Part shown: positions 1-64,000 of the stretch, in pieces
Layout: each line of letters starts with the position of its first letter
Position numbering within the stretch: position 1 is the stretch's first letter
Source: Patagioenas fasciata
Lineage: Eukaryota; Chordata; Aves; Columbiformes; Columbidae
Reading direction: 5' to 3'
Length of the DNA stretch: 64,000 bases
Assembly: GCF_037038585.1 (NCBI RefSeq)
Contig: NC_092523.1
Span: 501,001 to 565,000, forward strand
The notes under the pieces: generated by a model
Databases searched by the model: none
Told to the model about the DNA's origin: nothing
Seen by the model: the letters and a program-made list of their open reading frames with translations, nothing else
Position numbers and translations under genes: made by a program

Positions 1-3000
1 CCAGCTCTACTTTCCGGGGCGGCTGACGGCACCACGAGAGCAGCAGATGTGGGTTCCCCGTGCCAGACGGCAGCCTGGCCAGCTACGGTGCTGCACAAAC
101 TCCGGGTTGTGAAGTAGGTGTTACGTGCTTCACACTTGTTAACTGGAAGACTGAAAGAGCAGCCTTCACTCTTTCTGTGCAGTTTCATGCAGGACCTGGT
201 AACATCACCATAGAGCACTGGGGTCCTCAAAGGGCTCGTGAGCAAAATTCCGATGCCAGAGACCCTCGCCTGCTGTAACTTAGCAGAACAGCACAACCCA
301 CACATGCAGACGGGGCGCAGGGTCAAAAATGTTGTTACCCTGTCACCAGCACTTTGTGAGTGTGACACCACAGATGTCATTCATGCAACAGATACTTCCC
401 TCCAGTGTGAAGTTCTGTAGATTGCAGCCATTGCTCCATGGATAATTCTGCTTCTCCCATTACCTAATGAGGCCACAGCAATTAACTTCATATTAGAGCC
501 TGAGCCGACTAGTTGACTAGTAGTAAAAAAGCAAGCAAAGTCTCATAGTACTGTGTGACCACATATAATTGATTCACTTTCCCATTGGCAGTCTATGGCT
601 GGGAAGCACAGAGCACAAGAGGAGTGATGCTCTCTCGTGTCTTGTCTGAGGTTTATTTATAGGAAAAAAAAATGTGTAATTTTTGAACTGTACAGGTTTT
701 CTTAAAATGATGCTCATCCTGTCGGCAGCTGGAGAGCGCTGAGCTATCTGTGCGTGAACGGCCGCAGCCCAAGCACCGAACCCGCTCGCCAGTGCCCTGT
801 CGCGAGGCCGCAGCGCCCTGTGCGCGGGCAGCGTCCAGCACTGGGCTGTTGGTGGGGCAGGGAGGCTCTGCGCAGTAGAGCCCCCGTCGGCTAAGTGACG
901 GATAACGCAGTCCAGTAAAAATCACTTAGGCAGAGATGTAATTGCCTGGGTGAGTTATTGCCCCAGAGGCCAGATTAGCACTCTGCTTTGTGTAAATGTA
1001 CGAAGATCGGATTTACTTCTTGGCGTGCTGTTGTCAATGCAGATACAAGGGAATCTGGAAATCAGAAGGAAAGGCTCCTTTCACTGCAAGCAGACTTTTC
1101 TGCAAGGTTGCACAGGGACAGCAGCACAGACGCGAAGTGCTGTAGCAGCACTGTGCTGGGCTGCCACAGCCCCTCGCCCCGGGGGGCGCCCGCGGGTTCC
1201 CGCCGGCTGCGCGTTCGCTGGCGCATTGGGTCGCTAACCCGAGCTGTGCTCCGCAGGGCGCTGAAGGCCGAAGGCGTCTGCGAGTCTGTGCTCCACGGCC
1301 TGCCCCTCATCATCAGGCCCACGAGCTGCTGGCAGCTGGACTGGGATGAACTGGAGATCAACCAGCACAGCTTCCACGCTCTGTGCCACAGCCTCCTGGT
1401 GAGTGTGCGCAGGCTGCAGCCTCGTGGCAGGGATTGCCCCAGGAAGGAGCTGTTAGTGCACACTTAGCGAGACCTGTGCAGCCCATGCCAGAAAATGCTT
1501 CAAAAGCTGCAGCTTCCTCTCACGGGCCAGAGCTGGGCTTGTAAATCCTCCCAGCCGGTGCATCCTCTGGAAAGATGCTACAGCACGTCAAACCTTAGAG
1601 AAGACTCCCTGGCCTATCAGAAATCCGGTGTTTGCGGGTATGGGGGGCAGAAGTCAGGGTTGGAGTTAGACATGCATCTCTGACTGCGAAAATGATTCAC
1701 CAAGGCTGGGGATGTGGAGGACTTCCCATTACTAACAAGTCATAAAGCCAAATTGGATGTTTTTCTTAAGAATTGACTTGCATTCAGTTAAAGCCCCAAA
1801 CTTCATACTGTCCTCAACTGTAATGCAGAATAGCGTCCTTATTCTGATGTGTGCGACTATCTCTGCTCCTGAACCCAGCAGCCCCTGCAGCAAAAGCGCT
1901 GGAAGAAGCGGCTATTGCCTGTTGTTCACATTGGGTTTGGTTTTTGCTGTTTAGAAAAGGAAGTGGATGCTTTTGGCCAAACGCGAGCCACAGAACAGTA
2001 GTCCAAACTGGAGCAGCGTGGTGCATCCCTACTACGTCATTGTTCCTTCCGACTCCGCCACGCTCCTCCTCAAAGCCGTGGCCACCAGAGAGCTCCTGCT
2101 GCCGGCGACCGTCCCGGCGCTCCTGGCCGAGCACCCCGAGCGAGCGCGCGGCCCCGTGGAGGTGAGCGAGCGGCAGCCCCGCGCCAGCGCCGGGAAGGGG
2201 GCCGGGGGTACAGGCAGGGACCAGAGGCACCATCGGCCTTCACGCGCAGGACACGCAGCTGCTGCTGAAGGTGCATCCACCTCCCTCATTGCGGGAAAAC
2301 ACAGATCTCAGGCTGCAGAGCGGTGCTTTAGGCATCAATACATGAAGTGTCTCTGTTTCTTCCAATAGATTCAGGTTTCCCATTTCCTGTTGTGCATCCA
2401 TGTGTTCTTCTCCCGAGTTCTCTGCTTCAGGTGATGCCAGGAAGGGCAGAGCCTTCACTACCGATCTTAGCAGATGAGCAGAGGAGGAAACAGCTGTGCA
2501 AATGTCTAGTGACAGCAGGAATAGGATGTAGCTCTCCAACCTTCTTCCCAGCAGCCAATGTGTCCTGCAGCTTTCTTCACAGACAGCAAATGCCTGTCCT
2601 TTGAGCAGCGTTGCACGTCTGTTGTGGGAAAGCTGTGAAAGGGCGCTCCAGCTCCTCGGCCGATTCTGGGCACGGGGGAGGTAGCACTGCACCTTCCAAG
2701 GGAACACTTACATGCATTAAGACGTGGTTGCAGCTGGCACTTGTTCTATACACAGCTAAGAGAGGTCCTTGTGGGCAGCAGCACAGCCAAAGATCCCTTC
2801 TCCCATGACTGCAGGGTGGCACAGGGTGACGGTGGCATTCAGACCTGCAGAAACAGCCTTGACAGTAAAACCAACAAAAACCCAAGCAAACCCCCCAGCC
2901 TCTGCTCCTCAGATCTTGTAGCCACTGGGTTTTTTCTTCTGTCTGAGCAGAGTGCCCTGAACAGCCTGGAAGTGGAAGTTGCTTATAACCCCCTGCACCT

Positions 3001-3786
3001 CAAAAGCAACCTCTACAAATACTTGAAGAGTGTGTTGTACAAACCTCTGCAGAGGCAGCCAGCCCAGCCCAGGGACCAGCGACCGGAGCGGCAGCAGCCC
3101 AAGCAGGTACATCTCGTGGCTCTGCCCGCAAGGGGCCGAGGGCAGCTCCGCGCCACAGGAACGGCAGCACAGGGACAGCAGCGCGTGGCAGGGGCAGCGT
3201 CCATGTGCAGCCAGCAGAGCAGGGGGACGGCTGCAGCACGAGCTCACGCAGCCGGCAGAGCGGGGGAAAGGCTGCAGCACGAGCTCACGCAGCCGGCAGA
3301 GCGGGGGAAAGGCTGCAGCACGAGCTCACGCAGCCGGCAGAGCGGAGGGAAAGGCTGCAGCACGAGCTCACGCAGCCGGCAGAGCGGGGGGACGGCTGCA
3401 GCACGAGCTCACGCAGCCGGCAGAGCGGGGGAAAGGCTGCAGCACGAGCTCACGCAGCCGGCAGAGCGGGGGAAAGGCTGCAGCACGAGCTCACGCAGCC
3501 GGCAGAGCGGGGGGACGGCTGCAGCACGAGCTCACGCAGCTGAGAACGGGGATGCTGAGCAGCTGGCACACGCAGCACAGCTGGGCAGTGGACAAGCCAG
3601 CGCCTCCTGCCACAGGTGCATTCACAGTCTGTCCCTGTGTTGCAGCATCAGAGCAGAGCCAAAGCCACGGTGGCACCTCTTCTGATGGCTCCTTCTCCTG
3701 TACAAGTGCTCAGACCAGCAGCAGCCCAGAGAGATTCCTGTGAGCACTCCCTGTTCCCCAATGAGGACGAAGAGTTCCTGCAGTGA
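1..3786 (+). CDS. M1AP: M1AP (meiosis 1 associated protein), 3' exons, 5' end outside window
   Basis: Five exons are readable: 1-113 (cut by the window edge), 1257-1398, 1955-2161, 2951-3106 and 3646-3786, ending in TGA. They join in frame to give the last 252 residues, with canonical GT/AG sites at each join. The peptide follows human M1AP (recalled) closely: RPTSCWQLDWDELE, FHALCHSLL, LLLKAVATREL and YNPLHLKSNLYK each have a clear human counterpart, and the junction RVVK/ALKAEG matches human QVIK/ALKSSG. M1AP is a vertebrate germline protein needed for male meiosis I; it has no catalytic motif that I can see. The last exon encodes a basic, Ala/Pro-rich tail ending DEEFLQ. The gene converges on DOK1, as in human. 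Identity is firm. The only doubt is the exact use of the last intron, which holds a minisatellite. Confidence 0.93.
114..1256 (+). other. M1AP intron
   Basis: Intron between the donor gtaggt at 114 and the acceptor ccgcag at 1251-1256. It has ordinary base composition, with a short A/T-rich part near 480-560. I see no exon, RNA gene or repeat in it. Confidence 0.75.
3229..3541 (+). repeat. 41-bp minisatellite in last M1AP intron
   Basis: Near-identical units of 41 bp (one is 42) start at 3229, 3270, 3311, 3353, 3394, 3435, 3476 and 3517, about 7.6 copies. Each begins with GGCTGCAGCACGAG and ends in a G/A-rich run. The copies differ at only a few positions, so expansion looks recent. The array has no stop in several frames, which produces spurious reading frames. 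It fills more than half of the 539-base intron 3107-3645. Confidence 0.95.
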
Positions 3787-4745
3787 ACCCGGTGCTGCCG
3801 AGCCTGCCCGCGTGCCGCGAGGGGCCTGGCTGCTTCCTCGGCCACCAAACCTGCACGCTGGGCCAGCAGCAGTCAGGCAAGACACGGAGCTTGGCCTTGG
3901 TCAGACTCACATTTCCCATCGTTCGTTCCTCCTCGTTGTTTTATGGTTCTGTTAGTCACCAGGTCAGTCTGCAGGACGCTTGCTGCTCTGGGGCCCTCTG
4001 TGCAGACATTCTGGTCCCCCCGCAGCACCCCCTATTTCCCACTCTCGTCAGCACATCGCCAGCACACCTCACATCTCGGTTTCTGGGACTAGGTTAGTAC
4101 AGGCCACAAACCACACGCTGCCGTCAGCGGGTGCAGAAAAGCGGCAAGGCAGGCGCTGAGGAAGTCAGACAGCTAAAGCAGGTAGTGACGCCAGCTGCTC
4201 TCACCCTGCAGGGACAGGTTCACTGGGGTATTTGAACAGGCATAGAACAGGGGTTTGAATTTAATCTGAAAGCCCAGAAGCCAAGAGCAGCGTTACCTGT
4301 GATGACGTCTGTCTGCTTGCTCCCATGGACAACGTCTCCGTCCAGCTCCCCAGCTCACGACGCGGCTGTGGCCGGTGCCGCGGCAGCTGTGCCGCCCGCT
4401 GGCTGCTGCACGGTGCCACTCGGAGCCGCAGCACAGCGCCGCTCTCCCCCCGCGGCCCATGGCACCCACGGGGCTGTTCTGCAAGCCAGCACAGCAGTGT
4501 TTCCTGGCAGGGTTCAGAAGACGGAGCTGGTGTGGAGCTCTCCAGAGCTTCTGCCCCACACCCGCACAGACACCAGCCTGGTTTTCAGTGCGGGTCTGGG
4601 ACAAGCGCTCCTGGCAGGGCAGCTCGACTGAGCCAAGGTGGGGGGGGTCTCACTGGGCTTCTGGGGACCAAGCACCAGCAGGGGTTTGTGTTCTACTTTG
4701 TTCTGACAAGCTGTTTCAAAATAAAGTTATTGACAGAACGTTCCC
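3787..4745 (+). other. M1AP 3' untranslated region
   Basis: Non-coding tail from the stop codon at 3784-3786 to just past the AATAAA at 4720-4725. No stable structure or repeat was seen. The 3' end is inferred from the signal only. Confidence 0.7.
4720..4725 (+). terminator. M1AP polyadenylation signal AATAAA
   Basis: A canonical hexamer on the plus strand, 934 bases after the stop codon, and the first AATAAA downstream of the M1AP coding end. Confidence 0.8.
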
Positions 4746-5280
4746 TCAGTGCCTGTAGTTCCTAACATGCGCTGCATGCAGCAGCCCCGGCACCCAGCCG
4801 AGTCCTGAGAAGCGGCTGCAGGTGACCAAGTGCGCAATGCGAACGCCACATTCCCGGGGGCTGAGCAGTGGAGCGGAGCCAGCAGAGCCACCTCTGTTCC
4901 CGGGCCCCACTCGGTGGCAGGCGCTGCAGCTGCTGGCCCTGTGCTGACACAGCCCAGCCAACCTGGGGCACGGGCTTTCAGCAGAGCGGGGGGCACCCAG
5001 GCGTCCCACGGCCCTTGGGCTGGGTAGAAACAAACAAAGCAAACAAAGGACCATTTCTGCAGGGTAAGAAACAGGTGCAGCGAGCGGCCAAGCATGAGCC
5101 ACATCCCCGCACCTCGGCACAGCCGCCATCAGGACGGGCTGCCCGGTGCCACGTCCGAGGGCACAGACTGAATGGGATGTGCCACAGCTGCGTTCCAGCT
5201 GCACCCAGGGGCTTCACACAGAAATTAGCTGTAAGGAGACAGTGGAAGTGAGGCAAACGGAAGGGAAAGGCGGCCAAAGA

Positions 5281-5757
5281 TCAGAGGGCTGGAGCACCTT
5301 CCATGTGAGAACAGGCTGAGAGTTTGGGTTGTTTAATGGAGAGGGGAGGGAGAGGGGAGGGGGAGAGGGGAGGGGGGAGGGGGGAGGGGGGAGGGGGAGG
5401 GGGGAGGGGGAGAGGAGCTCCAGGCAGAACTCCGTGCAGCCTCCAGTACCTAAAAGGACCTACAAAAAGGCTGAGGAAGGACTTTTTACAAGGACATGGA
5501 GTGATAGGACAAGGGGTCACAATTTTACACTCAAAGAGGGGAGATTTACATTAGATATCAAGAAGAAATCCTTCCCCATGAGGGTGGTGAGACCCTGGCC
5601 CAGGCTGCCCAGAGCAGCTGTGGGTGCCCCTTGTGTGTTCCAGGCTGGACGGGGCTCGGAGCAGCCTGGCCGGTGGACAGTGCACCTGCCCACGGCAGGG
5701 GGGTGGAACTAGACCATCTTTTAGGGTTCCTTCCAATCCAAACCATCCCGTGAAGGC
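5281..5757 (+). mobile_element. CR1 LINE, 3' fragment, interrupted by a GA-rich run
   Basis: The sequence follows the 3' end of bird CR1 elements: an opening ggagcacc..gtgagaacaggctgag, then ataggacaaggggtcaca, then gatttacattagatat, a part reading gtggtgagaccctggcccag, and a close at ttccttccaatccaaacc. CR1 is the main non-LTR retrotransposon of birds and reptiles. The copy is 5'-truncated and diverged, and the usual ATTCTATGA end repeats are missing. A purine run replaces part of its middle. It lies in the convergent gap between the M1AP and DOK1 3' ends. Confidence 0.88.
5337..5420 (+). repeat. GGGGA-type purine run inside CR1
   Basis: About 84 bases of almost pure G and A, mainly GGGGAGG units, on the plus strand. 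It lies where CR1 copies normally read gagaagagaagg, so it probably grew from that short purine tract. Its long G runs could form quadruplexes. Confidence 0.9.
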
Positions 5758-7515
5758 AGACAGGAGAAACCCTAATCTAGGCAGCAGCCAGGAAGATCAT
5801 AATCTGCTCCTAAAGCCGGTTCACTGCTGTGACCAGCCAAGGGCTCGCTCCGCACTTACCTTCTCATGCTTTCCCCAAGCTGCTCTTGCACCCGAGGTGC
5901 TGCCAGAGCGGAGGTGACAGAGCAGCCTGGGCGGGTGACGGATCTGGTCCACAACGCCGAGTCAGAACAGACCGGACTGTCCCTCCTACCAGCAGAGACC
6001 AGGAGCCGTCCCCGCTGCACGCGCTTGTCGTGTGGCAGGGTGCGTAAACAAAGCAGGGCACGCGCAGGACTGTCCCTTAAGTCTTGTGCATTTATGTCTT
6101 AGTCCCACGACTGCTGTTACGAGAGGATGTCATTGCTGAAGCAAGAAAAATAAGACCGCTTTCCTTTCAGCCCAGAGGACCATAGGGCTGTGCAGCCATC
6201 ACTAATCCGGCACAGGTGCTGGAGCACTTCTCTTCCTAACCATCAGCCCCTTTACTGGAAGCCAGGTCAGCCACCGCGTGTCTGTCACGCACAGCTCCGC
6301 AGGACAGAGCGGACACCGCGCTCAGATGCAGCGACCACAGTGACAGAGATGCACAAACACCCCAGCCCTGCGGAAGGGACGGCCCCGGGGCTCCGCTCCG
6401 GGGAGGCTGCTCCTCATTTAAGAGCCTTGAAGCCTCACACTGGAGACAGGAGCAGGGACAATAGGCAGGGGCTTGGCCTCCCCACCAAGCAATGCCCAGA
6501 GCTCTTCTCCGGGGCAGGCGGCAGAACTGCACAAGACGAGACCACCCAGAGCAGCCGTGAGCAGCAGGTACCTGCTGCTCGTCCCAGGCAGGAACCGCCT
6601 CGGCCTCTCTCAGAAACCCCTTCGGCTTCTTCCCTTGCCCTGCAGCCAAACCCGAATGTGGAACAGGACCCCGCACAGGAGAACAAACACAGACTGGTCC
6701 CGGCTACAGCTGTGCTGTGTCACCACAGGACTGAGCTCCCCCCTGCACCCGGGCATCAGACAAACGCCCAGCCGGGACCCGCTGCCTTGTCACCATCCCA
6801 CCAGCCTGGGGATCTGACCGTCCAGACCCCTGGGTCTGTGCTGGGGCTGCAGAGGCCGCGCTCGGTGCTCTGCACAGGCGCATCGGGCCAGGAAACGGGC
6901 AGACGTCGGCGGCAGCCCCAGCCGATACCAAGGCACCGCTCCAGCCCCACGCAAAGGGACACGGCATCTCAAAACCACCACCAGCACCAAAAGAACAAGC
7001 TGTTTTCTCCCCCGCGCAGGTTTCTGCCCAGCCACAGCCAAACGCCCAGCCTTGGACCACACAGCACAGACCACTGACCTTGCCACTGAAGTCAACGGGA
7101 CCCAGGCTGGGCCGTCCCAGGCCTTTCAAGGGCAGCTGGGAGAGGGGGAAACCAGCAGAGGGATCAGGGTGGGGAAGGAGAGATCCTGCGACTGATCCAC
7201 AGCTGCTGAGCTGCAGCAGAGCTGGAGCCCGCCCTGCCCAGCCTTACAACACCCTGTGCCCCAATCAGCACGTAAACGTACCTGCCAGCCTGACTCCCGT
7301 AGCCCCTGATCCCGACATCGGGACATCTGACCGCAGCTCAAGGCGCCACGCGCTCTTTTCCCTGTGGTCCCCTTGGCTCAGCAGCTCCGGCACAGACAAA
7401 CGAGCCAGCACGTGAGCACGGCTCAGCCGGCCGGCTCCGCAGCACCGCGCCAGCACCGCGCCAGCACCGCGCCAGCCACGGGCCTCGCACCTGGACATGC
7501 CACAGGCAAATGCTT
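5758..7515. other. Intergenic gap between M1AP and DOK1 3' ends
   Basis: Unique, moderately GC-rich sequence. A plus-strand open stretch at 6190-7077 has no recognisable protein content. Three to four copies of an 11-base CAGCACCGCGC unit lie near 7437-7475. No gene is supported. Confidence 0.7.
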
Positions 7516-7534
7516 CATTCTCAGACACACAGAT

Positions 7535-7540
7535 TTTAAT
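7535..7540 (-). terminator. DOK1 polyadenylation signal ATTAAA
   Basis: TTTAAT on the plus strand reads ATTAAA on the minus strand, 364 bases beyond the DOK1 stop, in an A/T-rich pocket within GC-rich DNA. Confidence 0.65.
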
Positions 7541-7903
7541 ATTAAAATAATTTTGTATAAAAATACTTTTGGAAACTGATGGCGAGCAGTCTCCCAGGCA
7601 CCACAATGGGCGCCCCGGCCCTGTGGGCTGGTCAGAGCGAGCGGAGCAGCGGCAGCAGGGCAGCCCCGCCAGCTGGTCGGGTGGCAGCGGAACCAGCACC
7701 AGAGCGGGGGCCACGCCGGCACCCACAGCAGCCACGGCTGTGCCGCTCTCGCTGCGGACAGGGCTCGGGGAGGCACAGCCCTCGGGGACCTGAGACGGAG
7801 CAGACCCAGCCCCGAGCCACCCTGGACCTGGGGCCAGCAGCCACGGCCACCCACGAGCAGCCCCGACCCCAGCCCCTCTGGGCAGGCATGGAGCAGCAGC
7901 ACA

Positions 7904-10900
7904 CTAAATCTCTCCCAGGTCCTCATAGACGGGTAACAAGTTGCACTCATCCACAGACTGCTCCTTCTGCTTGTTCTGGGGCTTCACCACCCGGCTGTAC
8001 AGCCCCTGCACGTTGTTGTTGTTGTTGCTGCTGTTGAGGCCGGGTTTGACGACCCCCTTCTCCGGAGCAGCGCTCCCCCGCTGCCGGCCAACGTCCCTGC
8101 TCCGCTCGGCGCCTTTAGGGACCAAGGCTGCCGGGGGCTTGGGGGCAGGCACCGGCTTGGGGCCCTTGGCCTTGGCCTGGAAGGCGGGTACCGAGTAGTC
8201 GTCAGTGCTGGGGTTGTAGGGGTATTCGTAGCCGGCGTGGCCGTCATGGCCCTGGGTGCGCCAGGCATCGCCCGGGGTTCGCGCCTCGTCATAGATGCAG
8301 GCGGCGGGGGGCAGCGAGCGGGGGGCGCGGCCCTCGGGCTCATCGTAGATGTGCTCCCCGCGCGGGGAGGCCGGGCCGGGCCCCTCGGCCTGCGCCCGCT
8401 CATACGCGGCCGAGTACAGCAGCGCCGGCGGCCGGAGCTTTGCCTCGTCCTTGGCCCCGCCGGCAGGTTTGCTGTCCACGGGGTCCGAGTACAGCGGGTC
8501 CGGCCGGGGCCGCGCGCCCTTCACCGAGTCCAGCGGCTCCGAGTACACGCAGGACGGGTCCTCGGCCGGCAGCACAGCGCAGGGCGCCCGGGGCAGCGGG
8601 GAGCACGGGGGCGTGCTCAGCACCGCGGGCTTGCCCGGCGGCACAGGGAGCTCCGGCAGAGTCCGGCTCTTCAGCAGACACGCGGCGTCTCTCTCCTCTG
8701 CTGCCGCGCCGGGCCTGGGCGCCAGCCCCGCTTTGGGTGCCGCGGTGTCATCCCCCTGCGCAGGCAGCTCCAGGCTCAGGGAGTCGGCCAGGGCCTGGCG
8801 GAGCAGCACCACGCCGGGGCTGTCCGAGTCCAGAGAGCCACAGCTCTGCCGGTTCTCCTGCACCTGTGCCTTCTGCTCGCGGATGGAGGCTTCCACCAGC
8901 TGGAAGATCTCGTTGCCCTGCTTGGTCTCAAAGGTGAAGTTCCCCGGGCCAGAGTCGCAGCGCCTGCCAGCTTCAAAGGAGAACATCACCTGCGGGGGAG
9001 CGAGGGGGTCAGACCCGCGCTGCGCAGGCTGCGTGCATCCTGCCGAAGGGCGCGGGGCCGCGGCGCCAACCCCGCACGAGACCTCACTGAGCATCCCGCT
9101 CCCCGCAGCTCGGCCAGCGCCGCCTGGGGACACGCTGCGCGCGGGGAGGCTGCGCTGCCCGGCAGAACAGGCGCCAAACTGGAGCAGGGTGCACACTTGA
9201 GGGGACACCCCCACGAGACACCCCTGGTCAGAGATGCAGGTCCTGCTGCCCCACGCGAGCAATTCCAGCACCTGGCACCAGATAGCGCAGGAATAACACA
9301 CAGTTAGCACTGGGAACGAGCAGCGTGAGAAGACCAGTGACAGCTCAGCAGGCAGAACCGTTACGGGTACCTCGGGTAAGTCAGCATTAGTCAGGCAGAA
9401 GGGAAGCGATCCCGAGCGGGAGATACGAGACAGAGAAACACGGCTTTCCACAGGAAAAAGGTCAGAACCAGCAGTTTGGCTACCAGTAGCAAGCAAAGCA
9501 TTTGCCTCACCAGCGTCACTCTGTTAACGGTATAAAGTACCGTAAAGAGAAGTCTTGCACCAAGGCTGTTCCTCAGGCCTGAACGCAGCCCCCCCAAACC
9601 TTGGCCTCTGAACCCAGGTGGGTTCCCTGCCTCACCGCATCTCCCGTGGGCAGCAGCGGCCTCTGGGGCCAGCCCCCGTTTGTGGGTCCGTGCTGCCGAG
9701 CGCAAGCCAGCTGTCGCGGCGCAGGGACGGGGTGCAGCGCCTGCTCCTCGCGGCGCGGCTCTCGCCCTGCCCCGGCCACAGGCCCTGCGGACGTGCCACA
9801 CGCCTCCACAGGAGCAGCTCGGCTTCTGCTTCTGTTCTGATAAAGCGCCACAGAACACATGGCCAGCAAACTGCAGCTGACACCATCACTTCTATAAACG
9901 GCTCTGGGAGCCACTTCCTCCCACCCAGCGCCACAGGTGCCTCCTGCGATCCAGGGAGCAGCAAGTGAGACTGGGGACCCGCTGCTGGAGGGCACTGGAG
10001 AGGGGACACGGTCCAGCCCGGCTAAGAGCAGCGCGCCCCGCAAGGTAAACAAGCCCAGAGTAACTGGTGTCTCACACAGCTCCTCCTGCTCTGGCCACCC
10101 TCCTTCAGAGGGAACCGCGGACCCTGGAGGCCGGGGACGGCTTGTGCACAGCATGGAGGGACACGCCAGCCCACGGCACGGCCTGCAGAACCGCAGCGGG
10201 ACGAGGACCGGAGGGGGCCCTGCACAGCCATGCCCTCGCGGGGACGGGAGTCCCGCCAGCCCACGCGCCTGCGTGCTGGCACAGGCGGGAGCCGAGGGCA
10301 GACAGGACCACAGATACCCTGGGGACCCTGCCACGGGCACCCCCTGCCCCCACCTTGTCCCGGCCGTATCTCCGCAGCAGCCGGTAGGGCCAGACGTAGA
10401 GGGTCTCGTTTGTCCGCGGGTCCTTCAGGACGAGGCTGTCACGCTCGGCCTTGAGCACATAGGCGCCACGCAGCTCGCACCGCTCCGCAGCCTCGGTCCG
10501 TTGCACCGTCACCCAGAAGGCGTTCACTGCGGGGACAGGGGCTCAGGGGATGGTAGAGGAAGCCACGTCCCCAGGCAAGGCCTCGTCCTGCCCCCCGAGC
10601 AGCAGCAGCACAGGCCCGCAGAAAGCGGTCCAAGGTCAGGGCAGGTCCCACCTTCGTCTCTGGAGCAGTAGATGGAGTTCACGGCCATCTCCAGGGCTGG
10701 CGCCTCCCCGCTGCCCTCTCTGCCACGCTGGGCCACCATGCCAGCATTGCTGGAGCCACCTCCCTGACAAGGGAGAGCAGATCAGCCCCAGTCCCCAGCT
10801 CCCACATCAGCCCCTGCACCCCCAGCCCCGTGTCGCCTGGGGCCCACCGCCCTCCCCAAGGACCTGCCCAGCCCCACACAGCTCGGTCGCCCTGCAGCTG

Positions 10901-13900
10901 CTGCCAAGCCCTTGCCCGCCCGGTGTCAGCGTGAACACTGATGAACGGGCCGGGCAGCAGGGGCGGCCCTGGAGCTCCTGGCAGGACGCTCAGCCCCAGC
11001 CGGGCAGTGCACTGAATGATGTGCAGAAAAAAGCAGTTACACCGGTGGCCCTGCCCTGCAGACCCTGCACCAGCACAGCACCAGCCAGCACTGAGATGCG
11101 GGGCAGCACCTGGGGGTCCTGTGTACCCAGATTGCTGCTCATTTCCCCGCTCCGGCACAGTCGTGCGGCTGCTGGGGCGCTGAGGCAGAGAACAGCTCTG
11201 TTTCCTCTCCGAGGTGCCCCAGCACAGGTGACACCGGTGCTCAAAACTTCGCATGGGCCTGGGACACTGTCCCAGCATCACAAGCAACGGAAGGAGCCAG
11301 GGGGATGACCCGGTAACGCAGGGTCCGTGTCCTCTCTGCACGGGCAGGGGTGGCGCCGGTACCAGCGCTCAGCCCGCGGAAGGGAAGCAAGCACTTCTAT
11401 TTTAGCGCATGCAGAACTGAAAGTGCAACGCACACAGCTCAGCAGCCGCGTCCCCTAAGCAGCAGCAAGGTCCCCTAAGGGCCTGTGTGGGCGACGTACC
11501 ACGGTGCTGCACCAAACAGCAAAGATCCTCCTCCGGGAAAGCCCCACGTGAACCAAGAGCTCCCAAATGCCTGGCCAGAGCTGCTTCAGCAGACCCTGCA
11601 CCGGTGTGTGAGGGTCTGTACTGGGACAGGAGCTGGAAGCTGTTTCTCAGGGTTGCAGCAGAGTGTCTTGCAGAAGACATACAGACATTTCAGCTTAAAA
11701 CTTGGCCAGACGAGCTTCTTAACTAGAGACAAGGCCCAAAAAGGGCCATCAGGCACCCTTGTCTGGCCCCTACGCAGAGTGTGGGCTGCTGAACCCTCGT
11801 GTCCTTAGCGCTCACAGCAGCAGCTTCTGCTCAGCTAAGGCCCCACACGGCAGGTTCCGGCCGGGGAGCAGCCGATCTGCGGGAGCCCCCCAGCACTGCG
11901 CGTGACTCTTCAAAAGAAAGAGAAATTCTGTTCTGAGCTCCAAACAGCTTCTAGCCCCAGCTCCCAAGCTACTGGACCCTGCCTACCCTCTGGGCAGCAA
12001 CAAACGGACACAAACTCATACTCCCCGTGCAGATGACCAGAAATCACAATTAAGGGTCTTCAGCTCTTTGCAGAGAGGCCACAGGCAGCTCCTGCGCCTC
12101 CCGCTCCAGGCCAGGCCTCTGCAGAGCACACGCCGTCCCTGCAGTCTTTCGCCCACTGCTCCCCAGGCTGCCCATGTCCGGACCCCAGGCACGCCGGCTG
12201 GCAGCGACCGCGCGCACGCCCTGCTCCGAGCGGACGGCACCCTGCACCACCCACAGGCACATGCTGTGTTCCTGACCCGGGAAGAAGGCTGCAACGCTGT
12301 CCGCACCAAACAGACACGAGCATGGATGTGCAGCGATTTCCAGTATGACAGCAGTGCCTCTTGTCCTGGTCAGCAGGGCTGTTACTGCACAGACAGCTTT
12401 GGCTTCACAGGGACTGCTGGGAGATGCAGCGGTGCAGCCAGCCATCCCGCAGCGCAGCCCAGCGCTCGGAGCCTGCAGCTGGCTGGAACACAACCCAGCG
12501 CCCTGCAGACACCAGGAGCGAGAGCAGGACGCCATGGGGCAGGGCACGCACTGGCTGCTCTGCAGGGCCATGGGGATCACCGTGCTCATGGGCCACCTGT
12601 GGTGCAAACTGCCCTCGCAGGGAAGGCTGCAGAGCTGACACACGGGCACAGACAGAGGACAGGGAGCTGAAGGGCTGTGCCACAGGCCTGGCACTGATGG
12701 GGCGTTCCCAGCAGCAGGCGGGAGCGAGACCCAAGGCTGGGGCTGGGCAAGGGGCTGCAGCGGCCCTGCTGCTGGTGCTGCCGCCCGGGAGCAGGGACCC
12801 AGCTCTGCAACGCACTCAGCCCCGCACCGCGCTCAGCCTCGCACCGCGCTCAGCCCCGCTTCCACTGCCGCCGCGGCAGGAAAGACAGCGGTGCCTGTGC
12901 CAAGAGGAAACGCTGCTCAGCCACCGCTGGCCCCGCGGGCTCTGTGCGGGGCGTGAGGACAGGCTCCCCGCTGGGGGAAGAGCTCCGCTTGAAATTCTGA
13001 GCTGCAACCCAGAATTACTGTCGGCATGCCAAGGAGTCCCATAGCCCACCCAGCTGCTGGCACAGCAGGAACCATCAAGAGGGAATTAGAGTCCCGGGGC
13101 CTGGGACCACCCCTATGTGCCATGGGTCCCCTCCCGCTGCGTGGGAAGGGGTCTCACGGAAGCCCCAGCACCCCCCAGCCCCCTCCTCCCGGACACCCCG
13201 CCCGGGGCTCACCGGGAAGGCGATCTCGCACAGCTTCGCCACCCACTCCTCGCTCTGCTGCTTCTCGGCCGCGAAGAGGTAGCTCTTGGCGCTGGTGTCC
13301 AGGCGGAACACGGCGGTGCCGGCGCGGGGGCCGCTGTCGGGGACGGGCCCCACGCTGGTGCAGTCCGCCAGCCGCACCACGGTCCGCGCCAGCCGCCGGC
13401 TGCCCAGCTGCTCCGGCGACAGCGGCTCCTTGCAGTCGAAGAACTCGAGGCGGGCGACGCCGTGCTGGCTGGCGGGGTACAGCACGAACCAGCTCCGCTT
13501 CCAGCGCTGCAAGCGGCGGCGTCACCGCGGGCCGGCCGGCGGATCGCGGGGGGGCCGGGGCTGCCCCCGCCCGGCCCGGCCCGCGGCAAGAGACCGGCCC
13601 CGCCCGCCGGGCCCCGTGCCAGACAGCCCCGGGGGGCCAGGCGCGGTCCCTCGGCCGCCGCCCGGCCGGGCGCGGGTACCGGCGGCCGACAGAGCTCCGG
13701 CCCCACTTCCCCAATCGCCGGGCGGCGCCCGGCAGCGCGCACAGCCGGGGCGGCCGCGGGCGGCGGGCCCGGCCCGGGAGGCGGCATGGGGGCGAAACGG
13801 AGCCCGCCCGGCCCCGGGAGAGAGGAGGGAGGGAGGGAGGGGAAGGCGCCCACCCGGCCCGGCCACTCCGGTCCAGTCCCGCCGCGCGGGCCCGTCCCGG

Positions 13901-14007
13901 CCCATCCCCCGCCCCGCGGAGCGGCGCGTGCCGGCAGCACCCACCTTGGTGCCGAACTTGTGGCTGTGCTGCACCAGCAGCGGCCCCTCCTTGGCCGGCG
14001 GGTCCAT
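7904..14007 (-). CDS. DOK1: DOK1 (docking protein 1)
   Basis: Five minus-strand coding exons: 14007-13945, 13506-13213, 10763-10652, 10526-10354 and 8989-7904, together 575 residues. Residues about 5-119 form a PH domain (RWKRSWFVLYPASQHGVARL). Residues about 158-250 form the IRS-type PTB domain (FWVTVQRTEAAERC, LLRRYGRDK, VMFSFEAGRRC). The tail carries phosphotyrosine motifs in the expected order: VYSEPLD, LYSDPVD, IYDEPEG, PYNPSTDDYSVP and LYSRVV. In the family these recruit RasGAP and Nck after phosphorylation by receptor and Src-type kinases, damping Ras/MAPK signalling at the membrane. The protein is longer than human DOK1 (481), mostly in the Pro/Ala-rich tail. The whole tail lies in one 1086-base last exon, with a five-Asn run near its end. 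The start has no in-frame alternative that would keep the PH domain. Confidence 0.95.
8990..10353 (-). other. DOK1 intron 4
   Basis: 1364-base intron between the PTB-coding exons. Plus- and minus-strand open frames run through it but match nothing. I see no repeat or RNA gene. Confidence 0.7.
10764..13212 (-). other. DOK1 intron 2
   Basis: 2449-base intron between the PH-domain exon and the linker exon. It is GC-rich and unique except for a short CAGCCCCGCACCGCGCT repetition near 12820-12860. No further coding exon was found, and the flanking exons join in phase 0. Confidence 0.7.
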
Positions 14008-14239
14008 CCCGCGGCGCCGCGACACGCGGGGACACGCGGGGACACGCCGCGACACGCCGCGCGCTTCCGCACGCGCCGCCGGGGGGCGGGGCCGCGCGAG
14101 GGACGCACGTGCGGGGGAAGCGAGGGAGGGAGGGAGGCGTGTGCGTGCGCGCGGCGTGTGGTCACGTGTGCTGCCACGCCCTGACACGTGCGCGCGGGGC
14201 CCGGGGCTGCGGGGGGTCGGGTCGGGTCGGGGGTCCGGA
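14008..14239 (-). promoter_or_regulatory. DOK1 CpG-island promoter region
   Basis: Dense CpG sequence upstream of the DOK1 start codon, continuous with the CpG-rich first exon and intron (13500-14100). It includes repeated GACACGCGGG motifs at 14028-14060 and a CACGTG E-box near 14163. No TATA box is evident. The transcription start cannot be placed from sequence alone. Confidence 0.6.
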
Positions 14240-14480
14240 GGGGCCCTCGTGTGTCCGGTGGGGCCCTCGTGTGTCCGGAGGGAGCCTCGTGTGTCCGGTG
14301 GGAGCCTCGTGTGTCCGGTGGGAGCCTCGTGTGTCCGGAGGGGCCCTCGTGTGTCCGGTGGGGCCCTCGTGTGTCCGGTGGGGCCCTCGTGTGTCCGGAG
14401 GGGCCCTCGTGTGTCCGGTGGGGCCCTCGTGTGTCCGGAGGGGCCCTCGTGTGTCCGGAGGGACCCTCATGTGTCCGGTG
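14240..14480 (+). repeat. 20-bp minisatellite upstream of DOK1
   Basis: Twelve tandem copies of a 20-base unit, GGGCCCTCGTGTGTCCGGTG and variants (gccctcgt or gagcctcgt; ggtg or ggag). It begins about 230 bases upstream of the DOK1 start codon. It is open in four frames, which creates false coding signals on both strands. Confidence 0.95.
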
Positions 14481-16349
14481 GCCCCTCGCGGCTCTGGCCC
14501 GTGTCCCTGCAGCCGCGGCCCCGGATAGGAGATAAAAAAGGAAGTGAAGAGTTAAAGGCCGCTGAGCTCAGCTCCGGAGCCCAAGGAAACCACAGAACAG
14601 ATACCCAGGTGCTCCCACAGACAGCAGGGAACGCGAAGGCTCAGCAGACACACCCGTGTGCGCGCAGCCCTGCCTGACCTCCTACAGTCTCTGTGGACAG
14701 GGCAACGTCACCCACGTCTCCCCCTCCGGCCGAGCCGTTTCCCGGGCACTGCGGCAGTTCCGGGGGCCCCGGGTGCTCCCAGCGCTGCCCGCTGCAGCGG
14801 CCGCTCCGGTCTGCCCGGCAGTCAGGCTGAACTCGGCGCTCCCGGTGGGACTCGGCTGGGGCAGGTGGGGCATGAGGCAGAGAGCAAACACCAGCGTGGC
14901 CTGTGCCAGCAATCCTGGCATGTCAGTAACCAGCCCCGGTAAACCGGGCTGGCTTTCCTGCCCTGCACCCAGCACACGGCCGTTATTGCTGTATGCCAGT
15001 CTGGTTAGGAGGTTTTATTGAGATAATAAATGTGGGTTTATTGCTGTGTGCGAGTCTGGTTATGACACCCTGTTCAGGGGCTGGGGCTCTGCGTGCTCCC
15101 TCTGTGCTGCGCCGCTGTGCTTCGGGCAGACCTTGCTGGCCTGTGTGCCCTCTGATGGCCTCTTCCCTGCCCGGCCACTACTGCTCTGTGTTCCTGGGCT
15201 CCTGGCTGCTTTGATGGCCCAGATTCCATGACTTGGCTTCCTAGCACTACGTTAACCTGCAAAGGGAAGAGGGAGATACCACTGATCCTGATTTTCTAGG
15301 CCTGTGATGCCCACTTGTCCCATGTGAGCCAATGCCTGTGGGCCAGAGGAAACAGCTGCAGGTGGTGACAGCTGCTGGGAGGGTACTTGGTAGTGCCTCG
15401 CTGCAGGCAGAAAGCACATCTGCTTTCTCCTGCCTCCCTCCCTCGCACTTGCATGGTAAAAAAGTCAGGTATTTGCTGTCTGGGTTAGGAGGCCGTTTGG
15501 CTGTGGAAGGCTGCAGAACACAGGTCCCCCTTACAATGAGACTGACAAACAGGAAAAGCCATCAGAAAAACAGCCGAGCAAGTCAGTGATGTCAAACACG
15601 CAGTCCTGTGGTGACTGCAGCTGCAGGATGGGGAACTAACGTGGCACTTCTGCAAACCAGGACCTGTGGGAAGGAGCGGATCACGAGCCAAACGTGTCAG
15701 CAGCTCAGAGTAGCGCCAGAAAGGCGAATAGCAGCCTGACGTGCACGATCAGGGGAGGCACATGCAAGGCACATGGAACAGTCCCGATCCCATTAACCTG
15801 GCAAGCCAGAGGCACCACAGCCTGGGCCCGGCATGAGGCACCACAGGCAGGTGCCAGCTCAGTGCCGAGCGCAGGGGGACAATGACATCCGGCCGCTGGG
15901 GACAGGGCTCGGACTTGGGGCCGTTGGGTCCTGGAAGCTGCAAAAGCAGGAGAAACAACTGCCCTGGGCCTGCACCGGGAGAACCCCGCGGCGAGGGACA
16001 CCTGGGGACGCGGTGCCGGGGCTGACACGGGCACCGGGCTGCGGGCCGGGACCAGGCGCTGCCCTGAGCTCCCCCCGGTGCCAGCGCGGCGGGGTCGGCC
16101 CGGCGGGGCTGCCGAGGGGCTGCCGAGCCCGCCCCGGGCCGCGGCCCCGCTCCGCACAGCACCGGGCAGCTGCGCCCGCCCGATCCGCAGGAGGCTGAAG
16201 CGCCCGGCCCACCACGGGGCGGTTCGGCCCGGGGGCTACGCGGGTCCCCCGCCCTGGCCCTGCTGCGGCGCCACCCGCCGGGGCCGCCCCCTGCTCTGCG
16301 GCGGGGGGGGGGAGGGCAGGCGGCGGAGCCGCTCCCCCGCCAGTCCCTG
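14481..16349. other. Divergent gap between DOK1 and the OGA paralogue
   Basis: Mostly unique. An imperfect duplication of about 33 bases (TATTGCTGT..GAGTCTGGTTA) lies at 14980-15013 and 15033-15066. CpG density rises again from about 15960 towards the downstream gene. No exon of either neighbour was recognised. Confidence 0.65.
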
Positions 16350-16695
16350 TGCGCACCCTCCATTCCTGTGCTCACCCTCCATTCCTGTGCTCACCCTCCA
16401 TTCCTGTGCGCACCCTCCATTCCTGTGCTCACCCTCCATTCCTGTGCGCACCCTCCATCCCTCCGCGCGTCCTCCATCCCTCCGCACACCCCTCCATCCG
16501 CACACCCTCCATCTCTCCGCGCGTCCTTCCATCCTTCCGCTCACCCCTCTGTCCTTCCCTGCATCCCTCCGCGCACCCCCCCCGTCCCTCCGCGCACCCC
16601 CCCGTCCCTCCGCGCACCCCCCTGTCCCTCCGCGCACCCCTCCGTCCCTCCGCGCACCCCCCCGTCCCTCCGCGCACCCCTCCGTCCCTCCGCCC
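16350..16695 (+). repeat. Two adjoining C-rich 19-bp minisatellites upstream of the OGA-paralogue start
   Basis: First block, about 16355-16475: six copies of a 19-base unit around CATTCCTGTGCTCACCCTC. Second block, about 16565-16695: about seven copies of a 19 to 20 base unit around CCGTCCCTCCGCGCACCCC. The second block ends 15 bases before the proposed start codon at 16710, so it probably forms the 5' UTR or core promoter. The repeat is open in the frame of the gene back to an ATG at 16368. Confidence 0.93.
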
Positions 16696-16709
16696 GCCTC
16701 AGCAGCGGT

Positions 16710-19700
16710 ATGGCGGGGCGGCCGCGCTTCCTCTGCGGCGTGGTGGAAGGTAGGTAGGTCCCTCCGGGGCCCCGCCCGGTCCACTCGGAGCGAACAGGGC
16801 CAAGAAAGGCCGCCGGGACCCGAGCCGCGCCCGAGCCCCCGGGTGTTGGGGAGCCAGGGATCGGGCCCCTGCACACCCCTCACCTCTGCCCGGGGGTGAT
16901 GGACCAGCACCCCTGCTGACGCTGCCCAGCTCCTCCCCACATCACTGCTGCATCCCGCAGCCATTCCCGGCTTCAGCACCCTGAAGGGTTTCTCCCTGCC
17001 CGGGGCATGGGAGCACATCCCGGGTGTGCCCGTCCTGTCCCTGCCCGAGGACAGCGCCCGGCCCGGCAGAGCCGGGTCTCTCAGGACGGCTCCATGTTGC
17101 TCAGCCCCGTCCTGCCCGCCCCCCAGCTCCTGTTTGTGCAGCATCTCTGGAGTGGGGCCAGGCCTGACACCCGCTGGCAACAGCATCTCTGCTCTTCCCG
17201 GCAGCAGTGTCCGCCCTGCCCGGGAGGAGCAAAACCACCGTGCAAATACACACAAAATAAACAGAAAGCAGAGGGCTGGGGAAGTCGATAGTGAAAAGAA
17301 ATACGAGTCAGACAAGAGTCATTGATACAGGAAAGCTGACCTGGGAAGGACAAGGACACAGATGCTGCCAGCAAAGCCTCTCCAGGAGGAGGTGCCTGGA
17401 GGGGGAGGATGGAAAGGCTCCCTCACCCCGGTAGCACAGGCGTTTTCGACAGGGCTGCTGCTGGCAGGGCACGCGTACAGGGTGGGCAGCACACTCGCAA
17501 GATCCTGTCAGTTCACAGCGAAGGGTGAGTGAGGGACTTGCAGGCAGGTGCTGTACAGGGACTCCTGGGACTTCACTGTGAGCTGCGCAGGGGTTGCGGT
17601 GGGCTGGGAAATGGAAAATCTATTTATCATGGAAATACTTTCTTTGGGTAAAATGTTTGATCCCTGAGTGGCCACATATTTGGCGCTGTGCACAGTGTGG
17701 GACAAATATATATTATTTCAAAGTAGATGGAACAGTGTACATGTTCAAGCAGGCAGAAAAAGAAGATAATGGTCAGTGCGTGCTGTGGTGCGACGACCGC
17801 GCCGTTGCCCATGGCTGGCGCTGGGCCGTCGGGGCGGCTCCTCCCGCGGGAGCCGGGCAGCAGGGTCTCCCCTGGACGGACCAGCTCCGGCGCACTTGGG
17901 TGCTGGGGAAATGTGGCTGTTTTCTGGGCCTGGTGCCGGATGCCGAGAGCCGGTCCTTTCTCCCAGACTGCAGGGGGAATTGCGATCTGCCCTTGTGCGG
18001 TGCACAGTTCGGCAAACGCATCCACTTCCCTGAATATCTGCTCCCGTTGGCCTCGTCTGCTGGAAAGTGCATTGACTGGTTCAAAAGTTGCCCACAAAGC
18101 AGAGCCCATCCAAATCTAGGAAGCTGCCTCGATAGCTCGGTGCCAGCACTGTTCAATACGTAATGTATTTTCTGTGAGACTTCACATTGCAGCTGCCGGC
18201 TCTTGCAGAGACTTGAAATGTTAAAGATCCTTCTCTTGCTAAATTTCAGGTCGATGCTGGAACACTTACAGGTTCCTCTTAACCTTGTCTTTAAGAAGCT
18301 GTCAAATCTGTATCTCACCAGAGACATTTACCTCCCTGTTCTCCCATTGTCCCCAAGTGAGCTTGCTGTCCACCAGGTGTTCTTTCTCGCTGGCTTTGCA
18401 CACAACTCTGTGCCTCCCAGGTCTTCCTACATGCAGAAATAGGACGGGCCCTGCCCTGGAAGCGGTTCGGTGGGGGAACGTGAGCTGCACGCCCAGCAGT
18501 GCCCGCGCCCGCTGTCCCCAGCCCCAGAGCACAGGGCAGGCTGCTGTCAGACAGCAGTGCCCGCAGCCACAGAGCCTGCAGGGAGCAGGGCTGGAAATGT
18601 TCAGAGCACAGGGTGAGCTGCTGTCAGACAGCAGTGCCCGCAGCCACAGAGCCTGCAGGGAGCAGGGGTGGAAATGTTCAGGAACACTGGGGAATTTGCT
18701 GAGTCCAGATCTGCAGTTCCTGCATTCAGTTCTGTTGGTGTGAACCTTCTGGAAGGGCAATGTCCTTGCGGGCGCCGACGCGGGTCTGTTAGCAGACAGC
18801 TGGCAGGGCCGCCTCCTTGAGGGCTGTCCCTTTCTGGATTTTCCCTTGCAAGCTCATGGGGAGGGGGTTTTCCAGCGGAGGCCAGGCAAGGTGTCTGTGA
18901 AACACCTTGTGGAGTCACAGTCCAGCACTCGTGGGCATCCCGGAAGGCTGTGTGTGTGTTCTTGCCCTGAACGCTCGCGGGCGGGCAGGGACACCGCCGA
19001 GTCCTGCCCCGCCGCGGCGCAGGTGTGTGTTCGCGGCGTGGAGGGGAGATCTGTCACCGCGGTTTTGGTGCAGTTTGATTTTGCGGTGATTAAAGACAGA
19101 GAGAGCAGCTTTTACGGCCCACGTAGAGTGATGATGATTTGCTTCACGCAGCCTGACACTACACAGACACAGGGAGATGCAAAGAGAGACAGAACCGGTC
19201 TCTGTAAAGAAGAAAATCCCCAGGCAAAAAACTCTGTGATGAATGTACAATAGTTCTGTGCCTTGGTGCACCCCAAATTCGTGCTCGAGTGCCCTAGAAC
19301 CCAGCCAGCCCTCAGCCATCTCCTCTAGGCTCAGTTTCACTGTGCAAATCCCCCCCAGGTTAGAGCCACCCTGTGTAATTCTTGCCAGCTGCCTCTTTCG
19401 GGAAGTCTGGCAGCGCAGGCACCGTACCCTGGATCGGCAACCCGTGCCCAGCAAGGCCCTATCAGGATAGCGTTTCTGACGTGCCCAGAGGTGAACAGCT
19501 GGCGGACATCTGGGTTTAAGAGCGGCCACCTGGGGACAGCACATAGAGACTCGATTTTAAGGCAGTTACAAATGCATTTTGGTGTTGTCTTTTTTTTCCC
19601 CACTCTTACAGGTTTCTATGGGAGACCATGGTCTGTGGAGCAGAGGAAGCTTCTCTTTCAATGGCAAGTACCCCGAACTTTCCTGTCTGGAGGTACCTGC

Positions 19701-22700
19701 CTGTGGTGGGGTGACGGGGTGGAAGGCGGAGTGCTGCGGAGGCAGAGCGGGGAGGACGCCGTGCGGACGGAGGCCCCTGCGGACGGCCAGCCCTGGGACA
19801 CCGGGGCAACGGCAGCCGGGGAGCTCAGGCTGCTCCCGGTGCCCCCAGTGCGCTCCTGCGCCCCGGGCCCAGCCCAGGGAGAGCGGACGGACAGGCGGCC
19901 CGAGGACGCCCGGACAGATGTGGGCTGTGCTGCTCTGTGCCGGCAGAGGGTGCTGGGACTCTGCCACAGCCCAGCTGCAGCCAGATGTGCTGGGATGGGG
20001 ACCTGGGGATGGGGCCTGGAAGGGGCTGGGGGGAGCGGGTGGGCACCAGCCCCTGCTGCAGGGGGGTGCCCAACTGGCACGGGAGCTGCAGCGAGGGACA
20101 GGGGACGGGGAGGGACCTGCTGCCATGGGGCAGCGATGGAGTCAGGGGGACAGGACCTGCTGCCATGGGGCAGCGATGGAGTCAGGGGGACAGGACCTGC
20201 TGCCATGGGGCAGCGATGGGGTCAGAGGGACAGGACCTGCTGCCATGGGGGAGCGATGGGGTCAGGGGGACAGGACCTGCTGCCATGGGGCAGCCATGGG
20301 GTCAGGGGGACAGGACCTGCTGCCATGGGGAGTGGTGGGGTCACCATGAGTCCCTGCATGGAAGGATGTGGGCAGGACCTGCCACTGGCTGGCAGTGACA
20401 GTTGTGTTGGGATGGGAGCTGATCTGTTCAGGGGAGGCACAGGGGTGTCCTGGCAGCTGCTGCCCCAGCACCGGCCGTGGGCGGGATGAGCTGCTGGGAC
20501 AGGACCAGTGACAGACTCGGGCCCCGCAGGACCCGCTGTGGGCAGCACCATGGCCATGAGCCAGGCAGTGCACTGCCAGTGTGGACAGTGACATGGACAG
20601 CGTGCTGGGGACGGTGAGGAGAGCGTGCTGGTCACAGAGTGGGCAGTGTGCTGGGGACACTAGGAGAGCGTGCTGGTCACGGAACGGGCGGCGTGCTGGG
20701 GACAGCGCGGGCAGTGCAGTGTGCTTGGCACAGACAGCGCAGTGTGTTTGGCGCGGGCAGTGCACTGGCAGTGGGCAGTGCAGTGTGTTTGGCGTGGGCA
20801 GTGCACTGGCAGTGGGCAGTGCAGTGTGTTTGGCACAGGCAGTGCAGTGGTTTTGGCGCAGGCAGTGCACTGGCAGCGGACAGTGCAGTGGTTTTGGCGC
20901 GGGCAGTGCACTGGCAGCGGGCAGTGCAGTGTGTTTGGCACAGGCAGTGCACTGGCAGCGGACAGTGCAGTGGTTTTGGCGCGGGCAGTGCACTGGCAGC
21001 GGGCAGTGCAGTGGTTTTGGCGCAGGCAGTGCACTGGCAGCGGGCAGTGCAGTGGTTTTGGCGCAGGCAGTGCACTGGCAGCGGGCAGTGCAGTGTGTTT
21101 GGCGCGGGCAGTGCACTGGCAGCGGGCAGTGCAGTGGTTTTGGCGCGGGCAGTGCACTGGCAGCGGGCAGTGCAGTGTGTTTGGCGCGGGCAGTGCACTG
21201 GCAGCGGGCAGTGCAGTGGTTTTGGCACAGGCAGTGCACTGGCAGCGGGCAGTGCAGTGTGTTTGGCGCGGGCAGTGCACTGGCAGCGGGCAGTGTCGCC
21301 GCGCCGTGTGCCGGTGGCTGTGCTGGTGCTGGCACTGGCAGCCGAGCACCGTGGGGGAAGCGTGCTGGCCGTGCTGTGGCAGCGCTGGTGACACTGAGCT
21401 GGTCACGAGTGCAGGACCAGAGAGGCAGATACAGGAAAATGCACCTTAGAAACTTTGGGGAAACATGCGGAAAGGAAACCAGAATGTGGTGTTTCAAAGT
21501 ACGCCGGGGTGAGAGGGTCTGACGGTGGCCTTGCCTGGGACAGGACTGGGATGTGGGAGCGCTGTGATCATCAGTGTTTTCTGCTCTGGAAAGAGACAAG
21601 ACGAGGTGTCTGCATCATGTGGGGCACAAAGTGCTTCCTGGTCTGTTCCATTGTGGGAACATGTAAAACATTGTCTGCTGAGGAGGATAAATAAAAATAA
21701 ATGAGTATATCAGACGGGTTCCATAGAGGGGTGCCAGGAGAGCTGTTTAGGTAGGCGTCTGTCTCATCCCAATAATTTCCGATGAGTCTGGGATTACCGT
21801 GGAGATTCTGGAAGGAATCTGTGCTCTCCGAGGCCAGGGCCTGGTGGCGGTGCAGTCTGGTCTCCTGAGCACACGGGCTCTGGTCTCCCTCTGGCTCCCT
21901 TCCCTTCCCTGCAGCTGCAAGCGGAGCCGCTGCAGAACTGGGCAGCTTTCCTCCCCGTCTCGGCCCAGCACGTGTCCCCATGAGTCACATCTGGATGCCG
22001 CTGTGTCCCCGGTGTGGGTGGCTCAGGACTCAGTGCAGGCCCTGGCAGAGCCGTGGTGCAGCCGCAGGGGGGTCTGGCCTGATGGAGCCCACAGCCGGAC
22101 CCAGAGCTGCAGCACACGGAGCTGCAGCACACGGAGCTGCAGCACACAGGGCTACAGCACACGGAACGGTAGCACACGGAGCTGCAGCACACGGAGCTGC
22201 AGCACACAGGGCTACAGCACACGGAACGGTAGCACATGGAGCTGCAGCACACGGAACTGCAGCACACAGGGCTACAGCACACGGAACGGTAGCACACGGA
22301 GCTGCAGCACACGGAGCTGCAGCACAAGAGGCTGCAGCACACGGAGCTGCAGCACACGGAGCTGCAGCACACGAGGCTGTAGCACACGGAGCTGCTACTG
22401 CAGCGCCAGCCCCATTTGTCTCCTTGGCCGCTTTGTTCCCAGTCTCCCCGGGATCCCCTGTCCGCCCTGAGGCTGCTCTGGCCGCTCGCCCCTCCTCCAT
22501 CCCTTGCTCAGGACATGGAGCTTTTCATCATCACAGACTTTGTCAAGTGGTTAAAACAGGCGGTGTAGGCCAAGCTGGTCCCTCCCACTCACATTTTCCA
22601 CAGCAAGGGTGTTAACCCGCCCCAGGAGACAATGTCCGTCTGGTCTCCGAGACCTTCTCATCCAGATGTGCGATCTTCCCAGGGGTCCCTAACCAATACA

Positions 22701-25700
22701 AGTTGTTGGGCTTGGCGCTGGGAGCACCGGGATGGAATCGCGTCTCCGCTGTGCGTGGGCCGGGGCTGGCACTGCGGGACCCTGCGCAGATCCGTGGAGG
22801 GACAGGGACAGGGGCTCTTGGTGCTGTGGTGGCCCCTGCCCCGGTGCTGCTTTGCAAAGAGCCCCTCTGGAGCCGCGGGTGACCCCTTGCCCTTGCACAG
22901 GCTGAAACGCCGGGAGCTGAACTGCTACATGTACGCGCCCAAGGACGAGCTGAAGCACCGGCTGCTCTGGCGAGAGCCCTACACAGAGCACGAGGCAGGT
23001 AGCGGCTCCGCTGGGCCCCATCGGCGGCCGCAGGGTCTGCGCGGGGAAGCAAGGTCTGCATGCCAGCCAGGGTCCCGCGGGCTGTTACCCCTCTTCTTGC
23101 CCAGAACCTGCCCGTTGCGGGCAACCCCAGACCCTGCCGGTGCAAGGAGCCTCCCAGACCCCATCGCACGGCATTGCCCACAAGCCCACCCAGCACAGGG
23201 AGCTCCTCACGGGGCTCTGGCAATGCTTGAATGTGCCAGGGCCTGGAGACCATTGCAGAGAGCCCTCTGTCTCCCAAGGGGCTGGAAACTCTCCCCTGGG
23301 CACCTCCAGGTGCTCTCTGCTGCCTCCCGATGCCCTCAGATCCTTCCTTTTGGGCCACTGTGGTTCCACCTCCCTCTTCCCGTGCTCACAGCACCCGCTT
23401 TGTCCCCAGCCCGCATGCGGTCTCTCATCAAAGCCGCCCAAGAGCAGGGTGTGGAGTTTGTTTTTGCCATTTCTGCTGGCCAGGACATGGTGTTTTCAAG
23501 TGCCGGGGATCGGCTCCTGCTGCAGCAAAAACTCAGGCAGGTACCGTGGTCCTTCTTTCACCCGCTGCGCCAGGGCAAGGGGCACAGGAGCTTGTGCGTG
23601 AGCCCCATGCCCGCCCCAAAGGCTGGTGGGGTCTGTAAACCCCTCCTCCTGCTGCCTGTTGGGGAGCAGCTGTGGGGTGCCCGGTGGCAGATGTGCTGTC
23701 CCCATCACGGTGACAGGGAGCTGAGGGCTCCCCCGGTGCCTGACTGTGCCTGGGCAGCCCTGGGGCAGGAGAGGGACCGGTCAGGCCCCAGGGCTCGCCG
23801 GGCAGCACCGGAGGCCAGTGCGGGTGGTGCTGACCCCGGCTCCTCAAGGAGGGTGGAGAGCCGCGGGCACAGTGGGTTTGCTCTGCTGGCAGCTGCTCCT
23901 GCCCGCGGCACAGCCCGGCGGCCGCTGCCCGCGCCATGCCTGGCCACCCCGCCAGCCAACGCGGCCGTGCCCAGCTCTGCGGCCGTGGCTGTGGGGCTGG
24001 CGTGTGCCCACGGAATGGCTGGGCCTTGTGCGAGGGGCCGCGGCGGGGGCTGCTCTGCCCACTGCGCCCACCTGGGCGCTCAGACCCCTGCCCGGGCAGC
24101 GGGGGCTCGTCCAGGGCTTGCTGCCTCCCTTCTCTCTGCTGCCCAGGGGTCCCTGCAGTCCGTGCCCATGCCCACAGGTGGCTGCCATGGGGTGCCACTC
24201 CTTCGCTCTGCTCTTTGATGACATCGACCCCTGCATGTGCCAAGCTGACAGAGACGTCTTCCCCACCCTGGCGCAGGCTCAGGCCTCTGTGGCCAACGAG
24301 GCGTACCAGGAGCTGGGCCAGCCCTCCATCTTCCTCTTCTGCCCCACAGGTACCGCCTGCAGCAGTGCGGCCCCAGACCCCCATCCCTGGGGCCCGGTGC
24401 TTGACTGGCCCTGGCCCCCCACAGCAGAGGGGGCTGGCGGCACCCAGCGCCCGTGCCTGCTGGGAGCCTCCTGCCCCGTCCTGCTCCTGCGGGAGCCCTG
24501 GGCTTCTCAGGGCTGGGACGGGGCCAGGCGGCAGATGGGCTGGCACAGCAGTAGCCGTGCACGCTTGTTCCCATGCACACGTTCCCAGCCCCAGCCTGCT
24601 GGTCCCAAGCAGCCTCTCCTCTCCTGGTCTCTGCCCCACGGGGCTGCTCTCTGCTCTCTCCACAGAGTACTGCAGCTCCCTGTGCTCCCCCAGCCCCAGC
24701 CAGTCCTGCTACTTGCTGACACTTGGCCAGGAGCTGCTCCCGGGGATCGGCGTCATCTGGACAGGTGGGCACCGGCGCGGTGCTGGGGGTGCCGTGGGGC
24801 TGACAGCGGGTCGGGCTGTGGGTCGGGCTGTGGGTCGGGCTGTGGGTCTGCTCTGCTGGCTGGGGAGCGTGTGCTGGGGGGTGATCCCCGTCCCCGCGCT
24901 CGGTGCCCGGCCACGTGTGCGTCCCCGTCTGCATGACGGGCCGTGTTCTGCTGCTCCACGCGTGTCCGTGCTGTGGGGCTCCAGGCCCAAAGGTGGTGTC
25001 ACAAGAGCTGTCGGCCACGCTGCTGGAGGAGGTGGAGGGCGTCCTGCGGCGCCGCCCCGTCATCTGGGACAACCTCTACGCCAACGACTACGACTGCAGG
25101 CGTGTCTTCCTGGGCCCCTACACGGGACGTGCCCCCGGCCTCATGTCCAGGCTCTGTGGACTGCTCCTCAACCCCAACTGCGAGCTCCAGGCCAACTTCA
25201 TCCCCATACACACCCTGGGCAGCTGGTTTCAGAGCGAGCTGGGGAGCTGTGCCCGCCCCGATCACGCAGGTAGCTGATCCCAGCGCACCAGGCGGCTCTG
25301 CACACGGCGCCTGGGCTGGCAGGGGTGCGTGCCCCCAGGACACGGCCCGGCCAGCGCTGCCGGTCTGTGCTTGGCTCTGAGGCTTCCGCGTGGCAGCGGG
25401 GTGGGGTGTCACCGGGGTGGGGTGTCACCGGGGTGGGGTGTCACTGGGGTGGGTGTCTGTCTCACCGGGGTGGGGTGTCTCACCCAGATGGGCATCAGCC
25501 GGCACCCCTGGGCATGGCATCTGTCCTGGGCGCATCTCCCTGGGGTGGCAGGAGGGACTGCCTGCCCTCAGTGTGGTGTGTGACAGCTCTGTCAAGCGAA
25601 GAATGGGGCTGCCCAGGCTGACGAGCACCGGTTCCTTAGGGATGGAGATTACAGTGGCCCTGAGGGACAGCCAAGGCCCACAGAAGGGGGCGTATAGCCC

Positions 25701-28700
25701 TCAGGAGGACACATACAGCCCCCAGGAGGCCCTGGAGCTGGCGCTGCTTGACTGGGTGGCCGAGATAAACCAGCAGGCCTTGGAGCCAGGTAGGTGATGA
25801 ACTCTCACTGTGCAGCCCCCTCAGCCCCCCCGGAGTGCTGGTCGGGCTCTGCTGGGCGCTCGGTGGGTGAGGGAGCCGCATCCCTGCCCGTGTGGATGGG
25901 GCGCTGTGGCTGGTGCTGCAGCACGGTCTGTGCGCAGAGGTGGGCGGCTGTGCGTGCCCCTCGTGCCGTGCTGCCCCGCGGGTGCTGCTGCCCCAGCCGC
26001 ACCACAGAGGGGATGTCCTTGGCTGGCAGCGTGTTGGCCCAGGCTGGCACGGCTCTGGAATAGCGGGTTCAGCCAGGAGCAAGCTTGGTGCTTCGCAGTG
26101 TTTGCCTCTGCAAAGCCTCAGCAGCCACGGCGGCCTGAAAGGCACAGAGCAAACCAAAGCCCTCCGTCCTGGTAGCTCCCTGGTCCCGCCAGCTTGGAGA
26201 TGGAGCTTCCCAGCACAGCCGCCCCAGGGCTGTCCTGCCCGTGGGCAGCAGGTTCCATGCGGGTGCCAGCAGGGCCTCCCCTTGCTCCTTTCTGCCAGGA
26301 GGAAGGGCCCCGGGACACCCCAGCATCAGCCTGAAGGGAGGAACGAGGCTGCAGCCCGGCTCAGGAGGGCAGGAGGTGGTGTCTGACCCCCAGCCCCACG
26401 ACTGTGCTCCTGGTGGGGCGGAGCAGTGTGGCCGTGAGCCCTGCGGCGTGGCACCGGGGCCGGGATGGGGGAAGGTGACCTCGGAGCCTGGGAAGGGCAG
26501 CGGGAGCAGGACCTCTGCTGACGGTCAGCAAAGCCCCACAGGGGCTGGGGACCCGCTCACCGCAGGGAGCAGAGAGAGCTGCAAGCCCTCTGCTCTGCGC
26601 AGCGCGGCCGGGAGCACCCCGTCCATAGCAACCCCGCTGGCTACGGAGACCCTGCACAGCCCAGGCCCTGCCGTGTGCCGCAGCAACAGGGCCAGTGCCA
26701 GCCAGAACCTTCCCCTTCCCACCAGGGATGCCAGGACAGGGGGTGGCAGCCCCTCCCAGCCCCCCTGTAGTGCCCAGCCCGAGGCCAGCAGGGCTGACAT
26801 GTCCCAGACACCCCCAGGGCCAGGAGCTGGTGCCAGCCCTGGCTCCCCAGCCCCACTCCCCAATGGGGCTGGTGCCAGCCCTGGCTCCCCGGCCCCACTC
26901 ACCGATGGGGCTGGTGCCAGCCCTGGCTCCGTGGCCCCACTCCCCGATGGGGCTGGTGCCAGCCCTGGCTCCCTGGCCCCATTCCCCGATGGGGCTGGTG
27001 CCAGCCCTGGCTCCCCGGTACCCTGGACCCCAGAGGAGGCTGGGTCCGGCACCATGGCCCTGCTGACTCTGGAGAAGGCTGGGTCTGGCCCTACAGAACC
27101 ACTGACTGCCAAGGAGGCCAGGTCCAGCCCCACAGCCCCGGTGACCCCAGAGGAGGCCAGGTCCACCCCCATGGCACCAGTGACCCCAGAGGAGGCCAGG
27201 TCCAGCCCCACAGCCCTGGTGACCCCAGAGGAGGCCAGGTCCTGTCCCACAGCCCTGATGACCCCAGAGGAGGCCAGGTCCAACCCCACAGCACCACTGA
27301 CGCTGGAGGAGGTGCGGATGCTGGTAGAGCTCTTCTACCTGCCCTACCACCATGGGTCGCAGGCGCAGCATCTCCTGGAGCACTTTCGGTGGCTCTGGGC
27401 AAACAGCCTCAGCGTGGGTGTCCCGGCGGCAGCAGACGATGCCAGTGGGGTAAGGCTGGTCCAGGCGCCGCTGCGGGCCGGTGTCCACCATGGTTGCACT
27501 GACGCCGTCTGTCCCCAGGGCACGCGGTGGCGCGGCCGAGCCCAGTCCTTCCAGCGGCTCTGCGCGCAGATCTGCCGCCTGCACAGCCGCTTGGTCAGCA
27601 GCGCCGGCCGGGCGCTGCTCTACGACCTGCACCGCTACCTCTGGGACATCCGCAACGTGCTGCTGGCCGCCAGCGCCTTCGTCCTCTGGCTGGGTGCGTG
27701 TTGATGCCAGACCTGAGCCAGCCTCGGGGCCCTGCAGTCCCTGTTTGCACCAAATCCAGACACCCTGAAGGGCAGCGGCCCCTGGGCACTGTGGTGCACC
27801 CGAGCATCTGAAGCTTGTTCTGTGGTGATCCACTGTTCCTCCCCGTAAGGAGGTGAAGGTGCCTGGGACCCCTCGCAGCAGCCTGGGGTCCCTGTGTCCA
27901 GCTGGGGGTGGCAGGGTCTCTCCGGGAGAACAGCTCCTGCTGGGCTGTACCCATGTAACTGCCTCGCCTCCCTTGCAGATGGGCATCTCCTCTGCGACCC
28001 CGACCCCAAGGGCACCTGGGGAAGCTGCTTTGGCTGTGAGTACCAGTGCTGCCCAGTTCCCCTCCCGCCTGCTGCCCGGTCACCTCCAGCCCCGCAGCCG
28101 TGGGGCTGCCCCCCCGGCACCCTGCGGCCGGCAGAGCGGGATGGCCACGAGGAGCCCGGCGCCCTGCATGCTCGGTACACCGAGGCAGGATGGCACCGTT
28201 GCGGGGGCAGGGCAGGCACCGGAGCGGCTCTTCACCATCTCTCAGTCTGGAGGAATGCCTGTTCCCAGGGCACGCTTCCTCAGGCCTTTTAATCCAGGCA
28301 CCTCCTGTTCTTTCCGGTTGAAGGGATCCAGGAGCCATGGGAAGCCATAATGCCCTGGGTGGCAGAGATGAGGCTGGATTTTGAATGCCTGTGCATCACT
28401 TTGGGAGCCCCAGCTCCTCTGGTTTAGGGTTCCCTAGTTGCTCTGTGAGCCTTGTTATCTCCTACCAGCCAGCAGCTGTTACCAGATGACAACCTGAGAG
28501 GGTCTCCAGGTCCAGTGTGGGACGGGCCGTGTGCCTCGAACCACTTGTGCAGGGCAGCAGGCGCACGCCGTGCCAGGCTGTACCCCGGAGCTGTCTTACC
28601 TTACACTTCATGGAGGCAAGATCACCCCTTTCCCCGTTCCCCACTGCAGGCCTTGCCGCGGAAGGCGTGCGGGTGGCTGCCGCGGCCAGGCGAGGTCCGG

Positions 28701-31700
28701 GGACAGACCCTTGGAGCTGTGACCAGTGTGCGGCACGACATTGCTGCGCAGTGGAGGCTGATCTCCCTCAGCCCAGCGGGTTTTTCGTTCACCTCACATG
28801 TATCTGTTGCCTGTTGCCTCCAGGGTGCAAGAGCATCACTGCCCCGACCCTGCTGGGGGGGGACGCCGAGCCCTGGGCACGCCGTGGGGGCCTGTTTGGA
28901 GAACTGCAGGTGAGAGCCTGCGCCAGGCTGTGGGGCTGAAGGAGCCGCTGGGGAGCTGGGATCCCAGCTGCTGCTCCCGGCCCTGCCTTTGGGTCACGGG
29001 AAGGCAGAGGTGCCCTGGGCCTCTGTGCCTTGGCTGCAGCTCCCGAGGCTCAGGGTGCCTCAGAGGGACCCTCCTCCTGCTGCTTCCGGACAAGCTCTGG
29101 AGCCGGGACAACCTGCTCCTTGACGGGCTGTGTCTCTTCCAGGCCCTGCTGCCCGTGGGGAACAGCTGTGACCTGTTCTACCACCCACCTCCGCTCTTCC
29201 CATCCAGCCAGCTGTACCTGCTGCGCCCGCTGCTGCCCCCGGACAAGGTGAGACCGCGGCACGAAGGGGTGGCCGGAGCTCACCTCGCGTGGTCTAACGA
29301 GGCACGTGCTCACCTGCTGCTGCCGCAGAGCTGAGCTCGCAGTGCAGGTGATGCAGGTGGGAAGGGACGTCTGGGCTCCAGCCTCGCTCAGAGCAGGACA
29401 GCCTGGGCAGGTCACCCGGGGCTGTGTCCGGCAGCGTGTCAGCCCCGGCAGCCTCGGCAGGGACCGTCACCTGCCCCTCTGGCAGCCGGAGAGGGAGGCC
29501 CGGCCGAGGTGCAAGCAGCAGGAGCCACGGATAAACCAGCACAGAGTTGGGGTCACCAGGTTGCGAGGGGCTCTCCAGATCAGCCCCCGCCCTGGTCTCC
29601 AGCGGTGGCCACAAGCAGAGGCCAGGAAAGATCCAGAACAGACAAGGGTGGATGGCGAGCTCCTGCAGCTCTGGGCACGGCCCGAGCCCGTCCGGGTCCA
29701 GCTCCAAATCAGCCCTTTCTTCAAACGCTCACCCAGTCTATGGGGCAGTTCCCAGTGGAGAGGCAGCAGCCTCTGTCAGCTGTGACCTGCTTGCTGCCAG
29801 CCCTGCCTGTGGCATCGCAGCAGTTCGATGGGACGGGGAGGGAACGGGAGAATTTGGAGGTGGGGAGGCACAGGAGTTAAACTGCTGCTGAATCCAGCAG
29901 AGCCCTGGCTCACCAGGCACCACAGTCTGCGCCAAGCACCGCGCTCCTGGCCCTGCCGCCTCCCCTCACCAAAGGCAGAGCTGGCGCTGCAGATCACGGG
30001 CACAACTGCACATCCCTGCTCATACCGCGCCCGGCAGCGTGGAGCTGCGGCGCTCACAAATAACAGAGCGGGGCTGCCGGCACAGGAGAGCGAGTTATAT
30101 GATCAGACTGCAGCTGCCAGCACTTCCATTGCAAGAGCTTTTCTTCGGTTGCCTGTTGTCAGTTTTAATCTGATCAGGCTAAACTTTAACAAGCTGAATG
30201 TCTGTGTTCAGTGAAACTTTGAGAGAAAACCCAGCTCAGCACTTCAGCCGGCTCTGGAGCGGCGCTCAGAGGAGCTCTGTCCTGCCCCGGCTCGGCGCAG
30301 GGCCTGTGCTTTGAGAAGCAAGGCTTCCAGCAGGGTGCTCTTTCTGCTGGTCCCACAAGCAGCAGCAAACTCAACTCTGACCAACACAGGAAATGTTGAC
30401 ATGTCCCACTTTGCACATGCTCTGTGGAGACCTGGGTTTCAGGGCTGGTTTTGCTGCTGTTGCTCTGAGCATGCTTGGTCCCGGCTGAGCAGCTGCCGCT
30501 CCGGGATGCGGGCTGCAGCGGCAGCCTCTCCTGGGGAAGTGGTGCCGTGCTGTGGCAATGGCCCTCAGGCCAGCAAGGCGGTGCTCAGTGCATTGCTTGG
30601 CACAGATGCCTGTGCCCTTGGACGGCTGAAGCGCATACCCTTGTACCTTCCCTGGCCAGGACGCGCGGGATGCCACAGCCCTGGCTGCGCTCCGTTAGTC
30701 ACCCTGGGCAGCTGCTGGTCCCATGGCCCGGCAGGGATGGGGCAGGGATGGGGCAGGGATGGGGCAGGGCCAGTGGGGCTGAGGTGGGTCTGCATCTTCC
30801 AGGCAGAGCTTTACCGGATGTGCCGGGAGAGTTTGGACTGTGACCCCAGAGTCGCAGAGATCCTCGTGGCCCACCCCGACCTCCTCGGTGACAGGTGAGC
30901 CGTGGCCCTTCGGGGGCTCCCTCTTGCCAAGCCCGGCCATGCGCAGGGCGATGCTGAGCTGTGGTGGGAGGCAGCGGCCCCTCCTCTCATTGCTGTGGGG
31001 ACCAGTGCTGCCTGCAGCACGGCTGCCATGGCCCTGCCGTGCAGGAGGGGACAGGGAGGGCAGTCCCTGCGCCAGTGTCCGTGGGGGTGGACCCGCTCTC
31101 AGCCTGGCTGTGGGGGCTGCAGGGGCTCCCCTTGGCCCAGGCTTTGCTGGGGTGCTGTCCCGCCAGGGCAGGAAGGAGGAGGCTGGGCTGGGCTGGACAG
31201 GGCTGAGCTTCCCTGGGCCAGGCTGGGCTCCAGGTGCGGCTCAGCGGTGCTTCTGCTCTGGCTGGCAGGTTGCTGGGCAGCTTCCTGAGCCTGAGCCCCG
31301 AGTACACGTTTGTGCTGGAGGATGAGGGTGGCCCATGCGGCTACGCAGCCGGAGCACTCTGCGCTGAGGACTTCCTGCAACAGCGAGACAGCAACTGGCT
31401 ACCGGCCACACGGCACAAGTACCCCCGAGACCTGGGCACAGGGACCCCAGCTCCAGGACAGGTGAGGGGGCACCAGGAGCAGAGGGGAGCGGGTATGGGG
31501 GTATGGAGGGAGCTCCCTCACTTGTGTTTGTCTCCCGCAGGATGCCCTGGAGGAAGCACTGCTCTTCTTCCACACAGAGCCGCTGGCTGTGCCCCTGCCC
31601 GTGCTGCGGCGCTTCCCCTCGCTGGTGCAGCTGGGCACGGCCCCCCGGGTACAGGACGTGGGGGCCAGCCGCAGCCTGGCCATCTGCCTGCTCAGTGCGC

Positions 31701-32183
31701 TCAGGGCCAACGGTGAGCACGGCCCCCGAGCCGGGGCTCTGGGGTCCCCTTCATCCTGCACGGCCCTGTCCCGCCTGCTCCCCTGCGCACTGCAGGGCCA
31801 GGGGCCAGCCCCACCTGCACCCCACCCCTCAGCCCTCCCCGGGGCTCCCTGTCCCATCCCTGGCTCAGTCTGGCCCCGGCATGCCCACCAGGGCACACGG
31901 ACCCGTGCCTCAGGGCATTGCTCAGGCACCCAGTGCCAAAGGGCTGTGGAGAGGCTGCCCCCCTGGGGGAGGGGGTCCCAGCCTCTGGCCCCAACCCCAG
32001 CACTGGGGTCCTGGTGCCAGGGCCTGACCTCTCCCCTCCTTTCCAGGGTCACGGGGAGTGTTTTGCCAGGTCAGTGCCACTGACCAGCAGCAGCTGAGCT
32101 TCTACAGCGGACTGGGCTTTGTCGCCCTGCCAGTGGCCTGGGACAGCTCTCCTGGCACTCGGCTCCTGGGACGTCTCCTCTGA
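16710..32183 (+). CDS. OGAL: O-GlcNAcase paralogue (OGA-like), GH84 plus acetyltransferase-like domain
   Basis: Sixteen exons join in frame to 1045 residues: 16710-16749, 19612-19663, 22901-22998, 23410-23540, 24178-24349, 24666-24764, 24985-25269, 25640-25789, 26299-27449, 27519-27693, 28824-28909, 29143-29247, 30803-30894, 31269-31461, 31541-31712 and 32047-32183. The GH84 domain (residues 5-300) matches human OGA with a constant offset of 53: [21 protein letters not shown] (Lys45), LLFDDID (catalytic Asp121-Asp122), EYC (Tyr166), [11 protein letters not shown] (Trp225, Asn227, Asp232) and Asn260. One pocket change is Leu170 where human has Phe223. A repeat-built disordered part (343-680), the stalk helices and a GNAT-like C-terminus ([21 protein letters not shown]) follow. 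The expected role is removal of O-GlcNAc from Ser/Thr of nuclear and cytosolic proteins; activity itself is inferred. The symbol is provisional: I recall a fish paralogue called ogal/mgea5l but could not test orthology. Confidence 0.93.
16750..19611 (+). other. OGA-paralogue intron 1
   Basis: 2862-base intron. Positions 17600-17760 and 18150-18330 are unusually A/T-rich for this window and could be old transposon remains or regulatory DNA; neither was recognised. A 76-base direct duplication (18528-18603 and 18604-18680) contains CTGCTGTCAGACAGCAGTGC. Open frames at 17594-18163 and on the opposite strand match no known family. Confidence 0.65.
19664..19669 (+). other. Predicted GC-AG splice donor (GCAAGT), OGA-paralogue intron 2
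   Basis: Ending exon 2 after CAATG and starting the intron with GCAAGT gives TG|G = Trp31, then LKRREL. This keeps exact length agreement with human OGA (LFRRLQKWEL against LFQWLKRREL) and the reading frame. The nearby GT at 19668 would add four bases and shift the frame of exon 3. GCAAGT is the standard context of minor GC-AG introns. Confidence 0.75.
20113..20343 (+). repeat. 40-bp minisatellite in OGA-paralogue intron 2
   Basis: Six copies with 40-base spacing (cores at 20116, 20156, 20196, 20236, 20276 and 20316), each holding GGACCTGCTGCCATGGGG. Copies are over 90 percent alike by eye. Confidence 0.95.
20585..21300 (+). repeat. About 41-bp GCAGTGCACTGGCAG minisatellite in OGA-paralogue intron 2
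   Basis: About fifteen copies in which GGGCAGTGCACTGGCAGCGG alternates with linkers based on GTGTTTGGCGC or GGTTTTGGCGC. The 5' end is degenerate. The array has no stops in three plus and two minus frames. Its GCGGGCAGTGC core recurs in the array of the last LOXL3 intron. Confidence 0.95.
22108..22395 (+). repeat. 15-bp GAGCTGCAGCACACG minisatellite in OGA-paralogue intron 2
   Basis: About nineteen copies of a 15-base unit, with variant units (gggctacagcacaca, gaacggtagcacacg) repeating in a regular order. This gives a higher-order period of 60 bases in the first half. Confidence 0.93.
25398..25490 (+). repeat. Short GGGGTGGGGTGTCACC repeat in OGA-paralogue intron 7
   Basis: Five to six imperfect copies of a 16 to 18 base G-rich unit in the 370-base intron between exons 7 and 8. 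Confidence 0.85.
26823..27032 (+). repeat. Coding minisatellite, 42 bp x 5, in OGA-paralogue exon 9
   Basis: Five exact 42-base steps from 26823 encode the 14-residue unit [14 protein letters not shown] with variants (PLTD, VAPL, LAPF, PVPW). The unit is Gly/Ala/Ser/Pro-rich and certainly disordered. It is in the reading frame of exon 9 and lies between the catalytic domain and the stalk. Confidence 0.92.
27027..27299 (+). repeat. Coding minisatellite, 39 bp x 7, in OGA-paralogue exon 9
   Basis: Exactly seven 39-base units encode [13 protein letters not shown] and variants. The array ends at codon 27300, where the conserved stalk begins with [12 protein letters not shown]. The unit start TPEEAR resembles TLEEVR, so the array may have grown from the edge of the conserved domain. 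It creates a regular acidic/basic Ser/Thr/Pro-rich spacer. Confidence 0.93.
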
Positions 32184-32752
32184 GCAGCGGGGGGTGCAGG
32201 CACAGGGAGGCCGTGCCTGACCCCCATCCCGCACGGCATCGGCCTGAGGCAGTGGGAGCAGGGGGCACCTTGAGCAGGGCAGGTGGACATGATGGGGACA
32301 TAGCCTGGGGGTGAGGAGGACGTCACTGGGATGTGTGCAGGGCACTCGGCTGTGAGGGTCCTTTGGCGACAGAGAGGTGTTTCTGCCTTCTCAGGAGATC
32401 TGGGCAGCAGGGCCCCTCTGCTCCTCCCCTGACTGTTCCTGCTTGCCGAGCACCCTCCACCTTTGCTGGGCAGCCAGCGACATCCCTGGGCTGGCTGCAG
32501 AGCGCAGGGCTGGCGGAACCGCGTGGGCAGCGTTCAGGTCACAGAGCGTGGCACCGTGCCCCAGCGCTAAGAGGGTGTCCCTGTCCTGCGGACTGGGCTG
32601 TCCAGCTCTCTCCATGCTGTGTGGCACTAGGCAGGGCAGCTGGTGCCGGGGCTGGCTCTCGGCACCAAGGACCTGCTTGTCCGCATGGTCTGGTACGGGA
32701 CACGGTGAGGCAGCTGCCATCTCTGCTGCCCGAAGGAAGTGCTGTCCTTGGC

Positions 32753-32758
32753 ATTAAA
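32753..32758 (+). terminator. OGA-paralogue polyadenylation signal ATTAAA
   Basis: ATTAAA 570 bases after the stop codon. No AATAAA occurs earlier in the 3' region, and the LOXL3 CpG island begins about 160 bases later. Confidence 0.6.
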
Positions 32759-32919
32759 GCATTTGCTGGGCTCTCGCCCTGGTTCATCTCTTGGGGGAAA
32801 CTGTTGGGGTACCAGCATGTCCCTCTCACACCCTCATGCCCAGCTTGCAGCAAGCCCTGTCTGTCCACCTCACCCCAGCTGTCGTTGGAGCTGGTCCTGC
32901 GTAACCTCGAATGAAGCGG

Positions 32920-33424
32920 CTCCCGGGCGGGCGGCGAGCGCTGAGCTGTCCGGAGGAAGGCCCGGGGCTGCCCCCCCGCAGCGGGCAGTGTCCCCCCCGC
33001 GGGCCCCACAGCGGCGGGGCGACCCCGAGACTCCGTCCCGGGGGGCCGGTGCCGGCCCTGGAGCGCACTCCGGACGGGGCGGGGGGCTGGGGGGATCGGC
33101 CCGCCCCGGGGCGGTGGGCGGGGGGCGCGGTGCCCGCCCTCCCCGTACCGGCTGCGGGGCCGGGCCGCTCGGCGCGGGCTGGGGCAGCGGGGCGGCCCCG
33201 GACACTCGGGCACGGCGCGGGGCGGGCCGGGGCGGAGAGGGGCGGCACGGCTCGGCTCGGCTCGGCTCGGCTCGGCTCGGCTCCGCTCCGCTCCGCTCCG
33301 CTCCGCACGGCTCGACTCGCCTCGCCTGCACTCGGCCCGGCTCGGCTCGGCTCGGCCCCGCCGGCACTCGGCTGGACGCTCTCGCTCGGCGCTACCGGAG
33401 CCGCGCAGCCCGCGGGGACGAGAG
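32920..33424 (+). promoter_or_regulatory. CpG island and likely non-coding exon 1 of LOXL3
   Basis: Extremely CpG-rich sequence without TATA. A good donor (GAGAG|gtaccg) ends a possible 5' UTR exon at 33424. It would splice to the acceptor at 39911-39913, one short step before the LOXL3 start codon. Human LOXL3 likewise has a non-coding first exon. The transcription start itself is not visible. Confidence 0.55.
33247..33357 (+). repeat. GGCTC/CGCTC pentanucleotide microsatellite
   Basis: Runs of GGCTC, then CGCTC, then GGCTC again within the CpG island, about 110 bases, just upstream of the presumed LOXL3 exon 1 donor. Confidence 0.93.
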
Positions 33425-36400
33425 GTACCGGCCGGGGCAATGGAGCGGGACGGGACCGGCGCCGGGGAGACCGCGGCACCGTCCCGGGCCGACGGGGCTG
33501 GGGGAGCCGAGCCGTGCCCGGCACCCGCGAAGCCCGACGGGCCGTGTGGGGACACGCGTGGGGACAGGCCGGGTGCGGGTGGGTTGGCCGTGGGGCGGGG
33601 GTCCGTGGCGGGGCTGCCGGCGCCGCGGAGCGGCACCGGGGCTCGGGGGACTCACGGGCCGGGCTGCGGGGGCCGTGCGGGGTCGCGGTGTCGCTGCCCC
33701 GAAGCCCTGTTTGTCAGGGTGACCGTGCCGTGTCCGTGGGGCGCGGGCCGTGGCTGCCGCGGGTGCTCGCCGCGGGACGCTGGCGGCGTGCGGTGATGGG
33801 CGGTTGTGTGGGGGTGTCGCCTGTGCCGCCTGCCCCGGCGTGACGGGGTGACAGGGTGACAGGGTGTGGGCAGCGCGGTGCTCACGTGCTCGATGGAGGG
33901 GTGCCCAGCAGAGCCGGCAGGTTTGTGGGTGCCGTCTCGGGGCTGTGTAGCCACTCCGTATCCCTGAGCATCCGGTGCGCTGGCTGCAGGACGCTTGTTT
34001 GCTGAGCTGTGGTTTACAAAGGCCGGTGGAGATTCAGGATTTCCATGAAGCTGGAATTTGCTTTAGCCCTTGGAAGAGAGGAGCGATGCAGGGCCGTGAG
34101 GTGTGAGGGCCAGGGGTGCGTTCTGTCTTTGCTGCTGGCCCCGCACCTTCCCAGCCGCTCTCCAGAGCTGCAGGCAGGCAGCTGAGCAGCTCCCCATTGC
34201 TCCAAGCAGGCTGTGTCTCTGCTCCGGGGTGCCTGGGCCCCCCAGACCCACCGCCTGCCCCTCAGCCTGTCTGGGCTGTCGGGACTGTGTGCCTGATGGC
34301 CACAGCGTCTGCACATTCCTCCAGGGTCTTTCCCTCCCGCTGCAGCCGGTTCCTCGCAGGGCTGCCCCTCCAGGGCCCAGGGCAGCCCAGAGCAGGCAAA
34401 CCCCCCAGGGCTGAGGGCCCTGCCGTGTCCTGGGGAAACTGGGTGCTCTTAGGAGCTGCAGAGTGCTGTACTGTGACACGCCTGGGCTTAGAAGGGGACG
34501 GCAGAACAGGGGGACATCAGGTAGCCCAATGGGGATGGACCCGAGTGAGGAGCCCCAGCGAAGCACTCCGTGCTCTGCTGCAGCTGACACCCTGCCAGCC
34601 CTGGGAGCCGGGCTGTGCTGTCACAGCAGTGTCCGTGTCACTGCTGGGCGTGGGGACACGCAGCAGGGCAGTGTGCACAGGCACCCTGCCTTCTGGGCAG
34701 CGAGCTCCCAGCCCGACGGAGGTGGATGGCGCTGGGAGGTGTCACCAAGCCTGCCAGGGTGGCCCGGCTCCTGTGGCGGCCCTGGGCTGTGCTTCTGAGC
34801 CCAGTTCAGCTGCGGAGCCTCTGCTGCCCTCCAGCCCTTGGCTGTGCTCACCCAGAGCTCCGACCCCATCGCGTCCCTGCAGGCAGGAGCTGGTGCCAGC
34901 CCAAGCGGGCTGGGGTGCTGGGGCTCCCCCAGCTTGTGCAGTCCCAGCTCGTGGCTGCCGGGAAGCGGGAGAGTGGAGCGGCCTGTCCACGCAGCCGGGA
35001 TTGCGCAAGGGCCAGCACTGGGCTGTGTGCGCCGGGGCTCTGGGGAGAACGGGAGGGATGGAGCCAGCGCCTGAAGCCATGGGACCCACCAGACCTTCTG
35101 CTGCCCTGAGCGCTGGGGACGTGACCCCGCACTCTCAGGGATGTCCTGGCATGGGTCTCTGCAGAGTGTGACTGTGTCACCCCTTAACCTTCCCAAGGAA
35201 GCATAAACAGAGGGATCTTCTTCCTCCTTGTGCTGGCGGGTTTCCCGGGTCTTTGCTCACTTGTGCTGCTCTTCTCTGAGTCCTTCCAGTTGTCGGAGCC
35301 TGGGCTGCTCCATGTCCCTGTGTCCCCGGCTGCTGCTGAGAGCGCACGTTCCACGGCTGGGCCCTTCCCCGCTGCTGCGGCCCGAGCCGTCGTCCCCGTG
35401 CCACAGGGCTGCCCCGGTTCGCGGCTCGAACACGCGCTGATCAAACGTGCCAGCCCGCCAGGGCTCGTTCATCGGGAGCTGCCCCTTCCCAAGGGCTGTT
35501 CACTGTTCGCTGGGGTTTTGCTGGGATGGGCTAATGTCCCTCTGAGTGCCTGATGGGGGCAGAATGCCGCATCAGATTTGAGCAGCCCTGGAGAGACAGA
35601 AAAGGGTGTCCTGGGGGCCGCAGGAGCCCCCGTCACTGCTGGGACAGGCAGAGAGGTGGGGCTGTGCGGGACCAGGGCGAGCGATCCCGTGGCTCCTGCT
35701 CCGCGCGGGGCTGCACCAAAGGGTCCCTGCGCTGGGGCCGCGCGGGGCTGGGGCCGGGGTGCCGCGGGGTTCCAGCCCCGCAGGGTGCTCAGCCGCCTGC
35801 TGCCAGCGCCAGCTGTGTCCCCAGCCAGAGGTGGCTCGGGGCCCCGCGCACGCCCGGCTGGGACATTCCTGAGGTTTCGTGGGCAGCGGCAGGGCCCTGG
35901 GATGCTCTCCGGCTCCCACGCCCAGGGCTCGGCTGGGCCAGCCCGTCCTCCGGGGCCCTTTCCTCTTGCAGCCCGAGTGCTGCTGTGTCCGAGCCTGCTC
36001 ACACAGCGCGGCAGACACGTTCGGCACGGCATGGCACAGGCCAATGGCTCCGGCGGGAGCCCCAGACCAGAGGAGACTGTCCCTGGCTGCCGGGCGCGGG
36101 GGCGGGAGGGACCGTGCCCAGCTCCTGTCCGAGGCGCGCGGTGGCAGCAGCCAAGGGACGTGCCGGACATCCCGTCCCTGTCCCAGGTGGTTCCTGGCCC
36201 CTGCCCCTCCCGCAGGTGCTGGCTGTCCCCAGGCTCTCTGTACCTCTGCCCCGTGCCCTCTCCAGGGGAAGCACCGGCACTCATGTCCTCCCACTGTGCT
36301 GCCGGTGGCACCAAGTGTCCCACGTGCTGATGGGGTGGGAGCCGTCACCCTGTGGGACCCTTGCACTCAGAGAACAGCCCGCAGGGGCTGGGCAGAGGCG

Positions 36401-37384
36401 TGCGCCTTCCCCAGACAGAGAAATCTCTCGTGGGACCTGTGCTGGTTGATCAGCCCCTCCAGGGTAGAGGGACCCCCCTGCGTTTGTCTGTCCCAGCCGG
36501 AGCCCCAGCCCAGGCACAGATCTTGTGCCGTCTGGCTGTGCCAGGACCGCAGTGCCGTGAGCCGGTGCCGTCAGGCGGCGGCAGGGCTGGCCAGCCGGAC
36601 GGACGGGGCCGCAGGCTGGCACCGGGAGATGCTGCACACGGGTCGGCCCCATCGCCGACCCGCAGAGCTGTGGGGCAGGGACGGCCCTGCTGAGCTGGCG
36701 CTGCAGACGGGACCCACGGCAGCGTGGGGAAGTCAGGCAGCCTTACACGGCTGGGGAAGAGCAAATGTGCTGCTTGCGTTTCAGAAAGTGGAAAAAGTGA
36801 TCTAGACAATGAGAGCCCTGTTAGCCTGACCTCCCTGGCACAAGGACTCGGAGCATGTTCCGAGAGGGAGATCGTGCAGGAACAGGGCAGCGGCTCACGC
36901 TGCATCCCGGGGAGCCGGTGCGGCCAGCCCGACGGCTGCTGGCGCTGCGCTGGGAAGTGCGGTGGTGAGGGGCAGGAGCTGAGGACGGGCTGAGCAGCAC
37001 GGGCAGGGGAAGCGCAGGGGGGTGAGGGACACTGGAGCCTGAACGCAGGAACGCCATGACCTGCGAGAAGAGTGCCAGCAAGCTGGGCTTAACACAGAAC
37101 GCCACGGCATCAGTTTGGGCACGTTCAGAAGTGACTGCAGGACGGTGAGGAAGAGAAATCCACAGTGGTCTTTTCAATGCTGAAGTTGCGGTGGCTGAGC
37201 CGCGAGTGACAGAGCAGGGGCGGGCGGGACATCGCTGCCCTGTCCCGGCACTCCGGCCGCTGCTGTAGGGGTTGGGGCCCTCGCCCTCTCCCACCGCTGT
37301 GGCACCAGGACAGGGCTGCTCTCCCCGCAGCGGCTCTGCTGGCTGCACCTGTGCTGGCCACGGCGCCGGGACCGCGGGCGCGTG

Positions 37385-37512
37385 TGGGGCTGTGGGACCG
37401 CAGACACGCGTGGGCTGTGGGACCGCGGGCACGTGTGGGGCTGTGGGACCGCGGGCTCGTGTGGGGCTGTGGGACCGCGGGCACGTGTGGGGCTGTGGGA
37501 CCGCGGGCACGT
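37385..37512 (+). repeat. 25-bp minisatellite in LOXL3 intron 1
   Basis: Five copies of a unit containing GGGCTGTGGGACCGCGGGC followed by ACGTGTG. Confidence 0.9.
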
Positions 37513-37889
37513 GTGGGGCTGCCCCACGTCGCTGCAGGACTGGGGCTGAGACCTCGCGTCAGGCCGAGCGGCGATGCTGGGGATCCAGACTGAGCGTGCT
37601 GGATCCCGGAGGTCACGCTGCTGGGCTCGCTCGGGCATGGTGCTCTGCCGTGCAAAGCCTGAGCAGTTTCTCTGGTGCTGTGCTCTGATCTCGGGTCCTG
37701 TGTGCTTCGTTCCTCAATGCACGTGCTTGAATTTCCCCTGCGGTCAGGGACACGGCTCCGTGATGCCGTCCGCCCGTCTGTCCGGCTCTGCGTCCGCCCC
37801 CCTGCTGTTGCAGACGTTTTTCCTCCTCCAGACGGGGATTTGCTTGGGAAGGCCGGTGATCCTCACCAGAGAGCCCGCTCAACGGTGAC

Positions 37890-38110
37890 TTCCCTCTTGT
37901 AGCCACATTTTATTTCCAGCAGGTGACCAGCTTTAATCCACTTAGCAGAAGGTGCACTGATTTTTTGAGTGCTAATTATTCATTAAAAGGTGGTGCAAGA
38001 TGAATCGAATGCCTTGCGGTCTCAGCCTGTTTTATCAACACAGTTACTCCAATTAACCGAGCCTGTGATCTCATAAAAGGTCACAGCAGGTTCCTGACAC
38101 GGGCTGTTTC
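37890..38110. promoter_or_regulatory. A/T-rich block in LOXL3 intron 1, possible enhancer
   Basis: About 220 bases of sharply lower GC content inside very GC-rich DNA, without repeat structure. It includes TGAGTGCTAATTATTCATTA and a TAAT-type homeodomain core. Such islands are often conserved non-coding elements. Function is inferred from composition alone. Confidence 0.3.
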
Positions 38111-39199
38111 TGCAGAGCTCTGCAGACCGGCGATAATTGTGCCGCTGTCCCTCGGTGCAACCCGCCCGGGCCTGCCGGCCGCATCGCCAGGGGCAATCTC
38201 GCCCCCTCGCTGGCGAAGCTTTGGTGCTCTGGTGCCTGCAGCTCTCACGCTCTCCCAAACTGTGTTACGACTGGCGCCAGAGGGCCCAAGCTTTGATAAT
38301 GCTTCGTTTGGGCAGGGAGGTGTCCCCTCGGTGGGGGTGGGCAGAATGAGAGGTGTCTGTGACTGCTGTGCGATGTGAGCTCGTCCCTTTGCTGCCCTCC
38401 AGACAGCGCAGCGTGTCCTGCCCCGCCAGCCCAGGGGCTGGGTGGCCCGTGGCGCCCGTCCCCCTGCCCCCGCCATCACGGGCTGATTAAAAGGCTCAGC
38501 AGAGTGCTTCCCGCTGCCTGCCCACAAACAGGTCCCTGCTGGGCCTTGTTTTGTCTGCGCGGTGCCAGCGCCGGCGGCTGGGGCGCGGGGAGCCCGGGGC
38601 CAGGGCCAGCACCCGGGGCTGCCGTCCCCATCAGCACCGCGGTGTCCCCCGTGCCCCGGCTGTGACAGGGGAGCAGGACCTGGGTGTGAGTGCAGGGGCT
38701 GCTCTCGGGGTGGGGGCGTGGGGCGCAGAGGTGCCCCTGCGGGCCTGTCCCGGGGTCTCCCTCGCACCACTGAGGGGACCGGCTGCCGGGTGAGCTGCGG
38801 CTGCGGTGGCGAAGGGCAGGCTGGGCGCCGGTGCTGGGCGAGCCCTGGAGCGGGGCTGTGCCTGGGCTGCCGCAGCACCCGTGGGGTTACACGGGAACGG
38901 CGCAGGGGCAGGCGGGTCCCAGAGAAGTGTTTGCACCGGTGTTTGCCATGGGACTGGTGCAGAAGTACCGCATCTCCCTCGGGCGTTCAGGGAGCCGCAG
39001 GTGTTGTTGCAAGGCTGGAGGGGAGCCGCACAGGGCGGAACACGAAGCGCTCGAGCCGCCTGGCTCCAGGCAGCAGCAGGAGCGTGGGCTGGCAGCCCCT
39101 CACTGCCGGCAGCCCTCGCGTGGCTCCTGGTGGTCAGGTTCTGGTGGATTCAGCTCCCAGCTGGGCTTCCCCTGCTCCAGCTCCCGCTGCCCCGGCAGC

Positions 39200-39645
39200 C
39201 GGTCTCCCTCTGCTCCAGCTGCCTGTCCGGGGTGACACCCACCCCTGTGCTCCAGCTGCCTGTCCGGGGTGACACCCACCCCTGTGCTCCAGCTGCCTCT
39301 CGGGGTGACACCACCCCTGTGCTCCCGCTGCCTGTCTGGGGTGACACCCACCCCTGTGCTCCAGCTGCCTGTCCGGGGTGACACCCACCCCTGTGCTCCA
39401 GCTGCCTGTCTGGGGTGACACCACCCCTGTGCTCCAGCTGCCTGTCCGGGGTGACACCCACCCCTGTGCTCCAGCTGCCTCTCGGGGTGACACCACCCCT
39501 GTGCTCCAGCTGCCTGTCCGGGGTGACACCCACCCCTGTGCTCCAGCTGCCTCTCGGGGTGACACCACCCCTGTGCTCCAGCTGCCTGTCTGGGGTGACA
39601 CCACCCCTGTGCTCCAGCTGCCTCTCGGGGTGACACCCACCCCTC
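39200..39645 (+). repeat. 35 to 38-bp minisatellite just upstream of LOXL3 coding exon 1
   Basis: About twelve copies of two unit types, one with CTGCCTGTCCGGGGTGACAC and one shortened to CTGCCTCTCGGGGTGACAC, each with a CACCCCTGTGCTCCAG part. It ends about 270 bases before the coding exon. Confidence 0.95.
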
Positions 39646-39924
39646 GGCCCGGCTGCCCGCGCTGCCCTTTGGCGCAGGAGCTGCAGCCCCGCGGTGCGGG
39701 GGATGTCAGAGCGGCTGCTGGCAGAGGGTGCGGGGTGCCGGGGGGACCAGGGAAGCTCTGGCCGATGGCCGCGGGGGGCGCAGGGCTGGGGTGGGGGCAC
39801 AGGGCAGAGCTGGGTGCGAGCAGGGGTTTAACCAGCATGGGTCTGGGTCGAGGGAGCCGGTGTTTTGCACAGCGCGTCCATCCCGCGTACCCCGACCCTT
39901 TGTGCCCTTGCAGAGCCGGCTGCC

Positions 39925-42900
39925 ATGAGGAGCTGCGGCGCGTGGGCAGGCCGGGAGCTGCTGGTGCTGCTGAGCAGCATGTGGCTCTGCACCGCCCAGC
40001 CCACCCCCCCGGGCCCCACGCGCAGCCCCGCGCCCCCGCTCAAGTTCCGCCTGGCCGGGTACCCACGCAAGCACAACGAGGGCCGTGTCGAGGTCTTCTA
40101 CAACGACGAGTGGGGAACCATCTGTGACGACGACTTCACGCTGGCCAACGCGCACGTGCTGTGCCGGCACCTTGGCTTCGTGGCTGCCACCGGCTGGGCC
40201 CACAGCGCCAAGTACGGCAAAGGCGTCGGTAAGAGGGGGCAGTGGGCGCAGCCTGGCTGTGGCAGCATGTTGGCACACTGCTGGGGGCGGTGCGTGTGCC
40301 ATGGTGGGTTTGCATGCGTGTGTGTGTCACGGCAGGTTTGTGTGCACGGGTGTGTGTCACGGCAGGTTTGCATGCACGGGTGTGTGCCACAGCGGGTTTG
40401 TGTGCACGGGTGCGTGTCACGGCGGGTTTGTGTGCACGGTGGTGGTGGGAGGGCTGCAGAGGTGCCGCAGGCTGTGCCGCAGCTGAGGGGCTGCACAGAC
40501 CCCAGGGCGCATGTTGTGAGGGGCTTTGTGCCTGGCGGAGCAGCCCTGTGGGGAGGTGGGAGCTCCTCACCTGCAGATTGCTCGGGGCTCTGGCGTTTCA
40601 CCAGCCCCAGCTTCGTGCCGCGGAGCGGCTGCCCCCAGCCCAGCACCCGCACTCTTGCTGCGCACGGTGTGGTCCCCGGCTGTGCCCACGGGCGCCCCAT
40701 GGTCACCCCCTGTCCCTGTGCCTGGGCTTGGCACCCTTCACCGTGACCCTGGTGTCTGGCAGGGCGAATCTGGCTGGACAACCTGAACTGCGCTGGAGGT
40801 GAGAAGGGCGTCGGGGATTGTAAACACCGGGGCTGGGGGAACAGCGACTGCAGCCATGAGGAAGATGCGGGCATCATCTGCAAGGACGAGCGCATCCCAG
40901 GCTTCAAGGACTCCAACGTCATCGAGGTGAGCAGGCTGCTGGCCAGGGTCCCACAGAGCCAGCTGCCGGAAGCCGTGCCGCGGGGCGGCCCAGGCGTGGG
41001 GCAGCCCGGCTGCGGGTGCAGCGCGAGCCCGGGCCGCCCTGTGCCCGCAGGCAGAGCAGAGCCACGTGGAGGAGGTCCGGCTGCGGCCCGTGGTGTCCGG
41101 CGCCCGCAGGCAGCTGCCTGTGACCGAGGGCATCGTGGAGGTGCGGTACAAGGACGGCTGGGCGCAGATCTGCGACCAGGGCTGGGACAGCCGCAACAGC
41201 CGCGTCGTCTGCGGCATGATGGGCTTCCCCGCGGAGAAGAAGGTCAACAGAAACTTCTACAAGTGAGTGGGGCCGGCAGGGAGCCCGTGGGGCTGGGGTG
41301 TCAGAGCAGAGCTGGGACGCAGGGCTGGGGCAGAGCTGGGGACGGTGCCAGGGACGTGGGGCAGAGCTGGGGGACAGCAGGGGCCCATGCTGTGGGGTGT
41401 TGTGACTCCCCAGCAGCCCTCCCCTCCCGGCTGCTTGCCAGTCCGAGCCCCAGCTGGCCGTGTGGGCACTGGCCAACCAAACCAGGAGGCCACAGCGTGG
41501 CTGGGGGCCGTGCCCCCCCTGCTCCGTGTGCTCCTGCAGAGGCCACTCGAGGCAGCGCTGCCGCTGCTGGCGGTGCTGGTGGCCCCCATGTGTCCTGCGG
41601 CTGGAGTGTGGGGTCCCCGGGCCGAGGGGAGGTTTGTGCTGAGCCGGGCAGGGATGCTCTGGCAGTGCCGTGGCCCGAATGAGGGCCCTGGGGTGTGGGC
41701 ACGGACACGCCGTCCATGGTGTGGTGCCTGGCACGGCGCCCAGCACCGCACACACCCTGACCGGGCAGGCGGGCACTGCTCCGCAGGCGGCTGAGACGCG
41801 CGGCCGGGATGAAGGGCCGGAGCGCCAGGCCGGGCAGCAGGCACAGCAGGTAAGGGGCCGGGGCGCCCCGTCTGCTGAGCCCTCGGCAGAGCCGGGCTGC
41901 CCGGCCCCGCGGTCGCTGCCATCACAGCGGATCCTGGCGCAGATGGATCCGGATGGAGCAGACTGCAGCTGGGGCTGTGCTGGACAGGCAGGGCGAACCC
42001 ACCGCAGCGGGACCTGCCTGTGCGCGCCAGGGTCCCCGTCCCCCATGAGAGACAACCTTCCTCTGGGGCCGCCGCGCACGGGCAGGAGTCCTGGCACAGG
42101 GGTCACTGCGGGCAGGATCCCGGGGCCACAGGGTGTCCTGTGCTGTGGCCCCACGGGGACCAGGAGGCCTTGGCGCGGAGCTGTCTCAGCTGCAGGATGG
42201 GAAGGGGCTGCTCTCTGCAGAAAGCAGCGGTGGGGAGCGGTAGAGGCTGCGCGCTGCTGCATCCCCACGGGCGGGCTGGCGCAGGAGCACAGGCTCAGCG
42301 GGGCTGCTGGAGCTGGGCATGGAGCCGCAGGTCTTGTCCTGAGCACTGTGTCTGTTTTCTGTCGTGCTCTTCCCTGCGGTGATGGGCAGAGCCGGGCTGT
42401 GGCTCCCGGCAGCCCCGTGCTCCTGGGTCTCGCGGGGCTGTGTGGGCTGACACCAACCCACCACCGCCAGCGGGGCCAGGTGCCAGGCCTGGTTTTGCCT
42501 TGTCCCTTGGCGGGTGTCCGTCCCCTGCCCTGTTTTGGGGCGCTCAGCTCTTCACTCTCTGTGGTCCCTGGGGTCTTGGCCGGGCTCAGCATCCTCCCCC
42601 ACCGCGGGAAGCAAAGCATTTGGGTGTGTTGGGACCAAATCTGCACCACGTGTGCTGGGTCCTGAGCAGCCTCCTTGGCCCCAGCATGTGGCCGGGAGCT
42701 GCCCTGGCCCACAGCCCCTGCAGCGAGCGTCACCGTGTCCCGTGGCACGGGGACCGTACCCGCCTGCGCTGCTCGCTCGTGCTGCGCTTGCTGTGCGTCC
42801 TGCGCCCCGGGAGCACGGGCAGTGACGTTGTCTGGTGTTTGCACAGGGACACGGGCACACCTCACTGGTACCCGGCAGATCGAATCGTTGCCGCTGGTGT

Positions 42901-45900
42901 TTGATCTGCTGCGTGACAAGGCAGCACGGATGTCGCTGCATCCGGCAGAGTTTCCTGGTGGGATGTGGGCAGGAAACCGCATCATTGCTGCGGACGGCAG
43001 TTGTGTCGCATTGCTGGCAGCAGATGATGCTGCTGCACCTATGTATGACACCGAGGGGACGTGCATGAGTCTCCCCGGGGGACCGATGTGCCCATTTCAG
43101 TCCACAGTGAAAGCTGGGGGGCTGTGCTCCCCGTGCCACTGCAGCCGGCCGAGGTGACAGCCTGGGGCTCTGAGCTCCTTGACGGGTGTTTTCTGTTTTC
43201 CAGGCTGGCCAACAAATCTCAGCCTAAACAAAAGCACAGGGAGGACGTAGGGTTCAAGAAGAGGTAAATGGCTCGGTGCAGAGCCTGAGTGGCAGGAGCC
43301 CCGCTCGGTCGCACCAGAGCTGTGTGTGTCCCCGGGACGTGGCGCAGGCAGCTGGCGCGGGATGGGTGTCCCACGCACCGCGTGTCCCTCCGCGGGGCAG
43401 GGCGAGGGGCAGGGACAGGGGGCGCAGCGCGGCAGGGTGGCCGTCGGCACCTGCGCTGCCGGCTGTGCGCTGCGCCTCAGGCTCCTCTCTCCTCGCAGGC
43501 TCTTCATGGAGCGGCAGCAGCTCAACTACCGCCTGCACTCGGTGTCCTGCATGGGCACAGAGGTTCACCTCTCCATGTGCACCTTCGAGTTCTACCGCGG
43601 CAATGCCTCGGCCGCCTGCGCAGCCGGCACGCCAGCCGTCGTCAGCTGCGTGCCCGGGCCCCTCTTTGCCACCGGCAACGGGCACAAGAAGAAGCAGCGG
43701 CAGCAGCAGCAGGGCCAGGTGAGCCCCGGGAGGGGACCCGCAGCTGCCCCTGTCCCCCTGCAGGGCTTGTCCCCCGCACTGTCCCTGAGGGTGGGTATGC
43801 ACGTCCCTGGGTGACCAGCTCCTGGAGCAGGAGGTGGGGACAGTGTCGTGTCCCATCACATGGCAGGAGCCACGGCCAGCAATCTGTGTGCACATGTTGT
43901 GCCACAGCACGCCGTGCTGCGCTGCGCTGTGCCACTCAGCACCACACCGTGCCGTGCTGCGCCGTGCCGTGCCGTGCTGTCCATACCCCTGACCCCGCTC
44001 CCCGCAGCCGCGGCTCCGGCTGAAGGGCGGCGCGAAGGTGGGCGAGGGCCGCGTCGAGGTGCTCAAGAGCAGCGAGTGGGGCACGATCTGCGACGACCGC
44101 TGGAACCTGCTGTCGGCCAGCGTGGTGTGCCGCGAGCTGGGCTTCGGCAGCGCCAGGGAGGCCCTCACTGGCGCACGCATGGGCCAAGGTGAGGTGCTGG
44201 GGCGTGGGACCAGGCTCCTGGGGCTGTGCATGGGGCTCTGCCGGGCTGGGGGGGCCACGGCCGGGTGTGTCCCTTGGGTGCCTGGTCACACGTGGTGTGG
44301 GGTGTCCCCAAGCATCCCCAGGGACCGCAGGCACTCAGCCGTGCTGCCCGTGGCAGCAGCTGTGGGGCCAGGAGTGCCTGGGCCCCTTGGTGTGCGCTGG
44401 GGAGCCGCGGCAGCCACGAGGACAGGCTGGCTGTGGCTGTCCCCATGTCCCTGTGTCCTGAGCCCCACTGTCCCCCGGCAGGGACGGGGCCCATCCACAT
44501 GAACGAGGTGCAGTGCCTGGGCACCGAGAAGTCCCTGTGGAGCTGCCCCTTCAAGAACATCACGCAGGAGGACTGCAAGCACACGGAGGATGCGGCCGTC
44601 CGCTGCAACGTCCCCTACATGGGCTACGAGAACCTGGTGCGCAGCACGGGGAGCTGGGGAGGGCCCGGGGGCCTGCGTGGGAGGGCCCGGAATCTCTCAC
44701 CCAGTGCACCCCACGCGTTCTGCCTGGTCTGGGGCAGGGGCTGCCCTGGGAGCTTGGGGGCTCGCGGGGGTGAGTCCCAGGGTGCCGTGTGAGGCCGTGG
44801 GGCTCGGGGGTCCCTGTGGGCTGATGGGGGGCTGCTCTCCCTGCTGCCGGCCCGTGCCAGCTCTGCGGCACAACCGGAAAAAAATCACCATGGACCAACC
44901 CAGAGAGATTTTTTTACTGATGATGAAATGAGCAAATGGATCCACGTGGTGCTGTTTGCCCTGGTCTGTCATTTCATCCACTTCGGGCTTTTTAATCATT
45001 TTTAACTCTCCCACACCTGTCATTTCTGAAATGAGACTGCCATTTCAAAATGAACCACTTTCCCTGCTTTGGTGAGACAATTCCCAAGCCCACAAGTGGT
45101 TTCTTGGCCCCAAACCCTGCAGTTTTGGTCAGCGACCAAAGCTGCCGCCGCTGCGGGCCGGGGCTGGGCAGGCCGGTCCCGGGGACGCGGCCCGGCGGGG
45201 GCTCCGCTGTGCTGACAGTGGTGCTGCTGCTGCCTCTCTCCGCAGATTCGGCTGAGCGGGGGCCGGAGCCGCTTCGAGGGGCGGGTCGAGGTGGCGGTGG
45301 GGGCTGCGGACGGGGAGCAGCCGCGCTGGGGTCTGGTCTGCGGCGAAGGCTGGGGCACGCTGGAGGCCATGGTGGCCTGTCGCCAGCTGGGGCTGGGCTT
45401 CGCTAACCACGGCTTACAAGTAGGTGCCAGCGCCAGCTTGGCTAGGGCAGCAAGCCGGCACCAGCACTGCTCCGCACACGGATGGGACAGGGACAGGGAC
45501 GTGGATGGGGCTGGGACAGGCACAGGGACGGGACGGGACGGGGCTGGGCTGGACGCGGCGCGGTGCAGGGTGCTGGCTCACGGCCCCAGGGTTTCTGCAG
45601 ATCCGCCTGGCCGGCGGGAGGACGGCGTTCGAGGGCCGTGTGGAGGTGAAGCGAGGCAGTAAGTGGGGCACGGTGTGCAGCGATGGCTGGACCACCAAGG
45701 AGGCCATGGTGGCCTGTCGCCAGCTTGGCCTGGGCTACTCCCTGCATGCGGTGACGGTAGGTGCCGGCGGGGAGGCCCCGGGGACGCCCCGGCGAGCACA
45801 GGCACGGGTGCTTCCCCAACAGTGGGGGGGCTGTGCGGGGCAGGACGGGACCCTCGGGACGCGGGGCAGCCGGGGTACGTGGGCAGGGCTGTGCGGGGGC

Positions 45901-48900
45901 GTGGGCTGTGATGTGGGGCAGCCAGGGCAGCCAGCCCAGCCCACCTGCCCTCCCCAGGAGACGTGGTACTGGGACGCCAGCAACGTGACGGAGATGGTGC
46001 TGAGCGGGGTGAAGTGCGCTGGCCACGAGATGTCCCTGAGCCACTGCCAGCACCACGGCACCAGTGTCAGCTGCAGGAACACGGGCACGCGCTTCGCCGC
46101 CGGCGTCATCTGCTCTGAGAGTGAGCGGCAGCGGGACTGGGGGGCTGTGGGAAACGGGGGCTGTGGGCAGCACGGACTGCGGGCAGTGGGGTCTGTGGGG
46201 GCAGGGGCTGCAGATAAAGGGGCTGTGAGCACTGGGGCTGCAGATGACGGGGCTGCAGGCTCAGGCTGTGCTCAGCCGATGGGGAGGGCACGGGACCCCC
46301 GGCTGGTCAGCCCTGCCCGTGCTGGGCACCCGCCCGGTCCCTGCCGAGCCGCGGGTGTCCGTCTGTCCCTGAGCAGCTTTCTGCTCCGCAGCCGCCTCCG
46401 ACCTGCTGCTGCACGCGCCGCTGGTGCAGGAGACGGCGTACATCGAGGACCGGCCGCTGCACATGCTGTACTGCGCGGCCGAGGAGAACTGCCTCTCCAG
46501 CTCGGCGCGCACGGCCAACTGGCCCTACGGGCACCGGCGCCTGCTGCGCTTCTCCTCGCAGATCCACAACAACGGCCGCGCCGACTTCCGACCCAAGGCC
46601 GGCCGGCACTCCTGGGTCTGGCACGAATGCCACCGGTGTGTGCAGGGACAGGGACAGGGACAGGGACGGGCAGGGAACACCTGGGCTGGGCTTAGGGTGG
46701 GGAGAGGGTGCTGGTGTTGCTGTGGTGGGCTGGGCAAGGGTGTCACTGGGTGAAGGTGATGCCAGGTGAGGGTGTCCCCAGCTGCAGGTGTTGCTGGGTG
46801 AGGATGTCACCGGGTGACACTGGCTGTGGCACAGTGGCTGAGCGAGGCACCGCGGCTGCCCAGGGCCCGGTTTTGCTGCACTGGCTCAGGGCTGTCCCCG
46901 GTGAGCCGGGCTGGCGCTGGGGGTTTGGCGATGGGGCCGTGGGCCGTGCCTTGCAGCTGAGCCCCCCCACCTTGGCCATTGGGCTGGGGACAGCTGCGTC
47001 CCCTCCCAGGGCAGGACTGAGCTCTGCCCAACCTCACGGCACTGTGGCCTCAGAGCAGGGGCTGTGGGGACCTTTCCCAATGGCACAGGGTTCGGTGGGT
47101 GACAGGGGACCTGAGGCAGAGCAGGACGGGTCCTCCATCCGCTCCTTCTCCAAGCCTCCCCCGAGCTCCCCGGGCTCCGGGCACTGGTGCAGCCAGGCGC
47201 TGTGGCTCCCGCTCGCAGGCACTACCACAGCATGGACATCTTCACCCACTACGACATCCTGACCCCCAACGGCACCAAGGTGGCCGAGGGACACAAGGCC
47301 AGCTTCTGCCTCGAGGACACCGAGTGCGAGGAAGGTGGGTGCATCGAGGCTTTGTGGCACCGTCCCCACCCATGTCCCCACTGCGGGCTGCCTGTCCCTG
47401 GTCACCCTGCAGGCTGTGGCCAGGCCGGGGTGACACAGGGCTGCACGCACGCTGCAGCGGGGACAGGGTGAGCCGCTGTCTCCTGCCTGCAGACGTGGCC
47501 AAGCGGTACGAGTGTGCCAACTTCGGGGAGCAGGGCATCACCGTGGGCTGCTGGGACCTGTACCGGCACGACATCGACTGCCAGTGGATCGACATCACCG
47601 ACGTCAAGCCCGGCAACTACATCCTGCAGGTGCTGCTGCCGAGCTGCCCCAGCCCCTGCCACCCAGCTCTACTCCTGCACCCCTGCAGCCTCCCTGTGCA
47701 CCCCAACCTCTGCCCCTGCACCCCAACCTCTGCGCTGCCCCCAACCTCTGCCCCCGCACCCCCCAACCTCTGCCCCGCACCCCAACCTCTGCGCTGCCCC
47801 CAACCTCTGCCCCTGCACCCCAACCTCTGCCCCGCACCCCAACCTCTGCGCTGCCCCCAACCTCTGCCCCTGCACCCCAACCTCTGCCCCTGCACCCCAA
47901 CCTCTGCCCCGCACCCCAACCTCTGCCCCTGCACCCCAACCTCTGCGCTGCCCCCAACCTCTGCCCCGCACCCCAACCTCTGCGCTGTCCCCAACCTCTG
48001 CCCCGCACCCCAACCTCTGCGCTGCCCCCAACCTCTGCGCTGTCCCCAACCTCTGTGCTGCCCCCAACCTCTGCCCCTGCACCCCAACCTCTGCGCTGCC
48101 CCCAACCTCTGCCCCTGCACCCCAACCTCTGCGCTGCCCCCAACCTCTGCCCCGCACCCCAACCTCTGCGCTGCCCCCAACCTCTGCCCCGCACCCCAAC
48201 CTCTGCGCTGCCCCCAACCTCTGCCCCTGCACCCCAACCTCTGCGCTGCCCCCAACCTCTGCCCCGCACCCCAACCTCTGCGCTGCCCCCAACCTCTGCC
48301 CCGCACCCCAACCTCTGCGCTGCCCCCAACCTCTGCCCCTGCACCCCAACCTCTGCGCTGCCCCCAACCTCTGCCCCGCACCCCAACCTCTGCGCTGCCC
48401 CCAACCTCTGCCCCGCACCCCAACCTCTGCGCTGTCCCCAACCTCTGCCCCTGCACCCCAACCTCTGCCCCGCACCCCAACCTCTGCGCTGTCCCCAACC
48501 TCTGCCCCTGCACCCCAACCTCTGCGCTGCCCCCAACCTCTGCCCCTGCACCCCAACCTCTGCGCTGTCCCCAACCTCTGCCCCTGCACCCCAACCTCTG
48601 CCCCGCACCCCAACCTCTGCGCTGTCCCCAACCTCTGCCCCTGCACCCCAACCTCTGCGCTGCCCCCAACCTCTGCCCCTGCACCCCAACCTCTGCGCTG
48701 TCCCCAACCTCTGCCCCGCACCCCAACCTCTGCGCTGTCCCCAACCTCTGCGCTGTCCCCAACCTCTGCCCCTGCACCCCAACCTCTGCGCTGTCCCCAA
48801 CCTCTGCGCTGTCCCCAACCTCTGCGCTGTCCCCAACCTCTGCCCCTGCACCCCAACCTCTGCGCTGCCCCCAACCTCTGCGCTGCCCCCAACCTCTGCA

Positions 48901-51900
48901 CTGTCCCCAACCTCTGCCCCGCACCCCAACCTCTGCGCTGTCCCCAACCTCTGCGCTGTCCCCAACCTCTGCGCTGTCCCCAACCTCTGCCCCGCACCCC
49001 AACCTCTGCGCTGTCCCCAACCTCTGCCCCGCACCCCAACCTCTGCGCTGCCCCCAACCTCTGCGCTGTCCCCAACCTCTGCCCCGCACCCCAACCTCTG
49101 CGCTGTCCCCAACCTCTGCGCTGTCCCCAACCTCTGTGCTGCCCCCAACCTCTGTGCTGCCCCCAACCTCTGCGCTGTCCCCAACCTCTGCCCCGCACCC
49201 CAACCTCTGCGCTGTCCCCAACCTCTGCGCTGTCCCCAACCTCTGTGCTGCCCCCAACCTCTGTGCTGCCCCCAACCTCTGCGCTGTCCCCAACCTCTGC
49301 CCCGCACCCCAACCTCTGCGCTGTCCCCAACCTCTGCCCCGCACCCCAACCTCTGCGCTGTCCCCAACCTCTGTGCTGCCCCCAACCTCTGTGCTGCCCC
49401 CAACCTCTGCGCTGCCCCCAACCTCTGCCCCGCACCCCAACCTCTGCGCTGCCCCCAACCTCTGCCCCGCACCCCAACCTCTGCGCTGCCCCCAACCTCT
49501 GCCCCGCACCCCAACCTCTGCACTGCCCCCAACCTCTGCCCCTGCACCCCAACCTCTGCACTGCCCCCAACCTCTGCCCCTGCACCCCAACCTCTGCCCC
49601 GCACCCCAACCTCTGCGCTGTCCCCAACCTCTGCCCCTGCACCCCAACCTCTGCGCTGCCCCCAACCTCTGCCCCTGCACCCCAACCTCTGCCCCGCACC
49701 CCAACCTCTGCACTGCCCCCAACCTCTGCCCCTGCACCCCAACCTCTGCCCCGCACCCCAACCTCTGCGCTGTCCCCAACCTCTGCCCCTGCACCCCAAC
49801 CTCTGCGCTGTCCCCAACCTCTGTGCTGCCCCCAACCTCTGTGCTGCCCCCAACCTCTGCGCTGCCCCCAACCTCTGCCCCGCACCCCAACCTCTGCGCT
49901 GCCCCCAACCTCTGCCCCGCACCCCAACCTCTGCGCTGCCCCCAACCTCTGCCCCGCACCCCAACCTCTGCGCTGCCCCCAACCTCTGCCCCTGCACCCC
50001 AACCTCTGCGCTGCCCCCAACCTCTGCCCCGCACCCCAACCTCTGCACTGCCCCCAACCTCTGCCCCTGCACCCCAACCTCTGCCCCGCACCCCAACCTC
50101 TGCGCTGTCCCCAACCTCTGCCCCTGCACCCCAACCTCTGCGCTGCCCCCAACCTCTGCCCCTGCACCCCAACCTCTGCGCTGCCCCCAACCTCTGCCCC
50201 TGCACCCCAACCTCTGCACTGCCCCCAACCTCTGCCCCTGCACCCCAACCTCTGCCCCGCACCCCAACCTCTGCGCTGCCCCCAACCTCTGCCCCTGTAC
50301 CCCAACCTCTGCCCCGCACCCCAACCTCTGCGCTGTCCCCAACCTCTGCCCCGCACCCCAACCTCTGCGCTGTCCCCAACCTCTGCGCTGTCCCCAACCT
50401 CTGCGCTGCCCCCAACCTCTGCGCTGCCCCTCAGCTCTGCGCTGTCCCCAACCTCTGTGCTGCCCCCAACCTCTGTGCTGCCCCCAACCTCTGTGCTGCC
50501 CCCAACCTCTGCGCTGTCCCCAACCTCTGCGCTGCCCCTCAGCTCTGCGCCGCCCCGGCCCTGGCTGCCCACGATCGTGCAGGTCGGGGCTCGGTGGGGC
50601 TGGGGGTGTGTGCTCGCGTGGAGCTCAGTGGGGCTGGGGGTGCGTGCTCGCGCGGGGCTCCTGTGGGCACTGCTCGGCTGGGTTTCCTGCTCTGAGCAGC
50701 CCTGCTCGCGGGTGCATGGGCACAGTGACACAGTGACAGGGCCACCCCACCACAGTGGCAGCCACACAGCAGGGCCGTGTCCTGTGGGGCCGGGTGCTGG
50801 GGCAGCTGCAGCTCCGCGGGAAGGACAAACTGACAGGGCACAGCTGCAGCGCGGCCGGACAGCGGACTGTGACCCTCACTGTCGGTGCCCCACAGGTTGT
50901 GATCAACCCCAACTTTGAGGTGGCAGAGAGCGACTTCACCAACAACGCCATGAAATGCAACTGCAAGTACGACGGGCATCGCATCTGGGTCCACAGCTGC
51001 CACATCGGTAACCGCCCCGGGACGTGGCGCGAAGGGACGGGGTGTCCTGGCAGGGCTGCCCAGGAGGAGGGGACAGGGGCTGCAGGAAGCCGTGGGGCTG
51101 GGAGCGTGGGGCGGGATGGTGGGGCTGGTGTGGGGGTCAGGGCTGGGGTCCTGGGGCAGCCACGGTGGCAGTGCCGTGCCAGCAGGGCACACAGCGGGCA
51201 GTGCCAGCAGGGCACACAGCGGGCAGTGCCAGCAGGGCACACAGCGGGCAGTGCCGGCACTGGCGGGGCACACGGCGGGCAGGGCACACAGCAGGCAGTG
51301 CCAGCAGGGCACACAGCGGGCAGTGCTGGCACTGGCAGGGCACACAGCGGGCAGGGCACGCAGTGGGCAGTGCTGGCACTGGCAGGGCACACAGCGGGCA
51401 GGGCACACAGCAGGCAGTGCCAGCAGGGCACACAGCGGGCAGTGCTGGCACTGGCAGGGCACACAGCGGGCAGGGCACACAGCGAGCGGTGCCGGCAGGT
51501 CACATGGCGGGCAGTGCTGGCAGGGCACACAGCAGGCAGTGCGGTGCTGGCAGGGCACACAGCAGGCAGTGCTGGCACTGGCAGGGCACACGGCGGGCAG
51601 TGCGGTGCTGGCAGGGCACACGGCGGGCAGTGCTGGCAGGGCACACGGGCAGTGCGGTGCTGGCAGGGCACACGGCGGGCAGTGCGGTGCTGGCAGGGCA
51701 CACGGCGGGCAGTGCTGGCAGGGCACACAGGCAGTGCGTTGCTGGCAGGGCACACGGCGGGCAGTGCTGGCAGGGCACACAGGCAGTGCGTTGCTGGCAG
51801 GGCACACAGGCAGTGCGGTGCTGGCAGGGCACACGGCGGGCAGTGCTGGCAGGGCACACGGCGGGCAGTGCGGTGCTGGCAGGGCACACAGGCAGTGCGG

Positions 51901-52065
51901 TGCTGGCAGGGCACACGGCGGGCAGTGCGGTGCTGGCAGGGCACACGGCGGGCAGTGCGGCGCCGACAGCTCTGTCCCTCTGCCCGCCCAGGCGACGCGC
52001 TCAGCGAGGAGGCCAGCAAGCGGTTTGAGCAGTACCCCGGCCAGCTCAACAACCAGATTTTGTAG
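39925..52065 (+). CDS. LOXL3: LOXL3 (lysyl oxidase like 3)
   Basis: Coding exons: 39925-40228, 40763-40926, 41051-41262, 43204-43263 (cassette), 43499-43718, 44008-44188, 44482-44636, 45246-45419 or 45601-45756, 45958-46120, 46392-46635, 47219-47334, 47493-47629, 50896-51007 and 51992-52065. Length is 771 residues with the cassette and 751 without; human has 753. A signal peptide ([16 protein letters not shown]) is followed by four SRCR domains (about 44-146, 172-305, 320-427, 433-542) and the catalytic domain. That domain has the copper histidines [12 protein letters not shown], the quinone-forming Lys in [11 protein letters not shown] and Tyr in [12 protein letters not shown]. The enzyme is secreted and oxidises lysines of collagen and elastin for cross-linking; family members can also act in the nucleus, and a basic linker ([11 protein letters not shown]) between SRCR2 and SRCR3 fits the known processing/NLS segment. 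It converges on HTRA2. Confidence 0.95.
40318..40440 (+). repeat. 31-bp minisatellite in LOXL3 intron 2
   Basis: Four copies of a unit containing GTGTGTCACGGCAGGTTTG and TGCACGGG. Confidence 0.9.
41263..43203 (+). other. LOXL3 intron before the cassette exon
   Basis: 1941-base unique intron, no repeat or RNA gene seen. Its end (42900-43200) is less GC-rich and closes with a strong pyrimidine tract, TGTTTTCTGTTTTCCAG. Confidence 0.65.
43204..43263 (+). CDS. LOXL3: LOXL3 60-base cassette exon within SRCR2
   Basis: Strong acceptor (long T-rich tract, TTTTCCAG) and good donor (AGAG|gtaaat). The exon is 60 bases, phase 2 at both ends, so it can be skipped without a frameshift. It encodes 20 residues rich in Lys/Arg ([16 protein letters not shown]). 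Skipping gives FYK-LFMERQQ, which aligns without gap to human FYR-LLAQRQQ, so this exon is extra to the human canonical form. Inclusion is inferred, not proved. Confidence 0.7.
44870..45060. other. A/T-rich block in LOXL3 intron between SRCR3 and SRCR4
   Basis: About 190 bases of low GC with TGATGATGAAATGAGCAAAT and TTTAATCATTTTTAA, unique, in an otherwise GC-rich intron (44637-45245). It could be a conserved regulatory or splicing element near the duplicated exons. Confidence 0.3.
45246..45419 (+). CDS. LOXL3: LOXL3 SRCR4 first-half exon, copy A
   Basis: 174 bases, phase 0 at both ends. It encodes [36 protein letters not shown] and [11 protein letters not shown]. It is close to human LOXL3 ([36 protein letters not shown]), so it is the orthologous exon. 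Acceptor ccgcag, donor gtaggt. Confidence 0.93.
45601..45756 (+). CDS. LOXL3: LOXL3 SRCR4 first-half exon, copy B (tandem duplicate)
   Basis: 156 bases, phase 0 at both ends, 181 bases after copy A. It encodes [36 protein letters not shown] and [13 protein letters not shown]. It shares the IRLxGGR start, the [12 protein letters not shown] core and the gtaggt donor with copy A but differs strongly in between. It carries the WGTVC pattern of a complete SRCR start and joins equally well to ETWYWDASN in the next exon. Using both would give SRCR4 two first halves, so the pair looks mutually exclusive. Confidence 0.8.
47697..50572 (+). repeat. 2.9-kb minisatellite in LOXL3 catalytic-domain intron
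   Basis: Roughly 150 units, all starting CCCCAACCTCTG and ending in one of four ways: CGCTGC, CGCTGT, CCCCGCA or CCCCTGCA, giving lengths of 18 to 20 bases. TGTGCTG variants cluster in places. The array fills most of intron 47630-50895. No unit contains a stop in any of the six frames, so it produces six false reading frames of about 900 to 1200 codons. The plus strand is C-rich, the minus strand G-rich. Confidence 0.98.
51182..51960 (+). repeat. CAGGGCACACAGCGGGCAGTG minisatellite in last LOXL3 intron
   Basis: About thirty irregular units of 20 to 35 bases built from GGGCACACAGC, GGGCAGTGC, GGCACTGGCA and GCGGTGCTGGCA. It fills most of intron 51008-51991 and has no stop in the LOXL3 frame. 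Confidence 0.95.
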
Positions 52066-52597
52066 GGCCCAGCCCTGGGGAGACGGGCACCTCCCTCCCT
52101 CACCACACAGACGAGGAAGCTGCCGGGCCCGCGCGGAGGCCTCGGGCCGGCACCGCCGTGCCCTGCCCAGGGCTCACGTCGCCGGCAGCCGCTCCCACTG
52201 CGGAGCTGGTGCTGGAGGCGCCGCACACCCACGCCCCCCGGCCTGAGGCCACCACCAGACCACTGGCCAGAGGCTCCGTGCCCGCGTCCCAGGGCTGTGG
52301 AACATGGGACAGGCCTATCCCCTACCCCCACTGTCCTGCTCTGGTCCCCATCCCTGCCATCCCAACTGCGTCCCCCTTCCTGCTCCCCCGTTCTCCCGGT
52401 CCCTCTCACCCCATGGCCCCCCAGGCTCTGCCCTCAGCCCCGGGACACACGCGGCCCACACGGGACTCACCCCGCCCGACCCGCAGAGCCCCAGGAGCCC
52501 TGTGCGGGGACGGTGCGGCCGCCCCTGCCCCAGCAGCACGGTCCCCTCCAGCTGCACTGGCCCCACACCCAGCTCTTAGTTGTAATTTTATTTTCTC

Positions 52598-52603
52598 TAT
52601 AAA
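52598..52603 (+). terminator. Possible LOXL3 polyadenylation signal TATAAA
   Basis: No AATAAA or ATTAAA follows the stop codon at 52063-52065 before the CR1 fragment. TATAAA at 52598, next to TTGTAATTTTATTTTCTCTA, is the best weak variant and is followed by a GT-rich stretch. Confidence 0.5.
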
Positions 52604-52825
52604 GTTGTCGGTTCTGTTTCCCTGCGGGCTCTTCTCGGGGTGGGGCAGGGCACGGGCAGGACCGGGGGCAGCGCGGCTCACACCGCGGGGCTGGCGGGAC
52701 ACGGGGCGCAGAGCGCGGGAGCCGAGCCCGTCCCCTGCACCCCCGCAGTGCCGGGGAGCACGAACACCCCCTGCACACCAGCCCCCCGCTGCCGGCACCC
52801 CTGCCAGGGCGGGCTGGAGAACAAG

Positions 52826-53055
52826 GGCCTCTGGTTGCCCAGGGGAGGTTGAGGTTGGATGTGGGAACAATTTCTTCCCCAAAGGGCTGTGGGGCATTGA
52901 ACAGGCTGCCCAGGGCAGTGCTGGAGTCACCATCCCTGGAGGGCTGGGCAGACGGACAGGAGGTTCTCAGGACAGGGGGCAGGGCTGGGGAAATGGTTGG
53001 ATTTAACAATCTTTAGGGTCTATTTCAACCAAAATGATTATGATTCTGTGGTCCT
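52826..53055 (+). mobile_element. CR1 LINE, 3' end fragment
   Basis: Reads as a diverged CR1 3' end: GGGAGGTTGAGGTTGGAT, then GAACAGGCTGCCCAGGGCAG, GGAGTCACCATCCCTGGAGG, and a close with CAACCAAAATGATTATGATTC. The ATTCTGTGG at the end corresponds to the usual CR1 terminal octamer repeat. It is 5'-truncated, as most CR1 copies are. Confidence 0.93.
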
Positions 53056-53379
53056 GGCCCTGCTGGGAGGAAGGTGGAGGTGAGGAAGGGGCTGTGGAGC
53101 CCAGCACAGCTGTTCCAGCCTGAGGCAGCCCCGGCACGGGGGGGGAGATGGGGTGGGGTGCTGATCCTCACATCGAAACAACAGCAACGACACCGAGCAG
53201 AAACCTCACCAGCCCCACGGGTGCGACCCACAGCTCTCCAGTCCCGCGGCACAGAGGGAACAGAGCCCAGCAGAGCCGGGGCAGCGAGCAAGGACGTGAG
53301 ACGCAGGCAAAGGGAACAACACTTGGCTCCTGCGCTCCGCAGGTGCTCAGGTCCCACCTGCAGCACAGGCAGCTCCAGC

Positions 53380-54135
53380 TCCCCCGTGCTGGGGACAGAC
53401 CCTGTGCTGGGGACAGACCCCGTGCCGGGGACAGACCCCGTGCTAGGGGCAGACCCTGTGCTGGGGACAGACCCTGTGCTGGGGACAGACCCCGTGCTAG
53501 GGGCAGACCCTGTGCTGGGGACAGACCCGGTGCTGGGGACAGACCCCCGGTGCTGGGGACAGACCCTGTGCTGGGGACAGACCCTGTGCTGGGGACAGAC
53601 CCCTGTGCTGGGGACAGACCCGGTGCTGGGGACAGACCCCTGTGCTGGGGACAGACCCGGTGCTGGGGACAGACCCTGTGCTGGGGACAGACCCTGTGCT
53701 GGGGACAGACCCCCAGTGCTAGGGACAGACCCCGTGCTGGGGACAGACCCGGTGCTGGGGACAGACCCCCGGTGCTGGGGACAGACCCCGTGCTGGGGAC
53801 AGACCCCCAGTGCTAGGGACAGACCCCGTGCTGGGGACAGACCCCGTGCTGGGGACAGACCCGGTGCTGGGGACAGACCCCCGGTGCTGGGGACAGACCC
53901 CGTGCTGGGGACAGACCCCCAGTGCTAGGGACAGACCCCGTGCTGGGGACAGACCCCGTGCTGGGGACAGACCCTGTGCTGGGGACAGACCCCTGGTGCC
54001 GGGGACAGACCCCGTGCTGGGGACAGACCGCCAGTGCTAGGGACAGACCCTGTGCTGGGGACAGACCCCGTGCTGGGGACAGACCCCGTGCTGGGGACAG
54101 ACCCCCCGTGCTGGGGACAGACCCCGTGCCGGGGC
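53380..54135 (+). repeat. 17-bp GTGCTGGGGACAGACCC minisatellite
   Basis: About forty-three units of 17 to 19 bases; small length changes (CCC, CCCC, CCCTG) shift the frame repeatedly. It lies in the gap between the convergent LOXL3 and HTRA2 genes. Confidence 0.97.
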
Positions 54136-54461
54136 CGGGCAGCGCAGGGCCGGCCCCGGCTCAGCCTGGAACGCGCTGCGGTCAGCGCTGCCGGAGCCGC
54201 GACGTGAGAAACGCGCCCGGCGTCTCAGCTATTTCCCGTGCACAGCCGGCGGGGCTGTGCTGAGGGAGCAGATTCCTCTGGCAGGGCCGGGAGGCTGAAA
54301 GGAGCCCTGTTCTCCGGGCGGGGAGCGGCTCCCGCCACGGCACCCCAGGAACTGTGCGTCTTTCATCTAAAAATAACAGGCAGGGCCCAGGGCCGGGGAG
54401 CCCCGTCAGGGCAGGGCCTGGCCGGGCGGACACATTCCTGCGCTGAGGCTGGGCCAGACAC
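54136..54461. other. Unique stretch between two arrays
   Basis: About 325 bases of unique sequence with no recognisable gene, promoter or repeat. Confidence 0.6.
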
Positions 54462-55045
54462 AGCCCTGCCCGCACTCCTGCCTGCAGCCCTGCCCACACT
54501 CCTGCCCGCAGCCCTGCCTGTACTCCTGCCTGCAGCCCTGCCTGTACTCCTGCCTGCAGCCCTGCCTGTACTCCTGCCCGCAGCCCTGCCCGCACTCCTG
54601 CCTGTACTCCTGCCCGCACTCCTGCCTGCAGCCCTGCCTGCACTCCTGCCTGCAGCCCTGCCTGCAGCCCTGCCTGTACTCCTGCCCGCACTCCTGCCCG
54701 CACTCCTGCCTGCAGCCCTGCCTGCACTCCTGCCTGCAGCCCTGCCTGCACTCCTGCCTGTACTCCTGCCTGCAGCCCTGCCCACACTCCTGCCCGCAGC
54801 CCTGCCTGTACTCCTGCCTGCACTCCTGCCTGCAGCCCTGCCTGTACTCCTGCCTGCACTCCTGCCTGCAGCCCTGCCTGCACTCCTGCCTGTACTCCTG
54901 CCTGCACTCCTGCCTGCAGCCCTGCCTGCACTCCTGCCTGCAGCCCTGCCTGTACTCCTGCCCACACTCCTGCCTGCAGCCCTGCCTGTACTCCTGCCCA
55001 CACTCCTGCCTGTACTCCTGCCTGCACCCCTGTCTGCAGCCCTGG
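54462..55045 (+). repeat. 12-bp CTGCCTGCAGCC/ACTC minisatellite
   Basis: About forty-eight units of exactly 12 bases: CTGCCTGCAGCC, CTGCCTGCACTC, CTGCCTGTACTC and CTGCCCGCACTC. Because the unit is a multiple of three, every frame repeats perfectly (for example LPAALPVL on plus, QAGVQAGL on minus). These are not genes. Confidence 0.97.
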
Positions 55046-55419
55046 CCGGAGGGGTGCGGGGGCTCCTCCAGGACAGCAGGAGTGTCTGGAGCGCCTCCTT
55101 CCCAGCTGCGCCCACCAGCTGCAGAGCACAGGGAGGGCCCGGCTGTCCCCAGGGCCCGGCTGCTGCGTGGGAGCAGCGCCGCAGCACGGGGACATTGGGC
55201 TGGGGGGAACACGGGGCTGGGGGGACACAAGCAGCAGCAATGCAGCGGCACAGCCCTGTCCCAGCTCGCACATCCGTCCCCCCACACGCCAGGGCCAGCG
55301 AGGCGCTCTCGGCTGCCCCCGAGCCCGTGGACTCCCTTTCAGCACGGCCAGAGCTGCTGCGTGGGGCAGATGTGGGTTCAGAGCTCAGACACACGGTGCT
55401 GGGGTCCCTACAAAAGTGC
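55046..55419. other. Unique stretch downstream of HTRA2
   Basis: Non-coding sequence beyond the HTRA2 polyadenylation signal. No gene or repeat recognised. Confidence 0.6.
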
Positions 55420-55425
55420 TTTATT
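55420..55425 (-). terminator. HTRA2 polyadenylation signal AATAAA
   Basis: TTTATT on the plus strand gives a canonical AATAAA on the minus strand, 137 bases after the HTRA2 stop. This implies a short 3' UTR. Confidence 0.85.
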
Positions 55426-55561
55426 TGAGTTCAGAGGCAACGGTTGCACCACGAGTCCACCCCGGCACCGGGCCAGGCCCCTCTGCCTGCCCCTTGCAGC
55501 CCCTCAGTCTGTCCCTGACCGCCAGACACGTCCTGCGCCCTCGGCTCTGGCGGCAGCGCCG

Positions 55562-58500
55562 CTACTCCGTGACCTCGGGGACGACGCTCACCAGCAGCGT
55601 GTCGTAGCCGCGCCGCACCAGCAGGGCCAGGCTCTGCTGCGTCCGCACGGCCTCGTACACGTCCTCCGCGCGCCGCGACGGCTGCCCATTGATCTCCAGC
55701 ACCACGTCGCCCGCCTTCAGCCCTGCCCTGTGGGGACAGCCGTGACAGGAGCACACGGTGGGACGCTCAGCTCCGTCTCTCGAGCAGGAAGGAGCTCCGG
55801 GCACCGGCACAGGCTCAAGCTGCTGCGCCGGGCGGCCCTCCTGCCGCCACGGCACCTGGCCTGGGCCGGGTCACCGCCGGTTCCTGCTGCACACTGGTCC
55901 CAGCCCTGCTGCTCCGGAGCTGAACACGTCCCACCCCGCGCAGCTGCTCCCTCGCAGCCCCCCCAGGGCGCAGCAGCACTTACTGATGGGCCGGGGAGCC
56001 GATGATCACCCTGTGGATCAGCACCCCGTGCGCCACGTCGGGGAAGCTGGGGTCACGCAGCTTCAGCTCCGCCAGGATGCTGCAGGGACAGCCGCGTTCA
56101 GGCAGCGCCGGGAGGCGGTGGGGCGGCAGCAACCGCCTGCTGTCCTGAGCACAGACCAGCGGCAGGCCCGGGCGCCCGAACGCACCGCGCTCCTGGCAAA
56201 GTCCTGACCGCGGCAGGGAGAGCGGGGAACGGCAGAGCGGCTGCCAGCTGGCGACGCACGGCCCGGCCCAGCGCCCGCGCCGGATCCCAGCGCCCACACC
56301 GGATCCCAGCACCCACGTCGGATCCCAGTGCCCGTGCCGGATCCCAGCGGGATCCAGTGCTCCTGCGGGATGTCCCCAGAGCAGCGTTCCTGCCCCAAAC
56401 ACCGCGTTCCTGCCCCCAAACACCGCGTTCCTGCCCCCAAACACCATCCCAGCTTTGACAGATGCTGAGGAGCTCATACCAAACACTGAGCTTCTCCTCC
56501 TGCCTGTGCGAGGGCCAGTTTCTGACCCTCCCAACCAGCGTGCTCAGGCAGCGTAAGCACCGATTCTGAGCTGAGCACTCCTTGCTGGGAGATGTTCCCA
56601 GTGCCCAGGCACACACGTCCCTGCAGCCAGACGGTTCCCTGGGAGCAGCTGCCCGAGCCCGCGCCGGCTGCGCTGGAGCTGGACCCGCGCCCGGGGACAC
56701 GTCCTGAGTGTTCCTGCTGCTTCCGCAACAGACCGTCCCACAGCCCGGCCGGTGAGCCTCGTTGGGATCCCACAGCCTGCGGGTTTTGCCAATTATCAGC
56801 ACCATCTGCTGGGCACACATACGTCTGCCAGACACACGGACGTCTGCCGGACACACGGACGTCTGCTGGGTAGGCCAGCAGTGCCGAGCGTGCTCCTCCG
56901 CACCCCATGGCCCAAATCCCAGGAGGCACAGAGAGCTGCTGCTCTTCCCTTGTGCCCCTGAGCCTGCTCGTGGTGTCCAGAGGTGCCCCCACACCCAACG
57001 GACACGCGGGAGCCTCGGAGCTGTCGCAAGGGCACAGCACAGCCCCAAAAGGCGTTTCTGCTGAGCACGGGGCACCCCCGGCCCTCAGTGCACTGAGCCC
57101 CAGCGGAGGGCAAAGGTCTCTGGGAAGAGCCAGAGCTGCTCCAGGGCTGAGCGCAGGCCCTGTGGCTCCAGCGCTCGCTGCGCACAGGGGCTGCTGGTGG
57201 ACGCTGAGGCCACGAGGGTGAGGAGCCTCGGACCCGCAGGAATCCCCGTCCCGCCGTGCGGGCAGCACACGGTGGCTCCACGGTGGCTCCAGCGCTCCTC
57301 CCCGCGCCAGCCGCTCCTGCCTGCGGCAAACCCGCCCCTTCCCGTGCGACAGTCCTGGTTCTGCCCCCGTTCCTGCGCCACAGCAATTCACCAGGCACCT
57401 CCTCCCGCCGAGAACAGCCTGCCCAGCTGTTTCATCACAGCTCTCATTGGCACATTATCTGTTAATTACACAACACTTCTGGTGGCTTTTCACCCACGCT
57501 GTTGTCGGGGCTCCCGATCGCACTCCTCCCCGTGACAAGCACAGACTGATCTGGCGCTCTGAGGGTCGGTTCAGGGACTTTTGATCTGCTTTTTAGCTAC
57601 AGGTTCTGCCACAGGTGTGGAAACTGGCAAGCTCCTAATTTAGCCCTGACACAAGCACGAGATCTGAGCGCGGACGCCCCAGCTGTGCAGACAACGCTCC
57701 CGAGCCGGGCGCCCCGGGCTGGTTCGGAAGCCGCGTCACCGGCCACGCCGCGCTGGCCCCGCACACGTACCTCGGTGTCAGCGTCAGCATCATCACCCCG
57801 ATGTAGCGGCGCTTGGCCTCTGTGCTGCCGAACCAGGAGCCTGTCGGACAGACGGACGTCAAGAGACAGCGCTGAAACAGACGCGCGCTCCCCAAAGCCC
57901 TCGCACCCCGCGGCAGACGGGGGTCACCCCGAGCCCCTGCCAACAGCTTATTTGAGTTCCTTTTGCCTGGCGGAGCTGTACAGATACTGCAGACTCTGGT
58001 TTCTTGGTGTGAGTTGTCATTTTTTGACTGAGAACGTCACTCCATGGTGTCAACATGACAACCAGATAGCAAGAGTCTGCATTAAATAATCACAAACACA
58101 AAGGAACACGAAGAAGCAATGTTCGACGCGACTAAATTAACTGCCTGTCCTCACAACACGGCTGAGCGCAGCCCCTGCGTTCCATCAGCAAAACGGCGCT
58201 GAGCAGCCCAGGTTCTGGGTCATCCTCTCCCTTGTGAGCACGGACCCGCGGTTCGCTGACCTCCCCTGCGCTGACATCCAATGAACAGCAGCAACGGGCA
58301 CAAAGACCCGTTCCTCGCTCACACCTGGGTACCCAAGCGCGAGCTCCTTGGGACACTCTGTAAATCTGTATGGCAGCAGGTGCCCCCAGGCCCGTCCTCG
58401 CCGTCCCGCGGCAGGGACCAGCAGCACAGCGTCCCCACGGCAGGGACCAGCACAGCGTCCCCATGGCAGGGACCAGCACACTGTCCCCACAGCAGGGACC

Positions 58501-61500
58501 AGCACACTGTCCCCACAGCAGGGACCAGCACAGCGTCCCCACGGCAGGGACCAGCAGCACAGCGTCCCCATGGCAGGGACCAGCACACTGTCCCCACAGC
58601 AGGGACCAGCACACTGTCCCCACAGCAGGGACCAGCACAGCGTCCCCACGGCAGGGACCAGCAGCACAGCGTCCCCACGGCAGGGACCAGCACAGCGTCC
58701 CCACGGCAGGGACCAGCACACTGTCCCCACAGCAGGGACCAGCACAGCGTCCCCATGGCAGGGACCAGCAGCACAGCGTCCCCACGGCAGGGACCAGCAC
58801 AGCGTCCCCACGGCAGGGACCAGCACAGCGTCCCTGCGGCACAGACCAGCACACTGTCCCCATGGCAGGGACCCGCAGCACAGCGTCCCCGCGGCACGGA
58901 CCAGCACAGCGTCCCCATGGCAGGGACCAGCACACTGTCCCCACGACACGGGGGCTCCACGCCAGGGTCAATGCCCTTTCTGCTGCTCTGCTGGGCCCTC
59001 TTAGAAGGGGCCGGAGCTCAGCTGTGCCAGAGCCTTCCTGTCCACGCTCCTCCCGCTTCCGTCCTCCATCCTCCTCCTCCCTGCGCCCTGGCCCGTGCAG
59101 GGGCACCCAGCTCACCCTTGCGCTGCTCCTCCTTCTGCAGGAACGCGCGCAGCCGGTCGGAGGGGATGGCGAAGGAGATGCCCGACGTCACCTTCATGGT
59201 GTTGACCCCAATCACTTCACCATCCTGCCGGTGAAAGGCGCCGCGTTACCGCCTGCACCGAGGTGGAGGGGGAACCGCCGTCCCTGCTCCGACCCCCGCG
59301 GCTGAACCACAGCCCCCCAGGCAGGGACCCCCCGACAGAGCCCCAACAGCTCAGGGTCCCCAGAACCGACACCGCACGGGGCTCCCGCCCCAGGCTGACC
59401 CCCCACTCTCCCCCGCAGCCCCAGCAGCTGCGGCACCGATGGGTGCTCCCGCCGAGGGACACCCCCTGCCCTGGCTGGGGAGGGGGCACAGGACTCACCA
59501 GGTTGACGAGGGGGCCCCCGGAGTTCCCAAACTGCAGTGGGGAGAGAGCAGTGAACAGGCTGCGAAAGCCACATCCCGGCACAGCCAGAGCCGCGCGGGA
59601 GGCAGAGCCCGGAGAACGGGCCGGGGAATGCAGCCAGCGCCGGGCAGACCGGCCCGGATCCCCATCTCCCCGCGCTCCACGTCCAGCCGCCTCCCCCGAT
59701 CTCACGGCACCCGCGGCCCTTCCCCAGCTGCCCCCCCACCGCGCGGGGACGAGGGGCCGCCCCGCGGGCCGCGCTCACGTCGATGGCGGCATCGGTCTGG
59801 ATGTACTCCATGTCGGAGGCGGCCAGGCCCAGCTCCCGGCTGCCGCGCTGGGCCGAGCTGACGATGCCCGAGGTGATGGTGTTCTGCAGGGCGAACGGGC
59901 TGCCCATGGCCACCACGAACTCGCCCTGCCGCACCTCGCAGGAGCGCCCCAGGGGCAGCGTGGGCAGCGGGTGCTGCGAGGGAGGAGGGCGGTGAGCGGA
60001 CGGCGGGGAGCGCAGGGAGCGCCTCCCCAGCCCCGACACGAACCTTCGCCTTGATCTTGATGGTGGCGATGTCCGCGACCTGGTCCACGTCCTGCACCAC
60101 GGCGTCGTACTGCTCGCCGCTGGCCAGCTTCACCCGCACGCGCCGCCGGTTCGCCACCACGTGCGCGTTGGTCACGATGAGCCCGTCCGGGGACACCAGG
60201 AAGCCCGAGCCATTGGAGATGGGCACGTCACGGCCCGAAAAGGGGTGTCTGCAAGGGGGGCACTGTCAGGGAGGGGTAGCAGGGACCCCGAGGGGACCAG
60301 GGGCGGGCAGGGGGTGGCCCGGACGTCTCAAAGCCGGGACAGTGCGGCCGTCTAGCAGCAGCACCACGGGGAGGCTCCTCCGCCGCCCCTCGAGTCTGCA
60401 GCGGGGACCCTGCAGGAAGATCCGCAGCCCGCACACAACGCGCAGGCCGGGTCCCGCGGGGACGGGGCAGGGCACGCGTGGCAGTGGCAGTGGAGGCGCT
60501 TTGGAAGGAGCAGGGAGGGGGGTGGGAGCGCTGTGACCTGCCCAGACACACTGGCCCGGCCACACAGCAGCGATGGGCACGTCTTGGACAGCCAGAGGGA
60601 CACTCAGGACCACAGGGGCTGGTCCCCGCAGGGCACATCAGTCACCCCGACCTCTGCAGGATGGCCTGGTGCTGAGCGGGGCACAGGACACCGTGCCGCG
60701 TTCCTCCCAGCTCCCCGTGTCCCCAGGCAGAGCCCATGGGAACGCAGCGTCACGCAGAGGAAAGTCACGGGAGGGGACGCTGAAGACAACGGGACACGAA
60801 CGATCCACGGCACCGGACAGGATTCACACAGGGGGGCGGCTGCTGTCCCTGCTCAGGTGTTACAGCAGGGAATGGGCTCCTGGTGACTGGAACAGGGTAA
60901 AACTCACACCAGCCTGCAAAACTGCCAAGAACGAGGGTCCTGAACGCTGCACGTCAGCCACCTCGCCCCCAGTGCTGGGAAACGCGTGCAGCAAATGCTC
61001 CCAGAATCGCTTCCCGGCACACACGGCAGGGACAGGAGCAGCCAGGACAGACGGACGGCAGCACGTTGTGCTCGGCCAGCCCGGCCGTGCGGGCACCGGG
61101 CGCGCAGTGACACGGCTGCCCCGGGGAGACCTCCTGGCCTGCTCCTTGGGGCACCTGCAGTTGTGGGGACACCTGGGGACGCGGGGGACACCTGGGGCCA
61201 TAGGGGACACCTGCCAGCCGCGGGGGACACCTGCCAGCCACGGGGGACACCTGGGGCCATAGGGGACACCTGCCAGCCGCGGGGGACACCTGCCAGCCAC
61301 GGGGGACACCTGGGGCCATAGGGGACACCTGCCAGCCACGGGGGACACCTGGGGCCATAAGGGACGCCTGGGGCCATAAGGGAGACCTGCCAGCCATAGG
61401 GGGACACCTGCGGCTGTGGGGGACACCTGCCAGCCACAGGGGGACACCAGCAGCCACAGGGGACACCTGCCAGCCCGGCAGGGGGAGCGGTGGGGACCAG

Positions 61501-62279
61501 CAAGGTGCAAGTCCAGCTGGTGTTCAGTACTGACAACGTGTGCCAGGGGCTGAGGGAGGGGACAACGCCACTGATGCTGCTGTCCCCGGGCCGGGACACC
61601 GCGGGTGACACCGCCGGGACAGACCCGCGGCAGGGCTGCTCCCGGGCCGGACACGCGGGACAAACGACGGCTCTGCCGCGCGGGAGCGGATCCGCGGCCG
61701 TGCTCTGGGACAGCATCGCGGGGCTGCCGGGGCGGCTGTGCCCGAACAGCCCCGGCCGCGGCCGCAGCGAGTCCCTGCGGCGGGGGCGACACCGGCCGGC
61801 GCGGCACGGGGGCCAGGCCCGGCTCAGCGGGACCGGAGGGGCCGGGCCGGGTGGAACCGCCCGCGGGGCTGCGGCCGCCGGTGCCGGTACCTGCCCACGA
61901 TCTCCACGTAGACCAGCGCCGGCGCCGTCTTCTCCACCACGTCGGCGATGAAGTTGAAGGCGGCGCGGGGCGAGGAGGGCGGCGGGGCGGGCACGGCGGC
62001 GCGCAGGGCGGGCAGGGCGGGCAGCGCAGACCGCCGGGCCTCGCTACCTCGGAACCACAGCAGCACCAGCGCCGCCGCCCCGGCGCCCAGCGCCGCCGCC
62101 AGCGCCCGGGCCCCGGCGGAGGGAGGAGGCGGAGGAGGTGGAGGAGGCGGCGCGGAGGCCCCGGCGGAGGGAACTGGAGGTGGAGGAGGCGGCGGCGCTA
62201 GGACCCCGGGGGCCCCGCACAGCGCCCGGCACCAGCGCCCCGCGCGCGGCACCCGCGCCCCGCGCGCCAGCGCCGCCAT
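55562..62279 (-). CDS. HTRA2: HTRA2 (Omi), mitochondrial serine protease
   Basis: Eight minus-strand exons: 62279-61891, 60248-60044, 59973-59779, 59531-59499, 59224-59116, 57840-57771, 56079-55984 and 55727-55562, together 420 residues (human 458). A Pro-rich presequence (runs of eight and ten Pro) precedes a membrane segment ([16 protein letters not shown]). The IAP-binding motif AVPA follows and would be exposed by processing, as AVPS is in human. The trypsin-like domain shows the triad His in [10 protein letters not shown], Asp in [10 protein letters not shown] and Ser in GNSGGPLVN. The PDZ domain is [12 protein letters not shown] to VTPEVTE-like VVPEVTE at the end. The protease works as a trimer in the mitochondrial intermembrane space for protein quality control; released, it relieves caspase inhibition. 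All functional residues are intact. It is head-to-head with AUP1, as in human. Confidence 0.96.
56080..57770 (-). other. HTRA2 intron 6 with short repeats
   Basis: 1691-base intron. It holds five GGATCCCAGCGCCC-type units (56280-56360), three GCGTTCCTGCCCCCAAACACC-like units (56385-56450) and three to four ACACACGGACGTCTGCC units (56820-56872). The part 57420-57640 is A/T-richer, with TTAATTACACAACACTTC, and unassigned. Confidence 0.7.
58395..58955 (+). repeat. 26 to 29-bp CAGGGACCAGCACAGCGTCC minisatellite in HTRA2 intron 5
   Basis: About twenty units containing GGCAGGGACCAGCAC and either AGCGTCCCCAC or ACTGTCCCCAC, in variable order. It is open in three frames on each strand. Confidence 0.96.
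61163..61480 (+). repeat. 20-bp GGGGACACCTGCCAGCCACG minisatellite in HTRA2 intron 1
   Basis: About fifteen units of roughly 20 bases with two endings, GCCAGCCACG/GCCGCG and GGGGCCATAG, arranged partly as 60 to 80 base higher-order blocks. Confidence 0.94.
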
Positions 62280-62656
62280 GCTGCTCAGGCGCGGGGCACG
62301 CTGGGAGCCGAGTGCGGCCGGGGGGCGCGTCCGAGCCGCGGGGCGCGCTGGGAGCCGAGTCCCGCTGGAAGCCGCGGATCCGCCGGTAGCCGCAGCGCAG
62401 CGGCCAGCGGGGCAGGGCGGGCAGAGCGTGCGGCGGAAGCAGCTCACTGGGTTCACCGGGATCACTGGGATCACCGGGATCAGCGGGCCCGACAGCCCCG
62501 CCCCGCTGCCGGGCGCTCGCGGCCAGAGGGCGGGAGCGGGGGGGGGCGCGGTGCACGCCGGGAAGGCGCTCCCAGGCTGCCCCGCGCGGGCGGGCGCGCG
62601 GCCGCGGGAAGATGGCGGCGGGCGCGGCGCGGCGCTGAGGTCCCGGCGCGGCGGGG
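62280..62656. promoter_or_regulatory. Shared HTRA2/AUP1 CpG-island promoter
   Basis: The two start codons (62279 minus, 62657 plus) are only 377 bases apart and point away from each other. The interval is CpG-rich without TATA. A short GGGATCACTGGGATCACC repetition lies at 62457-62490. AAGATGGCGGC at 62610-62620 matches the YY1 consensus, in the sense of AUP1. Human HTRA2 and AUP1 have the same head-to-head arrangement. Confidence 0.8.
62612..62638 (+). promoter_or_regulatory. Short upstream reading frame in AUP1 leader (overlaps YY1-like site)
   Basis: The ATG within AAGATGGCGG opens a frame of eight codons (MAAGAARR) with TGA at 62636-62638, 18 bases before the AUP1 start codon. Whether it is translated depends on the transcription start, which often falls inside or next to YY1 elements of this kind. 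Confidence 0.5.
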
Positions 62657-63719
62657 ATGGAGCCTCCGGGCCCGGGCCCCGAGCGGCTCTTCGACTCGCA
62701 CCGGTGAGCGGCGGGGGGCGCGGGGGCTTCGCCGGGCGTGCCGGCAGCCCCGTGCGGGCTGCGGGGAGTCCCTGGGGAGGCCCCGGGGCCCGCTGCGGAA
62801 GGGTCGTCCCGCAGGGGACCTGGGGGGAGCTGGGGTGTCCGTGGGGCCGGTGAGGGCCCAGGGGTGTGCCCAGGAGGGGCCGGTGTCTCGCTGGGCCCCG
62901 GGGGCAGCCCGGGCTCCGGCCGCCCCGTTTGTCGCGGCCCGCTCAGGCCGCTCTGCTCCTCGGCCCCGCAGGTTCCCGACCGACGGGTTCCTGCTGCTGG
63001 CCCTGCTGCTGTACGCGCCCGTGGGGCTCTGCCTGCTCGTCCTGCGCCTCTTCATCGGCGCCCACGTCTTCCTGGTCAGCTGCACCCTGCCCGACAGCGT
63101 CCTGCGCCGGTGCGTGAGCGCGGAGCTGCGGTTCCGGGGCTGTGGGGTGCGGGGGGGCTGCCCTCGCCGCGGGTCCTCAGCCACGGGTGGCGCCTGGAGC
63201 GGCGCACGGGGAGCTCTGCTCCGGGACTCTTTGCCCAGGCCCCATGAATGTGTTTTTCTGCCGAGACCAGAGCTGGTAGTCGCCTCCTGAATGCTCGAGG
63301 GCTGATCTGAGGCACTGGGATCAGCTGAGTGTCCCGCTAAGAAATTCCGTGTGCAGTTGCCGCCCGTGTTTTGTGCTGCAGCTCCAGCTCCGTGGGCATC
63401 CCCCAGCCCCAGCTGCAGCCCCGAGCAGCCCCTGTCCAACACCGGTCGTATCTTTGCACCACTGCCCTTCTGCAAGGCACATGAGCTCCCGGGTCTCTGT
63501 TCCGGGTGTGAACACCAGTGACGGCTCAGGCTACAGGGCCTGAGGAGATCACTTTCCTGCCCTCTCAGGTTTATTGTACGTGTGATGTGCTCAGTGCTGG
63601 GCTTGTTTGTGCGGCAAAGCGACCCCCGGCTTCGCGACGCCAGCGTGCGTGTGTACATCGCCAACCACGTGACGCAGTTCGATCACAATGTCATCAACCT
63701 TCTGACCTCATGTAACACG
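62657..63719 (+). CDS. AUP1: AUP1 (lipid droplet-regulating VLDL assembly factor), first three exons
   Basis: Exons 62657-62703, 62972-63109 and 63569-63719 give the first 112 residues; the gene runs out of the window. Human counterparts are clear: [29 protein letters not shown] (membrane hairpin, residues about 20-45), [15 protein letters not shown] and then [20 protein letters not shown]. The NHVTxFDH motif begins the acyltransferase-like (PlsC) domain. AUP1 sits in the ER and lipid-droplet membrane by a hairpin. Known family features further on are a CUE domain and a G2BR segment that bind ubiquitin and the E2 UBE2G2, linking lipid droplets to ER-associated degradation. Those parts lie outside the window. 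Confidence 0.95.
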
Positions 63720-64000
63720 GTGGGTGACATGGAGCCCGCGGCAGCTCTGCCAGCACCTCTCTCCAGACAGGGCTCCTCTGGAGCGGGGGCGTTGCTGTGT
63801 TCTTCAGTTCTTATTTGTGAACCCAGGAGTGCACAAGCCTTGAGTTTTTTCTGTGGTTCAGTGCTGCGTTCTTGGGCTCTGCATGAGAAAATGAAACAGG
63901 GCGGGGAGGGGCAGGGAGCGTTCCATGGACGGAGAGCGGACAGCCCTGGAGCTGTGTTGTTTTCTGCCCCGCTGGAGCGGTGCTGTCAGAGCAGGTTTCC
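63720..64000 (+). other. Start of AUP1 intron 3
   Basis: Begins with donor gtgggt; unique sequence to the window end, no further exon seen. Confidence 0.75.

Follow-up and report, generated by a model that had tools for sequence, protein, structure and literature searches.

The 64,000-nucleotide window analyzed here (contig NC_092523.1, positions 501,001 to 565,000) comes from the genome of Patagioenas fasciata and contains a gene, here called OGA2, whose 16 exons at window positions 16710 to 32183 on the plus strand join in frame to encode a full-length O-GlcNAcase of 1045 amino acids. The gene was modeled from splice signals and from homology to main OGA, the other O-GlcNAcase gene of this genome. 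This reconstruction gave the same exon count and length as the complete OGA-type gene proposed in the initial annotation. The start ATG lies at 16710, the stop codon ends at 32183, and the 3,138-nt coding frame is open across all 16 exons, with consensus splice sites; 14 introns are GT-AG, and intron 2 is GC-AG.

Exon 1 (16710 to 16749) carries the start codon, and exon 2 (19612 to 19663) ends at the GC donor of intron 2, an unusual intron type that main OGA shares. GH84 sequence is encoded by exon 3 (22901 to 22998), which carries Lys45, and exon 4 (23410 to 23540), followed by exon 5 (24178 to 24349) with the catalytic pair Asp121-Asp122, exon 6 (24666 to 24764) with the Tyr166 region and Leu170, and exon 7 (24985 to 25269) with Trp225, Asn227, Asp232, and Asn260. 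The catalytic core ends in exon 8 (25640 to 25789). Exon 9 (26299 to 27449) encodes a long P/A/G/S-rich linker and then the start of the stalk, and contains in-frame tandem repeats of 42 bp and 39 bp. The stalk includes exon 10 (27519 to 27693), with a Trp at human position 645, and exon 11 (28824 to 28909), which encodes the stalk arm and Trp802, the equivalent of human Trp679. After exon 12 (29143 to 29247), the pseudo-acetyltransferase (pHAT) domain is encoded by exons 13 (30803 to 30894; longer by two residues than its main OGA counterpart, a feature also of Trichoplax), 14 (31269 to 31461), 15 (31541 to 31712), and 16 (32047 to 32183), the last of which carries the stop codon. A possible 57-nt cassette exon between exons 10 and 11 (27979 to 28035, plus strand) is in frame and AG/GT bounded; it was left as optional because OGA2 read without it aligns there to human OGA with no gap.

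Base composition defines a CpG-rich stretch over exon 1 (16000 to 17000), a likely promoter, with a GC content of 0.74 to 0.78 and a CpG observed/expected ratio of 0.74 to 0.77 in 500-bp bins. A minisatellite with a 19- to 20-bp unit occupies positions 16335 to 16693, directly upstream of the start codon. A possible poly(A) signal, ATTAAA, lies on the plus strand at 32753 to 32758, 570 bp past the stop codon; it is one of seven AATAAA or ATTAAA sequences between 16001 and 46000 and so may be a chance occurrence.

Domain matches place DOK1 upstream of OGA2 on the minus strand (8876 to 13521) and LOXL3 downstream on the plus strand (45580 to 51000), in agreement with the neighbors named previously. 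DOK1 is represented by a PH domain frame (13075 to 13521) and PTB half-exons (10354 to 10506 and 8876 to 8989), and LOXL3 by an SRCR piece (45580 to 45700) and lysyl oxidase exons (46400 to 46636, 47214 to 47336, 47489 to 47638, and 50893 to 51000). Five of the seven pieces checked against Pfam matched. The LOXL3 stretch at 46390 to 46640, searched in one frame only, had no Pfam match, and the lysyl oxidase match there comes from the genome-wide exon search. Near 59528, a minus-strand motif resembling HTRA2 also lacked a Pfam match, and HTRA2 is not claimed.

The OGA2 protein has the domain order GH84, long linker, stalk, and pHAT. The GH84 domain matches Pfam NAGidase (PF07555) at residues 9 to 281 with an E value of 6.7e-74, which excludes chance for the identification. 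Two stretches of OGA2 match human OGA chains across GH84, stalk, and pHAT, and the C-terminal pHAT domain matches both the human domain and the Trichoplax pHAT chain 6r45. None of four proteins matched NCBIfam, a prokaryote library. Alignment with human chains 6hki and 5m7r confirmed that the offset to human numbering stays at 53, with no gaps between residue 3 and the end of the catalytic block, and the active-site residues Gly14, Lys45, Asp121, Asp122, Tyr166, Trp225, Asn227, Asp232, and Asn260, all nine reported as kept, are indeed present. Human Tyr219 is kept as well, as are 10 of the 11 docked-inhibitor contact residues given in the available part of PMC6499197. The exception is human Phe223, which is Leu170 in OGA2; the suggestion that this change alters substrate choice is weakened by the finding that Trichoplax OGA, reported to be functional (PMC12494797), has Arg there.

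The residues V255, Y286, and D287, identified as OGA dimer residues in the available text of PMC10618255, are kept in OGA2 by sequence comparison, as are the stalk tryptophans W645 and W679, while R586 is changed to Trp and S652 to Leu (human numbering). OGA2 is thus predicted to have a helical stalk with a dimer interface and an arm tryptophan. Among catalytic-domain sites common to human OGA, main OGA, and Trichoplax OGA, OGA2 keeps 111 of 145, compared with 30 of 92 other sites. Its differences fall at first, second, and third codon positions in 93, 62, and 191 of 280 codons. In a rough test, retention of 12 active-site and dimer sites beyond background was only borderline (0.04), and for this reason the broader site pattern was relied upon.

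The OGA2 linker has 340 amino acids and a net charge of -8, versus 158 amino acids and -18 for that of main OGA. The human OGA linker carries a Ser405 modified by OGT (PMC12494797; also the available text of PMC10618255) and a caspase site (PMC4424335). In the alignment of the 340-amino-acid OGA2 linker, no counterpart of Ser405 or of the caspase-3 site is recognizable, and OGA2 therefore appears to lack the main-type vertebrate linker.

Main OGA was found in the same assembly at 28513091 to 28534597 of contig C11, and all six PF07555 matches across the genome fall at this locus or at OGA2. This bears out the claim that OGA2 is a second copy and rules it out as the sole OGA gene. The two genes have equal start phases at all 15 exons compared and identical lengths at 10 of these 15; exon 11 of main OGA was not found, and phases after it assume a length of 86 nt. 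Identity between the two proteins is 57.1% in the catalytic block and 41.5% in the stalk plus pHAT, and GC3 is 0.45 in main OGA versus 0.78 in OGA2.

The neighborhoods of the two loci are paralogous. Genes that we take to be TLX and LBX, named from homeodomain signatures, lie on the OGA2 side at C4:660935 and C4:697620 and on the main OGA side at C11:28955702 and C11:28920128, respectively, and lysyl oxidase family genes lie at C4:547400 and C11:27928831. Motif scans for KCNIP, FGF8-type, and LBX genes in C4:401001-685000 found none, LBX lying just beyond this interval. Contig C33 carries a lysyl oxidase gene and a DOK gene together. In one of the four lysyl oxidase matches on C11, and in several elsewhere, a stop is read through, which is to be expected of exon-by-exon six-frame matches. 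Because LBX, TLX, and lysyl oxidase family genes accompany both OGA loci, OGA2 is most likely an early-vertebrate ohnologue.

An unrooted quartet tree was built from human OGA, main OGA, OGA2, and Trichoplax OGA, the last being a single distant outgroup with sequence limited to part of GH84 and pHAT. With joined data, the best tree was ((human, main), OGA2, Trichoplax), with an OGA2 branch that is long relative to that of main OGA; 31 informative sites group human and main OGA, versus 1 and 0 for the alternatives. The tree expected for a lineage-specific copy was rejected (AU P = 1.3e-6, joined data, four sequences). The catalytic block alone gave a weaker test, with AU values of 0.019 for a lineage-specific copy and 0.22 for grouping human OGA with OGA2, an arrangement that this block does not reject. 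The split of OGA and OGA2 thus appears older than that of human and P. fasciata, and it was dated by synteny and an earlier paper rather than by the tree, since the quartet is unrooted and its outgroup distant and partial.

That paper, a 2008 study of Lbx loci (PMC2446394), mentions in its available part "a further Mgea gene" that chicken has in linkage with Aup1, Htra2, and Loxl3 and that is placed at the Lbx2/Tlx2 locus. It names "Mgea2" in chicken as well as in teleosts. There, Mgea2 is a synteny and tree entry, and the available part gives no description of its protein, active site, or function. Compared by locus, this is very likely the same gene as OGA2. O-GlcNAc biology is usually presented as one transferase and one hydrolase (PMC12494797), and papers of 2015 and 2025 count one OGA gene in metazoa except Trichoplax, or in vertebrates (PMC4424335, PMC12494797); Trichoplax, with two oga genes, is called an exception among metazoa (PMC4424335). 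Among open-license PMC papers, the two found to count OGA genes thus give a single one, yet the gene was already visible in a synteny table in 2008.

We consider it highly probable that OGA2 is an intact second O-GlcNAcase gene, an early-vertebrate ohnologue of the LBX2/TLX2 paralogon that was lost in mammals and that encodes an enzyme resembling human OGA with changed control. Of the two origins offered by the initial annotation, the tree, the common neighborhood, and Mgea2 support an old copy with loss in mammals, and a local gain was rejected. A fast-diverged lineage-specific or retroposed copy of main OGA could account for the long OGA2 branch, and the catalytic block taken alone speaks only modestly against it. 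It is nonetheless extremely improbable given the joined-data test and site counts, the genes that accompany both copies, and the listing for chicken and teleosts in the available part of PMC2446394, and retroposition is contradicted by introns kept at matching phases; local or retroposed duplication is thus rejected as the origin on the basis of introns, tree, and synteny. That OGA2 died recently and is unexpressed, its frame still intact, might be read from the minisatellite abutting the start codon, but a frame that stays open across 16 exons, sound splice sites, a CpG-rich stretch over exon 1, and catalytic-domain sites kept in a functional pattern make this very unlikely. Constraint may nonetheless have relaxed recently with no break in the frame.

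An ohnologue might also have kept its fold while hydrolysis ceased to be its main job, making it a pseudoenzyme or else a dimer partner modulating main OGA or OGT. The divergence from main OGA in both regions compared, the replaced linker, and differences from human OGA at four of the five residues 221 to 225 could be accommodated in this way. We regard it as rather unlikely, because OGA2 retains the catalytic pair, the residues that bind the sugar, Tyr219, and the tryptophans of the stalk, where some losses would be expected of a pseudoenzyme, and because Trichoplax OGA, reported to be functional, differs from human OGA at all five of the same residues. To judge from its sequence, OGA2 is most likely active as a second O-GlcNAcase, and its regulatory linker has changed.

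On this reading, OGA2 and main OGA would both date from the genome duplications early in vertebrate history, and OGA2 would have stayed between DOK1 and LOXL3 in the P. fasciata lineage, with loss in mammals suggested by the literature. It is presumably transcribed and would act as a GH84 glycosidase by substrate-assisted catalysis, with the 2-acetamido group of the substrate, oriented by Asp121, as nucleophile and Asp122 as general acid/base, hydrolyzing O-GlcNAc from Ser and Thr of nuclear and cytosolic proteins. It would probably dimerize, with the stalk arm (Trp802) contributing to the peptide cleft. In place of the acidic linker of main OGA, OGA2 has a longer P/A/G/S-rich linker, and its regulation by OGT and caspase should therefore be different.

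The chances appear even that non-mammalian vertebrates have two active, separately controlled O-GlcNAcases, main OGA through OGT-modified Ser405 and caspase, and OGA2 lacking such a linker. In that case, the rule of "one writer, one eraser" would describe a mammalian condition, and targeting the main gene alone in birds or fish would leave some eraser activity in place. A second hydrolase gene that is intact, keeps the catalytic residues, and has a different linker offers a natural experiment on a hydrolase without the OGT-contacting linker. It also raises the questions of why mammals lost OGA2 and whether main-gene knockouts in birds and fish are incomplete.

OGA2 has the same domain order as human OGA (MGEA5; GH84; PDB 5m7r, 6hki, and 9qen) and has in common with it the catalytic Asp pair, sugar pocket, dimer residues, and stalk Trp645 and Trp679. 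Unlike human OGA, it has a short N terminus, a long P/A/G/S-rich linker, and the changes of Phe223 to Leu, R586 to Trp, and S652 to Leu. The catalytic block of OGA2 is 57.9% identical to that of human OGA, whereas main OGA is 97.5% identical to human OGA over this block, compared with the 57.1% between OGA2 and main OGA. Trichoplax OGA (TaOGA54; PDB 9qep) likewise has the domain order of OGA2, identical active-site residues within the printed alignment, and the longer pHAT segment, and shares 51.7% identity with OGA2 in the catalytic block.

The second O-GlcNAcase gene, OGA2, occupies window positions 16710-32183 (+) in the 1.45-Gb genome of Patagioenas fasciata, in which the window was placed at C4:501001-565000. 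The sixteen in-frame exons and 1,045-residue OGA-type protein proposed in the initial annotation were recovered: the 16 exons splice to an open frame of 1,045 codons plus stop, with 14 GT-AG introns and one GC-AG intron (intron 2). The proposed position between DOK1 and LOXL3 also holds, with PH and PTB pieces of DOK1 upstream (-) and LOXL3 downstream (+). Exon 1 is covered by a CpG-rich stretch. GC-rich minisatellites lie at 14233-14478 (20 bp × 12.3) and 16335-16693 (19 bp × 18.9), the latter abutting the start codon on its upstream side. An ATTAAA 570 bases 3′ of the stop may be a chance occurrence, since it is one of seven such signals in 16001-46000. The intron after exon 10 contains a 57-nt in-frame stretch with AG/GT bounds (27979-28035), a possible alternative exon.

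The only Pfam family hit at E <= 1 was NAGidase (GH84, the catalytic domain), over residues 9-281 at E = 6.7e-74. Human OGA chains match OGA2 in two stretches, GH84 (human 56-392) and the stalk plus C-terminal pseudo-acetyltransferase domain, pHAT (human 518-899), and reproduce the claimed gapless numbering offset of 53 through the catalytic block. Over the 280 columns of this block, OGA2 is 57.9% identical to human OGA and 57.1% identical to the main OGA of the same genome, which shares 97.5% identity with human. All nine active-site residues previously named as kept were placed on human counterparts: Gly14, Lys45, Asp121, Asp122, and Tyr166 on 67, 98, 174, 175, and 219, and Trp225, Asn227, Asp232, and Asn260 on 278, 280, 285, and 313. 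Eleven docked-inhibitor contacts are given in an excerpt of PMC6499197; OGA2 keeps 10 (Trp645, among the contacts, was scored from sequence alignment), the exception being Phe223, replaced by Leu170. This leucine, first proposed as a change that may alter substrate choice, is not diagnostic, because Trichoplax OGA, termed functional in passages of PMC12494797 and PMC4424335, has Arg at that position.

By sequence comparison, OGA2 also keeps the dimer residues V255, Y286, and D287 (from an excerpt of PMC10618255) and the arm residue W679 (from an excerpt of PMC12494797); R586 is replaced by Trp and S652 by Leu. Across 237 columns alignable with Trichoplax, OGA2 keeps 111 of the 145 sites common to human, main OGA, and Trichoplax versus 30 of the 92 other sites; a narrower test of 12 active and dimer sites was borderline (0.04). 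Differences between OGA2 and main OGA number 93, 62, and 191 by codon position (280 codons). At the level of aligned residues and codons, these two patterns show long purifying selection on OGA2, and the figures speak to past, not present-day, selection.

A whole-genome PF07555 search yielded six exon matches, three on C4, all in OGA2, and three on contig C11, where the main OGA was rebuilt at C11:28513091-28534597 with 15 exons seen; OGA2 is thus a second copy, as had been supposed, with the main gene elsewhere in the assembly. Exon 11 of main OGA was not found in this rebuild; 86 N were inserted for it because its expected interval holds a stretch of 125 bases read as N (C11:28527838-28527962). 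Start phases are equal at 15 of 15 compared exons (exon 1 trivially, and exons 12-16 resting on the assumed exon 11), exon lengths are equal at 10 of 15, and intron 2 opens with a GC donor in both copies (window 19663 and C11:28517140), so this GC-AG intron is probably older than the duplication. A retrocopy origin of OGA2 is excluded by this agreement in phase, length, and donor.

A tree of human OGA, main OGA, OGA2, and Trichoplax OGA (PDB 9qep, TaOGA, whose letters span part of GH84 plus pHAT) was best resolved as ((human, main), OGA2, Trichoplax). Grouping OGA2 with main OGA, as expected of a lineage-specific copy, gave AU p values of 1.3e-6 (joined), 0.019 (catalytic block), and 2e-4 (stalk plus pHAT); grouping it with human gave 0.001, 0.22, and 0.0014. 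Informative sites number 31 (10 + 21) for the best tree and 1 and 0 for the alternatives. In pHAT, OGA2 is 31.5% identical to Trichoplax versus 25.4% for human, and one segment is two residues longer in OGA2 and Trichoplax than in human and main OGA. The split is not datable from this four-sequence tree, which is unrooted between OGA2 and Trichoplax.

The linker from catalytic core to stalk has 340 residues and a net charge of -8 in OGA2 (P 16.8%, A 14.1%, G 13.8%, S 12.6%) and 158 residues and -18 in main OGA. It contains tandem arrays in OGA2 (42 bp × 4.6 and 39 bp × 6.8), both periods being multiples of three. The alignment gave no recognizable equivalent in OGA2 for the Ser405 stretch. The coding part of exon 1 is 40 nt long in OGA2 versus 187 nt in main OGA.

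Near C4:501000, the left window end, composition changes sharply, G+C per 10 kb being 0.50-0.56 at 401-501 kb versus 0.61-0.73 at 501-685 kb. To the left of the window, near-identical translated stretches at C4:403537, 413709, and 428079 and at 407366 and 421738, spaced 10-14 kb, suggest tandem segmental copies, and an array at C4:493038-493452 gives translated matches every 138 bp in each frame.

Besides DOK1 and LOXL3, the OGA2 locus holds TLX (C4:660935), PCGF1 (C4:675610; best PDB match PCGF1), and LBX (C4:697620) genes. The main OGA locus holds a lysyl-oxidase-family gene (C11:27928831), KCNIP2 (C11:28504476; best PDB match KCNIP2), LBX (C11:28920128), and TLX (C11:28955702); at both loci we take the homeobox genes to be LBX and TLX from their homeodomain signatures. 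Of 52 homeobox matches to the TLX query, only those on C4, C11, and C18 reach 95-100% identity. C18 carries TLX and PTB genes, and C33 carries lysyl-oxidase-family (C33:5688185) and DOK-type PTB (C33:6096888) genes. These neighborhoods fit the LBX/TLX paralogons described in parts of PMC2446394. OGA2 and OGA are most likely ohnologues; of the alternatives first offered, a second O-GlcNAcase kept in this lineage and lost in mammals is judged right over a local gain.

Some bird genomes are expected to carry an automatic "O-GlcNAcase-like" label, and no published study of OGA2 as an enzyme was found. The gene is of interest because it contradicts the single-OGA rule stated by the field: excerpts of PMC12494797 (2025) derive vertebrate isoforms from "a single OGA gene," and excerpts of PMC4424335 (2015) state that metazoa except Trichoplax "possess a single oga gene." In its excerpted parts, the 2008 synteny study PMC2446394 already notes what is very likely OGA2 as "a further Mgea gene" (human OGA is also named MGEA5) in chicken with Aup1, Htra2, and Loxl3; among the papers listed for "Mgea2" and related names, only this one contained "Mgea2." For the Lbx2/Tlx2 locus its Table 1 enters "Mgea2 (chicken)" as well as a teleost "Mgea2," and for Lbx1/Tlx1 it enters Mgea5. 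A figure legend has human MGEA5 at LBX1 only; the text describes the human arrangement for mouse, dog, cattle, and opossum too and leaves the platypus locus unresolved. The same excerpts derive the Lbx1/4 and Lbx2/3 paralogons from the first duplication, which would date the OGA/OGA2 split.
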